Part shown: piece after piece, positions 1-64,000 of the stretch | Numbering within the stretch: position 1 is the first letter of the stretch | Layout of the letters: each line of letters starts with the position of its first letter | Notes under the pieces: model-generated | The model's database searches: none | What the model was told of the DNA's origin: nothing | The model's input: only the letters and a program-made list of their open reading frames with translations | Program-made: the position numbers and the translations under genes | Source of the DNA: Opitutaceae bacterium | GTDB lineage: Bacteria > Verrucomicrobiota > Verrucomicrobiia > Opitutales > Opitutaceae | Length of the DNA stretch: 64,000 bases | NCBI GenBank assembly: GCA_015075305.1 | Contig: JABTUS010000011.1 | Location: 124,001-188,000 of the forward strand | Direction: 5' to 3'

Positions 1-695
1 ACCTCCCACATGGGGGAGCGGAGGATCGTCACGCCCTCGATCAGCACGTTCTTGCAGCGGTAGGGCTGTATGAAATTCGGCCGGAGCCACGAGCCCGGGC
101 CAAAGACGCGCTGCTCAACCGGCACATTCGCCTCGCCCATGGCGATGAGTTTGTCGCGCGCGGCCCGCTGGAGCGGAGGCTTCCCGTCGCTCTTGCGGTT
201 CCATCCCCACCAAGTCTCCAGAGTTGCGCCTCCATCGAGCATTCCCTCACCGGTGACAGCGATGTTCTCCTGCTCGAAGGCGTAGATGAACGGCGAATAG
301 TTCATGCACTCCACGCCCTCCCATCGCGTGAACACGAGTGGATACCGGGCAAGGTCGAAGGAAAACAGGAGCGTGGCCCCGCGACTGATGTGCAGGTTGA
401 CATTGCTGCGGAGATGGATCGCTCCGGTATTCCAGGTGCCGGGTGGAACCACCACGCGACCTCCGCCCGCGAGGTGGCAGGCCTCAATGGTCTTCTGAAT
501 GGCGGTGGTGGCGTCGCTGCCTGGAACAGCTCCGTACGAAGCTATGGAAAAGTCGCGCTTGGGAAACGTGGGGGCGACGATCGTCGCTTCGATCCGTCTG
601 GCATCCTCCCAGCCAGGTGCGGTTTCCGCCGGCATTCGGATGGGAAAAGATGTCGCCCCGAGCAGCGACAGGATAAGTATGAGGCATTTGCGCAT
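1..695 (-). CDS. Glycoside hydrolase family 28 (polygalacturonase-like), 3' part cut by window edge
   Basis: A frame opens with ATG at 693-695 on the minus strand and stays open to base 1, giving about 231 N-terminal residues. It begins with a signal peptide (MRKCLILILSLLGATSF). A typical GH28 start follows: DFSIASYGAVPGSDATTAI, then GGGRVVVPPGTWNTGAIHL, then a beta-helix rung ending NVLIEGVTILRSPMWEV. The family hydrolyses alpha-1,4-galacturonan or related pectic linkages. The catalytic Asp residues would lie further on, outside the window, so activity cannot be judged. The product is probably exported to periplasm or outside. The TonB receptor downstream of base 961 is on the same strand and lies upstream of this gene, which suggests a small polysaccharide-use locus; 265 bp and a REP-like copy separate them. 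Recognition as GH28 is fairly secure; the exact substrate is not. Confidence 0.85.
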   Translation of the reverse strand, partial: MRKCLILILSLLGATSFPIRMPAETAPGWEDARRIEATIVAPTFPKRDFSIASYGAVPGSDATTAIQKTIEACHLAGGGRVVVPPGTWNTGAIHLRSNVNLHISRGATLLFSFDLARYPLVFTRWEGVECMNYSPFIYAFEQENIAVTGEGMLDGGATLETWWGWNRKSDGKPPLQRAARDKLIAMGEANVPVEQRVFGPGSWLRPNFIQPYRCKNVLIEGVTILRSPMWE

Positions 696-836
696 GGGGA
701 TCGGGCCGTCGACCGACGGCAACCATCGCGGCCAGGTGAGGCTGCGGGATGGTCGGAAAAACGGCAAGGGTATTGGGGGTGGCTGGCGGTGTGCCGGTGG
801 TCCGAGTGAAACTTTTCCGGCGCTGTTTCGCGACGT

Positions 837-870
837 GCGTCCCCAGGTCACGACGGAGCGTGCCCCTCCA
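837..870 (-). repeat. REP-like palindrome copy A
   Basis: On the minus strand this reads TGGAGGGGCACGCTCCGTCG then TGACCTGGGGACGC. It is nearly identical to copies at 44625, 55430 and 55723, and related to 55601 and 56355 in the other orientation. The core can pair CACG with CGTG around a six-base loop. It lies in the 265-bp gap between the GH28 gene and the TonB receptor, so it is extragenic as REP elements usually are. Confidence 0.75.
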
Positions 871-893
871 ACGGAAGCGGAAATTCAAGCGGA

Positions 894-943
894 ACGGAAT
901 TTTTCCGGGAACGGAAGTCCTTGCACCGGGAATGAAATTCCGT
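894..943. terminator. Inverted repeat between TonB receptor and GH28 gene
   Basis: A 9-bp perfect inverted repeat (ACGGAATTT at 894-902, AAATTCCGT at 935-943) with a 32-base spacer lies just after the stop of the receptor gene. It could be a terminator-like structure or a regulator site about 200 bp upstream of the GH28 start. No U-tract is visible. Confidence 0.3.
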
Positions 944-960
944 GCGCAGGGAATGGCTCG

Positions 961-3900
961 CTAGAATCGCCCCTTGATGCCGACGCTGTAATTCACGCCA
1001 AACTCCTCGAGGCGGTAGCCGCGCGCATAGGCTGCGGATGCCTCGCTGTAGCGCTGGATCACCTGCTCTTTGTTCAGGATGTTGCGGGCGCTGGCGAACA
1101 GGCTGAAGTTCTTGCTGAATTTGTACTCACCGCTCAGGTCAATGTTGTAGCGTGGCTCATAGTATTCGAAGAAATTGTTCGCCACACCACCATACTGCGC
1201 GCCGATCTGGGCGGCGGGGTTGGTGATCGTGGTGCCCTTCTGGCGTCCCCGGTAGTTGAAGTTCACATTGAAGACCCAGGGGCTCTTGTTGAAGCTCACG
1301 CTGAGGTTTCCGGCCTTCGAGATGAATGCGCGGAAATCGGGCGTGTTGTCGCCGGTGAGGTGGAGCAGCGTGCCATTGGCCTTGATGGTGAAATACCTTC
1401 CGAGGCCCGGCAGGAAGCTCAGCGGCTGGATCAGGTTGAATTCAGCCCCGGAAATGCGGGCGTCACCGCTGTTGGTGAGCGTGCTGACACCCCACCCGAC
1501 ATAGCGGGCATCCAATCCGAGCTGCGCCGCCAGTTCGGGCGTGACAATCGCACCCGCCGCCGTGGCCGTCCAGAAATCGGTGATGTCCTTTTGAAATCCT
1601 CCCACTGAATACACCGTTCCCTTGTCGCCGTAGTATTCAAGCGAGAGGTCCCAGTTGTCGGCCTCCCATGGACGAAGCGCCGTGTTGCGGATGGTGATCA
1701 GACCGGCCGCCTCGGGGTCGGTGTCGTCCTCATTGATGTCGGTTCTCGGAATGATGTTGGCGTAGTCCGGGCGGCCGATGGTCTTCGCATAGGCGAAACG
1801 AACGAGGAAGCGCTGGGTGAGATCGTAGGTGACATGCAGGCTGGGATAATAGCCGTCGTACTGACGCCGGGCCTTGTAGGCGCGCTCCTTCAGGACCAGG
1901 CGAAGCTCCTCCATCGATCCGGCGGCGCCGGCATCCGCACGACGAACGCGCTGGACTCCCGGGGTCGTGGGGCTTCCATCAATGTAGTTGCCGCTCGCAT
2001 CGCGCTGCCACACCGCATCGGGATTGGACAACACACCCTCTCCCTTGTCCTCGGTCTTTTCAAAGCGCACACCACCAACCAGCCGAAGCCGGTTGTCCAT
2101 CAGCTTGGTGTCAAACTGGACATATGCCGAGCTGATGCGCTCGTCGATCTTTTCGGAATTGTTGATGCGGTTGGTTTCAGCCGTGACCGTGTTGAGCGTG
2201 AAGTGATTCGGGTTGGTGCGATACTCCTCCGCCAGTTTGTAGGCATCCACCCACTGGATTTTCGGGTAGCCAAATCCAGGACCCTCTGTGGAGGAGTATG
2301 AGGCGTCCAGGTAGGGCGACGCGATGTCGTCGGCGGTGTTTGCGATGCCATCGGCGCCAACATGGGTGTAGGTTTCATTGATGCGCCGGTTATCGCGGCC
2401 CTCTTCACGCACGGCCACGCCCACCTTCACGCCGACGGGGATCGACCACTCGTCGAAATGCCGCTGGAGGTCCGCGTAGGCTGATTTCATGTTCGCCTTG
2501 CCGTCGAGGGGATCGTTCGTCGCGGTCGTGATGCGATAATTGTCAAGCGTGTAGGGATCGATCGTGGCGCCGGTGGATGTGCGCGCGGTCCACGTGAGCG
2601 ATGGAAAATTGATCTGCTCGGCGCGGACCACATTCACGCCCTGAAGTGTCTGTCCAACGTTGGCAAAGTGGCCGCGTGACAGCGCGCGATACCAGGTTTT
2701 CGAGACGACGGCATTCGCTCCCGCGTCGAGATTCCAGGGACCACTGTTCCAGTTGTAGCGGACGTTAACCGCGGCCGTGTTGCCAAGCTTGTCGCGGAAC
2801 GAGCTTCCACGCGTGACCGAACCACGGCCCTGCGCGCTCTGCACGAAGTCCGGCCCCCACTGGATCGGGGTGCCGCCCGAGGGCGTGGAATTTCCCTGCG
2901 TGCCCATGTTGAAATTGATGTTTCGATTGCCGAAGAACGCCTTGTAGTAGTTGTCCTGCACGGCCACCGACAGAGTCTGGCGCGGCGTGATTTTCCAGTC
3001 GGCCTTGACGCCGACCGACGCACGGTTGGTTGTCTTTGGACCATCCTGAAGCTGCCACTGCTGCAGATAGGGGTTGGCCGGCGTCGCGGAGGGGATCGTG
3101 GCCGTTCCCGCGCCCGACGTTCCGCCACCGCCCTGTGCATAATTCCAGGTCGGCTGCCAGCGGTGCTGCTCGACATGCTGATTGGATGAGAGGCCCGTGA
3201 TGACGAGACCGAAGGTCTTGGAAATCGGAACGGAGTAGTCGAAGTCGAAGTTCGGAAGTATCTTGAATGTCTTCTTGTTGCCGGGTCCGGCGGTCTTGCT
3301 GAGCTCAAGATTCTCGCTGTTCAGATTGAGGTAGGTGCGGAAGTTGAACTGGGCGCGCGGCCGTTCAAAGGCGTTCTTGGAAACGAAGTTGATGCTGCCG
3401 CCCAGGGAGTCCGCAGGCAGATCGGGCGTCGGCACCTTGACGACCTCCGTGCGCGACGTGTTGTTGATCGACACCTGTTCAAATTCGAAGATGCGGTTGT
3501 TCGAGCCGGAAGCCGAACTCGTGAGGCGCATGCCATCCCAACTGACGGTGGTGAAGTTCGACGGAAATCCGCGAACCGACACCGTGCGCACATCGGCGGC
3601 CACGTAGTCGACCGTCACGCCAGGCAGATACTTGAGGAACTCACCTGGATTGCCTTCGCTGATGTCGCCGAAGGCATCGGCCGCAACAACCACCTTTATG
3701 TTTGGCGCGAAGCGCTGCTCGTTGATCGCAAGCGCGTTCCCCTCGTACTCGCGGTTGCTCTGGACGACAAATTGATCCAGCGCGATCACCTTCTCATCAC
3801 CGTAGCGTTCACGACTGGTCAGGTTGAAATCATGCCGCACGCTGCCGCCGCCCGGGACTGTCAGCACGGTCGTCTCCGGATCGAGACCCGTGTAATTGGC

Positions 3901-4233
3901 GCGCAACCGGACTTCGCCCGCAGGCACGCCATCCAGCCGGTACTCGCCGAATTCGTTCGTGAACGTCTCGCGCGAAGTGCCTTCAACGACGACGCGGACG
4001 TTGTTGAGATAGCGGTCATTGCCGATGTTGCGCACGCGGCCTTCAATCGATCCAGTTCCCGTCTGCGCCCAAATAGCGGATGGGAACGCCAGCACCAGCG
4101 CTAGAAACAGGGCGAATGCCGCCACATTGATGCTGAGCAGGGTTTCGCCGGATTCATGACCCCGCCGGCCGCGGGTGTTCTGGAGGTTGTCCATTGTGGT
4201 TTGATGGGGAAAGTTTGATAAGTCGCGTGACAT
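961..4233 (-). CDS. TonB-dependent outer-membrane receptor with N-terminal carboxypeptidase-regulatory-like domain
   Basis: The 1090-residue product has a long N-region, then a hydrophobic signal segment ending in AQTG. A CarboxypepD_reg-like domain follows (GTGSIEGRVRNIGNDRYLNN to about residue 135). The plug domain comes next, with phrases such as VSVRGFPSNFTTVSWDGM and GGSINFVSKNAF. The long beta-barrel ends in the aromatic residue of GIKGRF, as expected for BAM-inserted proteins. This family imports large substrates such as siderophores or oligosaccharides using TonB energy. The GH28 gene on the same strand makes a plant-polysaccharide fragment plausible, but that is inference. The start used is ATG at 4233; an in-frame ATG at 4194 (MDNLQ) would give a shorter leader. 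A palindrome lies 106 bp upstream. Confidence 0.9.
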   Translation of the reverse strand: MSRDLSNFPHQTTMDNLQNTRGRRGHESGETLLSINVAAFALFLALVLAFPSAIWAQTGTGSIEGRVRNIGNDRYLNNVRVVVEGTSRETFTNEFGEYRLDGVPAGEVRLRANYTGLDPETTVLTVPGGGSVRHDFNLTSRERYGDEKVIALDQFVVQSNREYEGNALAINEQRFAPNIKVVVAADAFGDISEGNPGEFLKYLPGVTVDYVAADVRTVSVRGFPSNFTTVSWDGMRLTSSASGSNNRIFEFEQVSINNTSRTEVVKVPTPDLPADSLGGSINFVSKNAFERPRAQFNFRTYLNLNSENLELSKTAGPGNKKTFKILPNFDFDYSVPISKTFGLVITGLSSNQHVEQHRWQPTWNYAQGGGGTSGAGTATIPSATPANPYLQQWQLQDGPKTTNRASVGVKADWKITPRQTLSVAVQDNYYKAFFGNRNINFNMGTQGNSTPSGGTPIQWGPDFVQSAQGRGSVTRGSSFRDKLGNTAAVNVRYNWNSGPWNLDAGANAVVSKTWYRALSRGHFANVGQTLQGVNVVRAEQINFPSLTWTARTSTGATIDPYTLDNYRITTATNDPLDGKANMKSAYADLQRHFDEWSIPVGVKVGVAVREEGRDNRRINETYTHVGADGIANTADDIASPYLDASYSSTEGPGFGYPKIQWVDAYKLAEEYRTNPNHFTLNTVTAETNRINNSEKIDERISSAYVQFDTKLMDNRLRLVGGVRFEKTEDKGEGVLSNPDAVWQRDASGNYIDGSPTTPGVQRVRRADAGAAGSMEELRLVLKERAYKARRQYDGYYPSLHVTYDLTQRFLVRFAYAKTIGRPDYANIIPRTDINEDDTDPEAAGLITIRNTALRPWEADNWDLSLEYYGDKGTVYSVGGFQKDITDFWTATAAGAIVTPELAAQLGLDARYVGWGVSTLTNSGDARISGAEFNLIQPLSFLPGLGRYFTIKANGTLLHLTGDNTPDFRAFISKAGNLSVSFNKSPWVFNVNFNYRGRQKGTTITNPAAQIGAQYGGVANNFFEYYEPRYNIDLSGEYKFSKNFSLFASARNILNKEQVIQRYSEASAAYARGYRLEEFGVNYSVGIKGRF

Positions 4234-4338
4234 CCCGAAATCCTGCGGGCAATCAGTGCAACGGTCGCAATATGGGGCAAAAAGGTGGGCTCACCGTAGG
4301 AAGGTTGCCTCCGGTTCCAAGAAAAAATGATAGATATT

Positions 4339-4357
4339 AATTCGGATCGTCCGAATT
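4339..4357. promoter_or_regulatory. Perfect palindrome, candidate operator for the TonB receptor gene
   Basis: AATTCGGA-TCG-TCCGAATT is a perfect 8+3+8 palindrome. It sits in the 219-bp region upstream of the minus-strand receptor start and downstream of the neighbouring minus-strand gene. Symmetric sites of this length often bind dimeric repressors or activators. The regulator is not identified in the window. Confidence 0.5.
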
Positions 4358-4452
4358 TCAGGCCTTTCACGGCATCCCGATGAAAATTCGCCGCTTCCGA
4401 AGATCCCGCGTGCGTGATCAGCCAGACGGGTTGCCGCACGGCTGGCCCAGCG

Positions 4453-5433
4453 TCAGGGTTGTCGGGGATCGTAACGAAAAATCGGGGCCGGGGGTTTCTC
4501 GCAGGTCATGAAAATCGTGCGATTGTCCGTCGCGAAGCAAATGCCCTCAGCCTCGGCGGTCTCGAGGTGAAAGCTTGGCAGCCGTTGGGGAGGGCCCGCA
4601 AACGCCTGCGCCCAGGTCTCCCCCGGATTGCGGGGGAAATAGTAGGCATTGGCGTAGGTGACAACAATGGCTGCCGCCCCATCCGCCGAAAAATCCATGT
4701 CCGTGGGATTCGCCCGCCAGCTCGCCTTCACCGATTTTGTTCGTGCCAGTTCCGCGTCGGGCTGCGGGATGGAATCCACCGTGGAGACGAGTGCGGCGAT
4801 CTGCAGCCTTCCACCGGCGGGGCGAAGGGGAAGCGTGTACAAGCCGGAGGGATAAACGCGTTTTTCGAGGAGATAGACCAGTCCTTCGCGGACATCGACC
4901 GCCACGCTTTCGCAGTCCCGCGCCGCACGATCAGCGTACTCAAAGGAGAATGACCAGGCGACATCCACGTCAATCTCGCGCAGCGGTGACAGGAGTCCGG
5001 GATCCGGTTCGGGGAGGACGATGATCGAGAAGCGCGTGCGTTTGCCGTCGTTGAAACCCACGTCGCCGATCAACAACCAGGATTGTCCGTCGAGGGTGAA
5101 GGAGCGAACCGCCTCCCAGTCCACATTGATGGCACCCCGCACCCGCACGGTCCCGCGGTTGCCGCCGTCGAAGCCCATGGCATACAGGATGGGGCCGGCA
5201 TCGCTGTCGTTGTGAGACCATAGCAGGTTTGGCGCACGGCGTGAGACTGCGAGCCCGCTGGCTTCGTCCAGGCGGGCATTCGCAATGACACCGGTGAACA
5301 CCGGACCGGTGTACGCAGCCAGGGGAAGCCGGGACTCCTCCAGGGTTGGCTCCACCGCCCCACAGGGAGTCAGTCCCGCCAGGAGAAACGAAAGCAGCAG
5401 TCCAGCGAGGAGGCGGGTGGTCCCCCGGCGCAT
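4453..5433 (-). CDS. Secreted or lipid-anchored protein of unknown function, beta-propeller-like
   Basis: The frame is open further upstream to 5721. The ATG at 5431-5433 is preferred because it gives a standard signal sequence (MRRGTTRLLAGLLLSFLLAG followed by LTPCG, a possible lipobox) and avoids overlap with the divergent gene at 5695. About 326 residues result. The mature part has repeated blade-like phrases: DEASGLAVSRRAPNLLWSHN, INVDWEAVRSFTLDGQSWLL, GDVGFNDGKR, ARDCESVAVD, PTDMDFSADGAAAIVVTY, AEGICFATDNRTIFMTCE. This resembles six-bladed propeller or phytase/esterase-like proteins with conserved E and D residues. I cannot assign a reaction. It lies upstream of the receptor on the same strand, with 219 bp between. 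Confidence 0.6.
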   Translation of the reverse strand: MRRGTTRLLAGLLLSFLLAGLTPCGAVEPTLEESRLPLAAYTGPVFTGVIANARLDEASGLAVSRRAPNLLWSHNDSDAGPILYAMGFDGGNRGTVRVRGAINVDWEAVRSFTLDGQSWLLIGDVGFNDGKRTRFSIIVLPEPDPGLLSPLREIDVDVAWSFSFEYADRAARDCESVAVDVREGLVYLLEKRVYPSGLYTLPLRPAGGRLQIAALVSTVDSIPQPDAELARTKSVKASWRANPTDMDFSADGAAAIVVTYANAYYFPRNPGETWAQAFAGPPQRLPSFHLETAEAEGICFATDNRTIFMTCEKPPAPIFRYDPRQP

Positions 5434-5694
5434 CCATGCAGGCCACCCCGGCCCGCACGACCAATCTGTAACCATCGCTTGGATACATTGTTCCGGATGC
5501 CCGCCGCTGCCGCGGCCCCGGCTCGTAAAATCTGCGTCAAAACGCATGCGACCAGCGGCCTTGATTTGCGGTGCGGATCGTTGGCGCACGATTGTCGTCC
5601 TCATGCCGGGCAAAGTCCCCTCTCCTCCCGTTTCGATCGGCTGGACGGCCGACTTCGCGCCGACGGCCCGATGAGCGCAGTGATTTGATCCTCG

Positions 5695-7623
5695 ATGTCT
5701 CTCCCTCTTCGTTTCGCACATGTTGATGACGACGCAGCCTACGCCGAATCAATCCGGCAAGTTCTCATGCAGGAGTGGCCCGGGTGCAGCATCACCCGGA
5801 TGGAAGGAAAAGACGAACTGCTGACCGCGCTTCGCTCGCACACAGCCGATTTGGTCATTTCGGAGTTTTCCCTGCAATCCTACAACGGACTCGACGTCCT
5901 CACCCAGGCGCACGCGCTTTGTGCGGATGTTCCGTTTCTATTCCTGACCAGGGCGGATGGCGAGGGCAGGATTGTCGACGCATTGCAGCAAGGTGCGGCC
6001 GATTATGTGCACAAGGACCGTGTGGAGCGCCTGGTGCCGGCGATTCAGCGGGCGCTCGAGAATGCCGCCGTGCGGAGCGCCAAATCCATTGCCGACAAGC
6101 TCCTTCAGGACCGAATGGAAGCGGTCGACGGAGCGCTGGATGCCATTTGCATCGCCAGCGGCCGCGGTCATCTCACCTACGCCAATGTTGCCGCCAGGGA
6201 CATGTTCGCGCTCGATGAATCCCCGGAAGTGGAACCCCGAAGCCTGGACGCCCTTTTCGGCCCCCAGAATCGATCCATCCTTTCCGTGGCCATCAATGAG
6301 CTTCATTCCACCGGTGCCTGGTCGGGCGAGCTTTCACTCACGCCACCCGGCGCGCAGGCCCGCTTCATCGTCAGCCGGTGGACGCTGATCAAGGATGCGC
6401 AGAATCGTCCGAAGGCCATTCTTGCGATCAATACCAACATCACCGGACACAAGGAGCTGGAACGTCATCTTCTTCCGCCGAGGAAGCAGGATGGCCTGGG
6501 CACTTTGGCCACCGGCATTGCGCACGATCTTCAACGGATCCTTCAGCCCATGCTGACCGCATCGGCTGCGCTCCAAAGGAGCGTGAAGCAACCGGAGATC
6601 CTTCGTCTGGCTGACATCATCGATGCCAGCACGCGGCATGTTCTCGCCCTGTTCCATCAGCTCCGGACATATGCCCACAGTTCGAAAGACGAGCGCATGG
6701 AAGTGCAGGTCGGATCCTCCATTCAGGAGGTCGTGCAACTGCTCCGACAATCCCTGGCCGGCGAGATCAACATCGAGACCGTGATTCAAAAGGATCTCTG
6801 GACGGTTGCAGCGAATCCAATGCAGCTGACCCAGGTGCTGATCAATCTTGGGATTCAAGCCCGTGATGCGATAGCAAGCTCCGGCATTCTGACATTCCGC
6901 GCGTCCAACGTCGCTGTGGATGAAGCGCTTGCCCAGGCCATACCCGGTGCGCAATCGGGTCCGCATGTTTTGATCACGGTCTCCCACACGGGAACCGGCA
7001 TTCCACCGGAATTGATCGACCAGGTCCTGTGCCCTCGACTGCCTGGACTGCCGGGAGGGCCCAACTCCAATGACAGCGTACCCGATCTGTCGACCATCAC
7101 GGGCATCATTCGGGGCATCGGCGGGTTCATCCAGGTGGAGAGCACTTCCGGGGTGGGAACCGAGTTCATCCTTCACCTTCCGGCTTTGATACCGGAGCCG
7201 GAGGCGGCGGACCTTGCACTGGCTCCATCCTTTCAGGCCACAATCGGTCGCGGTGAAACCGTGTTGTTGATCGAAGAAGACACTGACAGACGCCAAATTG
7301 TTCAGGCGTTTCTGGAAACCCACGGTTATCGCGTGATCTGTGCACGGGATGGTGCGGCAGCCCTCGCGCTGTTTCACGAACGCCACAAGGACGTTCAGAT
7401 CATACTCTCCGATCCAACGATGCCTGGCGCGGAATGCGTGAACACGCTGATCCAGATCCGAAATGCCAAGCCCGGCGTTCGCATCGTCGCCATGGGCTGT
7501 CCCGGCCCGGAATGCGAGGTGCAGGGTCTCGTCGGCGGCGTGGCGTTCCTGCCCCGGCCACTGACCGGGGAGGCCCTGCTAGCCGCGATGCGGCAGGAGC
7601 CAGTCACCACGCAGGCTGGCTGA
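5695..7623 (+). CDS. Hybrid receiver-PAS-histidine kinase-receiver protein with degenerate ATP-binding motifs
   Basis: The 642-residue protein has no signal or membrane segment, so it is cytosolic. Order: receiver domain (about 1-125), PAS-like sensor (about 135-260), His-phosphotransfer helix with intact H277 in GIAHDLQ, an HATPase_c-like domain (about 370-505), and a second receiver (about 520-635). Key residues are lost. The first receiver carries Glu57 where the phospho-acceptor Asp is expected (LVISEFSLQSYNGL). The N-box reads NLGIQARDA with Gln388 for the Mg-binding Asn. The G1 box reads VSHTGTGIP with His431 for the essential Asp. The glycine-rich G2 box (normally GTGLGLS) reads NDSVPDLS. 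The second receiver keeps Asp573 (ILSDPTMPG), but its Lys position is Arg (LPRPL). The fold is recognisable; ATP-dependent autophosphorylation looks doubtful. A phosphorelay scaffold is possible. Confidence 0.85.
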   Translation: MSLPLRFAHVDDDAAYAESIRQVLMQEWPGCSITRMEGKDELLTALRSHTADLVISEFSLQSYNGLDVLTQAHALCADVPFLFLTRADGEGRIVDALQQGAADYVHKDRVERLVPAIQRALENAAVRSAKSIADKLLQDRMEAVDGALDAICIASGRGHLTYANVAARDMFALDESPEVEPRSLDALFGPQNRSILSVAINELHSTGAWSGELSLTPPGAQARFIVSRWTLIKDAQNRPKAILAINTNITGHKELERHLLPPRKQDGLGTLATGIAHDLQRILQPMLTASAALQRSVKQPEILRLADIIDASTRHVLALFHQLRTYAHSSKDERMEVQVGSSIQEVVQLLRQSLAGEINIETVIQKDLWTVAANPMQLTQVLINLGIQARDAIASSGILTFRASNVAVDEALAQAIPGAQSGPHVLITVSHTGTGIPPELIDQVLCPRLPGLPGGPNSNDSVPDLSTITGIIRGIGGFIQVESTSGVGTEFILHLPALIPEPEAADLALAPSFQATIGRGETVLLIEEDTDRRQIVQAFLETHGYRVICARDGAAALALFHERHKDVQIILSDPTMPGAECVNTLIQIRNAKPGVRIVAMGCPGPECEVQGLVGGVAFLPRPLTGEALLAAMRQEPVTTQAG

Positions 7624-7666
7624 GGAAACAAGCCCCGGCTCGGTCTTGTTGCGGCCAGACACCCGA

Positions 7667-7686
7667 TTTTCCGGCCCGGTGGAAAA
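7667..7686. terminator. Short hairpin after the hybrid kinase gene
   Basis: TTTTCC pairs with GGAAAA across an eight-base loop, 44 bp after the kinase stop. The stem is short and AT-rich, so this is only a weak terminator candidate. Confidence 0.25.
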
Positions 7687-7763
7687 GCATTGCTGCCGCC
7701 TGAAGGGGAGCCAAGGTACCGTCTAGCTTTGCAACCCACTCGCCATCGCGGGCTGGCCAACCC

Positions 7764-8117
7764 ATGTTTCAAGTCACTTTCTCCGAACAGGCGATCCGGG
7801 AGCTGAACAAACTCGATACTCTGGCTCAGCTCGCAGCCGTCGCCCCCATCAGCAGCCTCAAGGCCGCCGATCTCGACAAACCGCGGGAGCCGCTGGGAAA
7901 ATTCAACCGGGGGGGCCGCGCGCTCTACCGCCTGCGTTCCGCCGAGTGGCGTTTCTACTTCGAAATCCGCGATGAGACGCTCTTTGTACTCTACATCCTG
8001 CACCAGCACTCGCTTGAGGATTTTCTGCTGCGCAACAAGCTGCCGGTGTCGGAAGCGCAACTCGCGGAACAGCACTCCAAATTCTGGCGCTACCTGGAGT
8101 CATTGACGAAGCGGTAG
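7764..8117 (+). CDS. RelE/ParE-like small protein
   Basis: The 117-residue product starts MFQVTFSEQAIRELNKLD, a helical opening like RelE/ParE toxins. A strand-rich core follows (GRALYRLRSAEWRFYFEI, then TLFVLYILHQHSLEDFLL), which matches the pattern of that fold where basic and aromatic residues line the ribosome or gyrase site. No antitoxin-sized gene is visible next to it: upstream is the kinase, and pssA begins 33 bp downstream. It may be a solitary RelE-superfamily protein with a housekeeping or regulatory job rather than a toxin. Assignment rests on the fold pattern only. Confidence 0.6.
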   Translation: MFQVTFSEQAIRELNKLDTLAQLAAVAPISSLKAADLDKPREPLGKFNRGGRALYRLRSAEWRFYFEIRDETLFVLYILHQHSLEDFLLRNKLPVSEAQLAEQHSKFWRYLESLTKR

Positions 8118-8150
8118 ACAACCGGTACCGCCCATCAGGATCGGAAAGCC

Positions 8151-9074
8151 ATGGAAGACTCCCCTTCACACACACCGGACCCTGTCAAGCCGATCGTCTC
8201 CATCGAGGATCGCGAGAATCCCTATTCGGTCACGCAGGCCAGCCGCATCTACTTCCTTCCCAATCTGATGACGGCGGGAAATCTGTTCTGCGGATTCGTT
8301 GCGGTCATCCGGTGCATTCAGGCGAATTTTGAAATGAAGGTGGCGGCGGAGGCTTCGATCATGGCCATCGGACTTTACAAGCAGGCCATCTGGCTGATTT
8401 TTGGAGCGGCGGCATTCGACATGCTGGATGGCCGGCTTGCCCGCATGGGCGGCCGGGAGTCGCTTTTCGGCGCTGAGTTCGACTCGCTTGCCGACGTGGT
8501 GTCGTTCGGCATGGCGCCCGCCCTCCTCGTTTTCTTTCTCATCCTTTCACCCACGCAGGGATATCCGGTGTTCCGCGAAATCGGGTGGTTTTTTGCGTTT
8601 GTCTATCTGCTTTGCGCGGCCATTCGACTTGCGCGGTTCAATGTGATCACGAATCCGCTCCTCTTCGCCGACAAGAAGGATTCCAGCAGGGACTTCGTTG
8701 GACTTCCAGTGCCTGCGGCCGCAGTGACCGTCGCCAGTCTGGTGCTCTTCCTCCTGAACATTGCCCAGAATGACCGCGCCCTTCACCGCTGGGCCCTGAT
8801 CCTTCCGGTCCTGATGGCGCTTATCGCGATCCTGATGGTAAGCACGGTTCGTTATCCGAGCGGCAAGAAGGTGGACCTGCAGACGAAGACGCGCCTGACG
8901 ACATTCGTCCCGGTTCTCATAGCCGTCGCAGGCATCGCCATTTTCAAGGAAGTTGGTCTGCTCGCGGTGACCCTGGGGTACATTGGCTTCGGTCTCGTGC
9001 GTCATGTCCGCCGCGCCATGCTGCATCACGCCCGCGCATCCAGCAGTCACGGGGAAGGAACCCGGCGCTCCTAG
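8151..9074 (+). CDS. pssA: CDP-diacylglycerol-serine O-phosphatidyltransferase
   Basis: This inner-membrane enzyme makes phosphatidylserine from CDP-diacylglycerol and serine, the first committed step to phosphatidylethanolamine. The CDP-alcohol phosphotransferase signature D-G-x2-A-R-x8-G-x3-D-x3-D is complete: it starts DGRLARMGG at about residue 88 and ends FDSLAD. Several hydrophobic segments follow (VSFGMAPALLVFFLIL, VTVASLVLFLLNIA, ALILPVLMALIAILMV). At 307 residues it is slightly longer than short PssA forms, with about 35 extra N-terminal residues and a basic tail. The start ATG follows a GGA-containing leader (ggatcggaaagcc). The neighbour at 7764 may be co-transcribed. PgsA-type enzymes share the motif, but the serine-transferase subfamily fits better from the segment after the motif. 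Confidence 0.88.
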   Translation: MEDSPSHTPDPVKPIVSIEDRENPYSVTQASRIYFLPNLMTAGNLFCGFVAVIRCIQANFEMKVAAEASIMAIGLYKQAIWLIFGAAAFDMLDGRLARMGGRESLFGAEFDSLADVVSFGMAPALLVFFLILSPTQGYPVFREIGWFFAFVYLLCAAIRLARFNVITNPLLFADKKDSSRDFVGLPVPAAAVTVASLVLFLLNIAQNDRALHRWALILPVLMALIAILMVSTVRYPSGKKVDLQTKTRLTTFVPVLIAVAGIAIFKEVGLLAVTLGYIGFGLVRHVRRAMLHHARASSSHGEGTRRS

Positions 9075-9361
9075 AATGCCTCCGATGAATTTTTCCCTTC
9101 CTGAACACCCTGTGAGCATCCTGCCAGCCGCTTCCGAACAAGAAGGACAGCGTGAACAACTGATCCTTTGTCCCCAGGACTCCGCGAAGTTGCTGACGTC
9201 AGTTTTTCCCGGCCCCGAACCCCATTCTGAGAGGAGAATTGAGCCGGAAAGCTCGAGTTATTGGTGATTCTCCTCCGCATAATAAGACTGCTATGAATTA
9301 CTTATTGAATCGGATATCAGTTAGCCTTTGTTAACTTCCACACTTTCGCGCCGCGCGCCCC

Positions 9362-10486
9362 ATGAAATTCAAAATAAACCGCGACCATTTCAGCAACGGT
9401 TTGGCCCAGGTCCTGAACGTTGTAGGATCCAAGACCACCATGCCCATTTTGAGCAATGTGCTCATTGAGGCGGAGAAGGATGTCATTTCCCTGACGACCA
9501 CCAATCTGGACCTTGGAATCCGCTGCAGGATCAAGGCTGAAGTGAAAGAGGCCGGCTCCGTTACGCTTCCGGTCAAGCGCCTCGCGACAATTGTTCGTGA
9601 GCTGCCAAATCTGGACGTGACCGTCGACTCTGCGCCAAACCATCACGTGAAAATCACGTCCGGAGGCTCGAACTTCCGGATCATGGGTCTGGGCAGGGAG
9701 GAATTTCCACCGCTGCCCGAGTTTGGTGAGGAGAAGTCATTCACCGTCGAGCAGCCTGAACTCGTGGGCATGCTGAAGAGCGTGGCCTATGCACAGAGCG
9801 CGGATGAAACCCGTTATATTCTCAACGGGGTGTTTTTCAGCTTCCGCGACGGCAGGCTCTCCCTGGTGGCGACCGATGGCCGTCGGCTGGCTTTGATCGC
9901 CAAGGAAATGGAGATACCGGCGGACAATGCCGGCGCGATTATTCTGCCGGCAAAGACGGTGAACGAGCTCCTGCGCATGCTCGACAAGGGCGAAAAGGTT
10001 AAGATCGATTTCAGCGACCGGCGCTGCTCCTTTCAGATTGGCACGGACAAGGACACGAGCGGGCTGGTCGATTCGATCTACCTCTATTCCAAAGTGGTCG
10101 AGGGCAACTATCCCAATTATCAGCAGGTCATCCCCAAGGAGACGCACCAGCGCATCAAACTGGAGCGCGAACTCCTGCTGCAATGCATCCACCGGGCCGC
10201 ACTGGTGACCAGCGAGAAGGCGAATTCCGTCAAGCTCAGGCTGACCAGCAATCTCCTGGAGATAATGGCGCAAAGTCCCGATTTCGGTGAAGCCCATGAA
10301 TCCATGGCGATCAGCTACAGCGGCCCCGATTTGCAGGCCGCCTTCAATCCCGCCTTTTTGATGGATCCATTGAGGTCGCTGACAAAAGACGAGGTGTTTC
10401 TTGAGGTTAAGGATGAGGTCAGCCCGGGTGTCTTCAAGACGCTGGATAATTTCATCTGTGTGATCATGCCTGTGCGCATGAGTTGA
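9362..10486 (+). CDS. dnaN: DNA polymerase III subunit beta (sliding clamp)
   Basis: The 374-residue protein has the three-domain clamp layout. Domain 1 starts [20 protein letters not shown] and includes [15 protein letters not shown]. Domain 2 contains [16 protein letters not shown] and [11 protein letters not shown]. Domain 3 ends with [11 protein letters not shown], the conserved C-terminal strand of clamps. It forms a ring dimer that tethers polymerase III and binds repair factors. Neither dnaA nor recF adjoins it, so this is not the classical dnaA-dnaN-recF order; no DnaA-box cluster is visible in the 287 bp upstream. That upstream region is AT-richer than its surroundings (about 9260-9350) and probably holds the promoter. 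Confidence 0.95.
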
Positions 10487-10599
10487 GGCGTACGGCAGAT
10501 TCCCCGGTGAACAGGGTGGAGAAAAGGTAGGGGTTGCCGTTTCGCGCGGCTTGACTTTACTGGCGCGGGGGTCGGAATGCCACGCCCTCTTTCAATTGG

Positions 10600-11490
10600 A
10601 TGACTGAACACCTGTGGCCCATCATCACCCTTTTCGGTGTGTTTCTGATCACACTGATACTGTCGCAGGTGAATCGGCGACTCGCCTCGCCACTGATCGT
10701 AATTGTCAATCGGTGGCTCGTGTGGGCGTTTGTTGCGCTGGGTGGGGCGGTCGTCAGCTCGACGCTTGGACTCATTGACCGACCGCTGTGGGTCTTGGTG
10801 ACCGGATTCATCCTGATCTATTTTCTACTGGAGACCGGATACCGTTGGCTTGAGATCCACGCCTTGAGTGTGAGTCCCATACCGCTCTTTCCGAGATTCC
10901 AGGCAAACATCAGCGGTGAGGAGTGGCCGACACACCCGCGTCTTTTGAAAATTCGCGACTGGCTTCGTGAAAACGGGTTCAGACAGGTGCAGTCGCTCAA
11001 GGCGGAAGTTGGAGGCGGCATATACCTTCGAACTTCGATCTATCAGGATGATCTCGCCCAGACACGCATTCAGATCACTTTCCTGCCCCAGGGGCAGGGT
11101 GGAATTTCGGTGTGTTATTCGCTGTCATCACTGACGGCATCGGGCCTCCGGTATGTGACCGACAACCTCTACCTGCCGTTTGGAGGATTCTATCCGGAGA
11201 ACTGGCTGGTGGAGCGTCTGCCCTGGCACCGTTCGCTGGTTCGCCTCATGGCTCGACATGAGCGACGGCTTGCCCAAGCGGGCGAAAAACGCGTTCCGTG
11301 GACCACTGAACCTCTTGGCGACCTGAATCTGCAGCAGCGCGAGCTTGAGGAAGTGAACACCGAATTGGGTTTCCTGTTTCCTCGTGCGCAGCGTGAGGAT
11401 CACGGCAAGATCACCTACGAGGGTCGTTACCGTGTCTGGAAGGAGCTCTGGCTGCTGAACTACTTCGGCCGGGCCGCACGGTACAAGTAG
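10600..11490 (+). CDS. Membrane-anchored protein of unknown function
   Basis: The 296-residue product has three hydrophobic stretches near the N-terminus (LWPIITLFGVFLITLIL, LVWAFVALGGAVVSSTLGL, LWVLVTGFILIYFLLETGY), then a soluble domain of about 200 residues. The soluble part holds strand-rich segments such as RIQITFLPQGQGGISVCYSL and ends YRVWKELWLLNYFGRAARYK. I do not recognise the family. It lies 113 bp after dnaN and 63 bp before the next gene, so all three could share a transcript. The cytosolic domain's charged linker (HERRLAQAGEKR) contains no obvious catalytic motif. Confidence 0.6.
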   Translation: MTEHLWPIITLFGVFLITLILSQVNRRLASPLIVIVNRWLVWAFVALGGAVVSSTLGLIDRPLWVLVTGFILIYFLLETGYRWLEIHALSVSPIPLFPRFQANISGEEWPTHPRLLKIRDWLRENGFRQVQSLKAEVGGGIYLRTSIYQDDLAQTRIQITFLPQGQGGISVCYSLSSLTASGLRYVTDNLYLPFGGFYPENWLVERLPWHRSLVRLMARHERRLAQAGEKRVPWTTEPLGDLNLQQRELEEVNTELGFLFPRAQREDHGKITYEGRYRVWKELWLLNYFGRAARYK

Positions 11491-11553
11491 CCGGCCCCTG
11501 GGAGGAACCCTCTTGGCATTGCCAGAGGCGGCGGGGAAGGCCAGCGTCCGGCG

Positions 11554-12621
11554 ATGGATCCCTATCGGCCCCAGCTCAAGAAGCCGAGTTTTTCGATCGG
11601 GGACGGGCTGCGTGCGTACCTGAGAAAGTACAGGCGGGAACGCTCGCTGCCGATCACGTACGAACGCCTGCGGGGCTTCATCGAGGCGGCGCCCTTGATC
11701 AGCGGCGATGGCAAACCCTCGCTGTGGGAGTCCGTGGTCTATGACCGTCTCGAGATGGAGGCCCTGAATGAGGACCTGAAGTACATTTATGCGCTCCTCC
11801 GGGTTGACGGGGACCTGTCCTTCATGCGGCACCTCTACGTCGATCGTGTGGACTACTGCGCATTCGGGAATTCCGCGCCGTTTCGCATCCGCATCGTGAA
11901 TGCATTCAATGACAATGCCGACTACTACTATGTGAAGCGCGCCGACGCCTCGCGCGTTTACGGCCTGGAGCTTGAGCATGTGCTCTCGCCAAACCGCATG
12001 AATTACCTCACGTGCGGCACGACGCTCGTCGAAGAGCACATTGCCGGACTGCCAGGCGATGTCTTCATCCAGCGCTGGCTGGACAATCCGGAGATCCGTC
12101 CGATCCGCATCGCGAAGGAACTCGTGAAGTTCAATGAACGCTGCTTTGTGCGCCTGTTGGGAGACATGCGCAGCTACAATTTCGTGATTGTGATCACGCC
12201 GGACTTTGAGGGCGCCCAGGTTCGGATCCGCGCCATGGATTTCGACCAGCAAAGTTATGAAGGACGCATGAATTTTTACCGCCCCCAGTTCTTCAAGGAC
12301 AACCAGCCCTTCGCGCTCTTCTGCATCCAGCATTTGAATCTGGAGAGCGCGCAGCAGTACCAGCGCGAGGAGCAGGTGCTGATGCTCCAGCGGGCCGGCC
12401 TGAGCGAGGAGCGGCTGGCGCTGCTGCTGGCAACGATGTCGCGGGACACCATTTCCACCCCGGAGAATGTGGCGAGCCTGAGGGAATCACTGGCGGAGCA
12501 CTACCAGCGCAGCCAGTTCAGACACTGTTCGTCGATGGGGGAACTCGTTCAGGAGAGCCTTGCCGCCATCCGCACCCGGATGCGCGGCAAGGGAAATCTC
12601 GAGCTGTCGATGTTCGAGTAG
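11554..12621 (+). CDS. Uncharacterised soluble protein with a kinase-like catalytic-loop pattern
   Basis: The 355-residue product has no signal peptide or membrane segment. Its middle contains LLGDMRSYNFVIVI (about residue 205) and, 20 residues later, IRAMDFDQQSY. Spacing and shape resemble the catalytic loop (G-D-x-x-x-x-N) and metal-binding D-F-D of APH or protein-kinase-like phosphotransferases. A glycine-rich ATP loop is not clear, and the N-terminal 100 residues (YERLRGFIEAAPLISGDGKP) are not kinase-typical. It may be a divergent atypical kinase or a catalytically dead relative. It follows the previous gene by 63 bp and converges on the TonB receptor, with a hairpin between them. Confidence 0.6.
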   Translation: MDPYRPQLKKPSFSIGDGLRAYLRKYRRERSLPITYERLRGFIEAAPLISGDGKPSLWESVVYDRLEMEALNEDLKYIYALLRVDGDLSFMRHLYVDRVDYCAFGNSAPFRIRIVNAFNDNADYYYVKRADASRVYGLELEHVLSPNRMNYLTCGTTLVEEHIAGLPGDVFIQRWLDNPEIRPIRIAKELVKFNERCFVRLLGDMRSYNFVIVITPDFEGAQVRIRAMDFDQQSYEGRMNFYRPQFFKDNQPFALFCIQHLNLESAQQYQREEQVLMLQRAGLSEERLALLLATMSRDTISTPENVASLRESLAEHYQRSQFRHCSSMGELVQESLAAIRTRMRGKGNLELSMFE

Positions 12622-12676
12622 GGCGTGCACCTGCATTGAGTGCAATCCGATGCCGGCAGGAAACAATCGGCCGGTC

Positions 12677-12705
12677 GCATGCCAGGCGTGGCCCGCCTGG
12701 CATGC
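12677..12705. terminator. Bidirectional hairpin between convergent genes
   Basis: GCATGCCAGGCG pairs perfectly with CGCCTGGCATGC (12 bp) around a TGGCC loop. It sits in the 98-bp gap between two genes that converge. The symmetry suits termination from both sides; there is no strong T-tract. Confidence 0.65.
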
Positions 12706-12719
12706 CGAAGGAACGGAGC

Positions 12720-15656
12720 TCAGAACGAGAACGTGTTGCTCAGGATGAACAGGCGCGGCTCGTTCAACGCATAGCGGGTGACGACGATTGGAGAGTCGGA
12801 GTTGGTGGTCGCGTTGACGGCTCTGACCCCGTTGTAGCCGAGATCGTCGGTCAGATTGCGGATATTGAGCTGGACCGACCAGGTGATCCTGTTGTTCAGC
12901 TTGCGCCGGTAGCGTGCAAAGACGTCGAAGTTATAGTTGTCCGGTGCGTAGAAGGCCCTGCCAAGGTCAAGCGACCCATCCGCATTGGTCCAGTATCCCA
13001 TGAGCGGCTTGCCACGCCAGCGGGCACCGCCGCCGACCGTGAAGCCGTTCAAGATGGTGCCGCGATCGAAACTATAGCTCACATTGAGATTGGCGGTCAG
13101 CTTGCTTGATGGCGGGTTGCGCCGGCCACTGTAATTCTGCATTTGCTGGAGGTTGTTGTCAGCCGAAGTCAGCAACGTGGCAATGGTATTGCCACCATTG
13201 CTCATTTGTGCGTACGCTGGATTGGAAAGCTTTGGGCGGGCGACGGTCTGGTAGTATTCGACGACCTCGCTGCCGACGTCGCTGGCGATGTTCTCCGTGG
13301 AGGCGGCGCCGAAGCGAATGCTCATACCGGCCATGGGTCGCGCAAATACGGTAAACTCATAGCCTTTCGCCTTCTGGTTGAAAACGACCTGATCGCTGGC
13401 TGTCGTGGTGTCAAACGGGTTTTCCGCAATCACCCCGTTGGCCACAAGGATATCGTACATCGAGTCGATGTTTGCGTAAGGCGAGCTCCGCCCCGGGCCA
13501 CCCGCCATCAGGCCGATCGCATTCGTCTGGTAGTGCAGTGCGGAGAAGTTTACCTTTCCGTCCCAGAGTTTGAGTCGAATACCGAGATCCTTCGTCTCGC
13601 CCCGAGCCGCGCCGCGGACCTCGCCTGTGATGTCGGAGAGGCCGGCGGTGGGATTGAAATTGGTGGCATGGTTTGCCGTCAGTGAAAGCCAGGGCAGGAC
13701 CTTGATGACGATGCCCTCGTTGCGGGCCGCACCCCGGTCGATTGAACGAGGATTGGGAGGCATGCCGGCGTCGAAGATGTTCCTGGTTTCCCCCGTCACG
13801 GGGTCCCGCCAGACGAATTGCTGGGTGGCTGAATCCCGGACAATGTAGCCCTGCTGGTTGCCATTGTAGTTCTTCTGATTCAAGCCTCGGTAGCCCCAGG
13901 TCACGATCACACGGTTGTCGAGCCACGAACCCTGCCAGACGGCGAGTTTGGTGGTGGTATCTGTCAGATTGGCGCGCAGGCCGGTGGTGCTTCGGAGCCA
14001 TCCACCCGTGTAGCCGCTGCCAAGATCCACCTTGTCCTGATAGTACCACGCGGTGAAGTCGTGCAGGTAGGAATCGCCGGTGGCGAAGTCATAGTAGTCA
14101 CGCACCCAGACATTGTTCACCGCGGCGGTGGGGTTGGTGTTGTTGGGCAGGATGCCCGTCGGTGTTCCGGTGATCATGAGGTGCCGGCGATCCCAGAGTT
14201 CCTTGAACTTGTAGTTTTCCCACATGATCGAGGCCCGGTGGTTGCCGAACCAGCGGCTCCGGCGGGTGAGGTCGAGGGCGTAGGAGAGGGTGGCGCGGTA
14301 GGTCCTTACGCTCTCGTGCCGATCGTAGAGCCACGGCTGCGCCTCCGAATAGTATCGCCCGAAGTTGGGGTTCAGCGCAGTCGTGGAGCCAGGCATGAAG
14401 CCGTTAGGATCGATCTGGAGGTTCTGAGTGTTGTTCAGAACACCATTGCCCTGAAGGCGCTCCATGGTCCAGTCCGCGAAGCCGAGCTCGAGGTAGAGAT
14501 TCCTGGCGAGTTCCTGCTCCAAGGTGACTTCCAGCATCTTGTCCTGTGAGTCGGAAATGCCGTTGCGTCCCTCGATGACTGTGGCGTCGGGGTAGCCGCC
14601 TCTCATAACCTGAACGTTGTTTATGGGACCAACGCTCCTGGCGATAGACGTGGCTGTGTTCTGCGTGTTGACGACGGTGCCGTCCTCCAGGACCGTCATG
14701 CGTACGGCGGAATTGCGGGCGAGTCCGATTGAGGATACCGCTACGGTTGAAGCATTGCCCTCAATGCGGGCGTTGTTGCTTGTGAGAGGCGCAATGACCT
14801 TGGGTGAGCCCGCGTCGCGGTAGGGGGTGAACATGTCGCGCGGGTAGATGCGGCGGCCGAGCGCACGATTGGCGTTGCGGTACTCAAAGTTGGCGCGGAT
14901 CGTTGTCTTGCTGAACGGTTTGTAGGCACCGGCGATAAAGGCCCCATCGGTGTTCGAGTAGGCGGGCTTCCAGGCAAAATCGGTGCGCTCGGAGAGGAGT
15001 GCTGCGCGAAAACCGAGCTTGCCCTTGATGAGGGTTTGATCGACGTCGAGCTCTCCGCGGAGCGAGCCTTCGCTGTCCGTGCGTAGCGAAACAGAGGTGC
15101 GATTGCGTGTGAGGGATGGGCGCTTGGTGTTGTAATTGATCGCGCCTCCCGGCTCACCGACACCGAAGAGAACGGCATTGGGACCCTTTGACAAATCGAT
15201 GCGATCGCTGCTGAAGGAGTTGAACGACATCAGCGTGAACATGAAGTTGCGGGTGCCGCGGTAGGTGCGAAAGCCGCGGAAATAGGTGGTGTTCTGGTCC
15301 CACAATGAGGTGAGCTGGCCGTCCTCGTTGTCCGCTCCCATCAGGGAGCCCGCCTCGATGTTGTTGGCGTAGGCTGCAATGTCCTGCAGGTCGAGTGCAC
15401 CCATATCCTCAATCAGATCGCCGGTGATCACGTCGATGGAGTTGGCGATGTCGTCGAGCGAGGTGCGTGTGCGGCCGCCGGCAAGCGTCTCGCGCGCCTG
15501 ATAGCCGACATCCTCGTCGGCGCTGACTTCGAACGGTGACAGAACGATCGGTGATTCGTCCTCCTTTTGGCTGTTACCGCTGGTCGCGGGCGTCTGTGCA
15601 CCTGCGGTTGCAGCAGCGAGGAGCGCGATGATGGAGAACAAGGCTGTAGGTTTCAT
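12720..15656 (-). CDS. TonB-dependent siderophore-type outer-membrane receptor
   Basis: The frame is open to 15836, but the ATG at 15654-15656 gives a clean signal peptide (MKPTALFSIIALLAAATAGA, AQ cleavage) and a 978-residue protein. After a short linker comes the segment IVLSPFEVSADEDVGYQARE, common in Opitutus-type receptors. The plug follows, with DIANSIDVITGDLIEDMGAL, YFRGFRTYRGTRNFM, LSKGPNAVLFGVGEPGGAIN and YNTKRPS. The barrel ends LFILSNTFSF with terminal Phe. Such receptors take up ferric siderophores or other bulky ligands with TonB and ExbBD. No Fur-box-like site was recognised in the 306-bp upstream region. Ligand identity is unknown. Confidence 0.9.
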   Translation of the reverse strand: MKPTALFSIIALLAAATAGAQTPATSGNSQKEDESPIVLSPFEVSADEDVGYQARETLAGGRTRTSLDDIANSIDVITGDLIEDMGALDLQDIAAYANNIEAGSLMGADNEDGQLTSLWDQNTTYFRGFRTYRGTRNFMFTLMSFNSFSSDRIDLSKGPNAVLFGVGEPGGAINYNTKRPSLTRNRTSVSLRTDSEGSLRGELDVDQTLIKGKLGFRAALLSERTDFAWKPAYSNTDGAFIAGAYKPFSKTTIRANFEYRNANRALGRRIYPRDMFTPYRDAGSPKVIAPLTSNNARIEGNASTVAVSSIGLARNSAVRMTVLEDGTVVNTQNTATSIARSVGPINNVQVMRGGYPDATVIEGRNGISDSQDKMLEVTLEQELARNLYLELGFADWTMERLQGNGVLNNTQNLQIDPNGFMPGSTTALNPNFGRYYSEAQPWLYDRHESVRTYRATLSYALDLTRRSRWFGNHRASIMWENYKFKELWDRRHLMITGTPTGILPNNTNPTAAVNNVWVRDYYDFATGDSYLHDFTAWYYQDKVDLGSGYTGGWLRSTTGLRANLTDTTTKLAVWQGSWLDNRVIVTWGYRGLNQKNYNGNQQGYIVRDSATQQFVWRDPVTGETRNIFDAGMPPNPRSIDRGAARNEGIVIKVLPWLSLTANHATNFNPTAGLSDITGEVRGAARGETKDLGIRLKLWDGKVNFSALHYQTNAIGLMAGGPGRSSPYANIDSMYDILVANGVIAENPFDTTTASDQVVFNQKAKGYEFTVFARPMAGMSIRFGAASTENIASDVGSEVVEYYQTVARPKLSNPAYAQMSNGGNTIATLLTSADNNLQQMQNYSGRRNPPSSKLTANLNVSYSFDRGTILNGFTVGGGARWRGKPLMGYWTNADGSLDLGRAFYAPDNYNFDVFARYRRKLNNRITWSVQLNIRNLTDDLGYNGVRAVNATTNSDSPIVVTRYALNEPRLFILSNTFSF

Positions 15657-15962
15657 ATGTTCCAGTGACTGACGTTTGGTTTGCTGGCAAATTGTCGGAG
15701 GCAGCGGGGACAATCCTGCGGTCATCAGGATCCGCTGGGTCGATATTGCGGTGTTACTGTGTTGGTTGGCGCCTGCGAACAGGCACCGGATTCGATAGGT
15801 TTGCTGGTAACTGTTCATGTGATTATTCAGGAGCACGGTTCGACAACACTTTTTTTGCTTGATCTATAAAGTGAAAGTGCGCCCGGGCCGGCCTGTACGG
15901 AGCGAATGGCGGATCTTGCGAATTCAGGCGGCAGCTGCTTTTACGGATGACGCCCGTTCAAG
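15657..15962. other. Divergent intergenic region between TonB receptor and queE
   Basis: These 306 bp separate two divergent genes and must hold both promoters. The heptamer TTTGCTGG occurs twice (about 15680 and 15798). An AT-rich stretch with a T-run lies near 15846-15870. No riboswitch (preQ1 type) or Fur box was recognised, and no gene. Confidence 0.5.
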
Positions 15963-16661
15963 ATGCTGATCGCCGAGGTTTTTTATTCGATTCAAGGGGA
16001 GGGTGAGCTCACCGGCGTCCCGTCCGTCTTCATCCGAACGAGCGGATGCAACCTGCGCTGCACCTGGTGCGACACACCCTACGCATCCTGGAACCCCGAG
16101 GGCTCCCAGTACACGGTCGACCGGCTGGTTCGGGCGGTTGAATCCCATCCTGCCGCCAGGCATGTGGTCATCACCGGCGGAGAACCCATGATCGCCCAAG
16201 GAATTCACGAGCTTGCCGGTGAACTGAGGCAGCGGCGTTATCACATCACGATTGAGACTGCGGCAACCCTTGCTCCGGACGGCATCGCGTGCGACCTCGC
16301 CTCGATGTCACCCAAGCTTGTCAATTCTGCGCCCGACGCAACACGGCACCCCGCCTGGCGCAGGCGTCACGAGGCCACGCGATGGCAGCCCGATGTCATC
16401 CGCGCCTGGCTGGCGGCGGGGTGCGACTACCAGTTCAAATTTGTCATCTCGTCACCCGGGGATGTCGATGAGATGGAAGGCATGATCCGGTCGCTGGGAA
16501 TCGAAATTCCCCGCCACAGGATCCTGCTCATGCCTGAGGCGAAGTCGCTCGAAACCATGCGGGAGCGCGCTGCCTGGCTCGCTGAGATTTGCAAGACCAG
16601 GGGCTATCGCTACGCGCACCGGCTCCATATTGAACTGTACGGAAACCGGCGCGGGACCTGA
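15963..16661 (+). CDS. queE: 7-carboxy-7-deazaguanine synthase, radical SAM
   Basis: QueE converts 6-carboxytetrahydropterin to 7-carboxy-7-deazaguanine in queuosine or 7-deazaguanine biosynthesis, using SAM, an iron-sulfur cluster and Mg. The 232-residue product opens with AEVFYSIQGEGELTGVPSVF and the cluster motif C-x3-C-x2-C in SGCNLRCTWCDTPY. It continues with VVITGGEPMIA (SAM-binding GGEP), and ends RLHIELYGNRRGT, close to the usual QueE ending. Length is normal. No other que genes adjoin, so the pathway is scattered. It converges with the next gene across 34 bp. No clear Shine-Dalgarno precedes the ATG. Confidence 0.92.
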   Translation: MLIAEVFYSIQGEGELTGVPSVFIRTSGCNLRCTWCDTPYASWNPEGSQYTVDRLVRAVESHPAARHVVITGGEPMIAQGIHELAGELRQRRYHITIETAATLAPDGIACDLASMSPKLVNSAPDATRHPAWRRRHEATRWQPDVIRAWLAAGCDYQFKFVISSPGDVDEMEGMIRSLGIEIPRHRILLMPEAKSLETMRERAAWLAEICKTRGYRYAHRLHIELYGNRRGT

Positions 16662-16695
16662 ACTGGCGCCTGTTTGCCCGATTCAAGGAGAGAAC

Positions 16696-17553
16696 TCAGC
16701 CAAACGCACGGATGCGGCGGGCAACGTCCTCTTTCAGGCGCTCGACATGCGCGAGGGTGAAGTTCTCGAGCGACAGCCTGTCGTCCTTCATCAGAGGCGT
16801 GAGGTCCATGGCCCACGTGATGCCGCTCATCCTGTCGGTCGCATGCGATGTGTGAAAAGTCGCATTGGCCGAGCGGCGCCCCAGCGTGGCCAGATCGTAG
16901 CGTTTTCCACCGGTGACCTGCGAATCGAACACCTTCAGGATTTCCGCCGCCAGCTCCGGGTGGCCGCCTGAGTTGAGGGCGACCTTTTCCGTGTCGACCA
17001 GCCAGTCCAGATCCCGCCACACCTCGCATCCCAGCACACGCGCGGGTCTGCGATCCACCGGCAGGGAACGCAGGGCTTCAATGCAGCGGCCCAGCAGGGC
17101 GACGTGCGTGTCGTGCTTGTCGGCAGGTTGATGCAGATAGACCACCTCGGGCCGGCATCCGGAAAAAATCTGGACAAGGTCGGCGACGACCGCCGGGTGC
17201 CCGCGGGTCTTCACATCGGCACTGGGATGGCCCAGTTGGATCTGAATCGCATAACGTCCCATGTCCGCCGCCCGCCGCTGCTCGGCCCGGCGCACCTGCT
17301 GCATCTCGCCGTCGGTCATCTTCGCGTAGACTCCGGTGCGCGGGGATCCGGCTCCATTGGTGACCACCACGCCGCCGAACGCCTTCCCGGGATGATCGAG
17401 GCAATGTGTGATGCCTTCATACGCCATGATCTCAATGTCATCCTGATGCGCCGCCACACACAGGTGGGTGACACGAGCGAGCGCGTCAGACGGTTTCGCC
17501 GCAGCGGTCGAGGGCGGCAGATGGATGTCGGCGTCAGAGCGGGAGAATTTCAT
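16696..17553 (-). CDS. PIG-L family deacetylase
   Basis: The 285-residue product carries the LmbE/PIG-L metal-binding motif in VAAHQDDIEI (H-x-D-D pattern, about residue 33) and the later histidine in LHQPADKHDTHVALLG. These zinc enzymes remove acetyl groups from N-acetylglucosaminyl compounds, for example in bacillithiol, mycothiol or GPI-anchor pathways, or in glycan or antibiotic maturation. There is no signal peptide, so it is cytosolic. Neighbouring genes do not define a substrate: queE converges with it, and the sulfhydrylase gene at 17790 diverges from it with 236 bp between, which could share promoters. A link to sulfur metabolism (low-molecular-weight thiol) is only a suggestion from that neighbour. 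Confidence 0.85.
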   Translation of the reverse strand: MKFSRSDADIHLPPSTAAAKPSDALARVTHLCVAAHQDDIEIMAYEGITHCLDHPGKAFGGVVVTNGAGSPRTGVYAKMTDGEMQQVRRAEQRRAADMGRYAIQIQLGHPSADVKTRGHPAVVADLVQIFSGCRPEVVYLHQPADKHDTHVALLGRCIEALRSLPVDRRPARVLGCEVWRDLDWLVDTEKVALNSGGHPELAAEILKVFDSQVTGGKRYDLATLGRRSANATFHTSHATDRMSGITWAMDLTPLMKDDRLSLENFTLAHVERLKEDVARRIRAFG

Positions 17554-17660
17554 GGGAAGGCGTCATCCAAGAAAACACGCGCGGGCGCTTTGGCCACAGC
17601 GGAAAACGCCGGTCCCTTTCATTCTTTACTATCCGACGCGGAATACTGCTTTCCGTTTGA

Positions 17661-19091
<1,431 letters not shown>

Positions 19092-19214
19092 CAAGCGCGC
19101 TCCCCCGGATGCCCCGTCGCCTGCGAGGCACGCGGGCAAAAGGGGGCCTCGGTACATTTGATGTAGCCACAGCCGTCCGGGATCGTTTTCCTGTCGGCCG
19201 TTCTTTCATTTTCT

Positions 19215-19522
19215 GGGCCTATAGCTCAACGGTTAGAGCAGGGGACTCATCAAACAGGTGCCAGCAGCGGGAAAGCCGCGGCTGGGATACGGGGAAATTC
19301 GGAGAAACCTTCGCGGGAACGCATGGCAACGCCGAGCCGAGCCGACGGTGCACCGTCGGAAGGTGTAGAGACTAGCGGAGGAGTTCAGACTCCTTAATCA
19401 CCGCGCCCACTCCCGTCACCCTACCGTCACACGACGCGGGTGAAGACATAGTCCGAGGAGCGTCGAAAGGCGCGCAAACTTGAATCCCTTGGTTCTGGGT
19501 TCGAATCCCGGTGGGCCCACCA
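19215..19522 (+). tRNA. tRNA-Ile(CAU), interrupted by a group I intron
   Basis: Exon 1 is 19215-19250 (36 nt) and exon 2 is 19483-19522 (40 nt, CCA encoded). Joined, they make a 76-nt cloverleaf: acceptor GGGCCTA with TGGGCCC, D stem GCTC/GAGC, anticodon stem GGGGA/TCCCT with loop CTCATAA, T stem CTGGG/CCCGG with TTCGAAT. The anticodon is CAT. The body resembles the AUA-reading tRNA-Ile2 (CTTGGTT variable loop, ATAATC near the anticodon) more than initiator or elongator Met, so C34 would need lysidine modification by TilS. The intron interrupts between positions 36 and 37. The gene is between the sulfhydrylase gene and the convergent DegT gene. Confidence 0.92.
19251..19482 (+). ncRNA. Group I intron (IC3-like) inside tRNA-Ile(CAU)
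   Basis: The 232-nt insert fits a self-splicing group I intron of the Azoarcus tRNA-Ile type. Exon 1 ends in U; the internal guide GTG (19258-19260) pairs with CAT of the exon, giving the U-G wobble at the 5' site. P2 pairs CCAGC (19261-19265) with GCTGG (19281-19285) and has a GAAA loop. The conserved core ATGGCAACGCCGAGCC lies at 19322-19337. P7 pairs AGACTA (19369-19374) with TAGTCC (19449-19454). P9 has GCGTC-GAAA-GGCGC at 19460-19473. The last base is G (19482). It is too short for a homing endonuclease. Confidence 0.9.
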
Positions 19523-19587
19523 CCCTTCCCGTGCGTGTCACGGTTTGAGGGAAAGAGCGGAGCACCTCGCGCGAGGCCTTGCGTCCG

Positions 19588-20802
19588 TCAGCGAGTCAGT
19601 CGCCGCGCGACGGATTCAACCGCGCGAATCAGCTTGGCAACATACCCGTCCGAAAACGCCTCGTTCATGTAAAGCAGGATGCTGTCGCCGAGAATCGCCT
19701 CGGCAACCGGACACCTGACCTGCCTGTAATCCATGCGTGTCAGCCCGAAATCCCGCACCGGCCAGGCGCCGCCAAAGAAATTGTGATTCTGGAAAACGCG
19801 GTAGCCGTACAACGGTTTTGGCAGGTACCCGGCCGAAAGATTGACTCCTTCCGCACGCAGCGCTTCCGCAAATCCGGCCTGACCGCCACGAAAGCGTTCC
19901 AATTCGAGGCGAAACAGATAAAACCAGAAACTGTGCTTGTCACCGGGCCTCGTCACCGGCGGCTGGATTCCGGGGATGGCACCGAGCGCCTCGTTCAGGC
20001 GCGTTGCGATTTGGATGCGCCGTGTGACAATGCCTCCAAGCTTGGGCAATTGTGCCGCTGCAATAGCCGCCTGCGGCTCGGTGATTCGGTAGTTGGGCGC
20101 AAGGTCGGCGGGATCCCGCAGCAGGGCGATGTCTCTCTCGCCGGCGACACGATCGTATGACTTGTCCCCCCATTTTCCAAGACTCACGCCATACTGCTCG
20201 GACTGCGTTCCCACCATGCCGCCGTCGCCGCAACTGATGTGTTTGTAGTCGTTGAAGGAGTAGCAGCCGAAATCGCCGAACGAACCGACCGGACGTCCTT
20301 CATGCTCGGCACCCCACGCCTGGGCGCAGTCCTCGATGACCGCCAGCCGGTGTTCCCGGGCAAGCGGCAGGATTGCACGCATGTCGCAGGGATTTCCCGC
20401 CAGATGCACCACCATGATCGCCCGCGTCCTTGAGGTGATGGCATTCCGAACGGCCGCGGGATCCAGATTGTACGTTCCCGGATCGAGGTCCGCAAAAACC
20501 GGCACGGCCTGCTGGTAGAGCACCCCGATGACGGATCCCATGTCCGTGATTGGCGGGACAATCACCTCGTCGCCGGGCCGGAGGCGCAGGGCCGCAAGTG
20601 CGATGTGCAGCGATGCGGTCCCTGAGGAACAGGGAGCGAGAAACCTGAACGGATAAAGTTTGTGAAATTCCTCCAGCAGCGCGGCGGTCTGGGGCCCCTT
20701 CCAATAAAACAGGGAGGTCTGCCCCAGCATCGTGGTCAGCCTGGCGAGCTCGGGTTCGCCCCAGCGGGTGGGACGCGGAAACGGCTCATCGACGATCGGC
20801 AT
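19588..20802 (-). CDS. DegT/DnrJ/EryC1/StrS-family PLP aminotransferase
   Basis: The 404-residue protein has the sugar-aminotransferase layout. It includes LAPCSSGTASLHIALAAL (PLP phosphate site), GDEVIVPPITDMGSV, AVIEDCAQAWGAE (Asp contacting the pyridine N) and the lysine loop CYSFNDYKHISCGDGGM. Members transfer an amino group to a keto-sugar or, in secondary metabolism, to cyclitols. It is the last gene of a tight operon with two amidohydrolase-family proteins: 5 bp separate it from the second one, and a TetR gene leads. No nucleotide-sugar genes adjoin, so the substrate is not evident; the context points to a small-molecule pathway rather than envelope sugar synthesis. A TIM-barrel plus StrS-aminotransferase set of this kind is common in Opitutaceae-like genomes only as far as I recall, not verified. 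Confidence 0.85.
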   Translation of the reverse strand: MPIVDEPFPRPTRWGEPELARLTTMLGQTSLFYWKGPQTAALLEEFHKLYPFRFLAPCSSGTASLHIALAALRLRPGDEVIVPPITDMGSVIGVLYQQAVPVFADLDPGTYNLDPAAVRNAITSRTRAIMVVHLAGNPCDMRAILPLAREHRLAVIEDCAQAWGAEHEGRPVGSFGDFGCYSFNDYKHISCGDGGMVGTQSEQYGVSLGKWGDKSYDRVAGERDIALLRDPADLAPNYRITEPQAAIAAAQLPKLGGIVTRRIQIATRLNEALGAIPGIQPPVTRPGDKHSFWFYLFRLELERFRGGQAGFAEALRAEGVNLSAGYLPKPLYGYRVFQNHNFFGGAWPVRDFGLTRMDYRQVRCPVAEAILGDSILLYMNEAFSDGYVAKLIRAVESVARRLTR

Positions 20803-20807
20803 GGGTG

Positions 20808-21560
20808 TCAGGAGAAAAAGCGCGCCGCGTTGCCGCTGCCGATCCGGCGGCGCTCCTGCGCGGTGAAGCCCGGTTCGGAGAGTTTGCCCGCCTGGGCGGC
20901 GGCCGACACAAGCGGGGTCAGGCTGCCGAACATCAGGCGCGAGGCGGCGATCTTGCCGCGCAGCATGGCGGCAAGGGCTACGTTTTCCTGATACGCGATG
21001 TCGGCATGGAAATTCTCGCGAAGCGCCGCCAGTTCAAGGGCCTCGGTCACCGACAGCCCTGTGATGAGCGGAGACAGTCCGGGGTTGGACCCAAGAAACG
21101 CCGCGATCTCGGCGACGGGCACGCCCTTGATCTTCAGGGCGAAATACCGGTGGCGCTCATCCTCAAGCCTCGCGGTGATCACGAGACGCAGACCGCGCGC
21201 AGTGAGAGCATCCACGATCGGGCGCATCGCGGCGGAGGTCAGACGGTAGTTGTGGTAGTTCGAATACAGGCGCACCGCGCGCACGCCGGGTGCTGCTGCG
21301 CACGCCTCGAGCTGTTCCTTCCAGTTGGCGAGAACCGGATTGATCACGGGCAGCGGCGCCAGGGCGCGCTTTCCTCGCAACGCTGCGAAAAGCGCCTCAT
21401 TGGCCGGCATGGGCTCGGGCTGGAACACCGCGGCAAGCGGGGAAACCGCCGCCTGTCCAACGCCCGCCCGCGCAAGGTGTCGCACAAGCTGCCCCGCACT
21501 CATTTCCGGAACGAGCGAAAAGGGCCAGGTTCCGAGGAAGCAATTGACGTCGAAAAGCAT
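20808..21560 (-). CDS. Amidohydrolase-2-like protein lacking the metal-binding residues
   Basis: The 250-residue product aligns by pattern with the neighbour at 21569: both have a short N-terminal strand, a helix-rich barrel, and an ending with an -AARxx- segment. It differs where metal ligands should be. The first strand reads MLFDVNCFLGTW, with Asn and Phe instead of the His pair, and the last metal or catalytic Asp region reads FGSLTPLVS where FGSD-P is expected. Other conserved spots survive (ALAPLPVINP, VRAVRLYSNYHNYRL). It could be an inactive partner for the neighbouring enzyme or have a metal-independent job. It overlaps neither neighbour: 8 bp upstream and 5 bp downstream, so co-translation is likely. 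Confidence 0.7.
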   Translation of the reverse strand: MLFDVNCFLGTWPFSLVPEMSAGQLVRHLARAGVGQAAVSPLAAVFQPEPMPANEALFAALRGKRALAPLPVINPVLANWKEQLEACAAAPGVRAVRLYSNYHNYRLTSAAMRPIVDALTARGLRLVITARLEDERHRYFALKIKGVPVAEIAAFLGSNPGLSPLITGLSVTEALELAALRENFHADIAYQENVALAAMLRGKIAASRLMFGSLTPLVSAAAQAGKLSEPGFTAQERRRIGSGNAARFFS

Positions 21561-21568
21561 GGGGAGAA

Positions 21569-22339
21569 TCAGGCGAGATTGAGCAGCCGAGCTGCGTTGC
21601 TGAAGAGGATGCGTTCCTTGTCCGCCGCGGAAAGCCGCGCACCCGTCACGCGTTGAATGGAAACACCGATCGCGCGACCTGGCAGGTCCGAGCCATGGAT
21701 GATGCGATGGGAGCCGAGATGCTCCACCGCGTACTCGAGCAGCCCCTCATCCGCCAGTCCGCCGGAGGTGTCGATCGTCACGTTGTCGAGGTCCTTCACC
21801 TCGAGTATCCCGCGAACACCGCAGCCCGTGAGATGCGCCATGATGATCGGCACGTCCGGATGCCGCCGCGCCAGCGTGGCGGTGTCCGCGGGATCCGTGT
21901 GGAAACTGCGCTGACGGATGTTCGTCTGGCTCCAGCTGTGCTGCAGCACGACGAGATTCCAGCGGCGCGCCGCCTCCATCACGGGCGCCATGCAGGCGTC
22001 GCGCGCATTATTGCAGATCTCGAGCTTGATGCCGATGAAGCCGTGCCCTTCGACGCAGCGCTCCACCTCGGTCATGACGGCCTTTTCACCCAGCCGCGGA
22101 TTCAGGAAGCAGAAAAACCGGAAGTAGCCGGGATACATCGCCTGCACCTTCGCCGAGTCGTCGTTGACCTCGGCAACCTGCCCGGCGGTGAAATTGCGCC
22201 CATACAGAAGCACATCCCCGAGGCCGATCATCTTTTCGACGCCGAGCGCGCGTCCGTGGCGCACGAGCCAGTCGACCTCAGGCCTGGTCAGGCCGTGCTT
22301 GAACATGACCGGATGCGTGTGGGCGTCTATAATGCGCAT
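21569..22339 (-). CDS. Amidohydrolase family 2 (TIM-barrel metal hydrolase or decarboxylase)
   Basis: The 256-residue cytosolic protein shows the family's full ligand set. HxH is in IDAHTHP at the N-terminus, a conserved lysine in FIGIKLE, His in VVLQHSWSQ, His in PIIMAHLTG and Asp in RIIHGSDLPG. Family members hydrolyse lactones, amides or esters or decarboxylate aromatic acids using Zn or Mn. The short N-terminal leader and lack of signal fit a cytosolic enzyme. It heads the enzyme part of the operon, 66 bp after the TetR gene. The substrate is unknown; the DegT aminotransferase two genes on suggests an amino-sugar or cyclitol-type compound. Confidence 0.85.
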   Translation of the reverse strand: MRIIDAHTHPVMFKHGLTRPEVDWLVRHGRALGVEKMIGLGDVLLYGRNFTAGQVAEVNDDSAKVQAMYPGYFRFFCFLNPRLGEKAVMTEVERCVEGHGFIGIKLEICNNARDACMAPVMEAARRWNLVVLQHSWSQTNIRQRSFHTDPADTATLARRHPDVPIIMAHLTGCGVRGILEVKDLDNVTIDTSGGLADEGLLEYAVEHLGSHRIIHGSDLPGRAIGVSIQRVTGARLSAADKERILFSNAARLLNLA

Positions 22340-22405
22340 GGATTCAATTCGAGAGCGGATGGGATGCTTGGAAAAACTGCGGATGCACCGTCTGCGCGTT
22401 GATGG

Positions 22406-23047
22406 CTATTTTCTCAGCAATCCGTGGAATGCGAGGTCGACGACCTGGGTGACGCGCATCTCGCGCACCTTTGGGCTGTCCATGTCGAGCCCCACGCTGA
22501 TTTTCAGCGAATGGTAGTTCGAATAGTAGATGAAGCACAGGCCGATGAAGTTCACCAGCAGGTGCCTGATGTCGGCGGGAGCGCGAAAGATTCCCTGCCG
22601 GACACCGTCCTCGATGATGAGACGAAACCGCTCGGTGAAAGGGTTCTTCGAAAGCTTCGAGGCGCTGCGCGCCATGTGCCGGCCGCGCTCAAGGTTCTCC
22701 CACAGGAGCAGCCGGTAGAATTCCGGGTTGGCGTCGAGGAACTTGAAGTAGGCGACGAGCAGGTCCCTCAACTGCTGGTCTGCGCGCCCCTTCGCCACCA
22801 CCGCCTGAAATTCGACCGACTCCAGGCGACCGAGCACATCCACCAGCGCCGCGAGGTAGATGTCATTCTTGGACCCATAGTAGTGGTACACCATCCGCTT
22901 GTTGGATTTCGCCTTCGCCACGATTTCGTCGACGGAGACGCCATGATACCCCTTCTCCGAGAACAACCGGATCGCAGCCTGCAGCAGACGCCGCTTCGTG
23001 CGGTCCGGGTTGCGGCGGCGAATGACTTTCTCGGCATCGCTGTTCAT
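22406..23047 (-). CDS. TetR/AcrR-family transcriptional regulator
   Basis: The start chosen is ATG at 23045-23047 (MNSDAEK), giving about 213 residues; a TTG 12 bases further up is the alternative. The N-terminal helix-turn-helix is clear: TKRRLLQAAIRLFSEKGYHG, VSVDEIVAKAKSNKRMVYHY, YGSKNDIYLAALVDV. The C-terminal ligand domain is helical (LRDLLVAYFKFLDANPEFYR; ADIRHLLVNFIGLCFIYYSN). It lies directly upstream of the amidohydrolase/DegT operon on the same strand and probably regulates it together with itself. No clear palindromic operator was found in the 66-bp gap or upstream. Confidence 0.9.
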   Translation of the reverse strand: MNSDAEKVIRRRNPDRTKRRLLQAAIRLFSEKGYHGVSVDEIVAKAKSNKRMVYHYYGSKNDIYLAALVDVLGRLESVEFQAVVAKGRADQQLRDLLVAYFKFLDANPEFYRLLLWENLERGRHMARSASKLSKNPFTERFRLIIEDGVRQGIFRAPADIRHLLVNFIGLCFIYYSNYHSLKISVGLDMDSPKVREMRVTQVVDLAFHGLLRK

Positions 23048-23186
23048 GAAGGCCCACAAGAACCATGCAAACCGCGACCGGAAGGCAACAGGGAATCGAC
23101 TCCGGACGGAACCTCGCTGGCGCGGCGCATGCCCCGGCTCCCTCCCGTCCTATTCAACGCTACGGATTCCCGCGGCTGGCGGAGAA

Positions 23187-24272
23187 TCATCGGGTCATGA
23201 CTCGTGCAAGCGCGGTCTCAAGGAGTTCCCCGTGCGTCTCGGTGGTGATCAGGCGGCCGTCCCGATCGAGAAGAAAGGTCGCGGGAATACTGCGGATGTT
23301 GAACCTCTTGCCGAAAGGATGGGAGCCTCCCTTTTCGTTGAACCACTGGGGCCAGGTCAGCTTTTCATCGGCGATGAATTTTTCCAGCTTCGACTTGTCG
23401 GCTATCTTGTCGAAGGTGATCCCAACAACCTCAAAGCCGCTGGCACCCCATTTTGCCAGCGCCTCCTTGATGTTGGGAAGCTCCTTGACGCATGGCACGC
23501 ACCAGGTGGCCCAGCAGTCGATCAGGACCACCTTGCCGCGCAGATCCCTGAGATCGAACTTTCGTCCGTCGAGCGCGGTAAAGCTGAGCTCCATCGGATT
23601 TCTCCTGAGATCAAGGATCGCCAGTTGCCCGCTGCCCAGCGCGGCAAGGTCCGGAATCTCGCTTGCGGCCAGTGTATTGAGGTAGGGTTCCAGACGGGCG
23701 GGTTCTTGCTTTTCCAAGGCGTGGACCATCGCCTGTTCGAGAAATGTCCGATACGGTGAGGCCGGCGCACGTCCGGCCACGGTCGCGATTCGCGCAGCCA
23801 GCACCTTCAGATCAGGCTGGCCGCGGGCATCGACGTCGATGGCCATGCGGTTTCGTCCGGCAACCCAGTTCAACCCCGCCCAAACGTTGTCCGGCCAGGA
23901 ATGATTCGCGAGAGCATCCGCCAGTGTTTCATCCAGGTGCTTCAGCCAGCCGCTGCGGAGTTCGGCAGCACGGTCCCCCTGCATCCAGTCACCGCAGTTG
24001 AGAAGGTTGTAAAGGATGCCTCCGACGCGCCTCTCATCCGGGTACTTCTCGAAGAATTCCAGGGCCTTGCCACTGATCTGGTCGAAATTCACGGGCGCAC
24101 CAGCTTCGCCTCGCGCACCCATGCCCTCAATGTGCTGCTGCCAGATGGCCGTCGCCGCGGGATCAATGGCCGGCACTGCGATAGAGGCCCCCTGCGCCGA
24201 CAAGACGCAAGCCGCCGCCTGCAGGAGAAACATGAGCGCCGCGAGTTTCATGGTGACGCGATTGACGGGCAT
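23187..24272 (-). CDS. TlpA/ResA-like thioredoxin-fold protein with N-terminal signal sequence
   Basis: The 361-residue product starts with a signal peptide (MKLAALMFLLQAAACVLSAQ if the ATG at 24251 is used; the ATG at 24272 adds MPVNRVT). About 200 residues of helical domain without a recognised name follow. The C-terminal thioredoxin domain has the active site WCVPC in CWATWCVPCVKELPN and the cis-Pro region FNIRSIPATFLLDRDG. Such proteins reduce disulfides or support cytochrome maturation in the periplasm; a membrane-anchored or lipidated form is possible. It begins 23 bp after the TonB receptor gene on the same strand, so the pair is probably an operon, a common arrangement in Bacteroidota and Verrucomicrobiota nutrient loci. 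Confidence 0.88.
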   Translation of the reverse strand: MPVNRVTMKLAALMFLLQAAACVLSAQGASIAVPAIDPAATAIWQQHIEGMGARGEAGAPVNFDQISGKALEFFEKYPDERRVGGILYNLLNCGDWMQGDRAAELRSGWLKHLDETLADALANHSWPDNVWAGLNWVAGRNRMAIDVDARGQPDLKVLAARIATVAGRAPASPYRTFLEQAMVHALEKQEPARLEPYLNTLAASEIPDLAALGSGQLAILDLRRNPMELSFTALDGRKFDLRDLRGKVVLIDCWATWCVPCVKELPNIKEALAKWGASGFEVVGITFDKIADKSKLEKFIADEKLTWPQWFNEKGGSHPFGKRFNIRSIPATFLLDRDGRLITTETHGELLETALARVMTR

Positions 24273-24295
24273 ATTGTCGGCCCCGGGCGTTTCGG

Positions 24296-27187
24296 TCAGA
24301 ATGACTTCTTGAGCGTGAACGTCACGTAGCGCTGGCGCGGGTCCTCATACCGGCTGTAGTACGAATAGATGTCGGTGCGGAATGCGGGCTCCTTGTTGAG
24401 CACATTGCGAACTGACAGCGTGACCTTCGTATTTTCCAGCCAGCGCCGCCAGGTGTGGTCGGAGGCGTTGGTCGCGGGAAACTGGTAGGCGACAAGCGCG
24501 TCCCAAAGAATCGCGGAGGGAATGCGGGCACCGTCCAGGCCGTTTCCGGTGGGAAAGGCAGGTGAGGGTCTTGTACTGGCTGCGACATAGGAACCAATGT
24601 AGCTCGCCGTGACCCCTGCGGTCCAGGGTCCGCGATCCCAGAACAGGGTGGAGATGGATTTCCACTTGAGAGGATTGCCTGAGCTGCCGGCTCGTTCGAC
24701 GATCGGATTCACCGGCAGGACCTGATCGCGGAAGGACTCGGTCCAAGTGGTGTTCGTTGTCGCCGTAAACGTGCCGACGCGATCGAAACTGCGGCGATAG
24801 GATGCCTTCACGTCAATGCCATTGGTCTTGGTGAAGCCCACGTTGACCGGACGATAGTCAACCATCGTCACCTGCCCCAACCATCCCTTCGCGATGTCGT
24901 CCGGAGTTGGAGCCGCGCGTTCAATGCGGCCCGGATAGGAATCCGGACTTGCGAGAATGTTGCTTGGGCCTCCGGGTGAAACGATCGCGTTGATCTTTTC
25001 GATCTCCCAGAAATCCACCGTGAGCTGCAGTCCGGGAACGGCCCGCGGGGTCAGAATCACGCCGTAGTTCCATGCCGTGGAGGTCTCAGGCTTGAGGTCG
25101 GGGTTTCCTCCCGCACGTTCCGAGTGGGGATAGTTGTAGAGGAGATTGCCGCGAGCGGGATCGGTGAAGGGCGTGATGGCATCGGTGACCACACGGGGGT
25201 TTTCATAGCTGGACTGGTCGGGTGGAAAAAATCCCTCCGCATAGGAAACCCTGAGGGCGACATCCTTGGTGGGCGCGACAACCAGGGCGGCGATTGGGCT
25301 GGTTTCATCCGTAGAGTCATCCGTGCCCTCCCAGCGGACGCCGAGGTTGAGATCTATCGAGTCGACCGGCAGCGGACGCCATTTGGGGCCAACCAGCGGA
25401 ACCACGCTTTCGAGGAACACTGATTCCGTGCGGCGGGACTGGACGACGACCGAGTTGCTGTTTCCCGCCACCGGCAGATTGGCCAGAGCGGTAGGACTCA
25501 CATTGATTGTCTGATGCGTGCGGTACTTGCCCCAGATCATTTCGGCACCTGGCGAGATCTTGATCGGTCCCGCCGGCAGGTCGAACACCTCTCCCACGAC
25601 ACGGGCGTTAACCTGCGACAGGTAGTTGTAGTACGTGTAGGCCCGGCTGTAGTGGAGGAAATCCTTGATCTGCTCGTAGCGTGGAAATGTCACATGATCG
25701 GCGAGCGGATTGTAGATCGCGCGGCGCTGCGCGAGCGTGAGGCCAATCGTCGAGGTGCTCGTGAGAAACGTGTTGAGATTCTGGGTTGGATTCGTGCCGG
25801 TCGAGTGACTGCGCCCATACTCTCCGGTGCCGTCCAGCGACCACTCCCAGCGATCAGACAGCTTGCCCTTGACTCCAAGGACCGTCCGCGCGCCCTGTCG
25901 CTCCTGAAAGAGGCTGGGATCGGGCAGGTCAACCGGATCGTAGAAAACTCTCACAGGTACGCCCACGAAGCCGGGAGTCACCCCCGTCCGAAAGGGATTG
26001 ATGGGATCGGTGGCGGACAGGGAGATGCTTGCCAGTGATTGCGGTCCGCTGTAGTCGGATCGGAAATACGAGACATCGGCCTCTGCGTAGACGGAAAGCC
26101 TGTCCTTGAAAAGCTCATGCTCGAACTGCGACATGAACGCGTAGCGATCCTCCGGGCGATAGATGACGGAGCGACCAAAACGATTTCCCAAACTGGCCGT
26201 TCCCGCGCTTCCGGTGAAGGAGGACGGTGTCAGCGACGCACCGTCCTGACCCGCCGGTATTGCCGCAAACCGGGCGTTTGAAGCCCCTGGTATCGGCAGG
26301 ATGCCGGTTGTGGACGTAAGCAGGATCGTTCCGGGCATGCCATTGAATCCCTGAATGATGTAGTTCTCAAAAACGGACTGCCCGCCGACGGTCGCCGTGG
26401 TGTTGGCCGGATATCGGGCGAGCGCGTTTTTCAGGAAGTTCCTGTCCTCATTCAAGAGCGGGTCGCTGTGCTGGTAGGTGAGCGTGAAGGAGAGCTGGGT
26501 CCGGCCCTGGTTGAAATTGAGTCCTTGAAAATAGGAAAACTCGTAACGGGACGCACCGCCATCCGTGCTCGTCCCCACCGTGGCGCTCGCCTCGCCGCCC
26601 GAGTATTCCCTGCGCAGCACGATGTTGATCGCGCCGCCAATCGCGCCGCCTCCGTAAATCGCCGAGGCGGATGACGGGAGGATCTCGATTCGCTCGATGG
26701 AGGAGACTGGGATGCGGTTGAGGTCGGGGCCGGCGGACAGATTGCCGCGCTGAAGGCGACGCCCATTGACGAGGACCGTAGTCTGCAGCGAGGAGAAGCC
26801 CCTCAGCTTGACCTCGGAATTCTGGTAGGTGAGACCACCGACAATCTGAGGGTTTCCCGCCGAGCCCTGCAGGGAAACACTGCCGTAGTCGGAGGTCTGT
26901 GGCGACACACGGAAAAGCTCCTCGAGCGTTGTGACGCCACGCCGCTCAATCTCCTCCCGCGTCAAGACGTCGTAGGCCAGGGGTGCCCGTTCGTCGGTGC
27001 GGAGAATGGTCTGGTTGTTGAGACCGCCGATCTTTGATGCGGAAACCTCAAACTTCTCGAGTTCAATCGACCGGCTGGTTCGATCGGTCTGAGCCATGGC
27101 GGCACCCCCGGCGCATATCGCCGAAAGAGCAATGAAAAGACGCCAGTTGATCCTCCAGCCGGCTGGCGGCATTGTTTCGATATTCAT
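24296..27187 (-). CDS. TonB-dependent outer-membrane receptor
   Basis: The ATG at 27185-27187 gives 963 residues with signal sequence MNIETMPPAGWRINWRLF and IALSAICAGGAAMAQ; the frame stays open further up without a convincing start. After a linker (SIELEKFEVSASKIGG) comes the plug: LAYDVLTREEIERRGVTTLE, LEELFRVSPQTSDY, VKLRGFSSLQTTVLVNGRR, RIEILPSSASAIYGGGAIGG. The barrel follows, with many aromatic strands, and ends RYVTFTLKKSF. The domain pattern matches receptors for carbohydrate or metal-chelate ligands. The thioredoxin-like gene immediately downstream suggests joint expression. The ligand cannot be read from the sequence. Confidence 0.9.
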   Translation of the reverse strand: MNIETMPPAGWRINWRLFIALSAICAGGAAMAQTDRTSRSIELEKFEVSASKIGGLNNQTILRTDERAPLAYDVLTREEIERRGVTTLEELFRVSPQTSDYGSVSLQGSAGNPQIVGGLTYQNSEVKLRGFSSLQTTVLVNGRRLQRGNLSAGPDLNRIPVSSIERIEILPSSASAIYGGGAIGGAINIVLRREYSGGEASATVGTSTDGGASRYEFSYFQGLNFNQGRTQLSFTLTYQHSDPLLNEDRNFLKNALARYPANTTATVGGQSVFENYIIQGFNGMPGTILLTSTTGILPIPGASNARFAAIPAGQDGASLTPSSFTGSAGTASLGNRFGRSVIYRPEDRYAFMSQFEHELFKDRLSVYAEADVSYFRSDYSGPQSLASISLSATDPINPFRTGVTPGFVGVPVRVFYDPVDLPDPSLFQERQGARTVLGVKGKLSDRWEWSLDGTGEYGRSHSTGTNPTQNLNTFLTSTSTIGLTLAQRRAIYNPLADHVTFPRYEQIKDFLHYSRAYTYYNYLSQVNARVVGEVFDLPAGPIKISPGAEMIWGKYRTHQTINVSPTALANLPVAGNSNSVVVQSRRTESVFLESVVPLVGPKWRPLPVDSIDLNLGVRWEGTDDSTDETSPIAALVVAPTKDVALRVSYAEGFFPPDQSSYENPRVVTDAITPFTDPARGNLLYNYPHSERAGGNPDLKPETSTAWNYGVILTPRAVPGLQLTVDFWEIEKINAIVSPGGPSNILASPDSYPGRIERAAPTPDDIAKGWLGQVTMVDYRPVNVGFTKTNGIDVKASYRRSFDRVGTFTATTNTTWTESFRDQVLPVNPIVERAGSSGNPLKWKSISTLFWDRGPWTAGVTASYIGSYVAASTRPSPAFPTGNGLDGARIPSAILWDALVAYQFPATNASDHTWRRWLENTKVTLSVRNVLNKEPAFRTDIYSYYSRYEDPRQRYVTFTLKKSF

Positions 27188-27334
27188 AGTATTGACGCGA
27201 AGAGAATGCTTGCTGTCCGTCCGCCCAAGGCGCGTCGAGCACGAAACGTTCCGCGCCTCGCGAAAGCTGAAGTCCGAATCTGCGGGTACCGCTGAAAGCG
27301 CCACCTCGACACTTGCCGGGAACGGTCACTCCAC

Positions 27335-28381
<1,047 letters not shown>

Positions 28382-28384
28382 CCG

Positions 28385-29218
28385 TCACCGGGATTTCAGC
28401 GACGCCCTCACCGCCGCCAGGGGAAGCGCCTGCCTGCGGCGTTCGAGGAAGATGCTGACCTCCGCGTAGCCCGCGTCTTCGAGAAGATCCAGGGCGTCCT
28501 CAAATCTGTCCCCCACCCGATCCGAGGTGTGTGCATCCGCTCCGATGACAACCGGAATGCCGCGCGCGTGCATGAGGCCCAGCATCGTCGGCCCCGGATT
28601 CATTTCCGGCAGCGCCTTGTTCAGTCCGCTGGTGTTCAGCTCCATGGCCACCCCGGTGGCCGCGATGCGATCGAGCGCGCGCTCGATGAATGGCTGGATG
28701 CGCGGAAAATTCCAGGACTCGGGCGACTCATTCTTCACAAGATCGGGATGCGCCAGGGTGTCGTACAGGCCGGTCTCGGCGGCCTCGGCCAGATGCGTGA
28801 AATAAGTCTGCTGGTAGGCAAAGTAGTCGCCGTTGAAATACCGCTGGCGATAGGCGTTCATCTGCATGTGCACCGACCCCAGGACGTGATGCAGCGGTGC
28901 GCGCCGGTGCAGCTTCTCGATCCACGATTCGATGCCCGGAAAATAATCGCTCTCGAGCCCCAGACGCACATCCACCCTGCCCTGCATGCGTGAACGCGCA
29001 TGGGCGATGAGATCGACGTACTCCTCAAACTGGCCGACTTCCATGCGCCATTGCGCGGATTGTCCGTCCGGCAGCGGACAATGGCACGTGAAGACGATGC
29101 CCTTCAGCCCGCGGGCGGCGGCGGCTTCCGCGTACTCAACGGGTGTGCCCGTCGCATGCTTGCACAAGGGAGTGTGGCAGTGGGATTCGTAGAAGAGTGA
29201 TTCGGTTGATGCAGGCAT
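28385..29218 (-). CDS. PHP-domain histidinol-phosphatase-like (HisJ type)
   Basis: The 277-residue product begins with the PHP metal-ligand pattern SHCHTPLCKHATG. It then has GLKGIVFTCHCPLP, RLGLESDYFPGIESWIEKLH, HHVLGSVHMQM, DTLAHPDLVKNE and MELNTSGLNKALPEMNP, ending with IPVVIGADAHTSDRVGD. These match HisJ-type histidinol phosphatases, which dephosphorylate histidinol phosphate in histidine synthesis. PHP relatives act on other phosphates, so the specific reaction is inferred. Histidine genes are not adjacent; rlmN follows after 3 bp. Confidence 0.8.
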   Translation of the reverse strand: MPASTESLFYESHCHTPLCKHATGTPVEYAEAAAARGLKGIVFTCHCPLPDGQSAQWRMEVGQFEEYVDLIAHARSRMQGRVDVRLGLESDYFPGIESWIEKLHRRAPLHHVLGSVHMQMNAYRQRYFNGDYFAYQQTYFTHLAEAAETGLYDTLAHPDLVKNESPESWNFPRIQPFIERALDRIAATGVAMELNTSGLNKALPEMNPGPTMLGLMHARGIPVVIGADAHTSDRVGDRFEDALDLLEDAGYAEVSIFLERRRQALPLAAVRASLKSR

Positions 29219-29298
29219 GTGTTGTTCGTCGAAGGCGGCTTTCGCCGGCCATGGACATGATCAACGGCACGCTACGGCATTTTGAGTGTCGTCGCAAG

Positions 29299-29315
29299 GA
29301 CGGCTGCGAGCCGTC
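29299..29315 (-). terminator. Hairpin after the truncated aldehyde dehydrogenase gene
   Basis: GACGGCT and AGCCGTC pair perfectly with a three-base loop, 7 bp beyond the stop codon of the minus-strand gene. It lacks a good U-tract, so intrinsic termination is only plausible. Confidence 0.45.
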
Positions 29316-29321
29316 TCCTTC

Positions 29322-30188
29322 TCAGGAGCCGATGGGATGCCAGGTCGTCTTGAATTCCAGCCAGTCGCGGATGGCGTAGAGCCCTTGCGCCTTGTCGTCG
29401 GTCCAGTCGAAGGATTCCTCGGCGGGGACGAGCTTCACGCGTTTGATCGACTCGGCGGCTCCCAACTCGATGAGCCGGCGCTCCGCGGTGCCGGCGACAC
29501 CGCCGACGCCGCGGAGATGCTGGTGGCTCGCGAACGTGGGGATGAGCTCCTTCCTGTAACCGGTGAGAAGGTTGACGACGCCACCAGGCAGATCACTGGT
29601 CGCCAGCATTTCCCCGAGCAGTATCGCCGGATAGGGCTGCGTTTCCGACGCGAGGGCGACGACCGCGTTGCCGCTGACGATGGCGGGTGCGAACAAGGAG
29701 ACGAGAGCGAGAAGCGGAGACGAATCCGGGGCGATCAGCCCGATGACACCCATGGGTTCGGTCACGGTGAAATTGAAATACGGACCCGCCACCGGATTCA
29801 CATTGCCAAGCACCTGCTCGTACTTGTCCGCCCAGCCGGCATAATGGATCAATCGCTCCACGGACAGCGCGACCTCGGACCTTGCCGCTGCGGCGGGCGA
29901 GCCGTTCAGGCCCACGGCCTCCGCGAGTTCCTGTGAACGCGCCTCGATCATTTCAGCGAGCCGGTAGAGAATCTGGGCGCGATTGTACGCGGTGCGGCGA
30001 GCCCAGGCTGCGCCGGCCTTCGCGGCCGCCTCGACGGCGTTGCGCAGATCTTTCCGGGTGCACTGGGGAATGTGTCCGACGAACCTGCCATCGCGGTCGC
30101 TCAACGGAAACGTGCGCCCGCTCTCCGAGCGGATGAACGCTCCGCCCACGTAGGCTTTTGGTGTCTTGGTGATGGTCAGTCGTGCCAT
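29322..30188 (-). CDS. Truncated aldehyde dehydrogenase-like protein without catalytic cysteine
   Basis: The ATG at 30186-30188 (MARLTITKTPKAYVGGAFIR) gives 288 residues; longer ORF starts precede it but overlap the gene upstream. The sequence follows the N-terminal NAD-binding half of ALDHs: GRFVGHIPQCTRKDLRNAVE, AYNRAQILYRLAEMIEAR, EPMGVIGLIAPDSSPLLALV, SLFAPAIVSGNAVVALASE, LPGGVVNLLTG. The catalytic half with the nucleophilic Cys and the ELGG glutamate is missing. The normal family length is near 480-500 residues. It lies 10 bp after the full ALDH and probably pairs with it; a deoC/ALDH/short-ALDH order is seen here. It could be a structural partner subunit or a decaying copy; the intact frame favours a function. 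Confidence 0.75.
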   Translation of the reverse strand: MARLTITKTPKAYVGGAFIRSESGRTFPLSDRDGRFVGHIPQCTRKDLRNAVEAAAKAGAAWARRTAYNRAQILYRLAEMIEARSQELAEAVGLNGSPAAAARSEVALSVERLIHYAGWADKYEQVLGNVNPVAGPYFNFTVTEPMGVIGLIAPDSSPLLALVSLFAPAIVSGNAVVALASETQPYPAILLGEMLATSDLPGGVVNLLTGYRKELIPTFASHQHLRGVGGVAGTAERRLIELGAAESIKRVKLVPAEESFDWTDDKAQGLYAIRDWLEFKTTWHPIGS

Positions 30189-30198
30189 GGGAATGCCC

Positions 30199-31701
30199 TC
30201 AGTGCAGCCGGACGTAGTCGGCGAGACCCTGGCGTCCGCCCTCGCGGCCGAAGCCGGACTCCTTGTATCCACCGAATGGTGACGCCGGATCGAAGCGGTT
30301 GTACGTGTTCGCCCAGACGACGCCGGCCTTCAGCTCCGTGCTCATTCTGAGAATGCGCGATCCCTTGTCGGTCCAGACGCCCGCGCTCAGTCCGTAGGCG
30401 GTGTTGTTCGCCTTTTCGATCGCCTCATCGATCGTGCGAAACGTGAGGATGGACAGGACCGGACCGAAGATCTCCTCGCGGGCCACGCGGTGGCTCTGCT
30501 GCACGCCGCTCAGGATTGTCGGGCGGAAGTAGAAGCCGCGGGAAGGAAGGCGGCAGGGCGGCTGGAAGAGTTCGGCGCCGTCCCGCACCCCGATGCTGAC
30601 AAGCCGGCGGATCTTTTCGAGCTGCTCGCGGGAGTTGATGGCGCCGATGTCGGTGTTCTTGTCGATGGGATCGCCCACCCGCAGCACGCGCATGCGGTTC
30701 TTGAGTCTTGCGAGAACGATGTCCGCCACGCCCTCCTGTACGAGAAGCCGGGAACCCGCGCAGCAGACTTGTCCCTGGTTGAAGAAGATGCCGTTCACCA
30801 CGCCCTCGACCGCCTGGTCGATCGGGGCGTCCTCGAAGACGATGTTCGCCGCCTTTCCGCCGAGCTCGAGCGTGAGTTTTTTTCCGGAACCGGCTGTTGA
30901 TCGCATGATCTTCTTTCCGACCTCGGTCGATCCGGTGAACGCAATCTTCGCGGCCGCGGGATGATTGACCACCGCTGCGCCGACTTCGCCCGCGCCGGTG
31001 ACGAGGTTGACCACGCCGGGAGGCAGTCCGGCCTCGATGAAAATCTCGGCGAGTTTGAGTGCGGTGATCGACGTCGTCTCCGCCGGCTTGAGCACGATGG
31101 TGTTTCCCGTGGCGAGGGCGGGCGCGAGTTTCCACGCGAGCATCAGCAGCGGGAAATTCCAGGGGATGACCTGGGCGACCACGCCGTGCGGTGAGAATCC
31201 GCGGGCGCCCGGGAAGGCGTACTCGAGCTTGTCCGCCCAGCCGGCGTGATGGAAAAAATGCGCCGCGGCCATGGGCACGTCGAAATCGCGGGATTCCTTG
31301 ATCGGCTTGCCGCCGTCGAGCGTCTCGGCGACGGCGAATTCACGCGCGCGATCCTGCAGCAGCCTCGCGATGCGGTAGATGAATTTTCCGCGTTCGCGAC
31401 CCGGCAGGCCGGACCAGGCCGGAAAGGCGCGCGTCGCCGCGGAAAATGCGGCGTCGATGTCGGCGTCGCCGGCGATGGCGATTTCCGCGAGCTGTGTTTC
31501 GTTCGCGGGATTCAGCGTTGGAAAGTATTTTCCCGAGCGTGGAGCGCTGAACTTTCCGTCGATGAAGAGATCGTAGCGCGCCTTGAGCCTGGGATCCGCC
31601 GTCTCTGGAGCCGGGTCGAAGGCCCAGAGGTCCCCGAAGATGAGTTCGGGGGCGGGCCTTGCGGGGCGCGTGGTGCTTTTTGTGCGGGAACGTGCGGGCA
31701 T
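30199..31701 (-). CDS. Aldehyde dehydrogenase (NAD-dependent)
   Basis: The 500-residue product is a full-length ALDH. It has GVVAQVIPWNFPLLMLAWKL (coenzyme-binding region), KIAFTGSTEVGKKIM, TLELGGKAANIVFEDA (general-base Glu), and the nucleophile in NQGQVCCAGSRLLVQ. It ends with NTYNRFDPASPFGGYKESGF. A basic, proline-rich extension of about 40 residues at the N-terminus (MPARSRTKSTTRPARPAPE) is unlike standard ALDHs. Lying 12 bp after deoC, it probably oxidises the acetaldehyde released from deoxyribose 5-phosphate to acetate or a thioester; this is inference from context. No microcompartment shell genes are visible. Confidence 0.88.
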   Translation of the reverse strand: MPARSRTKSTTRPARPAPELIFGDLWAFDPAPETADPRLKARYDLFIDGKFSAPRSGKYFPTLNPANETQLAEIAIAGDADIDAAFSAATRAFPAWSGLPGRERGKFIYRIARLLQDRAREFAVAETLDGGKPIKESRDFDVPMAAAHFFHHAGWADKLEYAFPGARGFSPHGVVAQVIPWNFPLLMLAWKLAPALATGNTIVLKPAETTSITALKLAEIFIEAGLPPGVVNLVTGAGEVGAAVVNHPAAAKIAFTGSTEVGKKIMRSTAGSGKKLTLELGGKAANIVFEDAPIDQAVEGVVNGIFFNQGQVCCAGSRLLVQEGVADIVLARLKNRMRVLRVGDPIDKNTDIGAINSREQLEKIRRLVSIGVRDGAELFQPPCRLPSRGFYFRPTILSGVQQSHRVAREEIFGPVLSILTFRTIDEAIEKANNTAYGLSAGVWTDKGSRILRMSTELKAGVVWANTYNRFDPASPFGGYKESGFGREGGRQGLADYVRLH

Positions 31702-31713
31702 GAGGTGCGTCGG

Positions 31714-32673
31714 TCAGTAGCTTTCGGCCGCCTCGCTGAAGGCGTAGGGTGCCTGGTAGGCGCCGGTCTTTTCCTTCACGAGCTGGCGCAGCAGGTCGTT
31801 GAGCAACGAGGACGCGCCGAAGCGGTAGCGGGCGGGAGTCAGCCATTCATCGCCGAGCGTTTCCTTCACGGCGACCAGGAAGGCCAGGGCCTGCTTTGCG
31901 GTCCGGATCCCTCCAGCCGGCTTCATGCCGATGGCGACGCCTGTATCCAGAAAATAATCACGGATGGCCTCGATCATGACCTGGTTGTTGCCGAGTGTCG
32001 CGTTGGACGACGTCTTGCCCGTGCTCGTCTTGATGAAATCGCCGGGGCGGATCGCGCGCATGGCGAGAAAGGAGGCTGCGCGGATGTTGTCGTAGGACTC
32101 GAGTTCGCCGGTCTCGAGAATCACCTTGAGTTTCGCCCGGCCGCAGGCCGTGACCACCGCGCGAATCTCGTCCTGCATGCGACCGAATTCTCCGGCGAGG
32201 AAGGCGCCGCGGTTGATGACCATGTCGATTTCATCCGCGCCGTCGGCGACTGCCGCGCGCACTTCGGCGAGCCGGGTGTCGAGGCGGGTCTGGCCGCTCG
32301 GAAAGGCGGTGGCGACCGAGGCGATCCGCACCGGGGAGGAGGCGCCCAGAAATCTTCGCGCGTGGCGGACCATGGCCGGATAGACACACACCGCGGCCAC
32401 GGCGGGAAGCGCGTCGAGGGCTCCGCGTTCATCGGGAGTCTCGTGGGGATGCAGCGCCTTGATGCACAGCGAGGCCACCTTTCCGGGAGTGTCCTTTCCC
32501 TCGAGGGTCGTCAGGTCGACCATGGACACCGCGAGCCGCAGGCCGAACACCTTTGAGGACTTCTTTATCGAGCGGGTGACGTACTTTGCGACCCGCTCCT
32601 CGATGCCGACGGCGTCGACGGTTCCTGTTTCGTCGAGGAGCCTGCGAACTGCCGCCGGTCGTTGGGAACTCAT
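31714..32673 (-). CDS. deoC: Deoxyribose-phosphate aldolase
   Basis: DeoC cleaves 2-deoxy-D-ribose 5-phosphate to acetaldehyde and glyceraldehyde 3-phosphate through a Schiff-base lysine. The 319-residue product contains the core motifs VSMVDLTTLEGKDTPGKVA, IRIASVATAFPSGQT, EIDMVINRGAFLAGE, VILETGELESYDNIRAA, the active-site lysine in DFIKTSTGKTSSNAT, and GMKPAGGIRTAKQAL. About 60 extra N-terminal residues are longer than the 220-260 residue bacterial form, as in the longer DeoC subtype. It leads the ALDH pair with 12- and 10-bp gaps, suggesting one transcript for deoxyribose salvage. Confidence 0.93.
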   Translation of the reverse strand: MSSQRPAAVRRLLDETGTVDAVGIEERVAKYVTRSIKKSSKVFGLRLAVSMVDLTTLEGKDTPGKVASLCIKALHPHETPDERGALDALPAVAAVCVYPAMVRHARRFLGASSPVRIASVATAFPSGQTRLDTRLAEVRAAVADGADEIDMVINRGAFLAGEFGRMQDEIRAVVTACGRAKLKVILETGELESYDNIRAASFLAMRAIRPGDFIKTSTGKTSSNATLGNNQVMIEAIRDYFLDTGVAIGMKPAGGIRTAKQALAFLVAVKETLGDEWLTPARYRFGASSLLNDLLRQLVKEKTGAYQAPYAFSEAAESY

Positions 32674-32898
32674 TGGGCAGAACCTGCCGCCGGTTCAGCA
32701 TGATCACAACGGAAAACACGATGCCGCACGCGCGGGGTTCACCGGGTAAGCGCATGCAGGCCGATGAATTGCGCAGCTATTCACAAGTTATTCAGAATCG
32801 CGTCCGCTGTAAGACGCGAGCCAACTCGTTTTCGTTCAAAAATTTCCGCAGCGGTTCGAAACTTTTCCTGCTTGTGGCGCGGCGGGAGAATCACATGA

Positions 32899-33135
32899 TT
32901 GACGCCAGTGGCTCATCCGGTTGCCAACCCCAACCCCGCTGCCCCGTGCAGCAAACACCCGAAGCGACGCATCGCTCTGATTGTGGCGATCATCCTCGCG
33001 GCGATTCTCGGTGGAGTCTTCCTGCTGGAGGGAGACTCCCGTGTTGCCATGCTGATTGGCGTCGCCCCCCTGCTTCTGGTTGCCTTGGTCTGCCTGTGCG
33101 ACCCCTGCTGCAAGGGCAGGGATTCTCACGACTGA
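32899..33135 (+). CDS. Small membrane protein with cysteine-rich tail
   Basis: A 78-residue frame, started by TTG (or GTG at 32908), has a stop directly upstream and a GGGAGA sequence 11 bases before the TTG. It has two hydrophobic segments (IALIVAIILAAILGGVFLL and VAMLIGVAPLLLVALVCL) and a Cys cluster in CLCDPCCKG. The 3' end overlaps the purN gene end on the opposite strand by 10 bp. Unusual start codon and small size keep certainty low. No known function. Confidence 0.4.
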   Translation: MTPVAHPVANPNPAAPCSKHPKRRIALIVAIILAAILGGVFLLEGDSRVAMLIGVAPLLLVALVCLCDPCCKGRDSHD

Positions 33136-33698
33136 GACAGTCTTGCCACGACCGCCGGCAGCAGCGCGTGTTCCGCCGCGTGCACCCGGGCGGTCAGCGA
33201 TTCCAGTGTGTCGGATTCTTCGATACGAACGGCGGCCTGGTCGATGATTGGACCGCCATCGACCTCAAGGGTGACCCTGTGCACGGTGCAACCCGTGATT
33301 TTCACGCCCCGCCGGAGGGCCTGGCCGATCGCGTCGAGCCCGGGAAAACTCGGCAGGAGGCTGGGATGGAGATTGATGATCCTGCCGGAGAACGCGCGAA
33401 GGAGCGCGGGCTTCAGCACGCGCATGAATCCGGCCAGCACGATGAGTTCCGCGTGGTGGCATGCGATCGCCTTGATGAAGCGGGTTTCGCCCTCGCCCTC
33501 GAGCTTTGTCTTGAATGGCGCGGGATCGACGTAGGACGCGTGGACGGCGAATCGAGGTCCGAGCGCGAGTATGCCTGCGTCGGGCCTGTCAGAAAGCAGG
33601 CCCACGATTGTTGCGCGGCCGAGCTTGCCGGCCTGCTGGGCGAGCAGGAGCGCCTCTGCGTTGGAGCCCCGACCTGATCCAAGGATGACGACGCGCAT
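33126..33698 (-). CDS. purN: Phosphoribosylglycinamide formyltransferase
   Basis: PurN transfers a formyl group from 10-formyltetrahydrofolate to GAR in purine synthesis. The 190-residue product has the N-terminal loop MRVVILGSGRGSNAEALL, the substrate motif INLHPSLLPSFPG (catalytic His), and ITGCTVHRVTLEVDGGPIID with the conserved Asp. Length is close to the usual 190-215 residues. It begins 24 bp after the rfaE2-like gene and ends the minus-strand transcription unit that starts at the TolC gene, though it could also have its own promoter. Confidence 0.95.
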   Translation of the reverse strand: MRVVILGSGRGSNAEALLLAQQAGKLGRATIVGLLSDRPDAGILALGPRFAVHASYVDPAPFKTKLEGEGETRFIKAIACHHAELIVLAGFMRVLKPALLRAFSGRIINLHPSLLPSFPGLDAIGQALRRGVKITGCTVHRVTLEVDGGPIIDQAAVRIEESDTLESLTARVHAAEHALLPAVVARLSQS

Positions 33699-33722
33699 GT
33701 GAAATTGGAGGAGGACCCGCGG

Positions 33723-34223
33723 CTAGATTTCCCCGGCGGACCTTATCTTTTCGATCAGCCGGGTCGTGCTGAAGCCGGGCAGGAAGGGGAGAAAGGTGAT
33801 CCTTGCCCCGGCCTCCTGCAACGCCTCGCGCTCGCCCTTGTCGAGTTTGTCCAGGGTGTAGTCGCCGGCCTTCGTGTAGATGTCGGGTTTCAGCGCCCGG
33901 ATCTCCCCTGTTAGTCGCGGAGAACGAAATATGACGATGCCATCGACGCATTCGAGGGCTCCCAGCGCGAACGCGCGTTCGCCCTCGGTCTGCACGGGCC
34001 GCTTCGGCCCCTTGAGCGCCTTCACGCTTTCGTCCGCATTGAGCGCGACGAAGAGCGCGTCCCCGAGCGAACGCGCCTGTTTGAGATGGTGAAGATGCCC
34101 CGTGTGCAGCAGATCGAAGACCCCGTTGGTCAGGACAAGCCTTCTCCCGCTTCGCCTGAGCCCGTCCCTCACCGCCACCGCCTGTTCGAGCGTGAAAAGC
34201 TTGGGATTCTCAAGGGGAGTCAT
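33723..34223 (-). CDS. rfaE2: D-glycero-beta-D-manno-heptose 1-phosphate adenylyltransferase (RfaE2-type)
   Basis: This enzyme activates heptose 1-phosphate with ATP to ADP-heptose for LPS core synthesis. The 166-residue product is the stand-alone cytidylyltransferase-like domain: LTNGVFDLLHTGHLHHLKQA (HxGH motif), VALNADESVKALKGPKRPVQ, FRSPRLTGEIRALKPDIYTK, AGDYTLDKLD, and the C-terminal STTRLIEKI. The kinase domain fused in E. coli HldE is absent here and would be encoded elsewhere. It lies 24 bp before purN and 50 bp after the HlyD gene; the link to the export cluster may be only positional, or may reflect envelope supply. Confidence 0.9.
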   Translation of the reverse strand: MTPLENPKLFTLEQAVAVRDGLRRSGRRLVLTNGVFDLLHTGHLHHLKQARSLGDALFVALNADESVKALKGPKRPVQTEGERAFALGALECVDGIVIFRSPRLTGEIRALKPDIYTKAGDYTLDKLDKGEREALQEAGARITFLPFLPGFSTTRLIEKIRSAGEI

Positions 34224-34273
34224 TCGCGGGGACCTATTGTCGTCATTCGAACCGCCGCCCGATCCCGGCGCGC

Positions 34274-35125
34274 CTAGTTGCCGACGCTGGCCAGGCCGGC
34301 GCCCTTGGAGGCCCCCGGCGACTTGTCGTCGCCGGTCACCAGCACGGCGGAGAGGCCGGCGACGGCCTTTTCGGACGGGGCGACCTCGATGATGATGCGG
34401 AAGGTGCCGGATGTGGAGTCGACAATCGGATCGATGTGGCGGACCACGCCCTCGACGCGGGAATCGGCCTCCGGCGTGGTCTGGACCCGCAGGGCGACCT
34501 TCTGGCCAGGTGTGAAGCGTCCGAGCAGGGAGTAGTCTGCGAAGACGACGAAGCGAAGCGAGCTGGCGTCCACGACGCGGGCGATCGTTTCGAAGCGCTC
34601 GACCGCCTCCCCGACCGACTTGACGGTTTTCAGGAAAATGCCGTCGATGGGGGAGCGCAGCGTCCGGTACTCAAGCCTCACTTCCGCCATGGCCAGCATT
34701 GCCCTGGCCTGGTCGACACGGCTCTCCGTGACCTTGAGCATGGACCGGCTTTCCTCGAACTGCTTGTCGCTCGCGATCTTTTCCTTGAAAAGGGCCTCCA
34801 CGCGGGCGAAGTCGGTCCGGGCGCGCTCGTGGTCGGCCTCGGTGCCGCGCAGCGACGCCCTTGCCTGGGCGACCTCGGCCTCCTCCTGCCGCGCGTCGAG
34901 CCTCAGAATCGCCTGCCCCGCCACTATCCGGCTGCCCTCGGGAACCAGGATTTTTTCGACGATGCCCGCTGCCGGAGAGCTCAATTTGATGTCGGACCGC
35001 GGTGCGAGCACGGACCGCAGGGATCCGCGGCTGACCGTGCTCCAGGCGTCCGTGCCGGTCTGTGCGCCGAGGCCGGCGGTGATTGCGAGGAAAAGGAGAA
35101 TGGCGCCAGGAAGGGATCGCAGCAT
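34274..35125 (-). CDS. HlyD/RND-type periplasmic adaptor (membrane fusion protein)
   Basis: The ATG at 35123-35125 starts MLRSLPGAILLFLAITAGLG, a signal or anchor segment, giving 283 residues; the open frame extends further but without a credible start. The lipoyl-like hairpin is AGIVEKILVPEGSRIVAGQA, followed by coiled coil (RLDARQEEAEVAQARASLRG to AMLAMAEVRLEYRTLRSPID). The barrel region follows with GTFRIIIEVAPSEKAVAGL near the end. Adaptors join an inner-membrane pump or exporter to TolC. It is the fourth gene (counting exporter genes) of the minus-strand cluster, 14 bp after the GAF-HlyD gene. No inner-membrane RND pump adjoins. Confidence 0.85.
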   Translation of the reverse strand: MLRSLPGAILLFLAITAGLGAQTGTDAWSTVSRGSLRSVLAPRSDIKLSSPAAGIVEKILVPEGSRIVAGQAILRLDARQEEAEVAQARASLRGTEADHERARTDFARVEALFKEKIASDKQFEESRSMLKVTESRVDQARAMLAMAEVRLEYRTLRSPIDGIFLKTVKSVGEAVERFETIARVVDASSLRFVVFADYSLLGRFTPGQKVALRVQTTPEADSRVEGVVRHIDPIVDSTSGTFRIIIEVAPSEKAVAGLSAVLVTGDDKSPGASKGAGLASVGN

Positions 35126-35139
35126 GACGGAGAAGGTCC

Positions 35140-37404
35140 TCAGGAGAAACGCAGGCGGAGGAAATTGATGAAGTCGTGGAACAGGATGTAGGCGATGGGG
35201 CGTCTGCCGCATTCGAAGCTGGCGCGACCGGCAAAGCCCGACTTGAGAAGATCGAGCTGGCTGGGCTCCACCTTCAACGGCGCCGAGATCTGAAAGAGAA
35301 ACTCCCCGCGGGTTGTGTCGAGACCGTAGGCGAGCTGCTCCGAACTGGTGACCGCGAGCGGATAGGCCTGCGTGGGATTGGCTGCGAGGCGCACGGAGCC
35401 TTCGACGGGTCCGTGGCTTTGGAACCTCTTGTCGAGAATGCGCAGGTCCTGTTCGCGCACGTCTATCTGGACCTTCCAACTGGTGGGATCAATCACCTCG
35501 AGCACGCCCTCGCCGGGCCGCGGCACCTGGCCGATGCGGGCCGACAAGTTCTGTGCGCCGAGGACGATGCCGTCAAAGGGCGCGCGGATCGTCATGCGTT
35601 CCAAGTCGCGCTGAAGCTTTTCCAGCGCGGTGCGTGCGCGCGCCGTGGCGAGGCGGGCCACCTGCATGCGGATTTCGTCCTTGTCGCCGCGGGCGGCGTC
35701 CACCTCGACCAGCCCGCGCTCGACCTCCTGCTGGGCGGCGCGGATCTGCAGTTCGACGTCCGTCGTTTCGAAACGCGCGAGCACGTCACCCTTCCTGACC
35801 GCCTGGCCCTCGCGGACGTCGACTGACAGCAGGCGGGTCGCCGCGTAGGCGGCGAGTGACGTGCGTTCGCGGGGAAGGACTCTGGCGGCGCCCGTGACTT
35901 TGAATGAAATGGGCAGCGCCATGATGACCGCGATCACGAGTACCGGCAGGCCGAAGCGCGTCCACTTCTCCCTTCTTGGTGTATTGACAATCTTGTTACG
36001 CGCATTGATCCAGCGGCGCGCCATGCGCGCCGCGGGCTGGCGCTGCCAGTACAGGGCCGCGCCGAGGTTGCGCCCCGCCGAGATCGCGAGGTCGCGCATC
36101 TGCAGGATCGTCGAGTCGAGCTTCTCGGGTTTCTTGACTCCCTCGAAGAGCAGGATGCCGCGCACCCGGTCCTGCCGGTCAAACAGCGGCATCACCGTAG
36201 CCCAGTTCATCGGCACGGCGTCGAAATACTCGTTCACCTCGGCCGGTCGAGTTGCAACCTTGGCGGGATCGCGCTGCACCAGCGTCAGCTGCATCTGCGG
36301 CCGCGCCGGGCCGCCGGGCCGAGCGGGCTTGAGATTTTCCTGCTCCTCCCGGGGCGGATTGTCAGCTGTGGACGCGCCGACGGATACCGCAGCGTCGCCG
36401 TCAGCGGCGGCGGGCAGGGGTTGCTCCACGAGCTCGTCCTTGTGCCGTCCGTTCAACCCGTGGTTGCCGTTTGATCCATTCAGGGCCGGCTGCGGGGATG
36501 CGCCACCGGGCAGCGCCGTTCTCCGTTTCGCGGAGTTGGCGAGCGACATCTGTGTCAGCCGCTCGGCGAGGCGCTTGAGAATGACGGCCTGTTCGCTGCG
36601 TGGATGCGGACGGCGCAGACCGCTGGTTGCGCCCAGTTCGTAGTCCTGGTCGAGTCCGATCCAGTCCTCGGCCAGCGGTTCATCGCCGCGGCCCTTCGCC
36701 ACGAGCAGCGACACACGATCGCAGGCCACGGATTCGCGCGCGTAGTTGACGATGTGCCAGCCGATCGACTCCACATCGTTGTCGCCGGAAATTTCCTCGA
36801 GCAGTTTCGCGTAGGTGGAGACGCGGGTCACCTCGGCCGCGAGGTCGCCGCTGCGCCGCGCCTTGAGGTACAGCTCCACTTCCCCGCAGATCTGGCGAAG
36901 GATTGCGGCGCGCAACTGGCCCGCCTGCGCGTCGATCGGGATGAACCACACGTGCAGGACTCCTGAAACCACATTGCCGCTGAGAATCGGCACGAAATAC
37001 TGGTCGAAATCCGTCGAGTTGAAGAGCGACAGCTCTTCCGGCGCCGGTGCGTCCTGAGGCTGCAGCCCGGGCAGGTTGCTCGATGCCTGGAGCTTGGCGG
37101 GCAAGGTGACGGGATGCCCGGTCTCGGCCACCCGGTGGATGGCCTTGCGGAACGATTCCGCGAGCTCGGGCGAATCCTTCAAGTTGAGCGTCTCCCACTG
37201 GCTCGCCACCATCCGCTGAAAGCTTCTTCCGGCGAGCATCTCGTACGACAATCCCTGCGGGCGCAGGATTTGCAGGATGCACTCCGCGTGCGCCTTCAGG
37301 TACACCGGCAGGTCCGGCGATTCCTTCGCCAGTTGCGCCAGTCGGGCCGACACGTCGTTCAGTTGCCTTTGAACGTGTGCGGCGGCATTTGGATGAGCTG
37401 TCAT
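35140..37404 (-). CDS. GAF-domain protein fused to a HlyD-type adaptor
   Basis: The 754-residue protein has an N-terminal soluble part, with a GAF-like sensor around residues 210-340 (STYAKLLEEISGDNDVESIG, ACDRVSLLVAKGRGDEPLAE) and a second GAF-like piece near residues 400-455 (VMPLFDRQDRVRGILLFEGV). One membrane helix follows (FGLPVLVIAVIMALPISFKV, about residue 500). The periplasmic HlyD part has VREGQAVRKGDVLARFETTD, two long helices, TIRAPFDGIVLGAQNLSARI and FQSHGPVEGSVRLAANP. So a cytosolic sensory region is joined to a periplasmic adaptor, an unusual fusion. A Pro/Gly-rich linker (about 310-390) separates the parts. It may tune export activity to a signal. It is separated from the upstream LuxR gene by 127 bp with an inverted repeat. 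Confidence 0.8.
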   Translation of the reverse strand: MTAHPNAAAHVQRQLNDVSARLAQLAKESPDLPVYLKAHAECILQILRPQGLSYEMLAGRSFQRMVASQWETLNLKDSPELAESFRKAIHRVAETGHPVTLPAKLQASSNLPGLQPQDAPAPEELSLFNSTDFDQYFVPILSGNVVSGVLHVWFIPIDAQAGQLRAAILRQICGEVELYLKARRSGDLAAEVTRVSTYAKLLEEISGDNDVESIGWHIVNYARESVACDRVSLLVAKGRGDEPLAEDWIGLDQDYELGATSGLRRPHPRSEQAVILKRLAERLTQMSLANSAKRRTALPGGASPQPALNGSNGNHGLNGRHKDELVEQPLPAAADGDAAVSVGASTADNPPREEQENLKPARPGGPARPQMQLTLVQRDPAKVATRPAEVNEYFDAVPMNWATVMPLFDRQDRVRGILLFEGVKKPEKLDSTILQMRDLAISAGRNLGAALYWQRQPAARMARRWINARNKIVNTPRREKWTRFGLPVLVIAVIMALPISFKVTGAARVLPRERTSLAAYAATRLLSVDVREGQAVRKGDVLARFETTDVELQIRAAQQEVERGLVEVDAARGDKDEIRMQVARLATARARTALEKLQRDLERMTIRAPFDGIVLGAQNLSARIGQVPRPGEGVLEVIDPTSWKVQIDVREQDLRILDKRFQSHGPVEGSVRLAANPTQAYPLAVTSSEQLAYGLDTTRGEFLFQISAPLKVEPSQLDLLKSGFAGRASFECGRRPIAYILFHDFINFLRLRFS

Positions 37405-37443
37405 TCGAAACGGTTAAGGGATGATCGTCTTCCCTTTTTGCCA

Positions 37444-37467
37444 CCTGCGAAAGCCTAAAATCGCAGG
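37444..37467. promoter_or_regulatory. Inverted repeat between LuxR and GAF-HlyD genes
   Basis: CCTGCGA (37444-37450) and TCGCAGG (37461-37467) form a perfect 7-bp inverted repeat with a 10-base spacer in the 127-bp gap. It could be an operator for the adjacent LuxR-type regulator, or a weak terminator or attenuator splitting the cluster into two expression units. Confidence 0.45.
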
Positions 37468-37531
37468 GGAAGAATGCTCTAATGAAGGATGTTTGCGCAG
37501 AGGTGTGTGCTGTTTGGAATTTGAAGGGTAA

Positions 37532-38632
37532 CTACCCGGATCTGACGAGACCGATGAACTGAAGGCGGGTCTTTGCGCCGGCCTTGCGGAGAATGTTGCG
37601 AATATGGGTTTTCACCGTGGGGAGCGCAATCTTAAGCCGAGTGCCAATCTCGTCCGCGGAATGCCCCCTGAGAATGAGATCGGCCATCTGGACCTCGCGG
37701 CGTGAAAAGTCAAAGCGTTCGGCGAGCCGTGAGAGACTGGGAACCCCCTGGGTCTGCTGGGTGCTTGCGATCGACGACGTGAGCAGGAGATAGGGACGCA
37801 ATCCAAGCGTGCTTCGCATGGCCAGGTATCGTACCGCGCCGACCACGCGTTGTTCCTCGGAGATTTTTTTCGCAAGATTGACGACAGGGCCTTGCGAGAC
37901 GACGAGGCGACCGCCGGTGGGCGGCAGCTTGACATCGACCAGTGTGCGAAACGCTTCGAAGCAGGCCTTCTGCCAGACCTCGGGCAGTGCGGTGGAGCGC
38001 GGAAGCGAAAGCGACTGAGCCTTCGATCCATGCTCCCAGAGCATGAGGTGCTGGCGGAAGTTTCGGCTCTCGAAAAGCGGGCGCTGCTGGTTGTCGAGCA
38101 CACAGATGCCCTCCGGATGAAGATTGCTGACGAGCCGGAACAGACCGACCATGAACTCCTGCTCCTGCTGCTCGGCGAGCACGGTGAAGGCCTTGCGCAC
38201 ATGCGTGCCCGTCCAGGCAAGCAGCTCCAGGTCCGTCTGGTTGAATGGGCCGCGCTCCGGGCGGCGGAAGACAAACAGGATCAACGGTGGCGTCTGGGCG
38301 TCTCCGACCTGCAGGATCCGGCGAATCCAGTTGGGCCCGGGAATGAGCTCGCCTGCGAGCGTCTCGACAACCTGCGGGGTGAGCCGCCCGCCGGGAGCGA
38401 GCGATTCGATTCCCTGGCGGGCTGCCTGGGTCAGCAGGGGCCCTGTGGGCCTGACACCCTGCCCCATGAAAAGCTGGCGGTCACCCGCCTGAAAACTCGG
38501 CGGCAGGAAGATCCCCCAGGCGTCGATGGAAAGCTGCAGCCAGATCCTGCCCAGCGCCTGCTCAAAGCCCCGAAGTGTTCGATGCAGGCACAGGTCAACC
38601 AGGCTGTCGGTGAGCTGCTGCCAGTTGGCCAT
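37532..38632 (-). CDS. LuxR-family transcriptional regulator with N-terminal sensor-like domain
   Basis: The 366-residue product ends with a GerE/LuxR helix-turn-helix: FDFSRREVQMADLILRGHSA, DEIGTRLKIALPTVKTHIRN, ILRKAGAKTRLQFIGL. The N-terminal ~290 residues contain a GAF/PAS-like pattern (IWLQLSIDAWGIFLPPSFQ; NQTDLELLAWTGTHVRKAF; LVSNLHPEGICVLDNQQRPL). There is no receiver domain. It is embedded between the M50-HlyD gene (6 bp upstream in gene order) and the GAF-HlyD gene, so it very probably regulates the export cluster or its cargo. The ligand is unknown. Confidence 0.88.
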   Translation of the reverse strand: MANWQQLTDSLVDLCLHRTLRGFEQALGRIWLQLSIDAWGIFLPPSFQAGDRQLFMGQGVRPTGPLLTQAARQGIESLAPGGRLTPQVVETLAGELIPGPNWIRRILQVGDAQTPPLILFVFRRPERGPFNQTDLELLAWTGTHVRKAFTVLAEQQEQEFMVGLFRLVSNLHPEGICVLDNQQRPLFESRNFRQHLMLWEHGSKAQSLSLPRSTALPEVWQKACFEAFRTLVDVKLPPTGGRLVVSQGPVVNLAKKISEEQRVVGAVRYLAMRSTLGLRPYLLLTSSIASTQQTQGVPSLSRLAERFDFSRREVQMADLILRGHSADEIGTRLKIALPTVKTHIRNILRKAGAKTRLQFIGLVRSG

Positions 38633-38638
38633 GTGCCG

Positions 38639-40861
38639 TCAGTGGTGCGGCCGCCGGTAGCCGAGCAGACGCATCAGCCAGCGGCCGATCCGCGATGCGT
38701 AACTGGTTTCCCGTCCGGCGATGGTGACCTGGGCGCGCATGCCCTCGATTGTGAACTGATCCGGCCTTGCGTCGAGCTGCGCTTCCGCGAGGTAGATCGG
38801 ATAGTCGGGCATCTGACCCGGACGCGCACCTCCACTCAGGGGCACCGGACCACCGAACACGCTGAGCATGCCCGCGGTGTATTCATGAACCGTGGCGGGC
38901 TGTCGCGGCACGCTGCTGATGGTCGTCTCGAAACGGCTGCCGTCGGCTCTCCAGCGTCCGGTGACCTCGTTGCCGACATCGACAACTTCCGCCTCCGCCT
39001 CCGAGAGCGGAACGAGCAGCCGCAGTTTTGTGGGATCCACAATGCGCATGAGTATCGACGTTGGATCGGCATAGCGTCCGACGAGTTCATCCATGCGGCG
39101 CGACCAGACGACTCCATCGCGACCGGCGCGGATGACCAGGCGGTCGACATCGGACTGCGCACGCGCAACCTCCGATGCGGCGATGTCCATTGATTTGGCC
39201 GCCTCGGGCAGCGCTTCGCTGGACTTCCAGTTGGGTGTTGATTGCAGCGTGGCAAAACGCAGCCGCGCCCTGTCCAGATCATTTTGCTTCTGGAGAAGAT
39301 CCGCCACGAGGGAGGAGTTTTCCAGTCGCACCAGGACATCCCCGGCCTTGACGGACTGGCCGGTGGAAACCAGCACTTCGGTCACCATGCCGGTGACCTG
39401 CGGCGAAATGTCCTCCGCCCCGGCGGCGCTGACCACCGCCTGTTCCGACACATAGAACCGGGTCGGCACGGTGAAGAGCAGCAGCACGATCACCGCGAGT
39501 ATGCCGAGCGAGCGCAGGACGTACCAGCGCGTGGGGCCCGACTTGACGATGTGAGCTCCGGGACTGAACGCATCCATAAAAACCTTGATGAAGGGAAGAG
39601 CGACGAATGAACCCTCGACGAAAATTCCCAGGAGAAGCCCGATGTCATGCAAGCCATACGGCGCGAGTACGCGCGCAAAAATCTGCGTCAGCCCGTAAAT
39701 GATGAAGATCATGTACAGGTAGGCGAAGATGGCGTAGATGAGAAAAACGCTGCCCCGCGTGTCGGATGTCATCAGCGCCGCCTGCTGCCCATTGCGATAG
39801 CCGAGCAGCAGGCGCTGCAGGTGGTACGAGCAGTAGGCGATGGCCTTTGCACGCAGATTGGGAATCTCCAGCAGGTCGCAAACGACGTAATAGCCGTCGA
39901 AACGCATCAGTGGATTGGCATTGAACAGGAGTGTGTTGACGCTCGCAATCAGCATCGCGTTGAACGCGAGATTGCGCGCCACGCCGTCGGGAAAAAGCAG
40001 CCAGAGATGCGCCGCGATCGAGGCCAGGTTGAGTTCGACGAACACGCCGGCGATCGTCGTGTAGAGTTTGTGGCGCTTGTGCCGCATCATCCACGCGTCC
40101 GAAGCGTCCACGTAGCCGCAGGGCGTGAAGCACATGAGGCAGAAGCCCATCTCGTGCACCTCCCCCCCGAAGCGCCGGCAGGTCGTCGCATGCGCAAACT
40201 CGTGCATGCTCTTGATGAAGATGATCGTCACCCACACGAGGGCGAGATTGCTGGCGGAGAAGAAATTGATCCCGGGATTGGCAATCTCGTCGCGGTTGAT
40301 CGCCAGGCGCACCAGCGTGCCCGCGATGAAGAGCAGGCTCAGGGCGACGAACCAGCGGGTCCAGAAAAAGCGGACCGCGTGCACGACCTTGCCGAGCCAC
40401 GGGCTGGGATCGAGGAGCGGGACCTTGAAGAAAAGCACTCCGGAAACCACCTTGCCCCAGACCATGAGCCAGTGGTTTGGCCGGAGTTTTGCCTTGCGCG
40501 CCGTGTCGATGAACGACCGCGCATTGATGCTCAGCAGTCCGCCCGTGCCGAGCTGGTTGACGAACGTCGCGATGTCCTCGAGCGAGCGGTCCGAGTTGGG
40601 ATAATGCTCGAGATACGCGGCGTAGATCTCGCGCATCTTCCGCCGGCCGTCCATCAGGCCGACGATGTAGGCCTCCTCGGGCTGCAGGCGGAAATACGTG
40701 AGCGACAGCGGGTCCTTGACGACGTAGTAGTCCTCGAACTTGAAGAGCTGCCGGCGGATCACGAGGTCGACCCGCAGCGGGGCGGGCACCGACTCGGCCA
40801 TCATCAGCCATTCCGGTGAAACCGTCGGTGCGGGGGGAATCGTCGCCAGCGTGCCGCTCAT
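38639..40861 (-). CDS. Multi-pass M50-type metalloprotease fused to HlyD adaptor, with PqqD/RRE-like N-terminus
   Basis: The 740-residue protein has three parts. Residues about 38-112 (VVKDPLSLTYFRLQPEEAYI, VGLMDGRRKMREIYAAYLEH, LEDIATFVNQLGTGGLLS) look like a PqqD winged-helix, the fold that recognises leader peptides in RiPP systems. Several membrane helices follow, with the zinc motif HEFAH (H220-E221-H224, in KSMHEFAHATTCRRFGG) and the third-ligand motif NANPLMRFDGYYVV (Asp322), both as in M50 site-2 proteases. The C-terminal third is a HlyD adaptor: ISPQVTGMVTEVLVSTGQSV, KAGDVLVRLENSSLVADLLQ, a coiled coil, and RLVIRAGRDGVVWSRRMDEL. It overlaps the TolC gene by 4 bp (ATGA). The protein may recognise, process and hand over a substrate in one chain. 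Related to the peptide zinc metalloprotease group near bacteriocin and peptide export genes; the RRE call is inference. Confidence 0.85.
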   Translation of the reverse strand: MSGTLATIPPAPTVSPEWLMMAESVPAPLRVDLVIRRQLFKFEDYYVVKDPLSLTYFRLQPEEAYIVGLMDGRRKMREIYAAYLEHYPNSDRSLEDIATFVNQLGTGGLLSINARSFIDTARKAKLRPNHWLMVWGKVVSGVLFFKVPLLDPSPWLGKVVHAVRFFWTRWFVALSLLFIAGTLVRLAINRDEIANPGINFFSASNLALVWVTIIFIKSMHEFAHATTCRRFGGEVHEMGFCLMCFTPCGYVDASDAWMMRHKRHKLYTTIAGVFVELNLASIAAHLWLLFPDGVARNLAFNAMLIASVNTLLFNANPLMRFDGYYVVCDLLEIPNLRAKAIAYCSYHLQRLLLGYRNGQQAALMTSDTRGSVFLIYAIFAYLYMIFIIYGLTQIFARVLAPYGLHDIGLLLGIFVEGSFVALPFIKVFMDAFSPGAHIVKSGPTRWYVLRSLGILAVIVLLLFTVPTRFYVSEQAVVSAAGAEDISPQVTGMVTEVLVSTGQSVKAGDVLVRLENSSLVADLLQKQNDLDRARLRFATLQSTPNWKSSEALPEAAKSMDIAASEVARAQSDVDRLVIRAGRDGVVWSRRMDELVGRYADPTSILMRIVDPTKLRLLVPLSEAEAEVVDVGNEVTGRWRADGSRFETTISSVPRQPATVHEYTAGMLSVFGGPVPLSGGARPGQMPDYPIYLAEAQLDARPDQFTIEGMRAQVTIAGRETSYASRIGRWLMRLLGYRRPHH

Positions 40862-42441
40862 GGCATGACCTCGGGGCCGACATCGCGCCCTCCGGGCAGG
40901 GCGCCGCCGACCGTGTACTCGATCTGCGCCACCGTTGCGTTCAGCGTCAGGACCGCCTCAGCCCGGGCGTTCTCCGCGCGAAGAAGAACCTCCTCCATCT
41001 CGAGCACCTGCTGCAGCGTCGCCTGGCCAAGCTCGTATCCGCGTTTTGAATACGCGAGCGATTTCTCCGCCAGCACCCTCGCCTCCTCCTGCGCGGACAG
41101 CGAGGCCCTTGCGAGCTCGAGCCCGCCGTAGAGGTCGGCCACCTCGGTGCGCACCTTGAGGTCCATGTCTTCCAGCCGCACCTGGGAGATGCGCTGCTCG
41201 GCCTGGTAGGCCCGGGTGCGCGACCGCACGGCATTGCCGTCAAAAATCGGCCAGCGCCCGCTGATGCCGGCGGACCAGCCGTCGAGGTCGCGCTTGTAGT
41301 TGTAGTAGGACGAGCGGTAGCCATAGCCCGCATTGGCCTCGATCTTTGGAAAGGCGTCGCTTCTGACGGCCCTCACGACCGCATCGGCGATCTGGGTTTG
41401 AAGCTGGGCGGACTGCAGGTCCAGGCGGCGCGCGACAGCCAAGCTGATGGCTTCATCACGGGGCAGCTTGAATGAATCGGGCTCAAGCCGGCCGGAGAGC
41501 GTGAACGACGTCATTGAGTCCCCGGGCGGGGGCAGGTAGAGCTGCCGGGCGAAATCGATGCGCGACTGCTGACGGTCGCGCTGGGCCTTTACGATGTCGG
41601 CCTGCGCGAGACGAAGTTCGGTCTGGGCTCGCAGGTGATCGAGCTCGGTCTGTTCGCCGAGCTTCCAGCGGCGTTCCGTGAATTCGGCGATCTGGCGGAC
41701 GGATTCCTCGCGACGCCGGGCATTCGCGAGCGTGGCTTCACGAAACAGGACGGCCTCATAGTGCTGTTTGACCAGCGCCACCGTGCGGTAGGCTGCGAGC
41801 TGCAGGGCAAGGCGGGTTTGCAGTGTCTTCAGTTTCTCGCTTTTGACCGAGTTGGAAATGCCGCCGCCGTCGAAAAGGAGCTGCCTCAATTCCATGCGGA
41901 TGTCGTAGCTGCGGTCGGCCAGCGCGGTCCGCGGATTGGTGACATTCGGACCGGCATCGAGGGAGTTTGGATCCCGCCAGTCCTGTCCGCCGGTGACCGC
42001 CACCTGCGGTCGCCTGCGCGAGCCGGCCTCGACGGCGAGGTTGGTCTGCCGCTCGACCATCAGTTTTGCCTCAACCAGTGCCGGATTGGCGGCGAGTGCC
42101 CGGGAGATCGCGGTGTCAAGCGTCCAGACGTAGCCGGGTGCGGACAATTCGGGCGAGAGCCCAGGCAGGCCGCGCAAGGGAGCTGCGGGAGTTTCTTTGC
42201 GGAAGAAGATCCATCGGCGCCCCTGGCGGCCGCTCATTACGGCCTCAGGCCCTGCGTCGTCCCTGTGATCCGGAAGTATCTTCCTGAGCAACGATCGATA
42301 CCACGGCTGGCCCGGTTCAGCCGGGCCTTCCGCGGCCCTTGCCGTGATCGGCGTGGCAACGACCGCCGCGCATGCAATCATCAACGCCAGGCCATTCCCC
42401 AGCGTGGCTCCACGGCCTTTTGAAATCGTTCGCCTCAACAT
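40858..42441 (-). CDS. TolC-family outer-membrane efflux protein
   Basis: The 527-residue protein starts with a signal peptide (ALMIACAAVVATPITARAAE). OEP repeats follow: VWTLDTAISRALAANPALVE, KLMVERQTNLAVEAGSRRRP, and YGYRSSYYNYKRDLDGWSAG with GISGRWPIFDGNAVRSRTRA. The long coiled helices contain ESVRQIAEFTERRWKLGEQT and LDHLRAQTELRLAQADIVKA. TolC trimers form the channel through outer membrane and periplasm for type I secretion and efflux. It is the first gene of the export cluster and overlaps the next gene by 4 bp. A 215-bp divergent region upstream probably holds the promoter. Confidence 0.9.
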   Translation of the reverse strand: MLRRTISKGRGATLGNGLALMIACAAVVATPITARAAEGPAEPGQPWYRSLLRKILPDHRDDAGPEAVMSGRQGRRWIFFRKETPAAPLRGLPGLSPELSAPGYVWTLDTAISRALAANPALVEAKLMVERQTNLAVEAGSRRRPQVAVTGGQDWRDPNSLDAGPNVTNPRTALADRSYDIRMELRQLLFDGGGISNSVKSEKLKTLQTRLALQLAAYRTVALVKQHYEAVLFREATLANARRREESVRQIAEFTERRWKLGEQTELDHLRAQTELRLAQADIVKAQRDRQQSRIDFARQLYLPPPGDSMTSFTLSGRLEPDSFKLPRDEAISLAVARRLDLQSAQLQTQIADAVVRAVRSDAFPKIEANAGYGYRSSYYNYKRDLDGWSAGISGRWPIFDGNAVRSRTRAYQAEQRISQVRLEDMDLKVRTEVADLYGGLELARASLSAQEEARVLAEKSLAYSKRGYELGQATLQQVLEMEEVLLRAENARAEAVLTLNATVAQIEYTVGGALPGGRDVGPEVMP

Positions 42442-42656
42442 GCAAAGGTTAACTTCTGATGTGAAACCCTTCCTCTGGCTAGGAATAAATCGCGGCGCTC
42501 GGGCTTCGAAAAACCATGGATCAAGGGATTCTTGCGCCTATGAATTGCAGGGCCAGCCTGTGGTTGCGCGTCCGAAGTTATTGTTCCCCGGACTTTTCTT
42601 CCGCGTTTTTCGACTTATGATCGACAGATGCACCCAGGGAGGATCCATCCATAGCC

Positions 42657-43085
42657 ATGACCGACGGTGAACTGCTGCGAGAACTGGTGCAACGGAGCAT
42701 CGGTTGGAAGCGTGTCCTGGAAAAATTGCGCATGACCCATCGTGTGCTGATGGGACGCGCAGCCGAGCCGGTGGCGTGGACCGCTGGCGATACGCTGGGT
42801 ACCTGGTCATGGTTTGGCTATTACTGGCAGAAGGAGCGATTCTGGTTTGGATACGGTTGCCGCGACGGCAGCTGGCAGCCGACCCTCTCGGCTGACGTCC
42901 GCAGTCCTCATGCGCAATCATGGCTTCAGTTGCGTGCGCAGCTTCCGGCCACGTGGGAGCCGGAAGTCGCGGGGGATTTTGCATACCTCTGGTCGGATCT
43001 GGCGGGAAAGGATTTAGAAGTTCAGGGACAGTGGTTTCATGACCGCTCCCTGGAGCTCAACGAGTACTCCCTGCTTCGCCGTTGA
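42657..43085 (+). CDS. Small protein of unknown function
   Basis: A 142-residue frame with ATG start at 42657, no signal or membrane segment. Tryptophan- and tyrosine-rich core phrases: WTAGDTLGTWSWFGYYWQK, RFWFGYGCRDGSWQPTLSA and LPATWEPEVAGDFAYLWSDL. I do not recognise a family. It is divergent from the TolC gene and precedes the ABC ATPase by 135 bp. Confidence 0.5.
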   Translation: MTDGELLRELVQRSIGWKRVLEKLRMTHRVLMGRAAEPVAWTAGDTLGTWSWFGYYWQKERFWFGYGCRDGSWQPTLSADVRSPHAQSWLQLRAQLPATWEPEVAGDFAYLWSDLAGKDLEVQGQWFHDRSLELNEYSLLRR

Positions 43086-43220
43086 GGAACCGGGTTGCCT
43101 TCAAACTTTCAATTCAGCCTGTCCACACGCGCCCGCCCAACGCTGATTTTGAAACATCCGGCCGATAATCGCGTTTTCATTCAGTGAAACTCGTGGTTCG
43201 ATGGATGCCATTGGGCTATT

Positions 43221-44552
43221 ATGAGTTCCCCCATTCTGTCGGTCGACAACGTCTCGAAAGACTATCGGCTTTGGCATGCACCGTCGGATCGGCTGATTGC
43301 ACCGATGCTGGAATCGATGGCTTCGATTCCGATGATGCCAGCTGCCTGGCGCGAGGGGATGCGCCGGTCCGCGGAAAAGCGGGCCCGTAGGTTTCATGCG
43401 CTCCATCCCGTATCTTTTGACCTGAATCGCGGAGAGAGCCTGGGGATCATCGGTCGCAACGGAGCGGGGAAAAGCACGTTGCTCCAGATCATCGCCGGCA
43501 CGCTGAGTCCCAGTACGGGGAAGGTGGCGTGCAGCGGTCGTGTTGCGGCGCTGTTGGAACTGGGGTCCGGCTTCAATCTTGATTTTACAGGACGGGAAAA
43601 CGTGCTGCTGACGGCGAGTCTGCAGGGAATGACCACAAGGGAGGCCGAGGACGCGCTGGCGGAGGTTGTTTCCTTTGCGTCAATCGGCGATTTCCTGGAT
43701 CAGCCGGTGAAGACTTATTCCAGCGGCATGATGGTGCGCCTCGCGTTTGCGGCCCAGACCATCCTGGAGCCCGAGCTGTTTATTGTGGATGAGGCGCTGG
43801 CCGTGGGGGATATCTTTTTTCAGGCGCAGTGCGCGCGTTTTTTCAAGGAACGCCTGGCGAATGGCATGACGCTGCTATTGGTCAGCCATGACCTGCCTTC
43901 GGTGAAGGCGCTTTGCAAGAACGCGCTCGTTCTGCATGAAGGACGGCCGGTTTTTTACGGACCCAGCGCCGAGGCGGTGAGTTATTTTCACGCGCTGCAC
44001 CAACCGGCGCGGCAGGTGGCGGCCGGCGCGACGGCACCCCGGCAGTCGCGATTGATGGAAAACGAGCGCCGCAACTGGCGGGAAGGGGCGTCGGAGGCAG
44101 GCTCGAGGACAGTCGAGATCGTGGCGGTGCGTCTGCTCGATGCGCAGGGCCGTCCGGCGTCGGTTTTTGAGCTCGGCGATGATGTTGTTTGTGAGTGCGT
44201 GGTGGAATCCACGATCGACGTGGCAGAGCTCCAGTTTTCGATGGAAGTGACCACGCGGCACAATTTTGTGGTTTTCGGCGTTTCGAGCTGCCATTTGGAC
44301 TTGCCCCTTTACCAAGCGGAGGCAGGGCAGCAATTCCTGGTGAGGTACAAGTGGACGGCGTCGTTGGGCGCTGGGGAGTACCTGATCGATCTGGCGGTGG
44401 GCATGGGGGACCGCGGGGATGGAGCGCCTTTGGCGCTGTTGCACAGGCTGGGGCATGTGGCAGCATTCAGTGTGCACCACGGTCCCTTCAAGCCCCGGTT
44501 TTTCGGTGTTTCCGATCTGAAACCCAGCATTGAAAAGACCGATTTTTCATAG
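43221..44552 (+). CDS. Wzt-like ABC transporter ATP-binding protein with C-terminal glycan-binding-type domain
   Basis: The 443-residue product has an ABC ATPase core: Walker A GRNGAGKSTLLQ, Q-loop region LLELGSGFNLDFTGRENVLL, signature TYSSGMMVRLAFAAQTI, Walker B ELFIVDEALAVGDIFF and H-loop LLLVSHDLPSVKAL. The C-terminal ~170 residues (SRTVEIVAVRLLDAQGRPAS; LGAGEYLIDLAVGMGDRGDG) match the Wzt C-terminal beta-sandwich that binds O-antigen or similar glycans before export. The usual membrane partner (Wzm) is not adjacent. It could act with a permease elsewhere. It neighbours the export cluster and the giant protein, but a role with them is not shown. Confidence 0.88.
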   Translation: MSSPILSVDNVSKDYRLWHAPSDRLIAPMLESMASIPMMPAAWREGMRRSAEKRARRFHALHPVSFDLNRGESLGIIGRNGAGKSTLLQIIAGTLSPSTGKVACSGRVAALLELGSGFNLDFTGRENVLLTASLQGMTTREAEDALAEVVSFASIGDFLDQPVKTYSSGMMVRLAFAAQTILEPELFIVDEALAVGDIFFQAQCARFFKERLANGMTLLLVSHDLPSVKALCKNALVLHEGRPVFYGPSAEAVSYFHALHQPARQVAAGATAPRQSRLMENERRNWREGASEAGSRTVEIVAVRLLDAQGRPASVFELGDDVVCECVVESTIDVAELQFSMEVTTRHNFVVFGVSSCHLDLPLYQAEAGQQFLVRYKWTASLGAGEYLIDLAVGMGDRGDGAPLALLHRLGHVAAFSVHHGPFKPRFFGVSDLKPSIEKTDFS

Positions 44553-44560
44553 CGCCGGAG

Positions 44561-44604
44561 ATTTTCACGCGGAGTCGCGAGGACGCGAAGGCGGAGAGAA
44601 AATA
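44561..44604 (+). repeat. Short G/A/C-rich repeat block, copy 1
   Basis: The block reads ATTTTCACGCGGAGTCGCGA then GGACGCGAAGGCGGAG. It resembles the block at 55480-55553, which has GGTTTCACGCGAAGACGCAA with several GACGCAAA/GACGCGAA units. Both follow an AGCGCCGGA motif and both sit beside a REP-like copy. Such blocks act as dispersed repeat families; origin unknown. Confidence 0.55.
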
Positions 44605-44624
44605 GCGGAGAGGTTTCATTCCCT

Positions 44625-44656
44625 TGGAGGGGCACGCTCCGTCGTGACCAGGGGAC
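44625..44656 (+). repeat. REP-like palindrome copy B
   Basis: Reads TGGAGGGGCACGCTCCGTCG then TGACCAGGGGACG, one base different from the consensus. It sits between the ABC ATPase gene and the giant gene, in the same orientation as copies C and E. Confidence 0.75.
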
Positions 44657-44933
44657 GAACGGCGCGTAACAGCGGCGAATAAATCGCCCATACCGCAAAA
44701 TGAAAACAGGGACAGGCTATCACGATTTCCACGCCATCGGATGGCAATTAAAGCCAAATTTTCAGCCAATCAGAAACATTAACATCATTCTTTCGGACTA
44801 AAACCGCACCCGATTTTTACACAGAATTGCGCAAATTTTGGCTCAATTTTTTGGCATCGGGATTCGGCGAAACGGATGATGCATTTTTCCCGCCTCTGCA
44901 CATCGGGATTTGAGAGGGAGAATTAGACATCAA

Positions 44934-44951
44934 ATCATCCTTTAGGATGAT
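44934..44951. promoter_or_regulatory. Perfect inverted repeat upstream of the giant gene
   Basis: ATCATCC and GGATGAT pair perfectly with a TTTA loop, about 100 bp before the giant gene's ATG. It may be an operator or an RNA hairpin; AT-rich DNA follows. Confidence 0.45.
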
Positions 44952-45001
44952 AGTAATTTCCGGTGGCTTTCTGCTACTCTCTTTCCGCCTAAAAGTGATT
45001 A

Positions 45002-45017
45002 GCCGCCTCACGGCGGC
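45002..45017 (+). promoter_or_regulatory. Leader hairpin before the giant gene
   Basis: GCCGCC-TCAC-GGCGGC forms a compact GC hairpin, about 36 bases before the ATG. It may stabilise the leader or gate translation of this very long mRNA. Confidence 0.4.
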
Positions 45018-45053
45018 GGGTTACTCCTTACGCAGTAGATAACCAAAAACAAA

Positions 45054-48000
45054 ATGGCTAAACGCACAAAAAAAGCTAAAAACTCGCGTTCCAACCTTCG
45101 GGTTGAATCGCTCGAACAACGCCAGTTGCTCGCCAACGTTGTTGGCGGAGGCGTTGAGGTGTTGAGTGATTTCACTCACTCCAACGGCAACGTGTATGAC
45201 CAGGTCCTCATGACCGGTCCGAGCGTTACCGTAACTCCCGACCCCGGTCAGATCGTCCGGGTGTCGTTCCTCGATCAGGGTGGCGACATCGTGCAGGCGG
45301 AATTCGCCGGCAGTGGCACGATGCACATCACGCTTGAGGACCTCAAACGTGCCGGCGATGCCGGTTACCTCAACCCCAATCCCGCCCAGAATCTGCCCGC
45401 GGGCGGATACGTGCAGGGCTTGGCCACCATCACCATCGACAAGTCCGAGCTTTCGACGAACCTGAATATTTTTGCGGCCGGCAAGCTGCAGAATCCCGGG
45501 TTCTTCAATGACCCGAACAAGAATGGCGGCAACGGACTCGCCGACATCGCCCGTATTATTCTTGTCGGCAACGAGAAGAACAATGCCGGCTTCACCAACA
45601 TGGGCAGCATCATCGCGGGCAGCGCGGTGTTTTCGGCTGAGACGGGAGTCGTCGGTATCCGCGGTGAGAACGTTGCCGTTCAAGGCAAAGTCGTCATCGG
45701 CGACATCGATGCCAAGGGCTCCGGTGTTCCGACCCTGATGTTCAACTCGAACAGCCAGTTCCAGTACGTCAGCGTCCGCGGTGGCGATCTCCGCCAGTCG
45801 AACGGCACTTCGTTCGACAGCTTCGGTGGCGCCGCAGGAGGTCCTCCGGGCGGTTCACCGGGCAATGCTGTAAACCAGACCATCGCTGGCTTCAGCTTCT
45901 TCAACAGCACCGACGGCCAAGCCGCGAACTTGGACTTCCGTCCCGCGGTTCCAGTTAATGCCGCCGCCATCCGTCTCGCAGCCATTGAGCAGCAGACGCT
46001 GATGTCGGGCGACTGGACCTACGACTGGACCAATCCCCAGGCGGTCAAAGTCACCCAGAACGGCACGGATGTGTCGAAGTACTATGGTGGCGACTGGCTG
46101 GCGAAGGGTGGCATTCAGGCGAGTCTCGACTACGCCTTCGAGCGCCGCAGCTTCCTCGGTAATATCACCATCACCGGTGACCTGCCCGCTGGTTATGAAA
46201 TGAATCTGGCGGACGCTCGTGCGAACGTCACGTTCAACAATAACTTCTACGGCAGTCTCATTGTTGACGGCTTCGGTGCCAGCATCGACGGCACTCTTGA
46301 GATCAAGGGCAACCTCGACGGCGCGGTTTCTGTCAATGGTCTTGATCGCGCCACCGTCATGGGGACAATTCGTGACGGACAGCAGAGCACGCTCAATGCC
46401 CTCCTGGTCGGCGGCAGCACCGGACCGTTCACGGATGTGCGCGCTGAGGACATCAATTCGGTCACCATCCGCAATAACTTCTCCGGCATCATCAGCACGG
46501 ACGTTACCCGCGGCAATGCGTGGACTCCGTCGCAGCGCACCGTCGGTGGCGCCTACGTCGACGTCGAAGGCAAGATCGGCAATGTCTCGATCGGTTATGA
46601 CGCCGCTGGCGCATCGACCGGTGGCTCGATTGTCAATGGCACGATCCAGGGCATGTCGGGCATCGGCAATGTCAAGGTCGGTGGCGATATCTGGGGCTCG
46701 CCCGTCAATCAGGCGGTCTTTGTCACCCAGAGCAACCCCGGCGCGGCTCCAAATGACGTTGGTCGTTACGGTTCTGCAAATATTGGAACCATCGATGTCC
46801 GCGGTGATGTCGACCTCGACGGAATCGACACCCGGCTCATCCAGATCGGTTTGATGGAAAATGGAGGTACAGGCAATGGTACCTACGGGAACATCACGGT
46901 TCAGGGTCTGACGACCACGAACACGGTTCCCGGTGCCAAGATCGGCACGGAAACGCAGCTCATCCCGGGCAGCGAATCCTTCGTGCGCATCCTCTCGCCG
47001 TTCACCGACAATGGTTTCGTCACCAATCCGGCGCTTGGCCAGAAGCTGGTCACGAACTATGATCCGGATGGCGTTTCCGGCCCGCTCGACGACACCTACT
47101 TCGTCACGGCCAACGACGTCAAGGCTGGTGCCCAGGTCTATGATCTGAACTCCAAGGCCATGGTCGCCGCCAAGGCCGGTGATCGCGTGCCCGCCCTCGC
47201 CGGCGGGGCGCCCATCATCGATTCCTTCGGCAACGTCCTCTACCGCCAGAACACGGCTCTGTTCGAAGGCAAGACCCAGGTGGTCGATGTCTTCGGACCC
47301 CCGACCGTCACGGTGGTCAGCGGCAACCGCGGCAACCTCGACGGTGTGTACAATAACTTCGGTTCGATCCTCATCGGCGGACTCCTCGGAGCCCAGCAGA
47401 AGACGACCGGCAAGATCAGCATCACCGACAATGTCGACATGACATTCGGCGGCGTGCTGATCAATGCATCCGGAGACAACAACCAGGCCGTCATCGGCAC
47501 CGTTGGCACCATTGGTGAAATCACGATCAACAACACCGCCGGGGCCACAGCGGACCTCGTCGTTGGTGGTGTGATCGGATCACCGGCAGCCATCACCGCG
47601 ACCAACAGCGGCACGTCCCATATCGGACTCGCGGGCTTCAACGCCACGGGCTTCGAAGATGTGGTGTTTGGCCCTGGCAATGGCGGCTACGCCTTCCACG
47701 TCACCGGCATCGACAAGGGTGTCAATGTGACGACGGTCACGGGCGTCGGTGACGGCACCGGCACCGGCACGGTGTCGCCTTCGGTCACCTTCAACTCATT
47801 GATCGCATTGGACAACGGCACGAGTGAAGCCGCGCAGAAAGCGCTGCTGAGCATCAACACCGGCGCTGTCAACTCGCAGATCATCTTTAACAACAACTCC
47901 GGCATTCTCGTTGATGATGGTGGCAACACCGGCCAAGGCTCGCAGATTGGCGACATCAACCTGAGTTCGGATTATGTCCGCTTCAGCGGACAGCTCACGG

Positions 48001-51000
48001 GCCGCGCGTTCGGCAACATCACCCTCGCGGGTGGTGCCGGAATCAATTCCGGATCGGACACGGCGGTCAACTTCAACGGCACGATCAACGCCTCTTCCAT
48101 CGGAGCCATCACGGCCTCCGCCACATCGGGCGATGTCGTGTTCGCTCCGGCTGACATCAATGGCATCGGCACGAAGGGTTCGGTCAACGGTCTCACGCCC
48201 ATGGCGTCGATTGGTTCGATCGTACTCAATACGGCCGGCGCCAACAATGGTGGCGACATCACGTTCGGCAATGGCGCTCTCTATGACGCCAATGTCGGCC
48301 CGATCACCATCACTGCCGGTCACAAGCTGTTCGTCAACGAGGCGGGCACGGTGGTCGACAATCCCGGCCATGTGACCATCAACTATGGCACGACGGGCAA
48401 TATCGGCAACCTCAACGTCACCACCACGACGGGCAATATCAACAACGCCCTCGTGATCCAGGGAGACGCGGCCGACATCACCTACACCGCCGGTGCGGCC
48501 ATTGTCGACAAGCTCGACAATGCGATCGGTGGTCCGGGTGTCATCGGCGACCTCGTTCGTGCGGGCAGCATCAATGCTGACCAGACGATCTGGGGCAAAC
48601 GCGGTGTGACGACGTTCGAGACCTACGGCCAGAATGCGGACGGCTCCGTGAGGACGCTTCCCGAATTCACAGCTGGCGGCGTGACCTACAAGATCCTGCC
48701 CTCCGGCTCGATCGACGCCCGCCTGAATTACGCCGGCGGTTCCACCGCGACGGGTGATGCCTTCATCGCCAAGTCCGGTGCCGGCGGCATCAGCGTCGTG
48801 TACAATATCATTGGACACGATGACAACAACGACGGCGTCATGGCGATTTCCGAAATCGGCCATGGCGGCAATGTGAATGTCAGCAGCATTTCGGGTGACA
48901 TCCGGTTCGCCGGTGGCACCATCTTGCCTGACTACACGCATGTTGCCACGCTGGGCAATGTCGCTCTGAAGACCGGCAGCTATGCTCAACCGAGCGGCCT
49001 GCTCACGGGTGCTGAAATCGGCAACATCGATCTCGGCTTCAATGCGCTGGACACCCTGCTCGCCAATGCACCTGGCGGCGGTGGCGTGCAGTCCACGGGA
49101 GGCTTCGAAGGCCACGTGGGCAACATCTCGGCCACCACCTCAGGAGGCAATATCGCGTTTGGCGGCCTCTTCGGAGCATTGCAGAACGTCGGCGGCAATC
49201 CAGCCGCTGACTTCGCCAACCCGGGGACCTCCCGCTTCGACGGCAACGTCGGCACGGTAACCCTGAGCGCAGGCTCTGTGGCTCACACCGGCGGTGTAGC
49301 CGTGGGTAACATATCGACCTCTGAGGACGGCGTAGTCTTCAAGGCCAACCATGGCCTCGTGAAGGCGAGCGTCGTCGATGTTGGCACCATCGATGTTGGA
49401 TTCTTCTCAGATGGCTGGCGCATGCCGACCGGCAACAGCTACGAGTTCAATGCGGAGCAGGGTCCGATCGATGCGTTCGTTGGATCCACCTCCTATGACG
49501 CCAACAACAACGGTCTGATCACGGCCAATGAGTATGGTCGCGCAGGCGACATCGCGATCGTCAGCAAGGGTGGCAACGTCTCCCTTAACTTGGGCTCTCA
49601 GGCATATAGATCGAGCCTTGAGCAGTCGATGATCGGCAATGTCACGGTCAACAACCAGGCGTTCGTTGGCGTGAAGAACGGTGCCACCGATACCATTGGC
49701 ACGGGTACGACCGCACTCGGCAGTGCAGTCGCCGGTGCAGCTGGCAACATCACGATCGCCGGCGTTGCTCAGGTCGGTGCCGTTGGCAACCTCGTTGCCA
49801 ACACCAATACCGGTCTGATCACGCACAGCGGTGTCTTCGGCGACCTTGGCACCTCGACCTTCACGACAACGTCCTACTCGGACACTGACACGGATCCGAA
49901 TTCCACGGCTGAAGCTCCGGTTCTGCTTGGAAGCGGCAATATCCAACTCGGTGGCGGCTTCGCAGTTGCAGAGGCCGCTGCTCTCATCGTCAACGGCAAA
50001 CACGGCACCTCGACCTACACGGTTGCGGAAGACGGCACGATCATGGGCACCGCCTACTACGGCGGCGCTGCGGTCGGTGCATCGTCGCTGGTCACCAACT
50101 CGGTTCGTGGCAATACCAGCCTCTCGATCTGGGCGCAGGACTACGACGCCGACGGAAGCGGCAACATCACCGCCAGCGAATATGGCACGTTCGGCTCGAG
50201 CACACTCAAGACCACTTCCGGTGGCGATGTGACGCTCCAGCTTGGCACGGACCAGAACAACGCTGCGGTGCTTGCGAAGAACCTCGTCCCGCAGTTCACG
50301 TTCGGCGACGTCGGTGTCACGGTGGCTGATCGCTACACGAGCACCTCCGCCACGGCGGCGGACGTTCTCGCGGATGCGGCCAACATCACGATCACGGGTG
50401 TGGGCGCTGATGCCACCAACGCAGCCGCTTTCGGTCCCTACACGGGCAACCGCGGCAACGTCGGCAACATCACCGCGGGCACGGTCCAGGGCAACATCGT
50501 GCTGAACGGCACCTTCGGCGGTCTGGGCAATCAGAACCTGACGATCACCCGTTACCTCGACGATATCGGAGCCAACGACAAGACGTTCGCTGGCAATCTC
50601 ACCTACAGCCCGACGGTTCTCGGCACGCATGGCACCGCCACGCTGCGCACGACGAACCTCGGTGCGACGGGCACGGGCACGATCACCGGCGGCGCCATCA
50701 CCGGCGTCGCCACCTTCGGCGGTGCGGCGGCCAATGCGGTCTCCGTTGACGCCAAGACCGAGCGCGCCAACATCAACCTCGATGTCATCGCCCTCGGCTA
50801 TGACATCAATGGCGACGGCAAGATCACCGACGGAAGCGCAAACAACGTTCCGGGTGACTTGGAATTCGCCAGCGTTGGCAACGTACTGGCGGAATCCACG
50901 TCCGCGGGTGACATCACCCTCGGCCTGGGCATCGCCACTGCGGATGGCTCGAAGATCGGTTCCAAGATCGGCAATGTCACGGCCGTTTCCGATGACGACA

Positions 51001-54000
51001 TCTACAAGGTTGTCGCGAATGGGAAAGACACGGTGGTCGACGTCGGCAACGTTACGGTCAAGGGCAAGTCTCCTGCGACGAACTTCAGCGCAGGTTCGAT
51101 CGGCACGATCGGCATCACCGTCAGTACCGGTGACGCCACGCTGACCGGCAACTTCGGCTCCATCGCCGGAGTGACGATCAACACCGGCACCTATACCGAC
51201 GCTGACATTGGCGGCGGAAATCCGGGTGTGGCCTTCGCGGGTGACATCATCCTCGGCAATAACACTGCCGGAGACAATACCTTCGCGGACGTGACCGGTT
51301 TGACCACCTTGAACATCGCAGGCTCCACAGGCGCCTCGGCGTTTACGGTGTACGAAATGGGCACGATCATGGGTGAGGTCTTCAGTGCAGGCTCAGGTGT
51401 TGGCTCATGGACGCTGACCGCAGCCCGCGGTGGAGCAACCGCCGCAACGGCGACCGCCAACGGTGCCTCGGGCACCGCGATCGACGTCAACTTCGTCGCC
51501 GGCTTCGATGCCAACGACGGAGATGCGAGACCGGACACCGGCATTGACACCGGCTCCTTCGGCGACATCACCGCGACTTCGACGTTCGGTGATGTCATCA
51601 TTGGTGTTGGCGGACGCACGTCCGGCTCCACGATTGGCAATGTCACGGTTTCGACGGGCTCATCCATCGTTGAAGTCGGCGGCGCGGACAAGTTCACCCA
51701 CGGCAGTGCGGAAATCCAAGGTCTGTCCAGCTTCCCTACCGAGGGCACGGACAAGAAGTTTGGAACTGCCGATGACCTGCTCCTCTTCGCAGGTACGGTT
51801 GGAAATCTGTCGGCGACGACAGCCTACGGCAGTGCGAGCATCACTGGTGACTTCAATGCCACCGGAGCGATCAGCCTCACGGCCGGCGCGAAGGTTGACG
51901 TTGATACAAACACGGCGATTACCACCGAGGATCCCGTCGTCGCCTTCGCGGGTGACGTCTTCCTCGGCACGGGTGCAACCCCCGTCTACTTCGGTGGCAG
52001 CACCGGAGCGATCACGCTCAAGGCGGTTGACACGTCGGTTCTTGCAGCCGGCCTCGCTGGCAAGGCGGGAACTGTGGCCAACCTCGGCAACGCCTCGGCC
52101 AACGCGTTCTTTGCAGGCGCGGCAGGTACGTTCAATGCGACCACAGACCGCGGCACGATCGACGTCGATCTCGAACTCGGGTTCGACAAGGACAACGCTG
52201 ATCTCGATGGCACTCGCTCGACGGGTGAAGACACCGGCACCATGGGCGCAGTCGCGCTGGCCAGCACGGATGGCAACATCCTGGCCACGCTCGACAGCAC
52301 CACGACGGGCTCCACCTACGGCGCGGTTGTCATCACGACGGGCTCCACCATTACGGCGGTGTCCGGCGCTGACAACATCATCGCCCAGGGCAACATTACC
52401 ATCGACGGCGACAACGATGCCGAAGGCAACGGTAACGTCGGCACCATCACCTCGCTCACGGCCACGGCTGCGACGGGCAACATCATGTTGTCCGGCATCC
52501 AGGGGAACGTGGGTCCGGTGACATTGACTACGGGTTCCAACATCGACATCGACTCCAATTCGTCGATTTCGGGTGAAGACCCGATTGTCAACGTCGCGGG
52601 TGACATCACCCTTGGTCTGACGGTCCGCCGCAATCACGGCCCGATCGTCGCGACAGCGGGTGACATCGCCACGGCCGGCCTCGCGGCTGGTCCGACCGGC
52701 GACATCACCGGCAACCTCACGTTCAATGGCACCCTCACGGGTGGCACGAACTCGTTCACGGCCACGACGCAGCAGGGCAACATCAACGTGGGCATTAACT
52801 CGCTAAAGTATCTTACGGTCGCGGGCGACACTGGCGTCACGGCCAACAATACCACCACGAACACGGACGACTACGTCGGTGCGGTTGGCGACATTGTTGC
52901 GACGAGCCTCTACGGCGACATCACGATTGGCCTCACGACCGACAGCGTTGCCAAGATTGCTGGTACAGACGCGATTCGCTTCGCATCGATCGGCAATGTC
53001 ACGGCAACGACGGGTGCCAGCTACCTGCCCCAGGCGGGTCCGGCAAACGACGTTGAGCAGCTCCGCGGCGATATCTCCATCGGCGTTGGCAGCATCTCGA
53101 ACGGTATCCTCGGCAATGTAACGGCCAACACGACCACGGGCAACATCGTCTTCGGTACGGGTGGCACGTTCAACAATGTCGTCGGCAATGTCACCCTCAC
53201 GGCTGGCAGCTACACCGACACGACGTCGTACAAGGCCGGCAACATCACGTTCGGCGGCAGCTATGCCACGACCAACAACAATGCTGGCGACTTCGACACG
53301 ACCCTTGGTGCGGTGACTCTCATCACCGGTGGTGCGATTGACAACGGCGGTGTTGGTGCTGCGGGCAACATTACCCTCGGCGTCAACTTCGGCGGTGCCT
53401 GGACGGACGCTGGAGTTGTCGGAACCATCGAAAGCGGTGAGCAGGCGCTCTTCACGGGCGGCGCGTTCAACGCGACGGTGACCGATGGCCAGATCGGCGG
53501 TGGCATCTCTGCTGCTCCTGGCTTCGGCGCCACCCTGCCGGTCACATCTCTCAAGTCCACCGGAGGTTCAACCTCCGCTGGAACGGGCGATGTGAACGTC
53601 GCTGGCACGGGCTCGTTCGCGAGCGTTGCTTCGTTCAACATCGAGACGGTCGACGGCGATGCGGTTTTCGGTGGTACCTGGGAAACCCCGGCGGTCACCT
53701 CGTTCAACGTCACGAGCGGCAAGGGTACGGCTGCCTTCGCGGGCCAGCTCATGCTCGACACGCCGAATGCGACGAACTTCAACTCGGTCAACGCCAAGGT
53801 CCAGGATCTCATGGTCTGGGCGAAGAACGGAGATGCGTCGATGGTCCCATTGGCGATCCTCGGTGCCAATACACTGAACCGCCCGAACCTGGGTGTCGCC
53901 GATGACAATCGTACGTTCGTCCTCGAGAACATCACGTTCAAGGCGGCGGGTACGGGTGGCATTGCGGGCACCTCAGCCATCCTGGGCCAGATCGGTGGCG

Positions 54001-55301
54001 CTGAAACCACCCGGATCACCAACCTCGTGTTCGACGTCCCGACCCTCACCGGTCTGACGACGCTCGACGGCACGGGTGCTGGCCCGGCGGTCCTCGCCCA
54101 CGACATGACGAAGATCACGTTCAACGGCAATGCATCGCTCGCCGGCGGAACGGAGATCCTCGCTTCGGACGCCCTCACGAACCGCACGCGTATCGGCAAT
54201 GTCGACTACACGGCGATCACGGTGGGTGCCGCGGCCAACAAGGGTGCCAACCTCGACATCATTGGAGAACTGATCTTCAATGGCTCCGTCGCGGGCAACG
54301 TCGCCACTTCGCTGATCACCGGCAACCGTGGTGAAATCGAGGCATCCTCGATCGGCAAGTTGACGATCAACGCTCCGGTCGACCCGACCACAACCGTCAA
54401 GTACACCGCCCAGAACCTCGACATCCTCACGAGCAATGCTCGTGGTGGTGTGGCTCAGGGCGAAGCGCTCCGGGTTTTGGGCAACTCGAGCCTCGACAGT
54501 CCGAACGCGATCACCGCGTTCTCGATTGGCGATGTTTCGATCACCCACAGCCTCCAGGGCAACTCGACGGGTTCGACGGTCTTTGCCGGCTCGAACGCCA
54601 TCTCGGCGCTCGGCGGCATGGGCAACCTCACGATCAAGTCCACGCTCTCCGGCTCGGTGCAGGCTCCCCTGCTCACGCCGACCGGCGGCGCCTGGTTCTC
54701 CGTGGGTGACGGCGACGGTCTCGGCAACGCGACCGCCAAAGTCGACGCCAACGGTGACGGTACCCTCGTGGCCTACGCCGACGTCAACACGACGGCGGGT
54801 GTCGCGGGTGACAAGGTGTCCATTGGCGCGATCTCGATCGACGCTGGCAGCAGCTATGCTCCCCCGGCCGCTCAGAATCCGGACTTCGGCAACATCGGTG
54901 GCAGCAATGCTTCCGCGACGGATGGCCTCGTCATCCTCGCTGCGGCGATTGCTCCGGCCGCCGGTGACACCGCAGCCACGCGTGCTGCGGCCTACACCGA
55001 ACTGTACGGCTACGTGGCCTCGGTTGAAATCAAGAACGCTGGCATCCGCCCGGATGCCGACGGTACTGACTTCACCGTGGCTGCTGGCGGCGCCTTCGCC
55101 GCCGGTGTGGCGGGTGGCAGCGGTGACGCCGGTGCGCTCATCGCGGTCGCCGGTGACACCAGCACGGCTGGCATTGGTGATGTGATCAACGATCTGAATC
55201 CTGCGCTCGTTCCGCTGACCGCTGGCAATGGCCGAATCCTCGGTCTCGCCGGTGTCTCCACGGCATACGACCAGGGTGACGTTGTTGTGTACGTCCTCTA
55301 A
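45054..55301 (+). CDS. Giant repetitive cell-surface or secreted protein with LEPR-XLL-like N-terminus and EF-hand-like loops
   Basis: The 3415-residue frame is intact from ATG to TAA. The start MAKRTKKAKNSRSNLRVESL then EQRQLLANVVGGG is a basic leader with a variant of the LEPR-XLL signature (LEQRQLL); there is no classical hydrophobic signal peptide. The rest is a long series of Gly/Asn/Thr-rich beta-strand repeats (GNITA, VGNVT, IGTITV-type units), as in beta-helix or adhesin-like proteins. Between about residues 1254 and 2392 EF-hand-like loops recur every 216-235 residues. Codon use is very biased to C-ending codons (GGC AAC ATC), which suggests strong expression. A strong terminator follows. 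It may be a surface-layer or adhesion protein. A link to the nearby RRE/M50/HlyD/TolC cluster as exporter is hypothesis. No C-terminal sorting tail of PEP-CTERM type is seen. Confidence 0.85.
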   Translation: MAKRTKKAKNSRSNLRVESLEQRQLLANVVGGGVEVLSDFTHSNGNVYDQVLMTGPSVTVTPDPGQIVRVSFLDQGGDIVQAEFAGSGTMHITLEDLKRAGDAGYLNPNPAQNLPAGGYVQGLATITIDKSELSTNLNIFAAGKLQNPGFFNDPNKNGGNGLADIARIILVGNEKNNAGFTNMGSIIAGSAVFSAETGVVGIRGENVAVQGKVVIGDIDAKGSGVPTLMFNSNSQFQYVSVRGGDLRQSNGTSFDSFGGAAGGPPGGSPGNAVNQTIAGFSFFNSTDGQAANLDFRPAVPVNAAAIRLAAIEQQTLMSGDWTYDWTNPQAVKVTQNGTDVSKYYGGDWLAKGGIQASLDYAFERRSFLGNITITGDLPAGYEMNLADARANVTFNNNFYGSLIVDGFGASIDGTLEIKGNLDGAVSVNGLDRATVMGTIRDGQQSTLNALLVGGSTGPFTDVRAEDINSVTIRNNFSGIISTDVTRGNAWTPSQRTVGGAYVDVEGKIGNVSIGYDAAGASTGGSIVNGTIQGMSGIGNVKVGGDIWGSPVNQAVFVTQSNPGAAPNDVGRYGSANIGTIDVRGDVDLDGIDTRLIQIGLMENGGTGNGTYGNITVQGLTTTNTVPGAKIGTETQLIPGSESFVRILSPFTDNGFVTNPALGQKLVTNYDPDGVSGPLDDTYFVTANDVKAGAQVYDLNSKAMVAAKAGDRVPALAGGAPIIDSFGNVLYRQNTALFEGKTQVVDVFGPPTVTVVSGNRGNLDGVYNNFGSILIGGLLGAQQKTTGKISITDNVDMTFGGVLINASGDNNQAVIGTVGTIGEITINNTAGATADLVVGGVIGSPAAITATNSGTSHIGLAGFNATGFEDVVFGPGNGGYAFHVTGIDKGVNVTTVTGVGDGTGTGTVSPSVTFNSLIALDNGTSEAAQKALLSINTGAVNSQIIFNNNSGILVDDGGNTGQGSQIGDINLSSDYVRFSGQLTGRAFGNITLAGGAGINSGSDTAVNFNGTINASSIGAITASATSGDVVFAPADINGIGTKGSVNGLTPMASIGSIVLNTAGANNGGDITFGNGALYDANVGPITITAGHKLFVNEAGTVVDNPGHVTINYGTTGNIGNLNVTTTTGNINNALVIQGDAADITYTAGAAIVDKLDNAIGGPGVIGDLVRAGSINADQTIWGKRGVTTFETYGQNADGSVRTLPEFTAGGVTYKILPSGSIDARLNYAGGSTATGDAFIAKSGAGGISVVYNIIGHDDNNDGVMAISEIGHGGNVNVSSISGDIRFAGGTILPDYTHVATLGNVALKTGSYAQPSGLLTGAEIGNIDLGFNALDTLLANAPGGGGVQSTGGFEGHVGNISATTSGGNIAFGGLFGALQNVGGNPAADFANPGTSRFDGNVGTVTLSAGSVAHTGGVAVGNISTSEDGVVFKANHGLVKASVVDVGTIDVGFFSDGWRMPTGNSYEFNAEQGPIDAFVGSTSYDANNNGLITANEYGRAGDIAIVSKGGNVSLNLGSQAYRSSLEQSMIGNVTVNNQAFVGVKNGATDTIGTGTTALGSAVAGAAGNITIAGVAQVGAVGNLVANTNTGLITHSGVFGDLGTSTFTTTSYSDTDTDPNSTAEAPVLLGSGNIQLGGGFAVAEAAALIVNGKHGTSTYTVAEDGTIMGTAYYGGAAVGASSLVTNSVRGNTSLSIWAQDYDADGSGNITASEYGTFGSSTLKTTSGGDVTLQLGTDQNNAAVLAKNLVPQFTFGDVGVTVADRYTSTSATAADVLADAANITITGVGADATNAAAFGPYTGNRGNVGNITAGTVQGNIVLNGTFGGLGNQNLTITRYLDDIGANDKTFAGNLTYSPTVLGTHGTATLRTTNLGATGTGTITGGAITGVATFGGAAANAVSVDAKTERANINLDVIALGYDINGDGKITDGSANNVPGDLEFASVGNVLAESTSAGDITLGLGIATADGSKIGSKIGNVTAVSDDDIYKVVANGKDTVVDVGNVTVKGKSPATNFSAGSIGTIGITVSTGDATLTGNFGSIAGVTINTGTYTDADIGGGNPGVAFAGDIILGNNTAGDNTFADVTGLTTLNIAGSTGASAFTVYEMGTIMGEVFSAGSGVGSWTLTAARGGATAATATANGASGTAIDVNFVAGFDANDGDARPDTGIDTGSFGDITATSTFGDVIIGVGGRTSGSTIGNVTVSTGSSIVEVGGADKFTHGSAEIQGLSSFPTEGTDKKFGTADDLLLFAGTVGNLSATTAYGSASITGDFNATGAISLTAGAKVDVDTNTAITTEDPVVAFAGDVFLGTGATPVYFGGSTGAITLKAVDTSVLAAGLAGKAGTVANLGNASANAFFAGAAGTFNATTDRGTIDVDLELGFDKDNADLDGTRSTGEDTGTMGAVALASTDGNILATLDSTTTGSTYGAVVITTGSTITAVSGADNIIAQGNITIDGDNDAEGNGNVGTITSLTATAATGNIMLSGIQGNVGPVTLTTGSNIDIDSNSSISGEDPIVNVAGDITLGLTVRRNHGPIVATAGDIATAGLAAGPTGDITGNLTFNGTLTGGTNSFTATTQQGNINVGINSLKYLTVAGDTGVTANNTTTNTDDYVGAVGDIVATSLYGDITIGLTTDSVAKIAGTDAIRFASIGNVTATTGASYLPQAGPANDVEQLRGDISIGVGSISNGILGNVTANTTTGNIVFGTGGTFNNVVGNVTLTAGSYTDTTSYKAGNITFGGSYATTNNNAGDFDTTLGAVTLITGGAIDNGGVGAAGNITLGVNFGGAWTDAGVVGTIESGEQALFTGGAFNATVTDGQIGGGISAAPGFGATLPVTSLKSTGGSTSAGTGDVNVAGTGSFASVASFNIETVDGDAVFGGTWETPAVTSFNVTSGKGTAAFAGQLMLDTPNATNFNSVNAKVQDLMVWAKNGDASMVPLAILGANTLNRPNLGVADDNRTFVLENITFKAAGTGGIAGTSAILGQIGGAETTRITNLVFDVPTLTGLTTLDGTGAGPAVLAHDMTKITFNGNASLAGGTEILASDALTNRTRIGNVDYTAITVGAAANKGANLDIIGELIFNGSVAGNVATSLITGNRGEIEASSIGKLTINAPVDPTTTVKYTAQNLDILTSNARGGVAQGEALRVLGNSSLDSPNAITAFSIGDVSITHSLQGNSTGSTVFAGSNAISALGGMGNLTIKSTLSGSVQAPLLTPTGGAWFSVGDGDGLGNATAKVDANGDGTLVAYADVNTTAGVAGDKVSIGAISIDAGSSYAPPAAQNPDFGNIGGSNASATDGLVILAAAIAPAAGDTAATRAAAYTELYGYVASVEIKNAGIRPDADGTDFTVAAGGAFAAGVAGGSGDAGALIAVAGDTSTAGIGDVINDLNPALVPLTAGNGRILGLAGVSTAYDQGDVVVYVL
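48813..52227 (+). repeat. Higher-order repeat with EF-hand-like loops in the giant protein
   Basis: Loops start at 48813 (DDNNDGVMAISE), 49491 (DANNNGLITANE), 50139 (DADGSGNITASE), 50796 (DINGDGKITDGS), 51501 and 52179. The first three fit the calcium-loop pattern D-x-[DN]-x-[DN/S]-G-x-[hydrophobic]-x3-E; the fourth lacks the last Glu and the last two are degenerate. Spacings are 678, 648, 657, 705 and 678 nt, so the repeating unit is about 216-235 residues. Confidence 0.75.
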
Positions 55302-55331
55302 CCGAACAGGCTTAAACGCCTAAAAGCTTCA

Positions 55332-55363
55332 GGGGCCGGTCCTCAGGGACCGGCCCCTTTTTT
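55332..55363 (+). terminator. Strong intrinsic terminator of the giant gene
   Basis: An 11-bp perfect stem (GGGGCCGGTCC / GGACCGGCCCC) with a four-base loop TCAG is followed by TTTTTT. It lies 31 bp after the stop codon. Confidence 0.93.
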
Positions 55364-55429
55364 GTGCGCAGGAAAGCGGCTCTGGACGGAGACGCTCATC
55401 GGAAATTCCTGCCAGTCTTTCCCCAGCCT

Positions 55430-55459
55430 TGGAGGGGCACGCTCCGTCGTGACCTGGGA
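55430..55459 (+). repeat. REP-like palindrome copy C
   Basis: Reads TGGAGGGGCACGCTCCGTCG then TGACCTGGGA, the consensus form. It lies after the terminator and 358 bp before the transposase gene. Confidence 0.75.
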
Positions 55460-55479
55460 ACGGGCGTGGAAAATCAGCG

Positions 55480-55553
55480 CCGGAATGGTTTCACGCGAAG
55501 ACGCAAAGACGCAAAGACGCGAAGGCGCGAGGGCGCGGAGGAAAGGAAGTGGT
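55480..55553 (+). repeat. Short G/A/C-rich repeat block, copy 2
   Basis: AGCGCCGGAATGGTTTCACG leads into repeated GACGCAAA, GACGCGAA and GGCGCGA units. It is the partner of the block at 44561, and both sit next to a REP-like copy on either side of the giant gene. Confidence 0.55.
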
Positions 55554-55577
55554 GGAAGAGGGTCAGTGTGAGATTGA

Positions 55578-55642
55578 ACCGGCGATGTGGCGCGACGCGT
55601 GTCCCCTGGGCATGACAAAGCATGCCCCTCCAGCGGAGGGGG
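55578..55642 (-). repeat. REP-like palindrome copy D (left direct repeat of RAYT unit)
   Basis: It contains a 7-bp stem GGGCATG/CATGCCC (55608-55614, 55621-55627) and a second stem CCCCTCC/GGAGGGG (55625-55641). Its 65 bp recur in direct orientation at 56332-56396 with about four differences, so they flank the transposase gene. The stem bases CATG/CATG replace CACG/CGTG of the other copies while pairing is kept. Confidence 0.75.
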
Positions 55643-55722
55643 AGCGTGCGTCCCAATGGAGGAGAAACGGGTGATGATTGTCGCTGGGCGAACGGGAAAC
55701 CATTTGACCTTTCCCCCTGTCC

Positions 55723-55757
55723 TGGAGGGGCACGCTTTGTCGTGACCTGGGGACACC
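55723..55757 (+). repeat. REP-like palindrome copy E
   Basis: Reads TGGAGGGGCACGCTTTGTCG then TGACCTGGGGACACC; loop bases differ but the CACG/CGTG pairing stays. It lies 60 bp before the transposase start and is inverted relative to copies D and F. Confidence 0.75.
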
Positions 55758-55817
55758 CCTGGTTTGGGGCTTCGCGTGCATCGCATGGGCCCGGGACGCG
55801 CGTTGTAGGGTTCGCCG

Positions 55818-56315
55818 ATGAACTCGCTTCCGGACAAAAGCCGAAAACACCCACGTCACTTTCCAATCATTCCCTGGCAGGGCAATCGCCGGCACATCTA
55901 CTTTGTCACGCTTTGCACCGACAAGAGGAAGGCGATCCTGGCCTTCCCTGACGTGCATGCCCTCTTTGACGACGTGATTCATACAACGGAGGGATGGTGG
56001 GTCAGCCAATACCTGATCATGCCGGACCACATTCACCTGTTTTGCCAACCCCATGGAGATTGTGTAATCGGGACGGACAAGGTGCGGAAGCCGTCCCTTT
56101 CAGCCTGGGTCAAGTGCGTGAAAGCAAGGGTCTCAATGCGCTGGCCTCGTCCGCAAGAGCAGCCGATATGGCAGCGGGATTTCTGGGATACGGAAATAAG
56201 AAGCGAGCGGTATTACCAGTCCCGCTGGAATTATGTCCGAGGCAATCCGGTGAGGAAGGGATTGGTCCAGAAGCCGGAAGACTGGCCGTATGTGGGTGCG
56301 TGCTTTCCGAGGTGA
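55818..56315 (+). CDS. REP-associated tyrosine transposase (RAYT, Y1/IS200-like)
   Basis: The 165-residue product has the HUH motif in LIMPDHIHLFCQPHG (His-hydrophobic-His) and the catalytic-Tyr helix region SERYYQSRWNYVRGNPVRKG, as in RAYTs. The start RRHIYFVTLCTDKRKAIL is typical too. Such proteins nick and join at palindromic REP DNA by a tyrosine intermediate; in most genomes they are domesticated and single copy. The WPYVGACF-type ending is a normal RAYT end. The flanking copies and other copies near 0.84 and 44.6 kb suggest a working relationship between this gene and the REP family. Confidence 0.88.
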   Translation: MNSLPDKSRKHPRHFPIIPWQGNRRHIYFVTLCTDKRKAILAFPDVHALFDDVIHTTEGWWVSQYLIMPDHIHLFCQPHGDCVIGTDKVRKPSLSAWVKCVKARVSMRWPRPQEQPIWQRDFWDTEIRSERYYQSRWNYVRGNPVRKGLVQKPEDWPYVGACFPR

Positions 56316-56331
56316 ATTCCCCTGGGCATGA

Positions 56332-56396
56332 GCCGGCGTTGTGGCGCGGCGCGCGTCCCCTGGGCATGACAAAGCATGTCCCTCCAGCGGAGGGGG
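56332..56396 (-). repeat. REP-like palindrome copy F (right direct repeat of RAYT unit)
   Basis: It matches copy D over 65 bp with about four changes, including GCCCCT to GTCCCT in the second stem. It begins 17 bp after the transposase stop. A partial CCCCTGGGCATGA occurs just upstream at 56328-56340. Confidence 0.75.
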
Positions 56397-56531
56397 CGAA
56401 CGCTCCAAACGCGAAAAACAAATTATATCGTGTCGGAAACATATTGCTTCCGACCCCTGAAGGGTGATATCGATCTCGCGTTCCTTAGTAATCAATCCCG
56501 CTGCATCAGCACATCGACCCCTTCAGGTGCC

Positions 56532-57605
56532 ATGCGATCGGCAAACCGCCTTCTCGGCCGTTGCACATTCACCTCCGCCCTCCTGTGCGGAACGGTGTTC
56601 CCATGGCTGGCTGGCTGCGCTTCGTCCCCGAGCACGCCGAACACACCCGAGGCCGGCAAAGCCGGCGGTGTCGCTGCTGCGGAGCCTGAAGTCGAGAACG
56701 TGCTCGTCAGCCCGATCAAACCCCTCCCAGGCCCCAAACGCGTCGTCGCTGTCGGAAGATTCGATTGCATCGGCTCGTTTCGACAGAACTTCGGCGACTG
56801 GGACATCGGCGGTGGCATTTCGGCGATGCTGTCGACCGCGCTGAGCGAGTCCGAGCAATTCATCGTCGTCGAACGCTCCTACATTTCCCAAATCCTGAGC
56901 GAGCAGGAACTCAAGAACCAGCGGGTCGTGGCCGAAACCACCGGTCCGCAGATCGGCCAGCTCACGGGCGTTCAACTGCTGATCTACGGTGCCATCACGG
57001 AATTCGGCGCGGAGAACTCGGGCGGCGGCTTCAGCATCGGCATCGCCGGCCTCCCCTCCGGACTGAGGGCCGGCCTCGGCCCGCAGTTCACCAAGGGAAA
57101 GGTGGCCATGGATATCCGGATTGTGGATACAACCACCGGGCAGATTCTCTCGACCTACAAGGTGGCCGAAAAGCTCAAGGGAACCTCGTGGGACCTTTCC
57201 ATTGGCAAGGACAAGATGACCATGGGGAACAACTTCTTCAAGAAGACCCCGCTAGGAGAAGCTTGCCGCCGCGCAATCACCCAGGCTGTGGTGCAGTTTG
57301 CAGCCAGCGCCGAGAAACGGCCCTGGCAGGGACGCATCGTCGACATCGAAGGCTCGGATTTTTCAATCAATGCCGGCGCTCGCGCTGGCATCAAGCAAGG
57401 GGACAGATTTCAGGTCTTTCGCACCGCCAAGGTCATCAAAGACCCCGATACCGGCCAGGTCCTCAGCAGAAAAGAGCAGCCCATAGGCACGATTGAGGTC
57501 CTCAAGGTGGAAGACTCCCTCGCAACGGGTCTGTATCTCGCGGATGCCGCCGGCGATGCCGCCTCCGCCACCATCGGCGATCTTGTGCGACCAGTCATGC
57601 CGTGA
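56532..57605 (+). CDS. CsgG-family outer-membrane lipoprotein
   Basis: ATG at 56532 gives 357 residues with a lipoprotein signal ([11 protein letters not shown]; the open frame begins further up without a credible start). The CsgG core follows: [28 protein letters not shown]-type helix in [36 protein letters not shown], and [20 protein letters not shown]. About 100 C-terminal residues beyond the CsgG domain ([40 protein letters not shown]) look like a FlgT-like or peptidoglycan-related domain. CsgG makes a curli-secretion pore; here no csgA/csgB genes are seen. The gene is 22 bp before the next giant frame, so it may help export or anchor that product. Confidence 0.85.
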
Positions 57606-57627
57606 GCTGACCCGTCTGACCACCGCC

Positions 57628-60600
57628 ATGTCGGCACTGACCCGCAGGATCCGTGGTGCCCTCAGCCTCCTCTTCCTCGCAGTGCTGGGCACGGCATTTG
57701 CGCAGCAGTTTCCCATCCAGCCCTGCGGCTACCGGCACGATCCCGCGCAGTATTGTCCCACCTGCGCGCTGCTAAAAAAATCCGGGGGAGGATCGACGAA
57801 AATCGCACCGACTCCGACGTCGCCGGCAACGATCACTCGGCCGTCGCCCACCCCCACCCCGGTGCCGACTCGCCAGCCGTCACCAACGCGCCTGCAGCCT
57901 CCGGTTGAGATCATCCCGACGACACCTCCAGTAGCCATTGCGCCCACCCCAAAACCCACCTCACCCCCGCCGACGCCTACCCCAACGCCAGTGCCGACAC
58001 GGCTGCCGACAACCATTTCGGCACCTCCCATTGCCATCGCGCCGACCCCGGCACCCACCGCACCTCCACCCACCCCCAAGCCAACTCCCGCCCCCACCCA
58101 GCCACCCGTTGTTGTCGCACCTTCACCCATCGCGATAGCGCCCACGCCGCAGCCAACACCGCCCCCTCCAACACCCACGCCCACTCCAATACCCACCCCG
58201 ACTCCCTCTCCTGTTCCCACCCCGAGTCCAACGCTCGCGCCTTCCCGTCCTCCGGTAGCCATTGTGGCAACCCCCGTTCCCACGGCACCCCTGCCGAGCC
58301 CGACCCGACCCCCACCGCCGTCCCCCACTCCAACCCCCCAGCCGACGGCGGCTCCCACCTCCCCGCCCGTGGTCGCCGTCACCGCCCCACCCGTCGTCAT
58401 CGCGCCAACTCCCACCCCAACACCTCCACCGGATGTGGAATCACCGCCCGTAATACCCGCCCCCGGCGGAACTACAGTGGTCGTAACTCCAACTCCGGAA
58501 GTCCCCCTTGCCCCCTCTCCCACGGTCTCCCCGTCTCCCGATGCCACCCCAACCCCCAGCGTCACTCCCACGCCTTCCGCGCCCACAACACCTGAACTGA
58601 CCTATCGCGATCCGATTCAAACGACACCGCGCGACAGGCCCGACCGGGACAAGGACTACTGGGTGGAAATTGCAGACGGGCTTCGCCGTGAATCAGTGGA
58701 ACGCGCACGATCCAAGCTGGGCTACCAGATCAAGCAGGCGACCGGTGGATACGAGGATTTGATGGTCCAATCCTTCATCAACGAGCAGGCCGCACAGTTC
58801 GATGCCGAGCAGGGCAAGATCAAGGACCAAGCGCGCAAGCTCGGCGGCGGACTGTCCATCGCCGCCTACACCGTGGTTGTTCCCAAGGGTCCCTGTCCCG
58901 AACCCCCCTTGTCCGACACGGAAGTCGGTGAACTCCTGAAGAAGTCGAGCGATGCGATCAGCCGCATGCAGGAGTCGCTCGCAGCGCGCAAGACCGCGCT
59001 CGCCGGCACGGCCGAGATGCTTTCCCGCTCGCAAGGGCTCGCCAGTGCAGGAGAAACGATGCTCGGAAAATTTGGCTATTCCGAGCACGTGGCGCAGGCA
59101 GGCGTTTTCGGCATCGCCCTGGAGGAAGGCCGGATCTGCGGCCGCGGAGGCCCACCCCAGGGTGGGGACTCGCAACCTACGCCCACGCCGACACCTACAC
59201 CGACTCCCACAACATCGCCCACACCGAGTGTTCGGCCGCGTCCGACTCCCACCCTGCGTCCGCGGCCCACTCCAACGCCAAAAAAGCGGCCCACGCCGAC
59301 CCCCACTCCCAAACCCACGCCCACGAAGAAGCCGAAACCGCCCACGCCAACCCCCCGGCCGTTTTTCGACGATCCGTGTGCGGACGCCCTGAAAAGCATG
59401 GGCGTGGATCCCGCGACTGCAGCCGTCAAACGCAACCTGGACCGCCTCTCGGAGGACACTTACAATACAGCCGCGGCCGATTTGATGCCGGGGGATTTCA
59501 GCGGACGTCAACTGGGGCACAGCATCAGCAATCTTGCGCAGATCAACACCGGCCGGTCCGCCATCCTCGAACATGAGTCCGGTTTGAGCGCAGTGAGCGA
59601 AGCGGTGCAGTCGCGGATCAAGGTCGTCGACGCCACGCTCGCGGCACCCGAGGAAACCTACGCCGACCTCGTATTCACGGCATCAAACAATGCCGGAACA
59701 GTGCCCGTCCACCCACTGCTGACCGAAGGCGACACCGTCGTCGCGAGCAGGATATTCCAATCCCTGCGCACGCAGTCCGTCCGTGCGAGCGTCAACGAAG
59801 CCGCGATAGCGATCGGTGAAAACTCGCCGCGTGCGAACGAGCTCGCCATGCGAGCGCTCAAGGAACTCACCGGTGTTGCGGAAGCGGAGAACAAGGGAGC
59901 AATTGCCCATGCGATCCAGGCAAAGGATGTCGCGGATGCCCGGTCCATCGTGCAGCGCACACGCGGCGCACTGCCTTTGCTCGACAGACTTGGCGACTTG
60001 AATGCCAAGGCCGCCCGTGTGGTTTCGCCCGAGGCGGCCGATGGCGTGGCGGCCCAGGTTCTCTATGCGGAAATCGTGGGCCGCGACGCCCTGCTTGCCG
60101 CGCGAAGCATTCAGGAGGGCACGGTAAACGCCCCGGCCGGCTTTGAACGCGTCGGTCCTGATTCCATTCAAAAACTGGTGACGCTCGCTGACGATCATTC
60201 GATCGTGGAGGTGCAGCCGAGCGCATCCCGGCTGACGCCTCAGCGCCTGGAGCTGCATCGACGGCAGGTGGAGCTCGCCAAGTCCGCCACCGGCGAAATT
60301 GCCGTAGCCGCCACGCTGTCGCAGGGAGCCCCGGAAGTCGCCCACGCCGACGCTGAATTGGAGGGCTCCGCGCTGGCGGTCAACGCACTGCTCCAGCGCG
60401 CCTCGGATCCCATCATGCGCTCCATTGGCGCGCAGGCTCCCGTTCTTGCGCGCACCAGTGCTCTGCTCAAGGGCCGTATCGCAGCGGCGGATTCCGGCGC
60501 AGTGCCATCCGATCCCGCTGCGCGTGCCGCCGCCGCGCAGGATCTGGCGGCCACCGACAAGGCGCTGACGGAAAGCCTCGCGCGCCTGCAGCCGATGGCC

Positions 60601-63600
60601 GTCAAGATCTCCGGACTCGATCAGGGCCTGAAGGATTTTGCCTCTGCACGCGACCAGCTCGAAAGCCGGATCGTTTCGCTCGCCGGGAAACGCAATGACA
60701 GCGTGGAAATCAGAAACATCATCGAGAATGCGGACCGCACCCAGCTTGCCGCAGCCCGCACCGCCGCCATCGATCTGGGCATATCGCCGGGATTGTCACT
60801 CGGAGCTGCGCTCGCGCGCCGAGCCGTTGTTTCCGCGCCGGATGGATCCTTGCCGACAGGACCGCAACCGACCTTCGTTCCTCCCCCTCCACCCGGAGCT
60901 TCGAGTGCCGAACGGGATGCCTACGTCAATATCACCGACGCGCAGAGTGCCCTGATGATGCGCCAGACAATCACCGGAGCCACAGTACGCCCGCCGGCGG
61001 CTTCGGCTGCTCCAGCCCCGGCGCCGACTTCGGCGCCCGCGATGAACGAGACTTCCGAACTTGTGCAGTCCATCCGCGAACGCGTGGGAGCCTACGGCTG
61101 GGCCCAGGATTTCAAGGATGAACGCGAACTTCAGCAGTTCGCCCAAAGCCGCGTCGGCGGACTCGGCATCGTTCACCTCAAGAGCGACCTGGAGAAACCG
61201 GAGTATGTCGCGGAACAGTTCAAGGCGCGCGTTGGCGGACTCGGATGGACGCACACGTTCAAGGATGAGGACGAGCTTCAGCAGTTCGCCCAGAGCCGCG
61301 TCGGCCAGTTCGGCATCGTGCACAAGCGAAGCGATCTCCAGGACCCCGCCTACCTGCAGCAGTTGTTCAAGTCGCGCATTGGCGGCATGGGATGGAGCCA
61401 CACCTTCAAGGATCTCGACGAGTACAAGGCGTTCCTCGAAAGCCGGCTGGGCGGCTTTGGGCGGGTGACAACCTGCCTCGACCTGCAGCGCCGGGGGGTG
61501 CCGCCGGCGACGGCTCGCGCGATTCTGGATGAGGCGGCGAGTCGTTCAAAGGTCAACTGGGAGACCGACGCCCAGTACCAGGAGCGCATGCTGCGCGATC
61601 GCAGTGATCTCTTCGCTCGCGATGCGGACGGCAACTTCCATCAGAAGACCTACGCGGAGCAGCAGAAGGAAAAGCGTGAGCAGATGCTTGCATCCGGAGA
61701 ATGGATACAGGATTCGCGGACCGGAAATCTCGTGCGACGCAATTCCAAGGCCGGCGCGCAGGTGATGGATTCGATGCTCGACGCCAAACCGCGCACCGTG
61801 CGCGTAAAACTGGCGGACGGGCGCTGGATGGAGTTTCCCGTCGACGGATTCACGAGCCTGCAATCCTCCCTCGATGACGCCCTCAGCGGAATGAATCTGC
61901 GCCGCACGGCAGGCGGCGACTGGGTGGACGCCAACGGCAATGTGGTCCTGGCCGGAGAGACGGCCCGCAAGTACGATGCGGACTATCGCGAGGCCATGGA
62001 CCGGCGCGCCCCCGGCTTTTCGGGCCTGCTCACCTACCGACGCGAACAGGAGCGCCCGGGCATCCCGCCGCCTCCGCCGAAGGAGCAATTCCGTGAACTG
62101 CAGGACAACCTGCTCGGCAATTTCGGTTACACGGTCCGCGACTTTTCCCTCAATGACCTGGACCTCGATCTCGAGGTCAGGCCCGGTGAATCAATTGAGG
62201 AGGCGCTGCGGCGCACCCTTGCCGGGAATGAGCGGTTCAGTTTCAATGCCAATGGCGACATCATCGACCGCCGTACGGGAAAACCCGCACGCACCGCAGG
62301 GGATCTCGCCGAAGTCGACGACAGGTTCCGCGACAAGGTCGCCTCCGCCGTCTTCGGAGAGGACTACAAGGGAGTCAGCCGCGAAACACTTTATCTTGCG
62401 CAGAACGGCACTCCCAGCCAGCGCGCGCAGGCGCAGGCCATCATTGCACAGACGACCGGACAACTGGCTCAGTTGAACCAGGTCACGTCCGCGCAGCAGC
62501 AGTTGATCAACGAACTCGCTGCGCTTGATGACGACCCGGGTCTCACCGCGTCGGAACGCCGCAGTCGCCAGCGGGAGATCCAGAAGCAGCTCGACCAGCT
62601 CGCCATCACGCGCTCAACCCTCGAGAACTCCATTATCGACGGCATGCGCGCGGCCAACCGCTCGGCGAGCCAGGTTGTCGACAAGGAGCTATCCTACACC
62701 GAACGCACAGCCCTCGCCTCCGCTGACAAGGTGAAGTCGCTCGCGACGTCGATCGATGCCATCCGCGATCAACTCCAGAGCGACCTCTCCCCCACCGAGC
62801 GCCGAAATCTCGAACGCCAGCTCCGCGAAAGGGAAACCGAGCTGTTCAATGAATCGCGCTCCTTCCGCGATCTTTCCTCCCGGCTTTCCGCGGGCTCGGC
62901 TGTCTCCCAGCTCGCACCCGAGGTCAATCTGGCGGCGTACGGCATAACGAATGCCACGGTCGCCGATGTGCGCGAAGCCCGCGCGTCCGCGGCCGCCGTT
63001 CGTTACGAAACGGTGGATGGCAAGGTGCGCGCTTTCTATGTCGGCAATGACGGCCGCGCGCTGGTTGATCCCCACGGCAGGACGCTGTACGTTTCCGAGC
63101 AGGAGGCCAAAGGATTCGAGAAGGCCCAGCTCAACGACCTTGCGACCCATCTGGACGACCTGCAGCGGGACCAGGACGCCTATCGGAAATGGATGACGAC
63201 GATCGGCGAGCTGCAGGAGCGCCTCGCCGCGGCGGGATCCTCCGCCACCCGGAAGGAACTCCAGCGCCAGCTTGATTTCGCCCAGCAGCGCGCCGGCGAC
63301 ATCGCCGGCCGCATCAACGCCTATGCGGACAAGTTCAACAGTTATGTCGGCGAGGATGAGGATCGCAGGAAGACGGTGCTCGAAACGGCCGCCGCACTCG
63401 CCATGGAGCGCGAGAAGGCCAAGGAAGCGCTGAAGAACGGCGCCTCGACCATCGAGGTGCTTGATGCGGAGGGTCGGTGGGTGAAGTACGAGAATCCGGA
63501 GATGCGCCGGCTGCGCGAGGAAAGGGAGGCGCGCCTAGCCGCCGCCGGTGTCAGCGACCCCGCCCTGCTTGCAGCCGCGCGCGATGCGGCTGCGCCGCAA

Positions 63601-64000
63601 TCCGCTCCGCCAGCATCCGCGCCCGACCCTGCCCGCGAGGCGGAGTTGAAGTCCGCGCAGGCGCGCCAGGGCATGCTCACGGCCGACTACGAGGCGCACG
63701 CGCGCGGCCTGCTGGCTTCGGAGGAGGCCTATGCCAGGGCGGAAAACGATCTCCGGCTCGCGCGTTCCGCGGCCTTCGGCAAACAGGACCCCGCGCTTGC
63801 GCAGACCCTTGCCCAGGCGGAACGGGCGTTTGCGGAGGCCTCGGCAAACCGCGACCGCCTGCGCATGGAAACCGCGACGGCAGCCGCCATCGCGGGCAGC
63901 AACGATCCCGCGCTCGCCGATCGCTTCAACCAGCTCACAGCCGCCATCGATCAGGCCAAGGCGAATGTTCAGATGCTTGCCAAGGCGGCGGACTCCCTCT
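57628..64000 (+). CDS. Second giant secreted protein, continues beyond the window
   Basis: An uninterrupted frame runs from ATG at 57628 to the window end: 2124 codons and still open. It begins with a signal peptide ([20 protein letters not shown], then GTAFAQ). Residues ~60-326 are a Pro/Thr-rich linker with repeated IAPTP, PTPTP and PPVAI phrases; a second such linker is at ~515-578. Between and after are helical segments ([39 protein letters not shown]). Six 23-26-residue repeats lie at residues ~1152-1281. From ~1600 on it is mostly charged helices ([13 protein letters not shown]-type, [29 protein letters not shown]), probably coiled coil. No known catalytic motif was recognised. It follows the CsgG-like gene by 22 bp, so both likely form an operon. 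A reverse-strand GVGVGV-type open frame in the linker is a shadow. Confidence 0.85.
61081..61470 (+). repeat. Six tandem 23-26-residue protein repeats in the second giant gene
   Basis: Units alternate between an 'a' form ([60 protein letters not shown]) and a 'b' form ([55 protein letters not shown]). The a-b pairs are exactly 49 residues (147 nt) apart, starting at 61081, 61228 and 61375. The third b unit is the most diverged. Confidence 0.85.

Follow-up and report, generated by a model that had tools for sequence, protein, structure and literature searches.

In 2015, Kamneva, Poudel, and Ward described loci in which a secondary SecA_DEAD gene lies with M50, GAF, HlyD, and, in some cases, OEP genes (PMC4452313). 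They proposed that these loci function in secretion, SecA serving as the motor and M50 forming the passage across the membrane, and called the broader role of the secondary-SecA loci unknown (PMC4452313). A separate literature concerns the motif RRLxxExLExRxLLA, in print since 2004 and considered likely to be a new type of N-terminal signal for export. In Tuwongella immobilis it is carried by 8 of the 10 longest proteins, and the proteins that bear it are likely exposed at the cell surface (PMC8567305). We found no exporter for this LEPR-type signal named in the parts of the literature that were searched, and the search, which covered mostly open-access articles, returned no paper linking the signal to M50/GAF/HlyD loci. 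In peptide systems, the M50 enzyme EpeP is believed both to cleave its own peptide and to export it, and lasso leader proteolysis needs an RRE (PMC10885120).

Here we analyzed a 64,000-nucleotide stretch of an Opitutaceae genome (contig JABTUS010000011.1, positions 124,001 to 188,000), referred to below as the window. A sequence-only reading had proposed that five genes in it form an undescribed export system. Loci with M50, GAF, HlyD, and OEP genes and a secondary SecA were, however, already published in 2015, and a wholly undescribed locus was therefore rejected (PMC4452313). The unit in the window is a SecA-less branch of that published locus type. What is new, as far as our searches go, is the cargo link between the published orphan export signal and the RRE-M50 protease.

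Organization of the five-gene unit

The unit spans positions 34274-42441 of the window, and all five of its genes lie on the minus strand. They encode a TolC-family outer-membrane channel of 527 aa (40858-42441; PF02321 OEP, E 1.9e-57; TIGR01844, 127.7 bits, under the cut-off of 225), an RRE-M50-HlyD fusion of 740 aa defined by profile matches and an AlphaFold model (38639-40861), a LuxR-type regulator of 366 aa (37532-38632; PF00196 GerE at residues 309-360, E 1.4e-10, with no family assigned to the N-terminal part), a GAF-like/HlyD protein of 754 aa (35140-37404; HlyD_3, E 1.1e-10), and a third HlyD adaptor, HlyD3, of 283 aa (34274-35125; TIGR01730, 143 bits, over the cut-off of 94.9). In this order the genes are spaced by -4, 6, 127, and 14 bases, the TolC and fusion genes thus overlapping by 4 bases. 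The start of HlyD3 was revised to give 283 aa, as the raw 401-aa ORF begins too early, and the protein has a hydrophobic stretch at its N-terminus. Downstream of HlyD3 in the window is a cytidylyltransferase-like gene (33723-34223). In relatives of the window, the gene directly after HlyD3 instead encodes a second, smaller leader-bearing family of 430-512 aa (L038:17391-18842, L040:5469-6758, L043:9999-11294, and others).

This gene content agrees with the sequence-only reading, which had also stated that the unit holds no ABC ATPase or RND pump. Indeed, no ABC, RND, or SecA gene was found inside 34274-42441, yet a Wzt-type ABC ATPase gene adjoins it. The GAF-HlyD fusion of the same reading held up for its HlyD part and by profile kinship, but not for GAF by Pfam. 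No GAF domain was detected by Pfam in the window protein, which has one strong hydrophobic stretch (residues 481-507), and GAF_3 was matched in two of eight clade members. Against GAF-HlyD relatives the window protein scored 99.9% in hhalign (E 4e-33), and one such relative, from locus L047, matched GAF with an E of 2.6e-7. Because of this profile similarity, we call the window protein GAF-like.

The RRE-M50-HlyD fusion

The protease and the adaptor form one 740-aa chain, as had been claimed. The M50 membrane metalloprotease part covers approximately residues 130-432 (39566-40474, minus strand; NF041824, 174.4 bits), and the HlyD-type periplasmic adaptor part approximately residues 466-720 (38702-39466, minus strand; PF16576, E 1.5e-12). 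Both motifs noted earlier are present, HEFAH at residues 220-224 and NPLMRFDG at 316-323, so that the HExxH and the NPLxRxDG-type motif of M50 enzymes lie inside the membrane domain, the hydrophobic stretches of the fusion spanning residues 132-473. HExxH occurs upstream of N-x-NPL-x-[RK] in 81 of 81 frames, which were chosen by the latter motif.

PF02163 matched the fusion with 22.9 bits, under its cut-off of 27.2. The match to NF041824, the daptide metalloprotease model, spans residues 48-411 and lies under the cut-off of 300, which was exceeded in none of 288 genomes of the window's phylum. All 43 homologues matched both NF041824 and NF058609 (YydH/LiaK) at E≤1e-3, and the fusion falls under the curated cut-offs of both. 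A daptide or epipeptide biosynthesis locus was rejected on these cut-offs and on the neighboring genes, which are export genes.

The N-terminus of the fusion, as judged by profile and predicted fold, is an RRE/PqqD domain (residues 34-106; 40544-40762, minus strand). PF05402 (PqqD; cut-off 23.4) gave 22.0 bits with the whole fusion and 25.6 bits with the N-terminus alone, and among 35 homologues it reached E≤0.05 in 25. The hydrophobic stretches start after approximately the first 125 residues. The domain is confidently predicted to fold as strand-strand-strand-helix-helix-helix (pLDDT 88.1); the AlphaFold model of the fusion has a pLDDT of 84.0. In Foldseek, the domain's best six rows were TbiB1 and TfuB1 with bound leader (probability 1.00, E 0.005-0.03), followed by SuiB and a sactipeptide enzyme; E values ranged overall from 0.005 to 0.17, and no row reached E≤0.001. 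All of these proteins carry RREs. A profile search of the PDB with the RRE gave weak matches to five chains at E≤1 (E 0.011-0.79), namely, PqqD, TfuB1, TbiB1, PaaA, and a lysine methyltransferase. Searches with the whole fusion found adaptors only, both by sequence in the PDB and by Foldseek, where the best rows were MacA, MexA, AcrA, and ZneB. The PqqD/RRE likeness put forward in the sequence-only reading was thus borne out by profile comparison and by structure prediction.

Among 128 aligned rows, the RRE residues D50, P51, and R58 are conserved in 120, 112, and 119, respectively. Position 103, in an RRE helix, is Q in 12 of the 13 rows of the window's clade and F in 14 of the 15 rows of a clade associated with a different leader (the LF-type, see below); judging from the alignment, this position is a possible switch for leader type.

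Relatives of the unit and their SecA genes

Among the best 80 of 581 matches, the protease, GAF-HlyD, and HlyD genes recur together in Verrucomicrobia, Planctomycetes, Proteobacteria, and others, the closest named kin of the window being Opitutaceae MAGs of the Verrucomicrobia. The same gene set is found in many genomes, and the arrangement is therefore not due to chance. In one branch, the next gene encodes a SecA-like ATPase of approximately 670 aa, for which two representatives scored 277 and 322 bits with SecA_DEAD. In most of the Planctomycete loci examined, TolC lies away from the protease, and in some the third adaptor carries WD40 repeats beside the HlyD domain (L086:3107-5278).

In 130 loci, counted with thresholds set in this analysis and with many loci ending at contig ends, the protease had nearby a SecA-like gene in 44, a LuxR gene in 11, and a LEPR-type frame in 35. 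Nine loci were left out of these counts and of the tree, six as duplicate contigs (L062, L063, L064, L066, L074, and L123) and three (L057-L059) as short contigs of the same genus. In L146, L158, and L159, the LEPR frame is short, at 136-220 aa, and scores 14-20 bits. The LuxR protein family is present in the window and 11 other loci, and LuxR-type loci had a LEPR-type frame in 11 of 11 cases.

In a protease tree obtained by a quick search and carrying long-branch warnings, the window falls within a 13-row clade (support 99) nested in a 16-row SecA-less clade (support 100). A LEPR-type frame lies nearby in 15 of these 16 rows; the remaining locus, L045, is cut short. No short secondary SecA was found in 15 window-type genomes; a single long SecA is encoded in 13 of them, and the search yielded no SecA in the other 2. 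In eight genomes of the other type, a short SecA was present in six (with a second fragment in G022), and G035 and G036 had the long form only. The window's own 4.87-Mb genome contains a single full-length copy of the fusion and one SecA_DEAD gene, a 999-aa frame on a separate contig.

The giant neighbor and its leader

On the plus strand beside the unit, the Wzt-type ABC ATPase gene (43221-44552; ABC_tran, E 1.4e-21; Wzt_C, E 2.3e-20) is followed by a gene for a giant repetitive protein of 3415 aa (45054-55301, plus strand), the proposed cargo. The giant starts MAKRTKKAKNSRSNLRVESLEQRQLLANV and matches our leader profile A2 with an E of 5.6e-10. Its leader motif, LRVESLEQRQLLA, occupies residues 15-27 (45096-45134, plus strand) and corresponds to the consensus RRLxxExLExRxLLA without its two arginines. 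No hydrophobic stretch was found in the first 300 aa.

The link to LEPR-XLL proteins that the sequence-only reading had suggested stands for relatives of the giant but not for the giant itself under the existing models. NF012209 (LEPR-XLL, cut-off 17) gave no match at E≤1, and PF07595 (Planc_extracel) gave 13.6 and 16.2 bits, under the cut-off of 25.5. Relatives in L046, L047, and L052 pass NF012209; the leader-bearing proteins of L044, L161, and L168 fail it.

A second leader, M-x-x-LEDRILFDGAA (LF-type), opens large frames in some of the protease loci that have no LEPR-type leader. It was present in 7 of 22 loci inspected (L053 and loci in the range L156-L177), and none was found in the 2,281,432 residues of the remaining loci. 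DUF4347 occurs behind both leader types, for example, in L047 for one and in L161 and L168 for the other. Leader matches also fall on enormous open frames of 18984, 19216, and 20466 codons (G028:C1:3960268, G091:C1:3411917, and G088:C142:81997, respectively), which rank among the longest bacterial frames known to us.

Co-occurrence of leader and protease

We surveyed protease and leader profiles in the same 288 genomes of the window's phylum. The protease was scored by NF041824 at E≤1e-10, and leaders were scored at E≤1e-3 with profile A2 (24 LEPR-type leaders, all from near a protease) or A6 (7 LF-type rows). The protease was present in 68 genomes. The LEPR-type leader was found in 20 genomes, all 20 with the protease, and the LF-type leader in 31, of which 30 had the protease. 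Taken together, either leader occurred in 50 of the 68 genomes with the protease as opposed to 1 of the 220 without it (Fisher p 1.8e-39). Removal of the 10 known profile-source genomes, with further source genomes possible among the 288, left 40/58 versus 1/220 (p 4.6e-33). These p values are too strong because the genomes are related. In a set of 76 relatives, the leader was found in 19/23 versus 1/53 genomes (p 4e-13), a result that is partly circular because 13 of the 76 are sources of profile A2. Within the window's family, the leader was present in 10 of 10 genomes with the protease and in 0 of 16 without. Planctomycete genomes had the LEPR leader in six of eight cases at E≤1e-3, a set without a protease-free comparison group.

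Leaders also lie close to the protease gene: within 15 kb in 14 of 33 LEPR places and 19 of 44 LF places, the other 19 LEPR places being farther away or on another contig. In G080 and G083, three proteases and three leaders each are paired within 15 kb. The leader thus tracks the protease strongly, by exclusive co-occurrence and by proximity. The sequence-only reading had named a lack of RRE/PqqD similarity and of such co-occurrence as grounds for refutation, and both of these grounds were contradicted.

Leader type also matches one protease clade. A clade of 15 rows (SH-aLRT support 100) represents 14 genomes, and all 14 are LF-type. No genome of the 288 carried both leader types at E≤1e-3, although G078 combines the LEPR leader with a weak LF match (E 0.0019). 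Relaxing the LF profile to E≤0.01 adds G078 and G097, the latter without a protease.

Neither leader was found at E≤1e-3 in 18 of the 68 protease genomes. Conversely, a leader was found without any M50-type match in G136 (94% complete) and G061 (82% complete). The leader frames of these exceptions lie on contigs 60 and 68 of G061 and contig 87 of G136; either a contig is missing or the exception is genuine. PF07595, tried as an independent leader detector, gave matches at E≤0.05 in 14 genomes of the 288. Every match was under its cut-off and only 4 of these genomes have the protease, so that this model provides no support for the link.

ABC genes and the energy source

A Wzt-type ABC gene lies near the protease in 5 of the 11 LuxR-type loci, and in L044 (6448-8725) an ABC ATPase and an ABC2 permease occur together near the protease. 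The genome from which the window comes also encodes a Wzm-like permease adjoining a second leader-bearing protein of 472 aa (LEARALF; L178:7229-9592). A glycan exporter seems tied to the leader-bearing proteins. For the window branch, ordinary SecA, the Wzt/Wzm-like exporter, or the proton motive force may supply the energy. The earlier suggestion that export proceeds without the usual ATPase stands for the unit but is less certain for the mechanism, given the SecA-like genes in 44 of 130 loci, the genomic SecA, and the adjoining ABC ATPase.

Proposed mechanism and alternatives

We consider it probable that the unit represents the branch lacking SecA within a dedicated export machinery, which selects giant surface proteins by a short non-Sec N-terminal LExRxL[LF] leader. 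The cytosolic RRE domain would capture the leader, and the M50 membrane domain would cut it, form part of the inner-membrane passage, or do both. The HlyD part of the fusion, the GAF-like/HlyD protein, and HlyD3 would together bridge the periplasm to TolC, through which the cargo would leave the cell; LuxR probably controls expression. A broader proposal, on which we are nearly evenly divided and lean slightly against, is that of a distinct secretion class: RiPP-like leader recognition by RRE and M50 would select megadalton surface proteins by a short non-Sec N-terminal tag and pass them to an HlyD/TolC conduit, with SecA as an optional motor missing from entire branches. Leader and reader would have diversified in parallel, giving two types or more (among them LExRxLL and LEDRILFDGAA).

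It is unlikely that the giants cross the membranes by some other means and that the RRE-M50 part only trims or anchors them, in the manner of a sortase or rhomboid, with HlyD and TolC serving as a scaffold or exporting the leader. M50 enzymes are proteases, and the giants are much bigger than the normal cargo of tripartite pumps, which favors such an arrangement; the conservation of TolC and three adaptors alongside the protease, however, argues against it, as does the absence from the giant's first 300 aa of any hydrophobic stretch usable by Sec. Quite unlikely, too, is an ABC type I system in disguise, powered by the Wzt-type ATPase with a Wzm-like permease encoded elsewhere. The adjoining position of the ABC gene and its recurrence in 5 of 11 LuxR-type loci would fit, as would the ABC2 permease that lies between ABC gene and protease in L044 and the Wzm-like gene beside the second leader-bearing protein. 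Yet four LuxR-type loci (L040-L043) have no ABC gene in the DNA covered there, and Wzt_C is a mark of glycan exporters; the genes around the permease in L178 are, by eye, of glycan type. A glycan exported alongside is a simpler account of the ABC genes.

Protease and leader are both patchily distributed (68 and 51, respectively, of the 288 genomes surveyed in the phylum), as would be expected if the two merely shared a lifestyle or gene islands. We regard this as very unlikely, since the correlation concerns short N-terminal tags rather than entire proteins, the tag type agrees with a protease clade, and G080 and G083 each pair every protease copy with a single leader. A dedicated exporter reading the leader remains our preferred account. 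It joins an orphan signal of 2004, of which Studholme is reportedly the source for Planctomycetes, to a secretion-like locus of 2015 that lacked a known cargo, and it names the RRE as the candidate reader. The signal is borne by proteins that are among the largest in Planctomycetes and Verrucomicrobia. With signal and locus joined and a reader domain named, both are open to direct testing; if the account is true, the leader recognition of peptide natural products is also used to export giant surface proteins.

Comparison with known systems

The loci of Kamneva et al. resemble the window in grouping M50-HlyD, GAF-HlyD (in the window, GAF-like/HlyD), HlyD, and, often, OEP genes, whereas the window branch lacks a secondary SecA and carries a LuxR gene; the excerpts of that paper used here name no cargo, leader, or RRE for them (PMC4452313). 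PF07595 and LEPR-XLL describe the short N-terminal motif found here, likewise on giant proteins of the cell surface, although the window giant falls under both PF07595 and NF012209, unlike the relatives in L046, L047, and L052, which pass NF012209. With type I secretion (HlyB-HlyD-TolC), the unit has HlyD adaptors and TolC in common. The type I signal is C-terminal, whereas the signal proposed here is N-terminal, and the unit contains no ABC exporter. RiPP leader proteases (daptide NF041824, YydH/LiaK NF058609, and the lasso RRE) share with the fusion the RRE fold, the M50 core, and, as proposed here, a leader-type substrate. Here, in contrast, the protease is fused to HlyD and lies in an operon with TolC, and its proposed cargo is not a peptide but a protein of thousands of residues.
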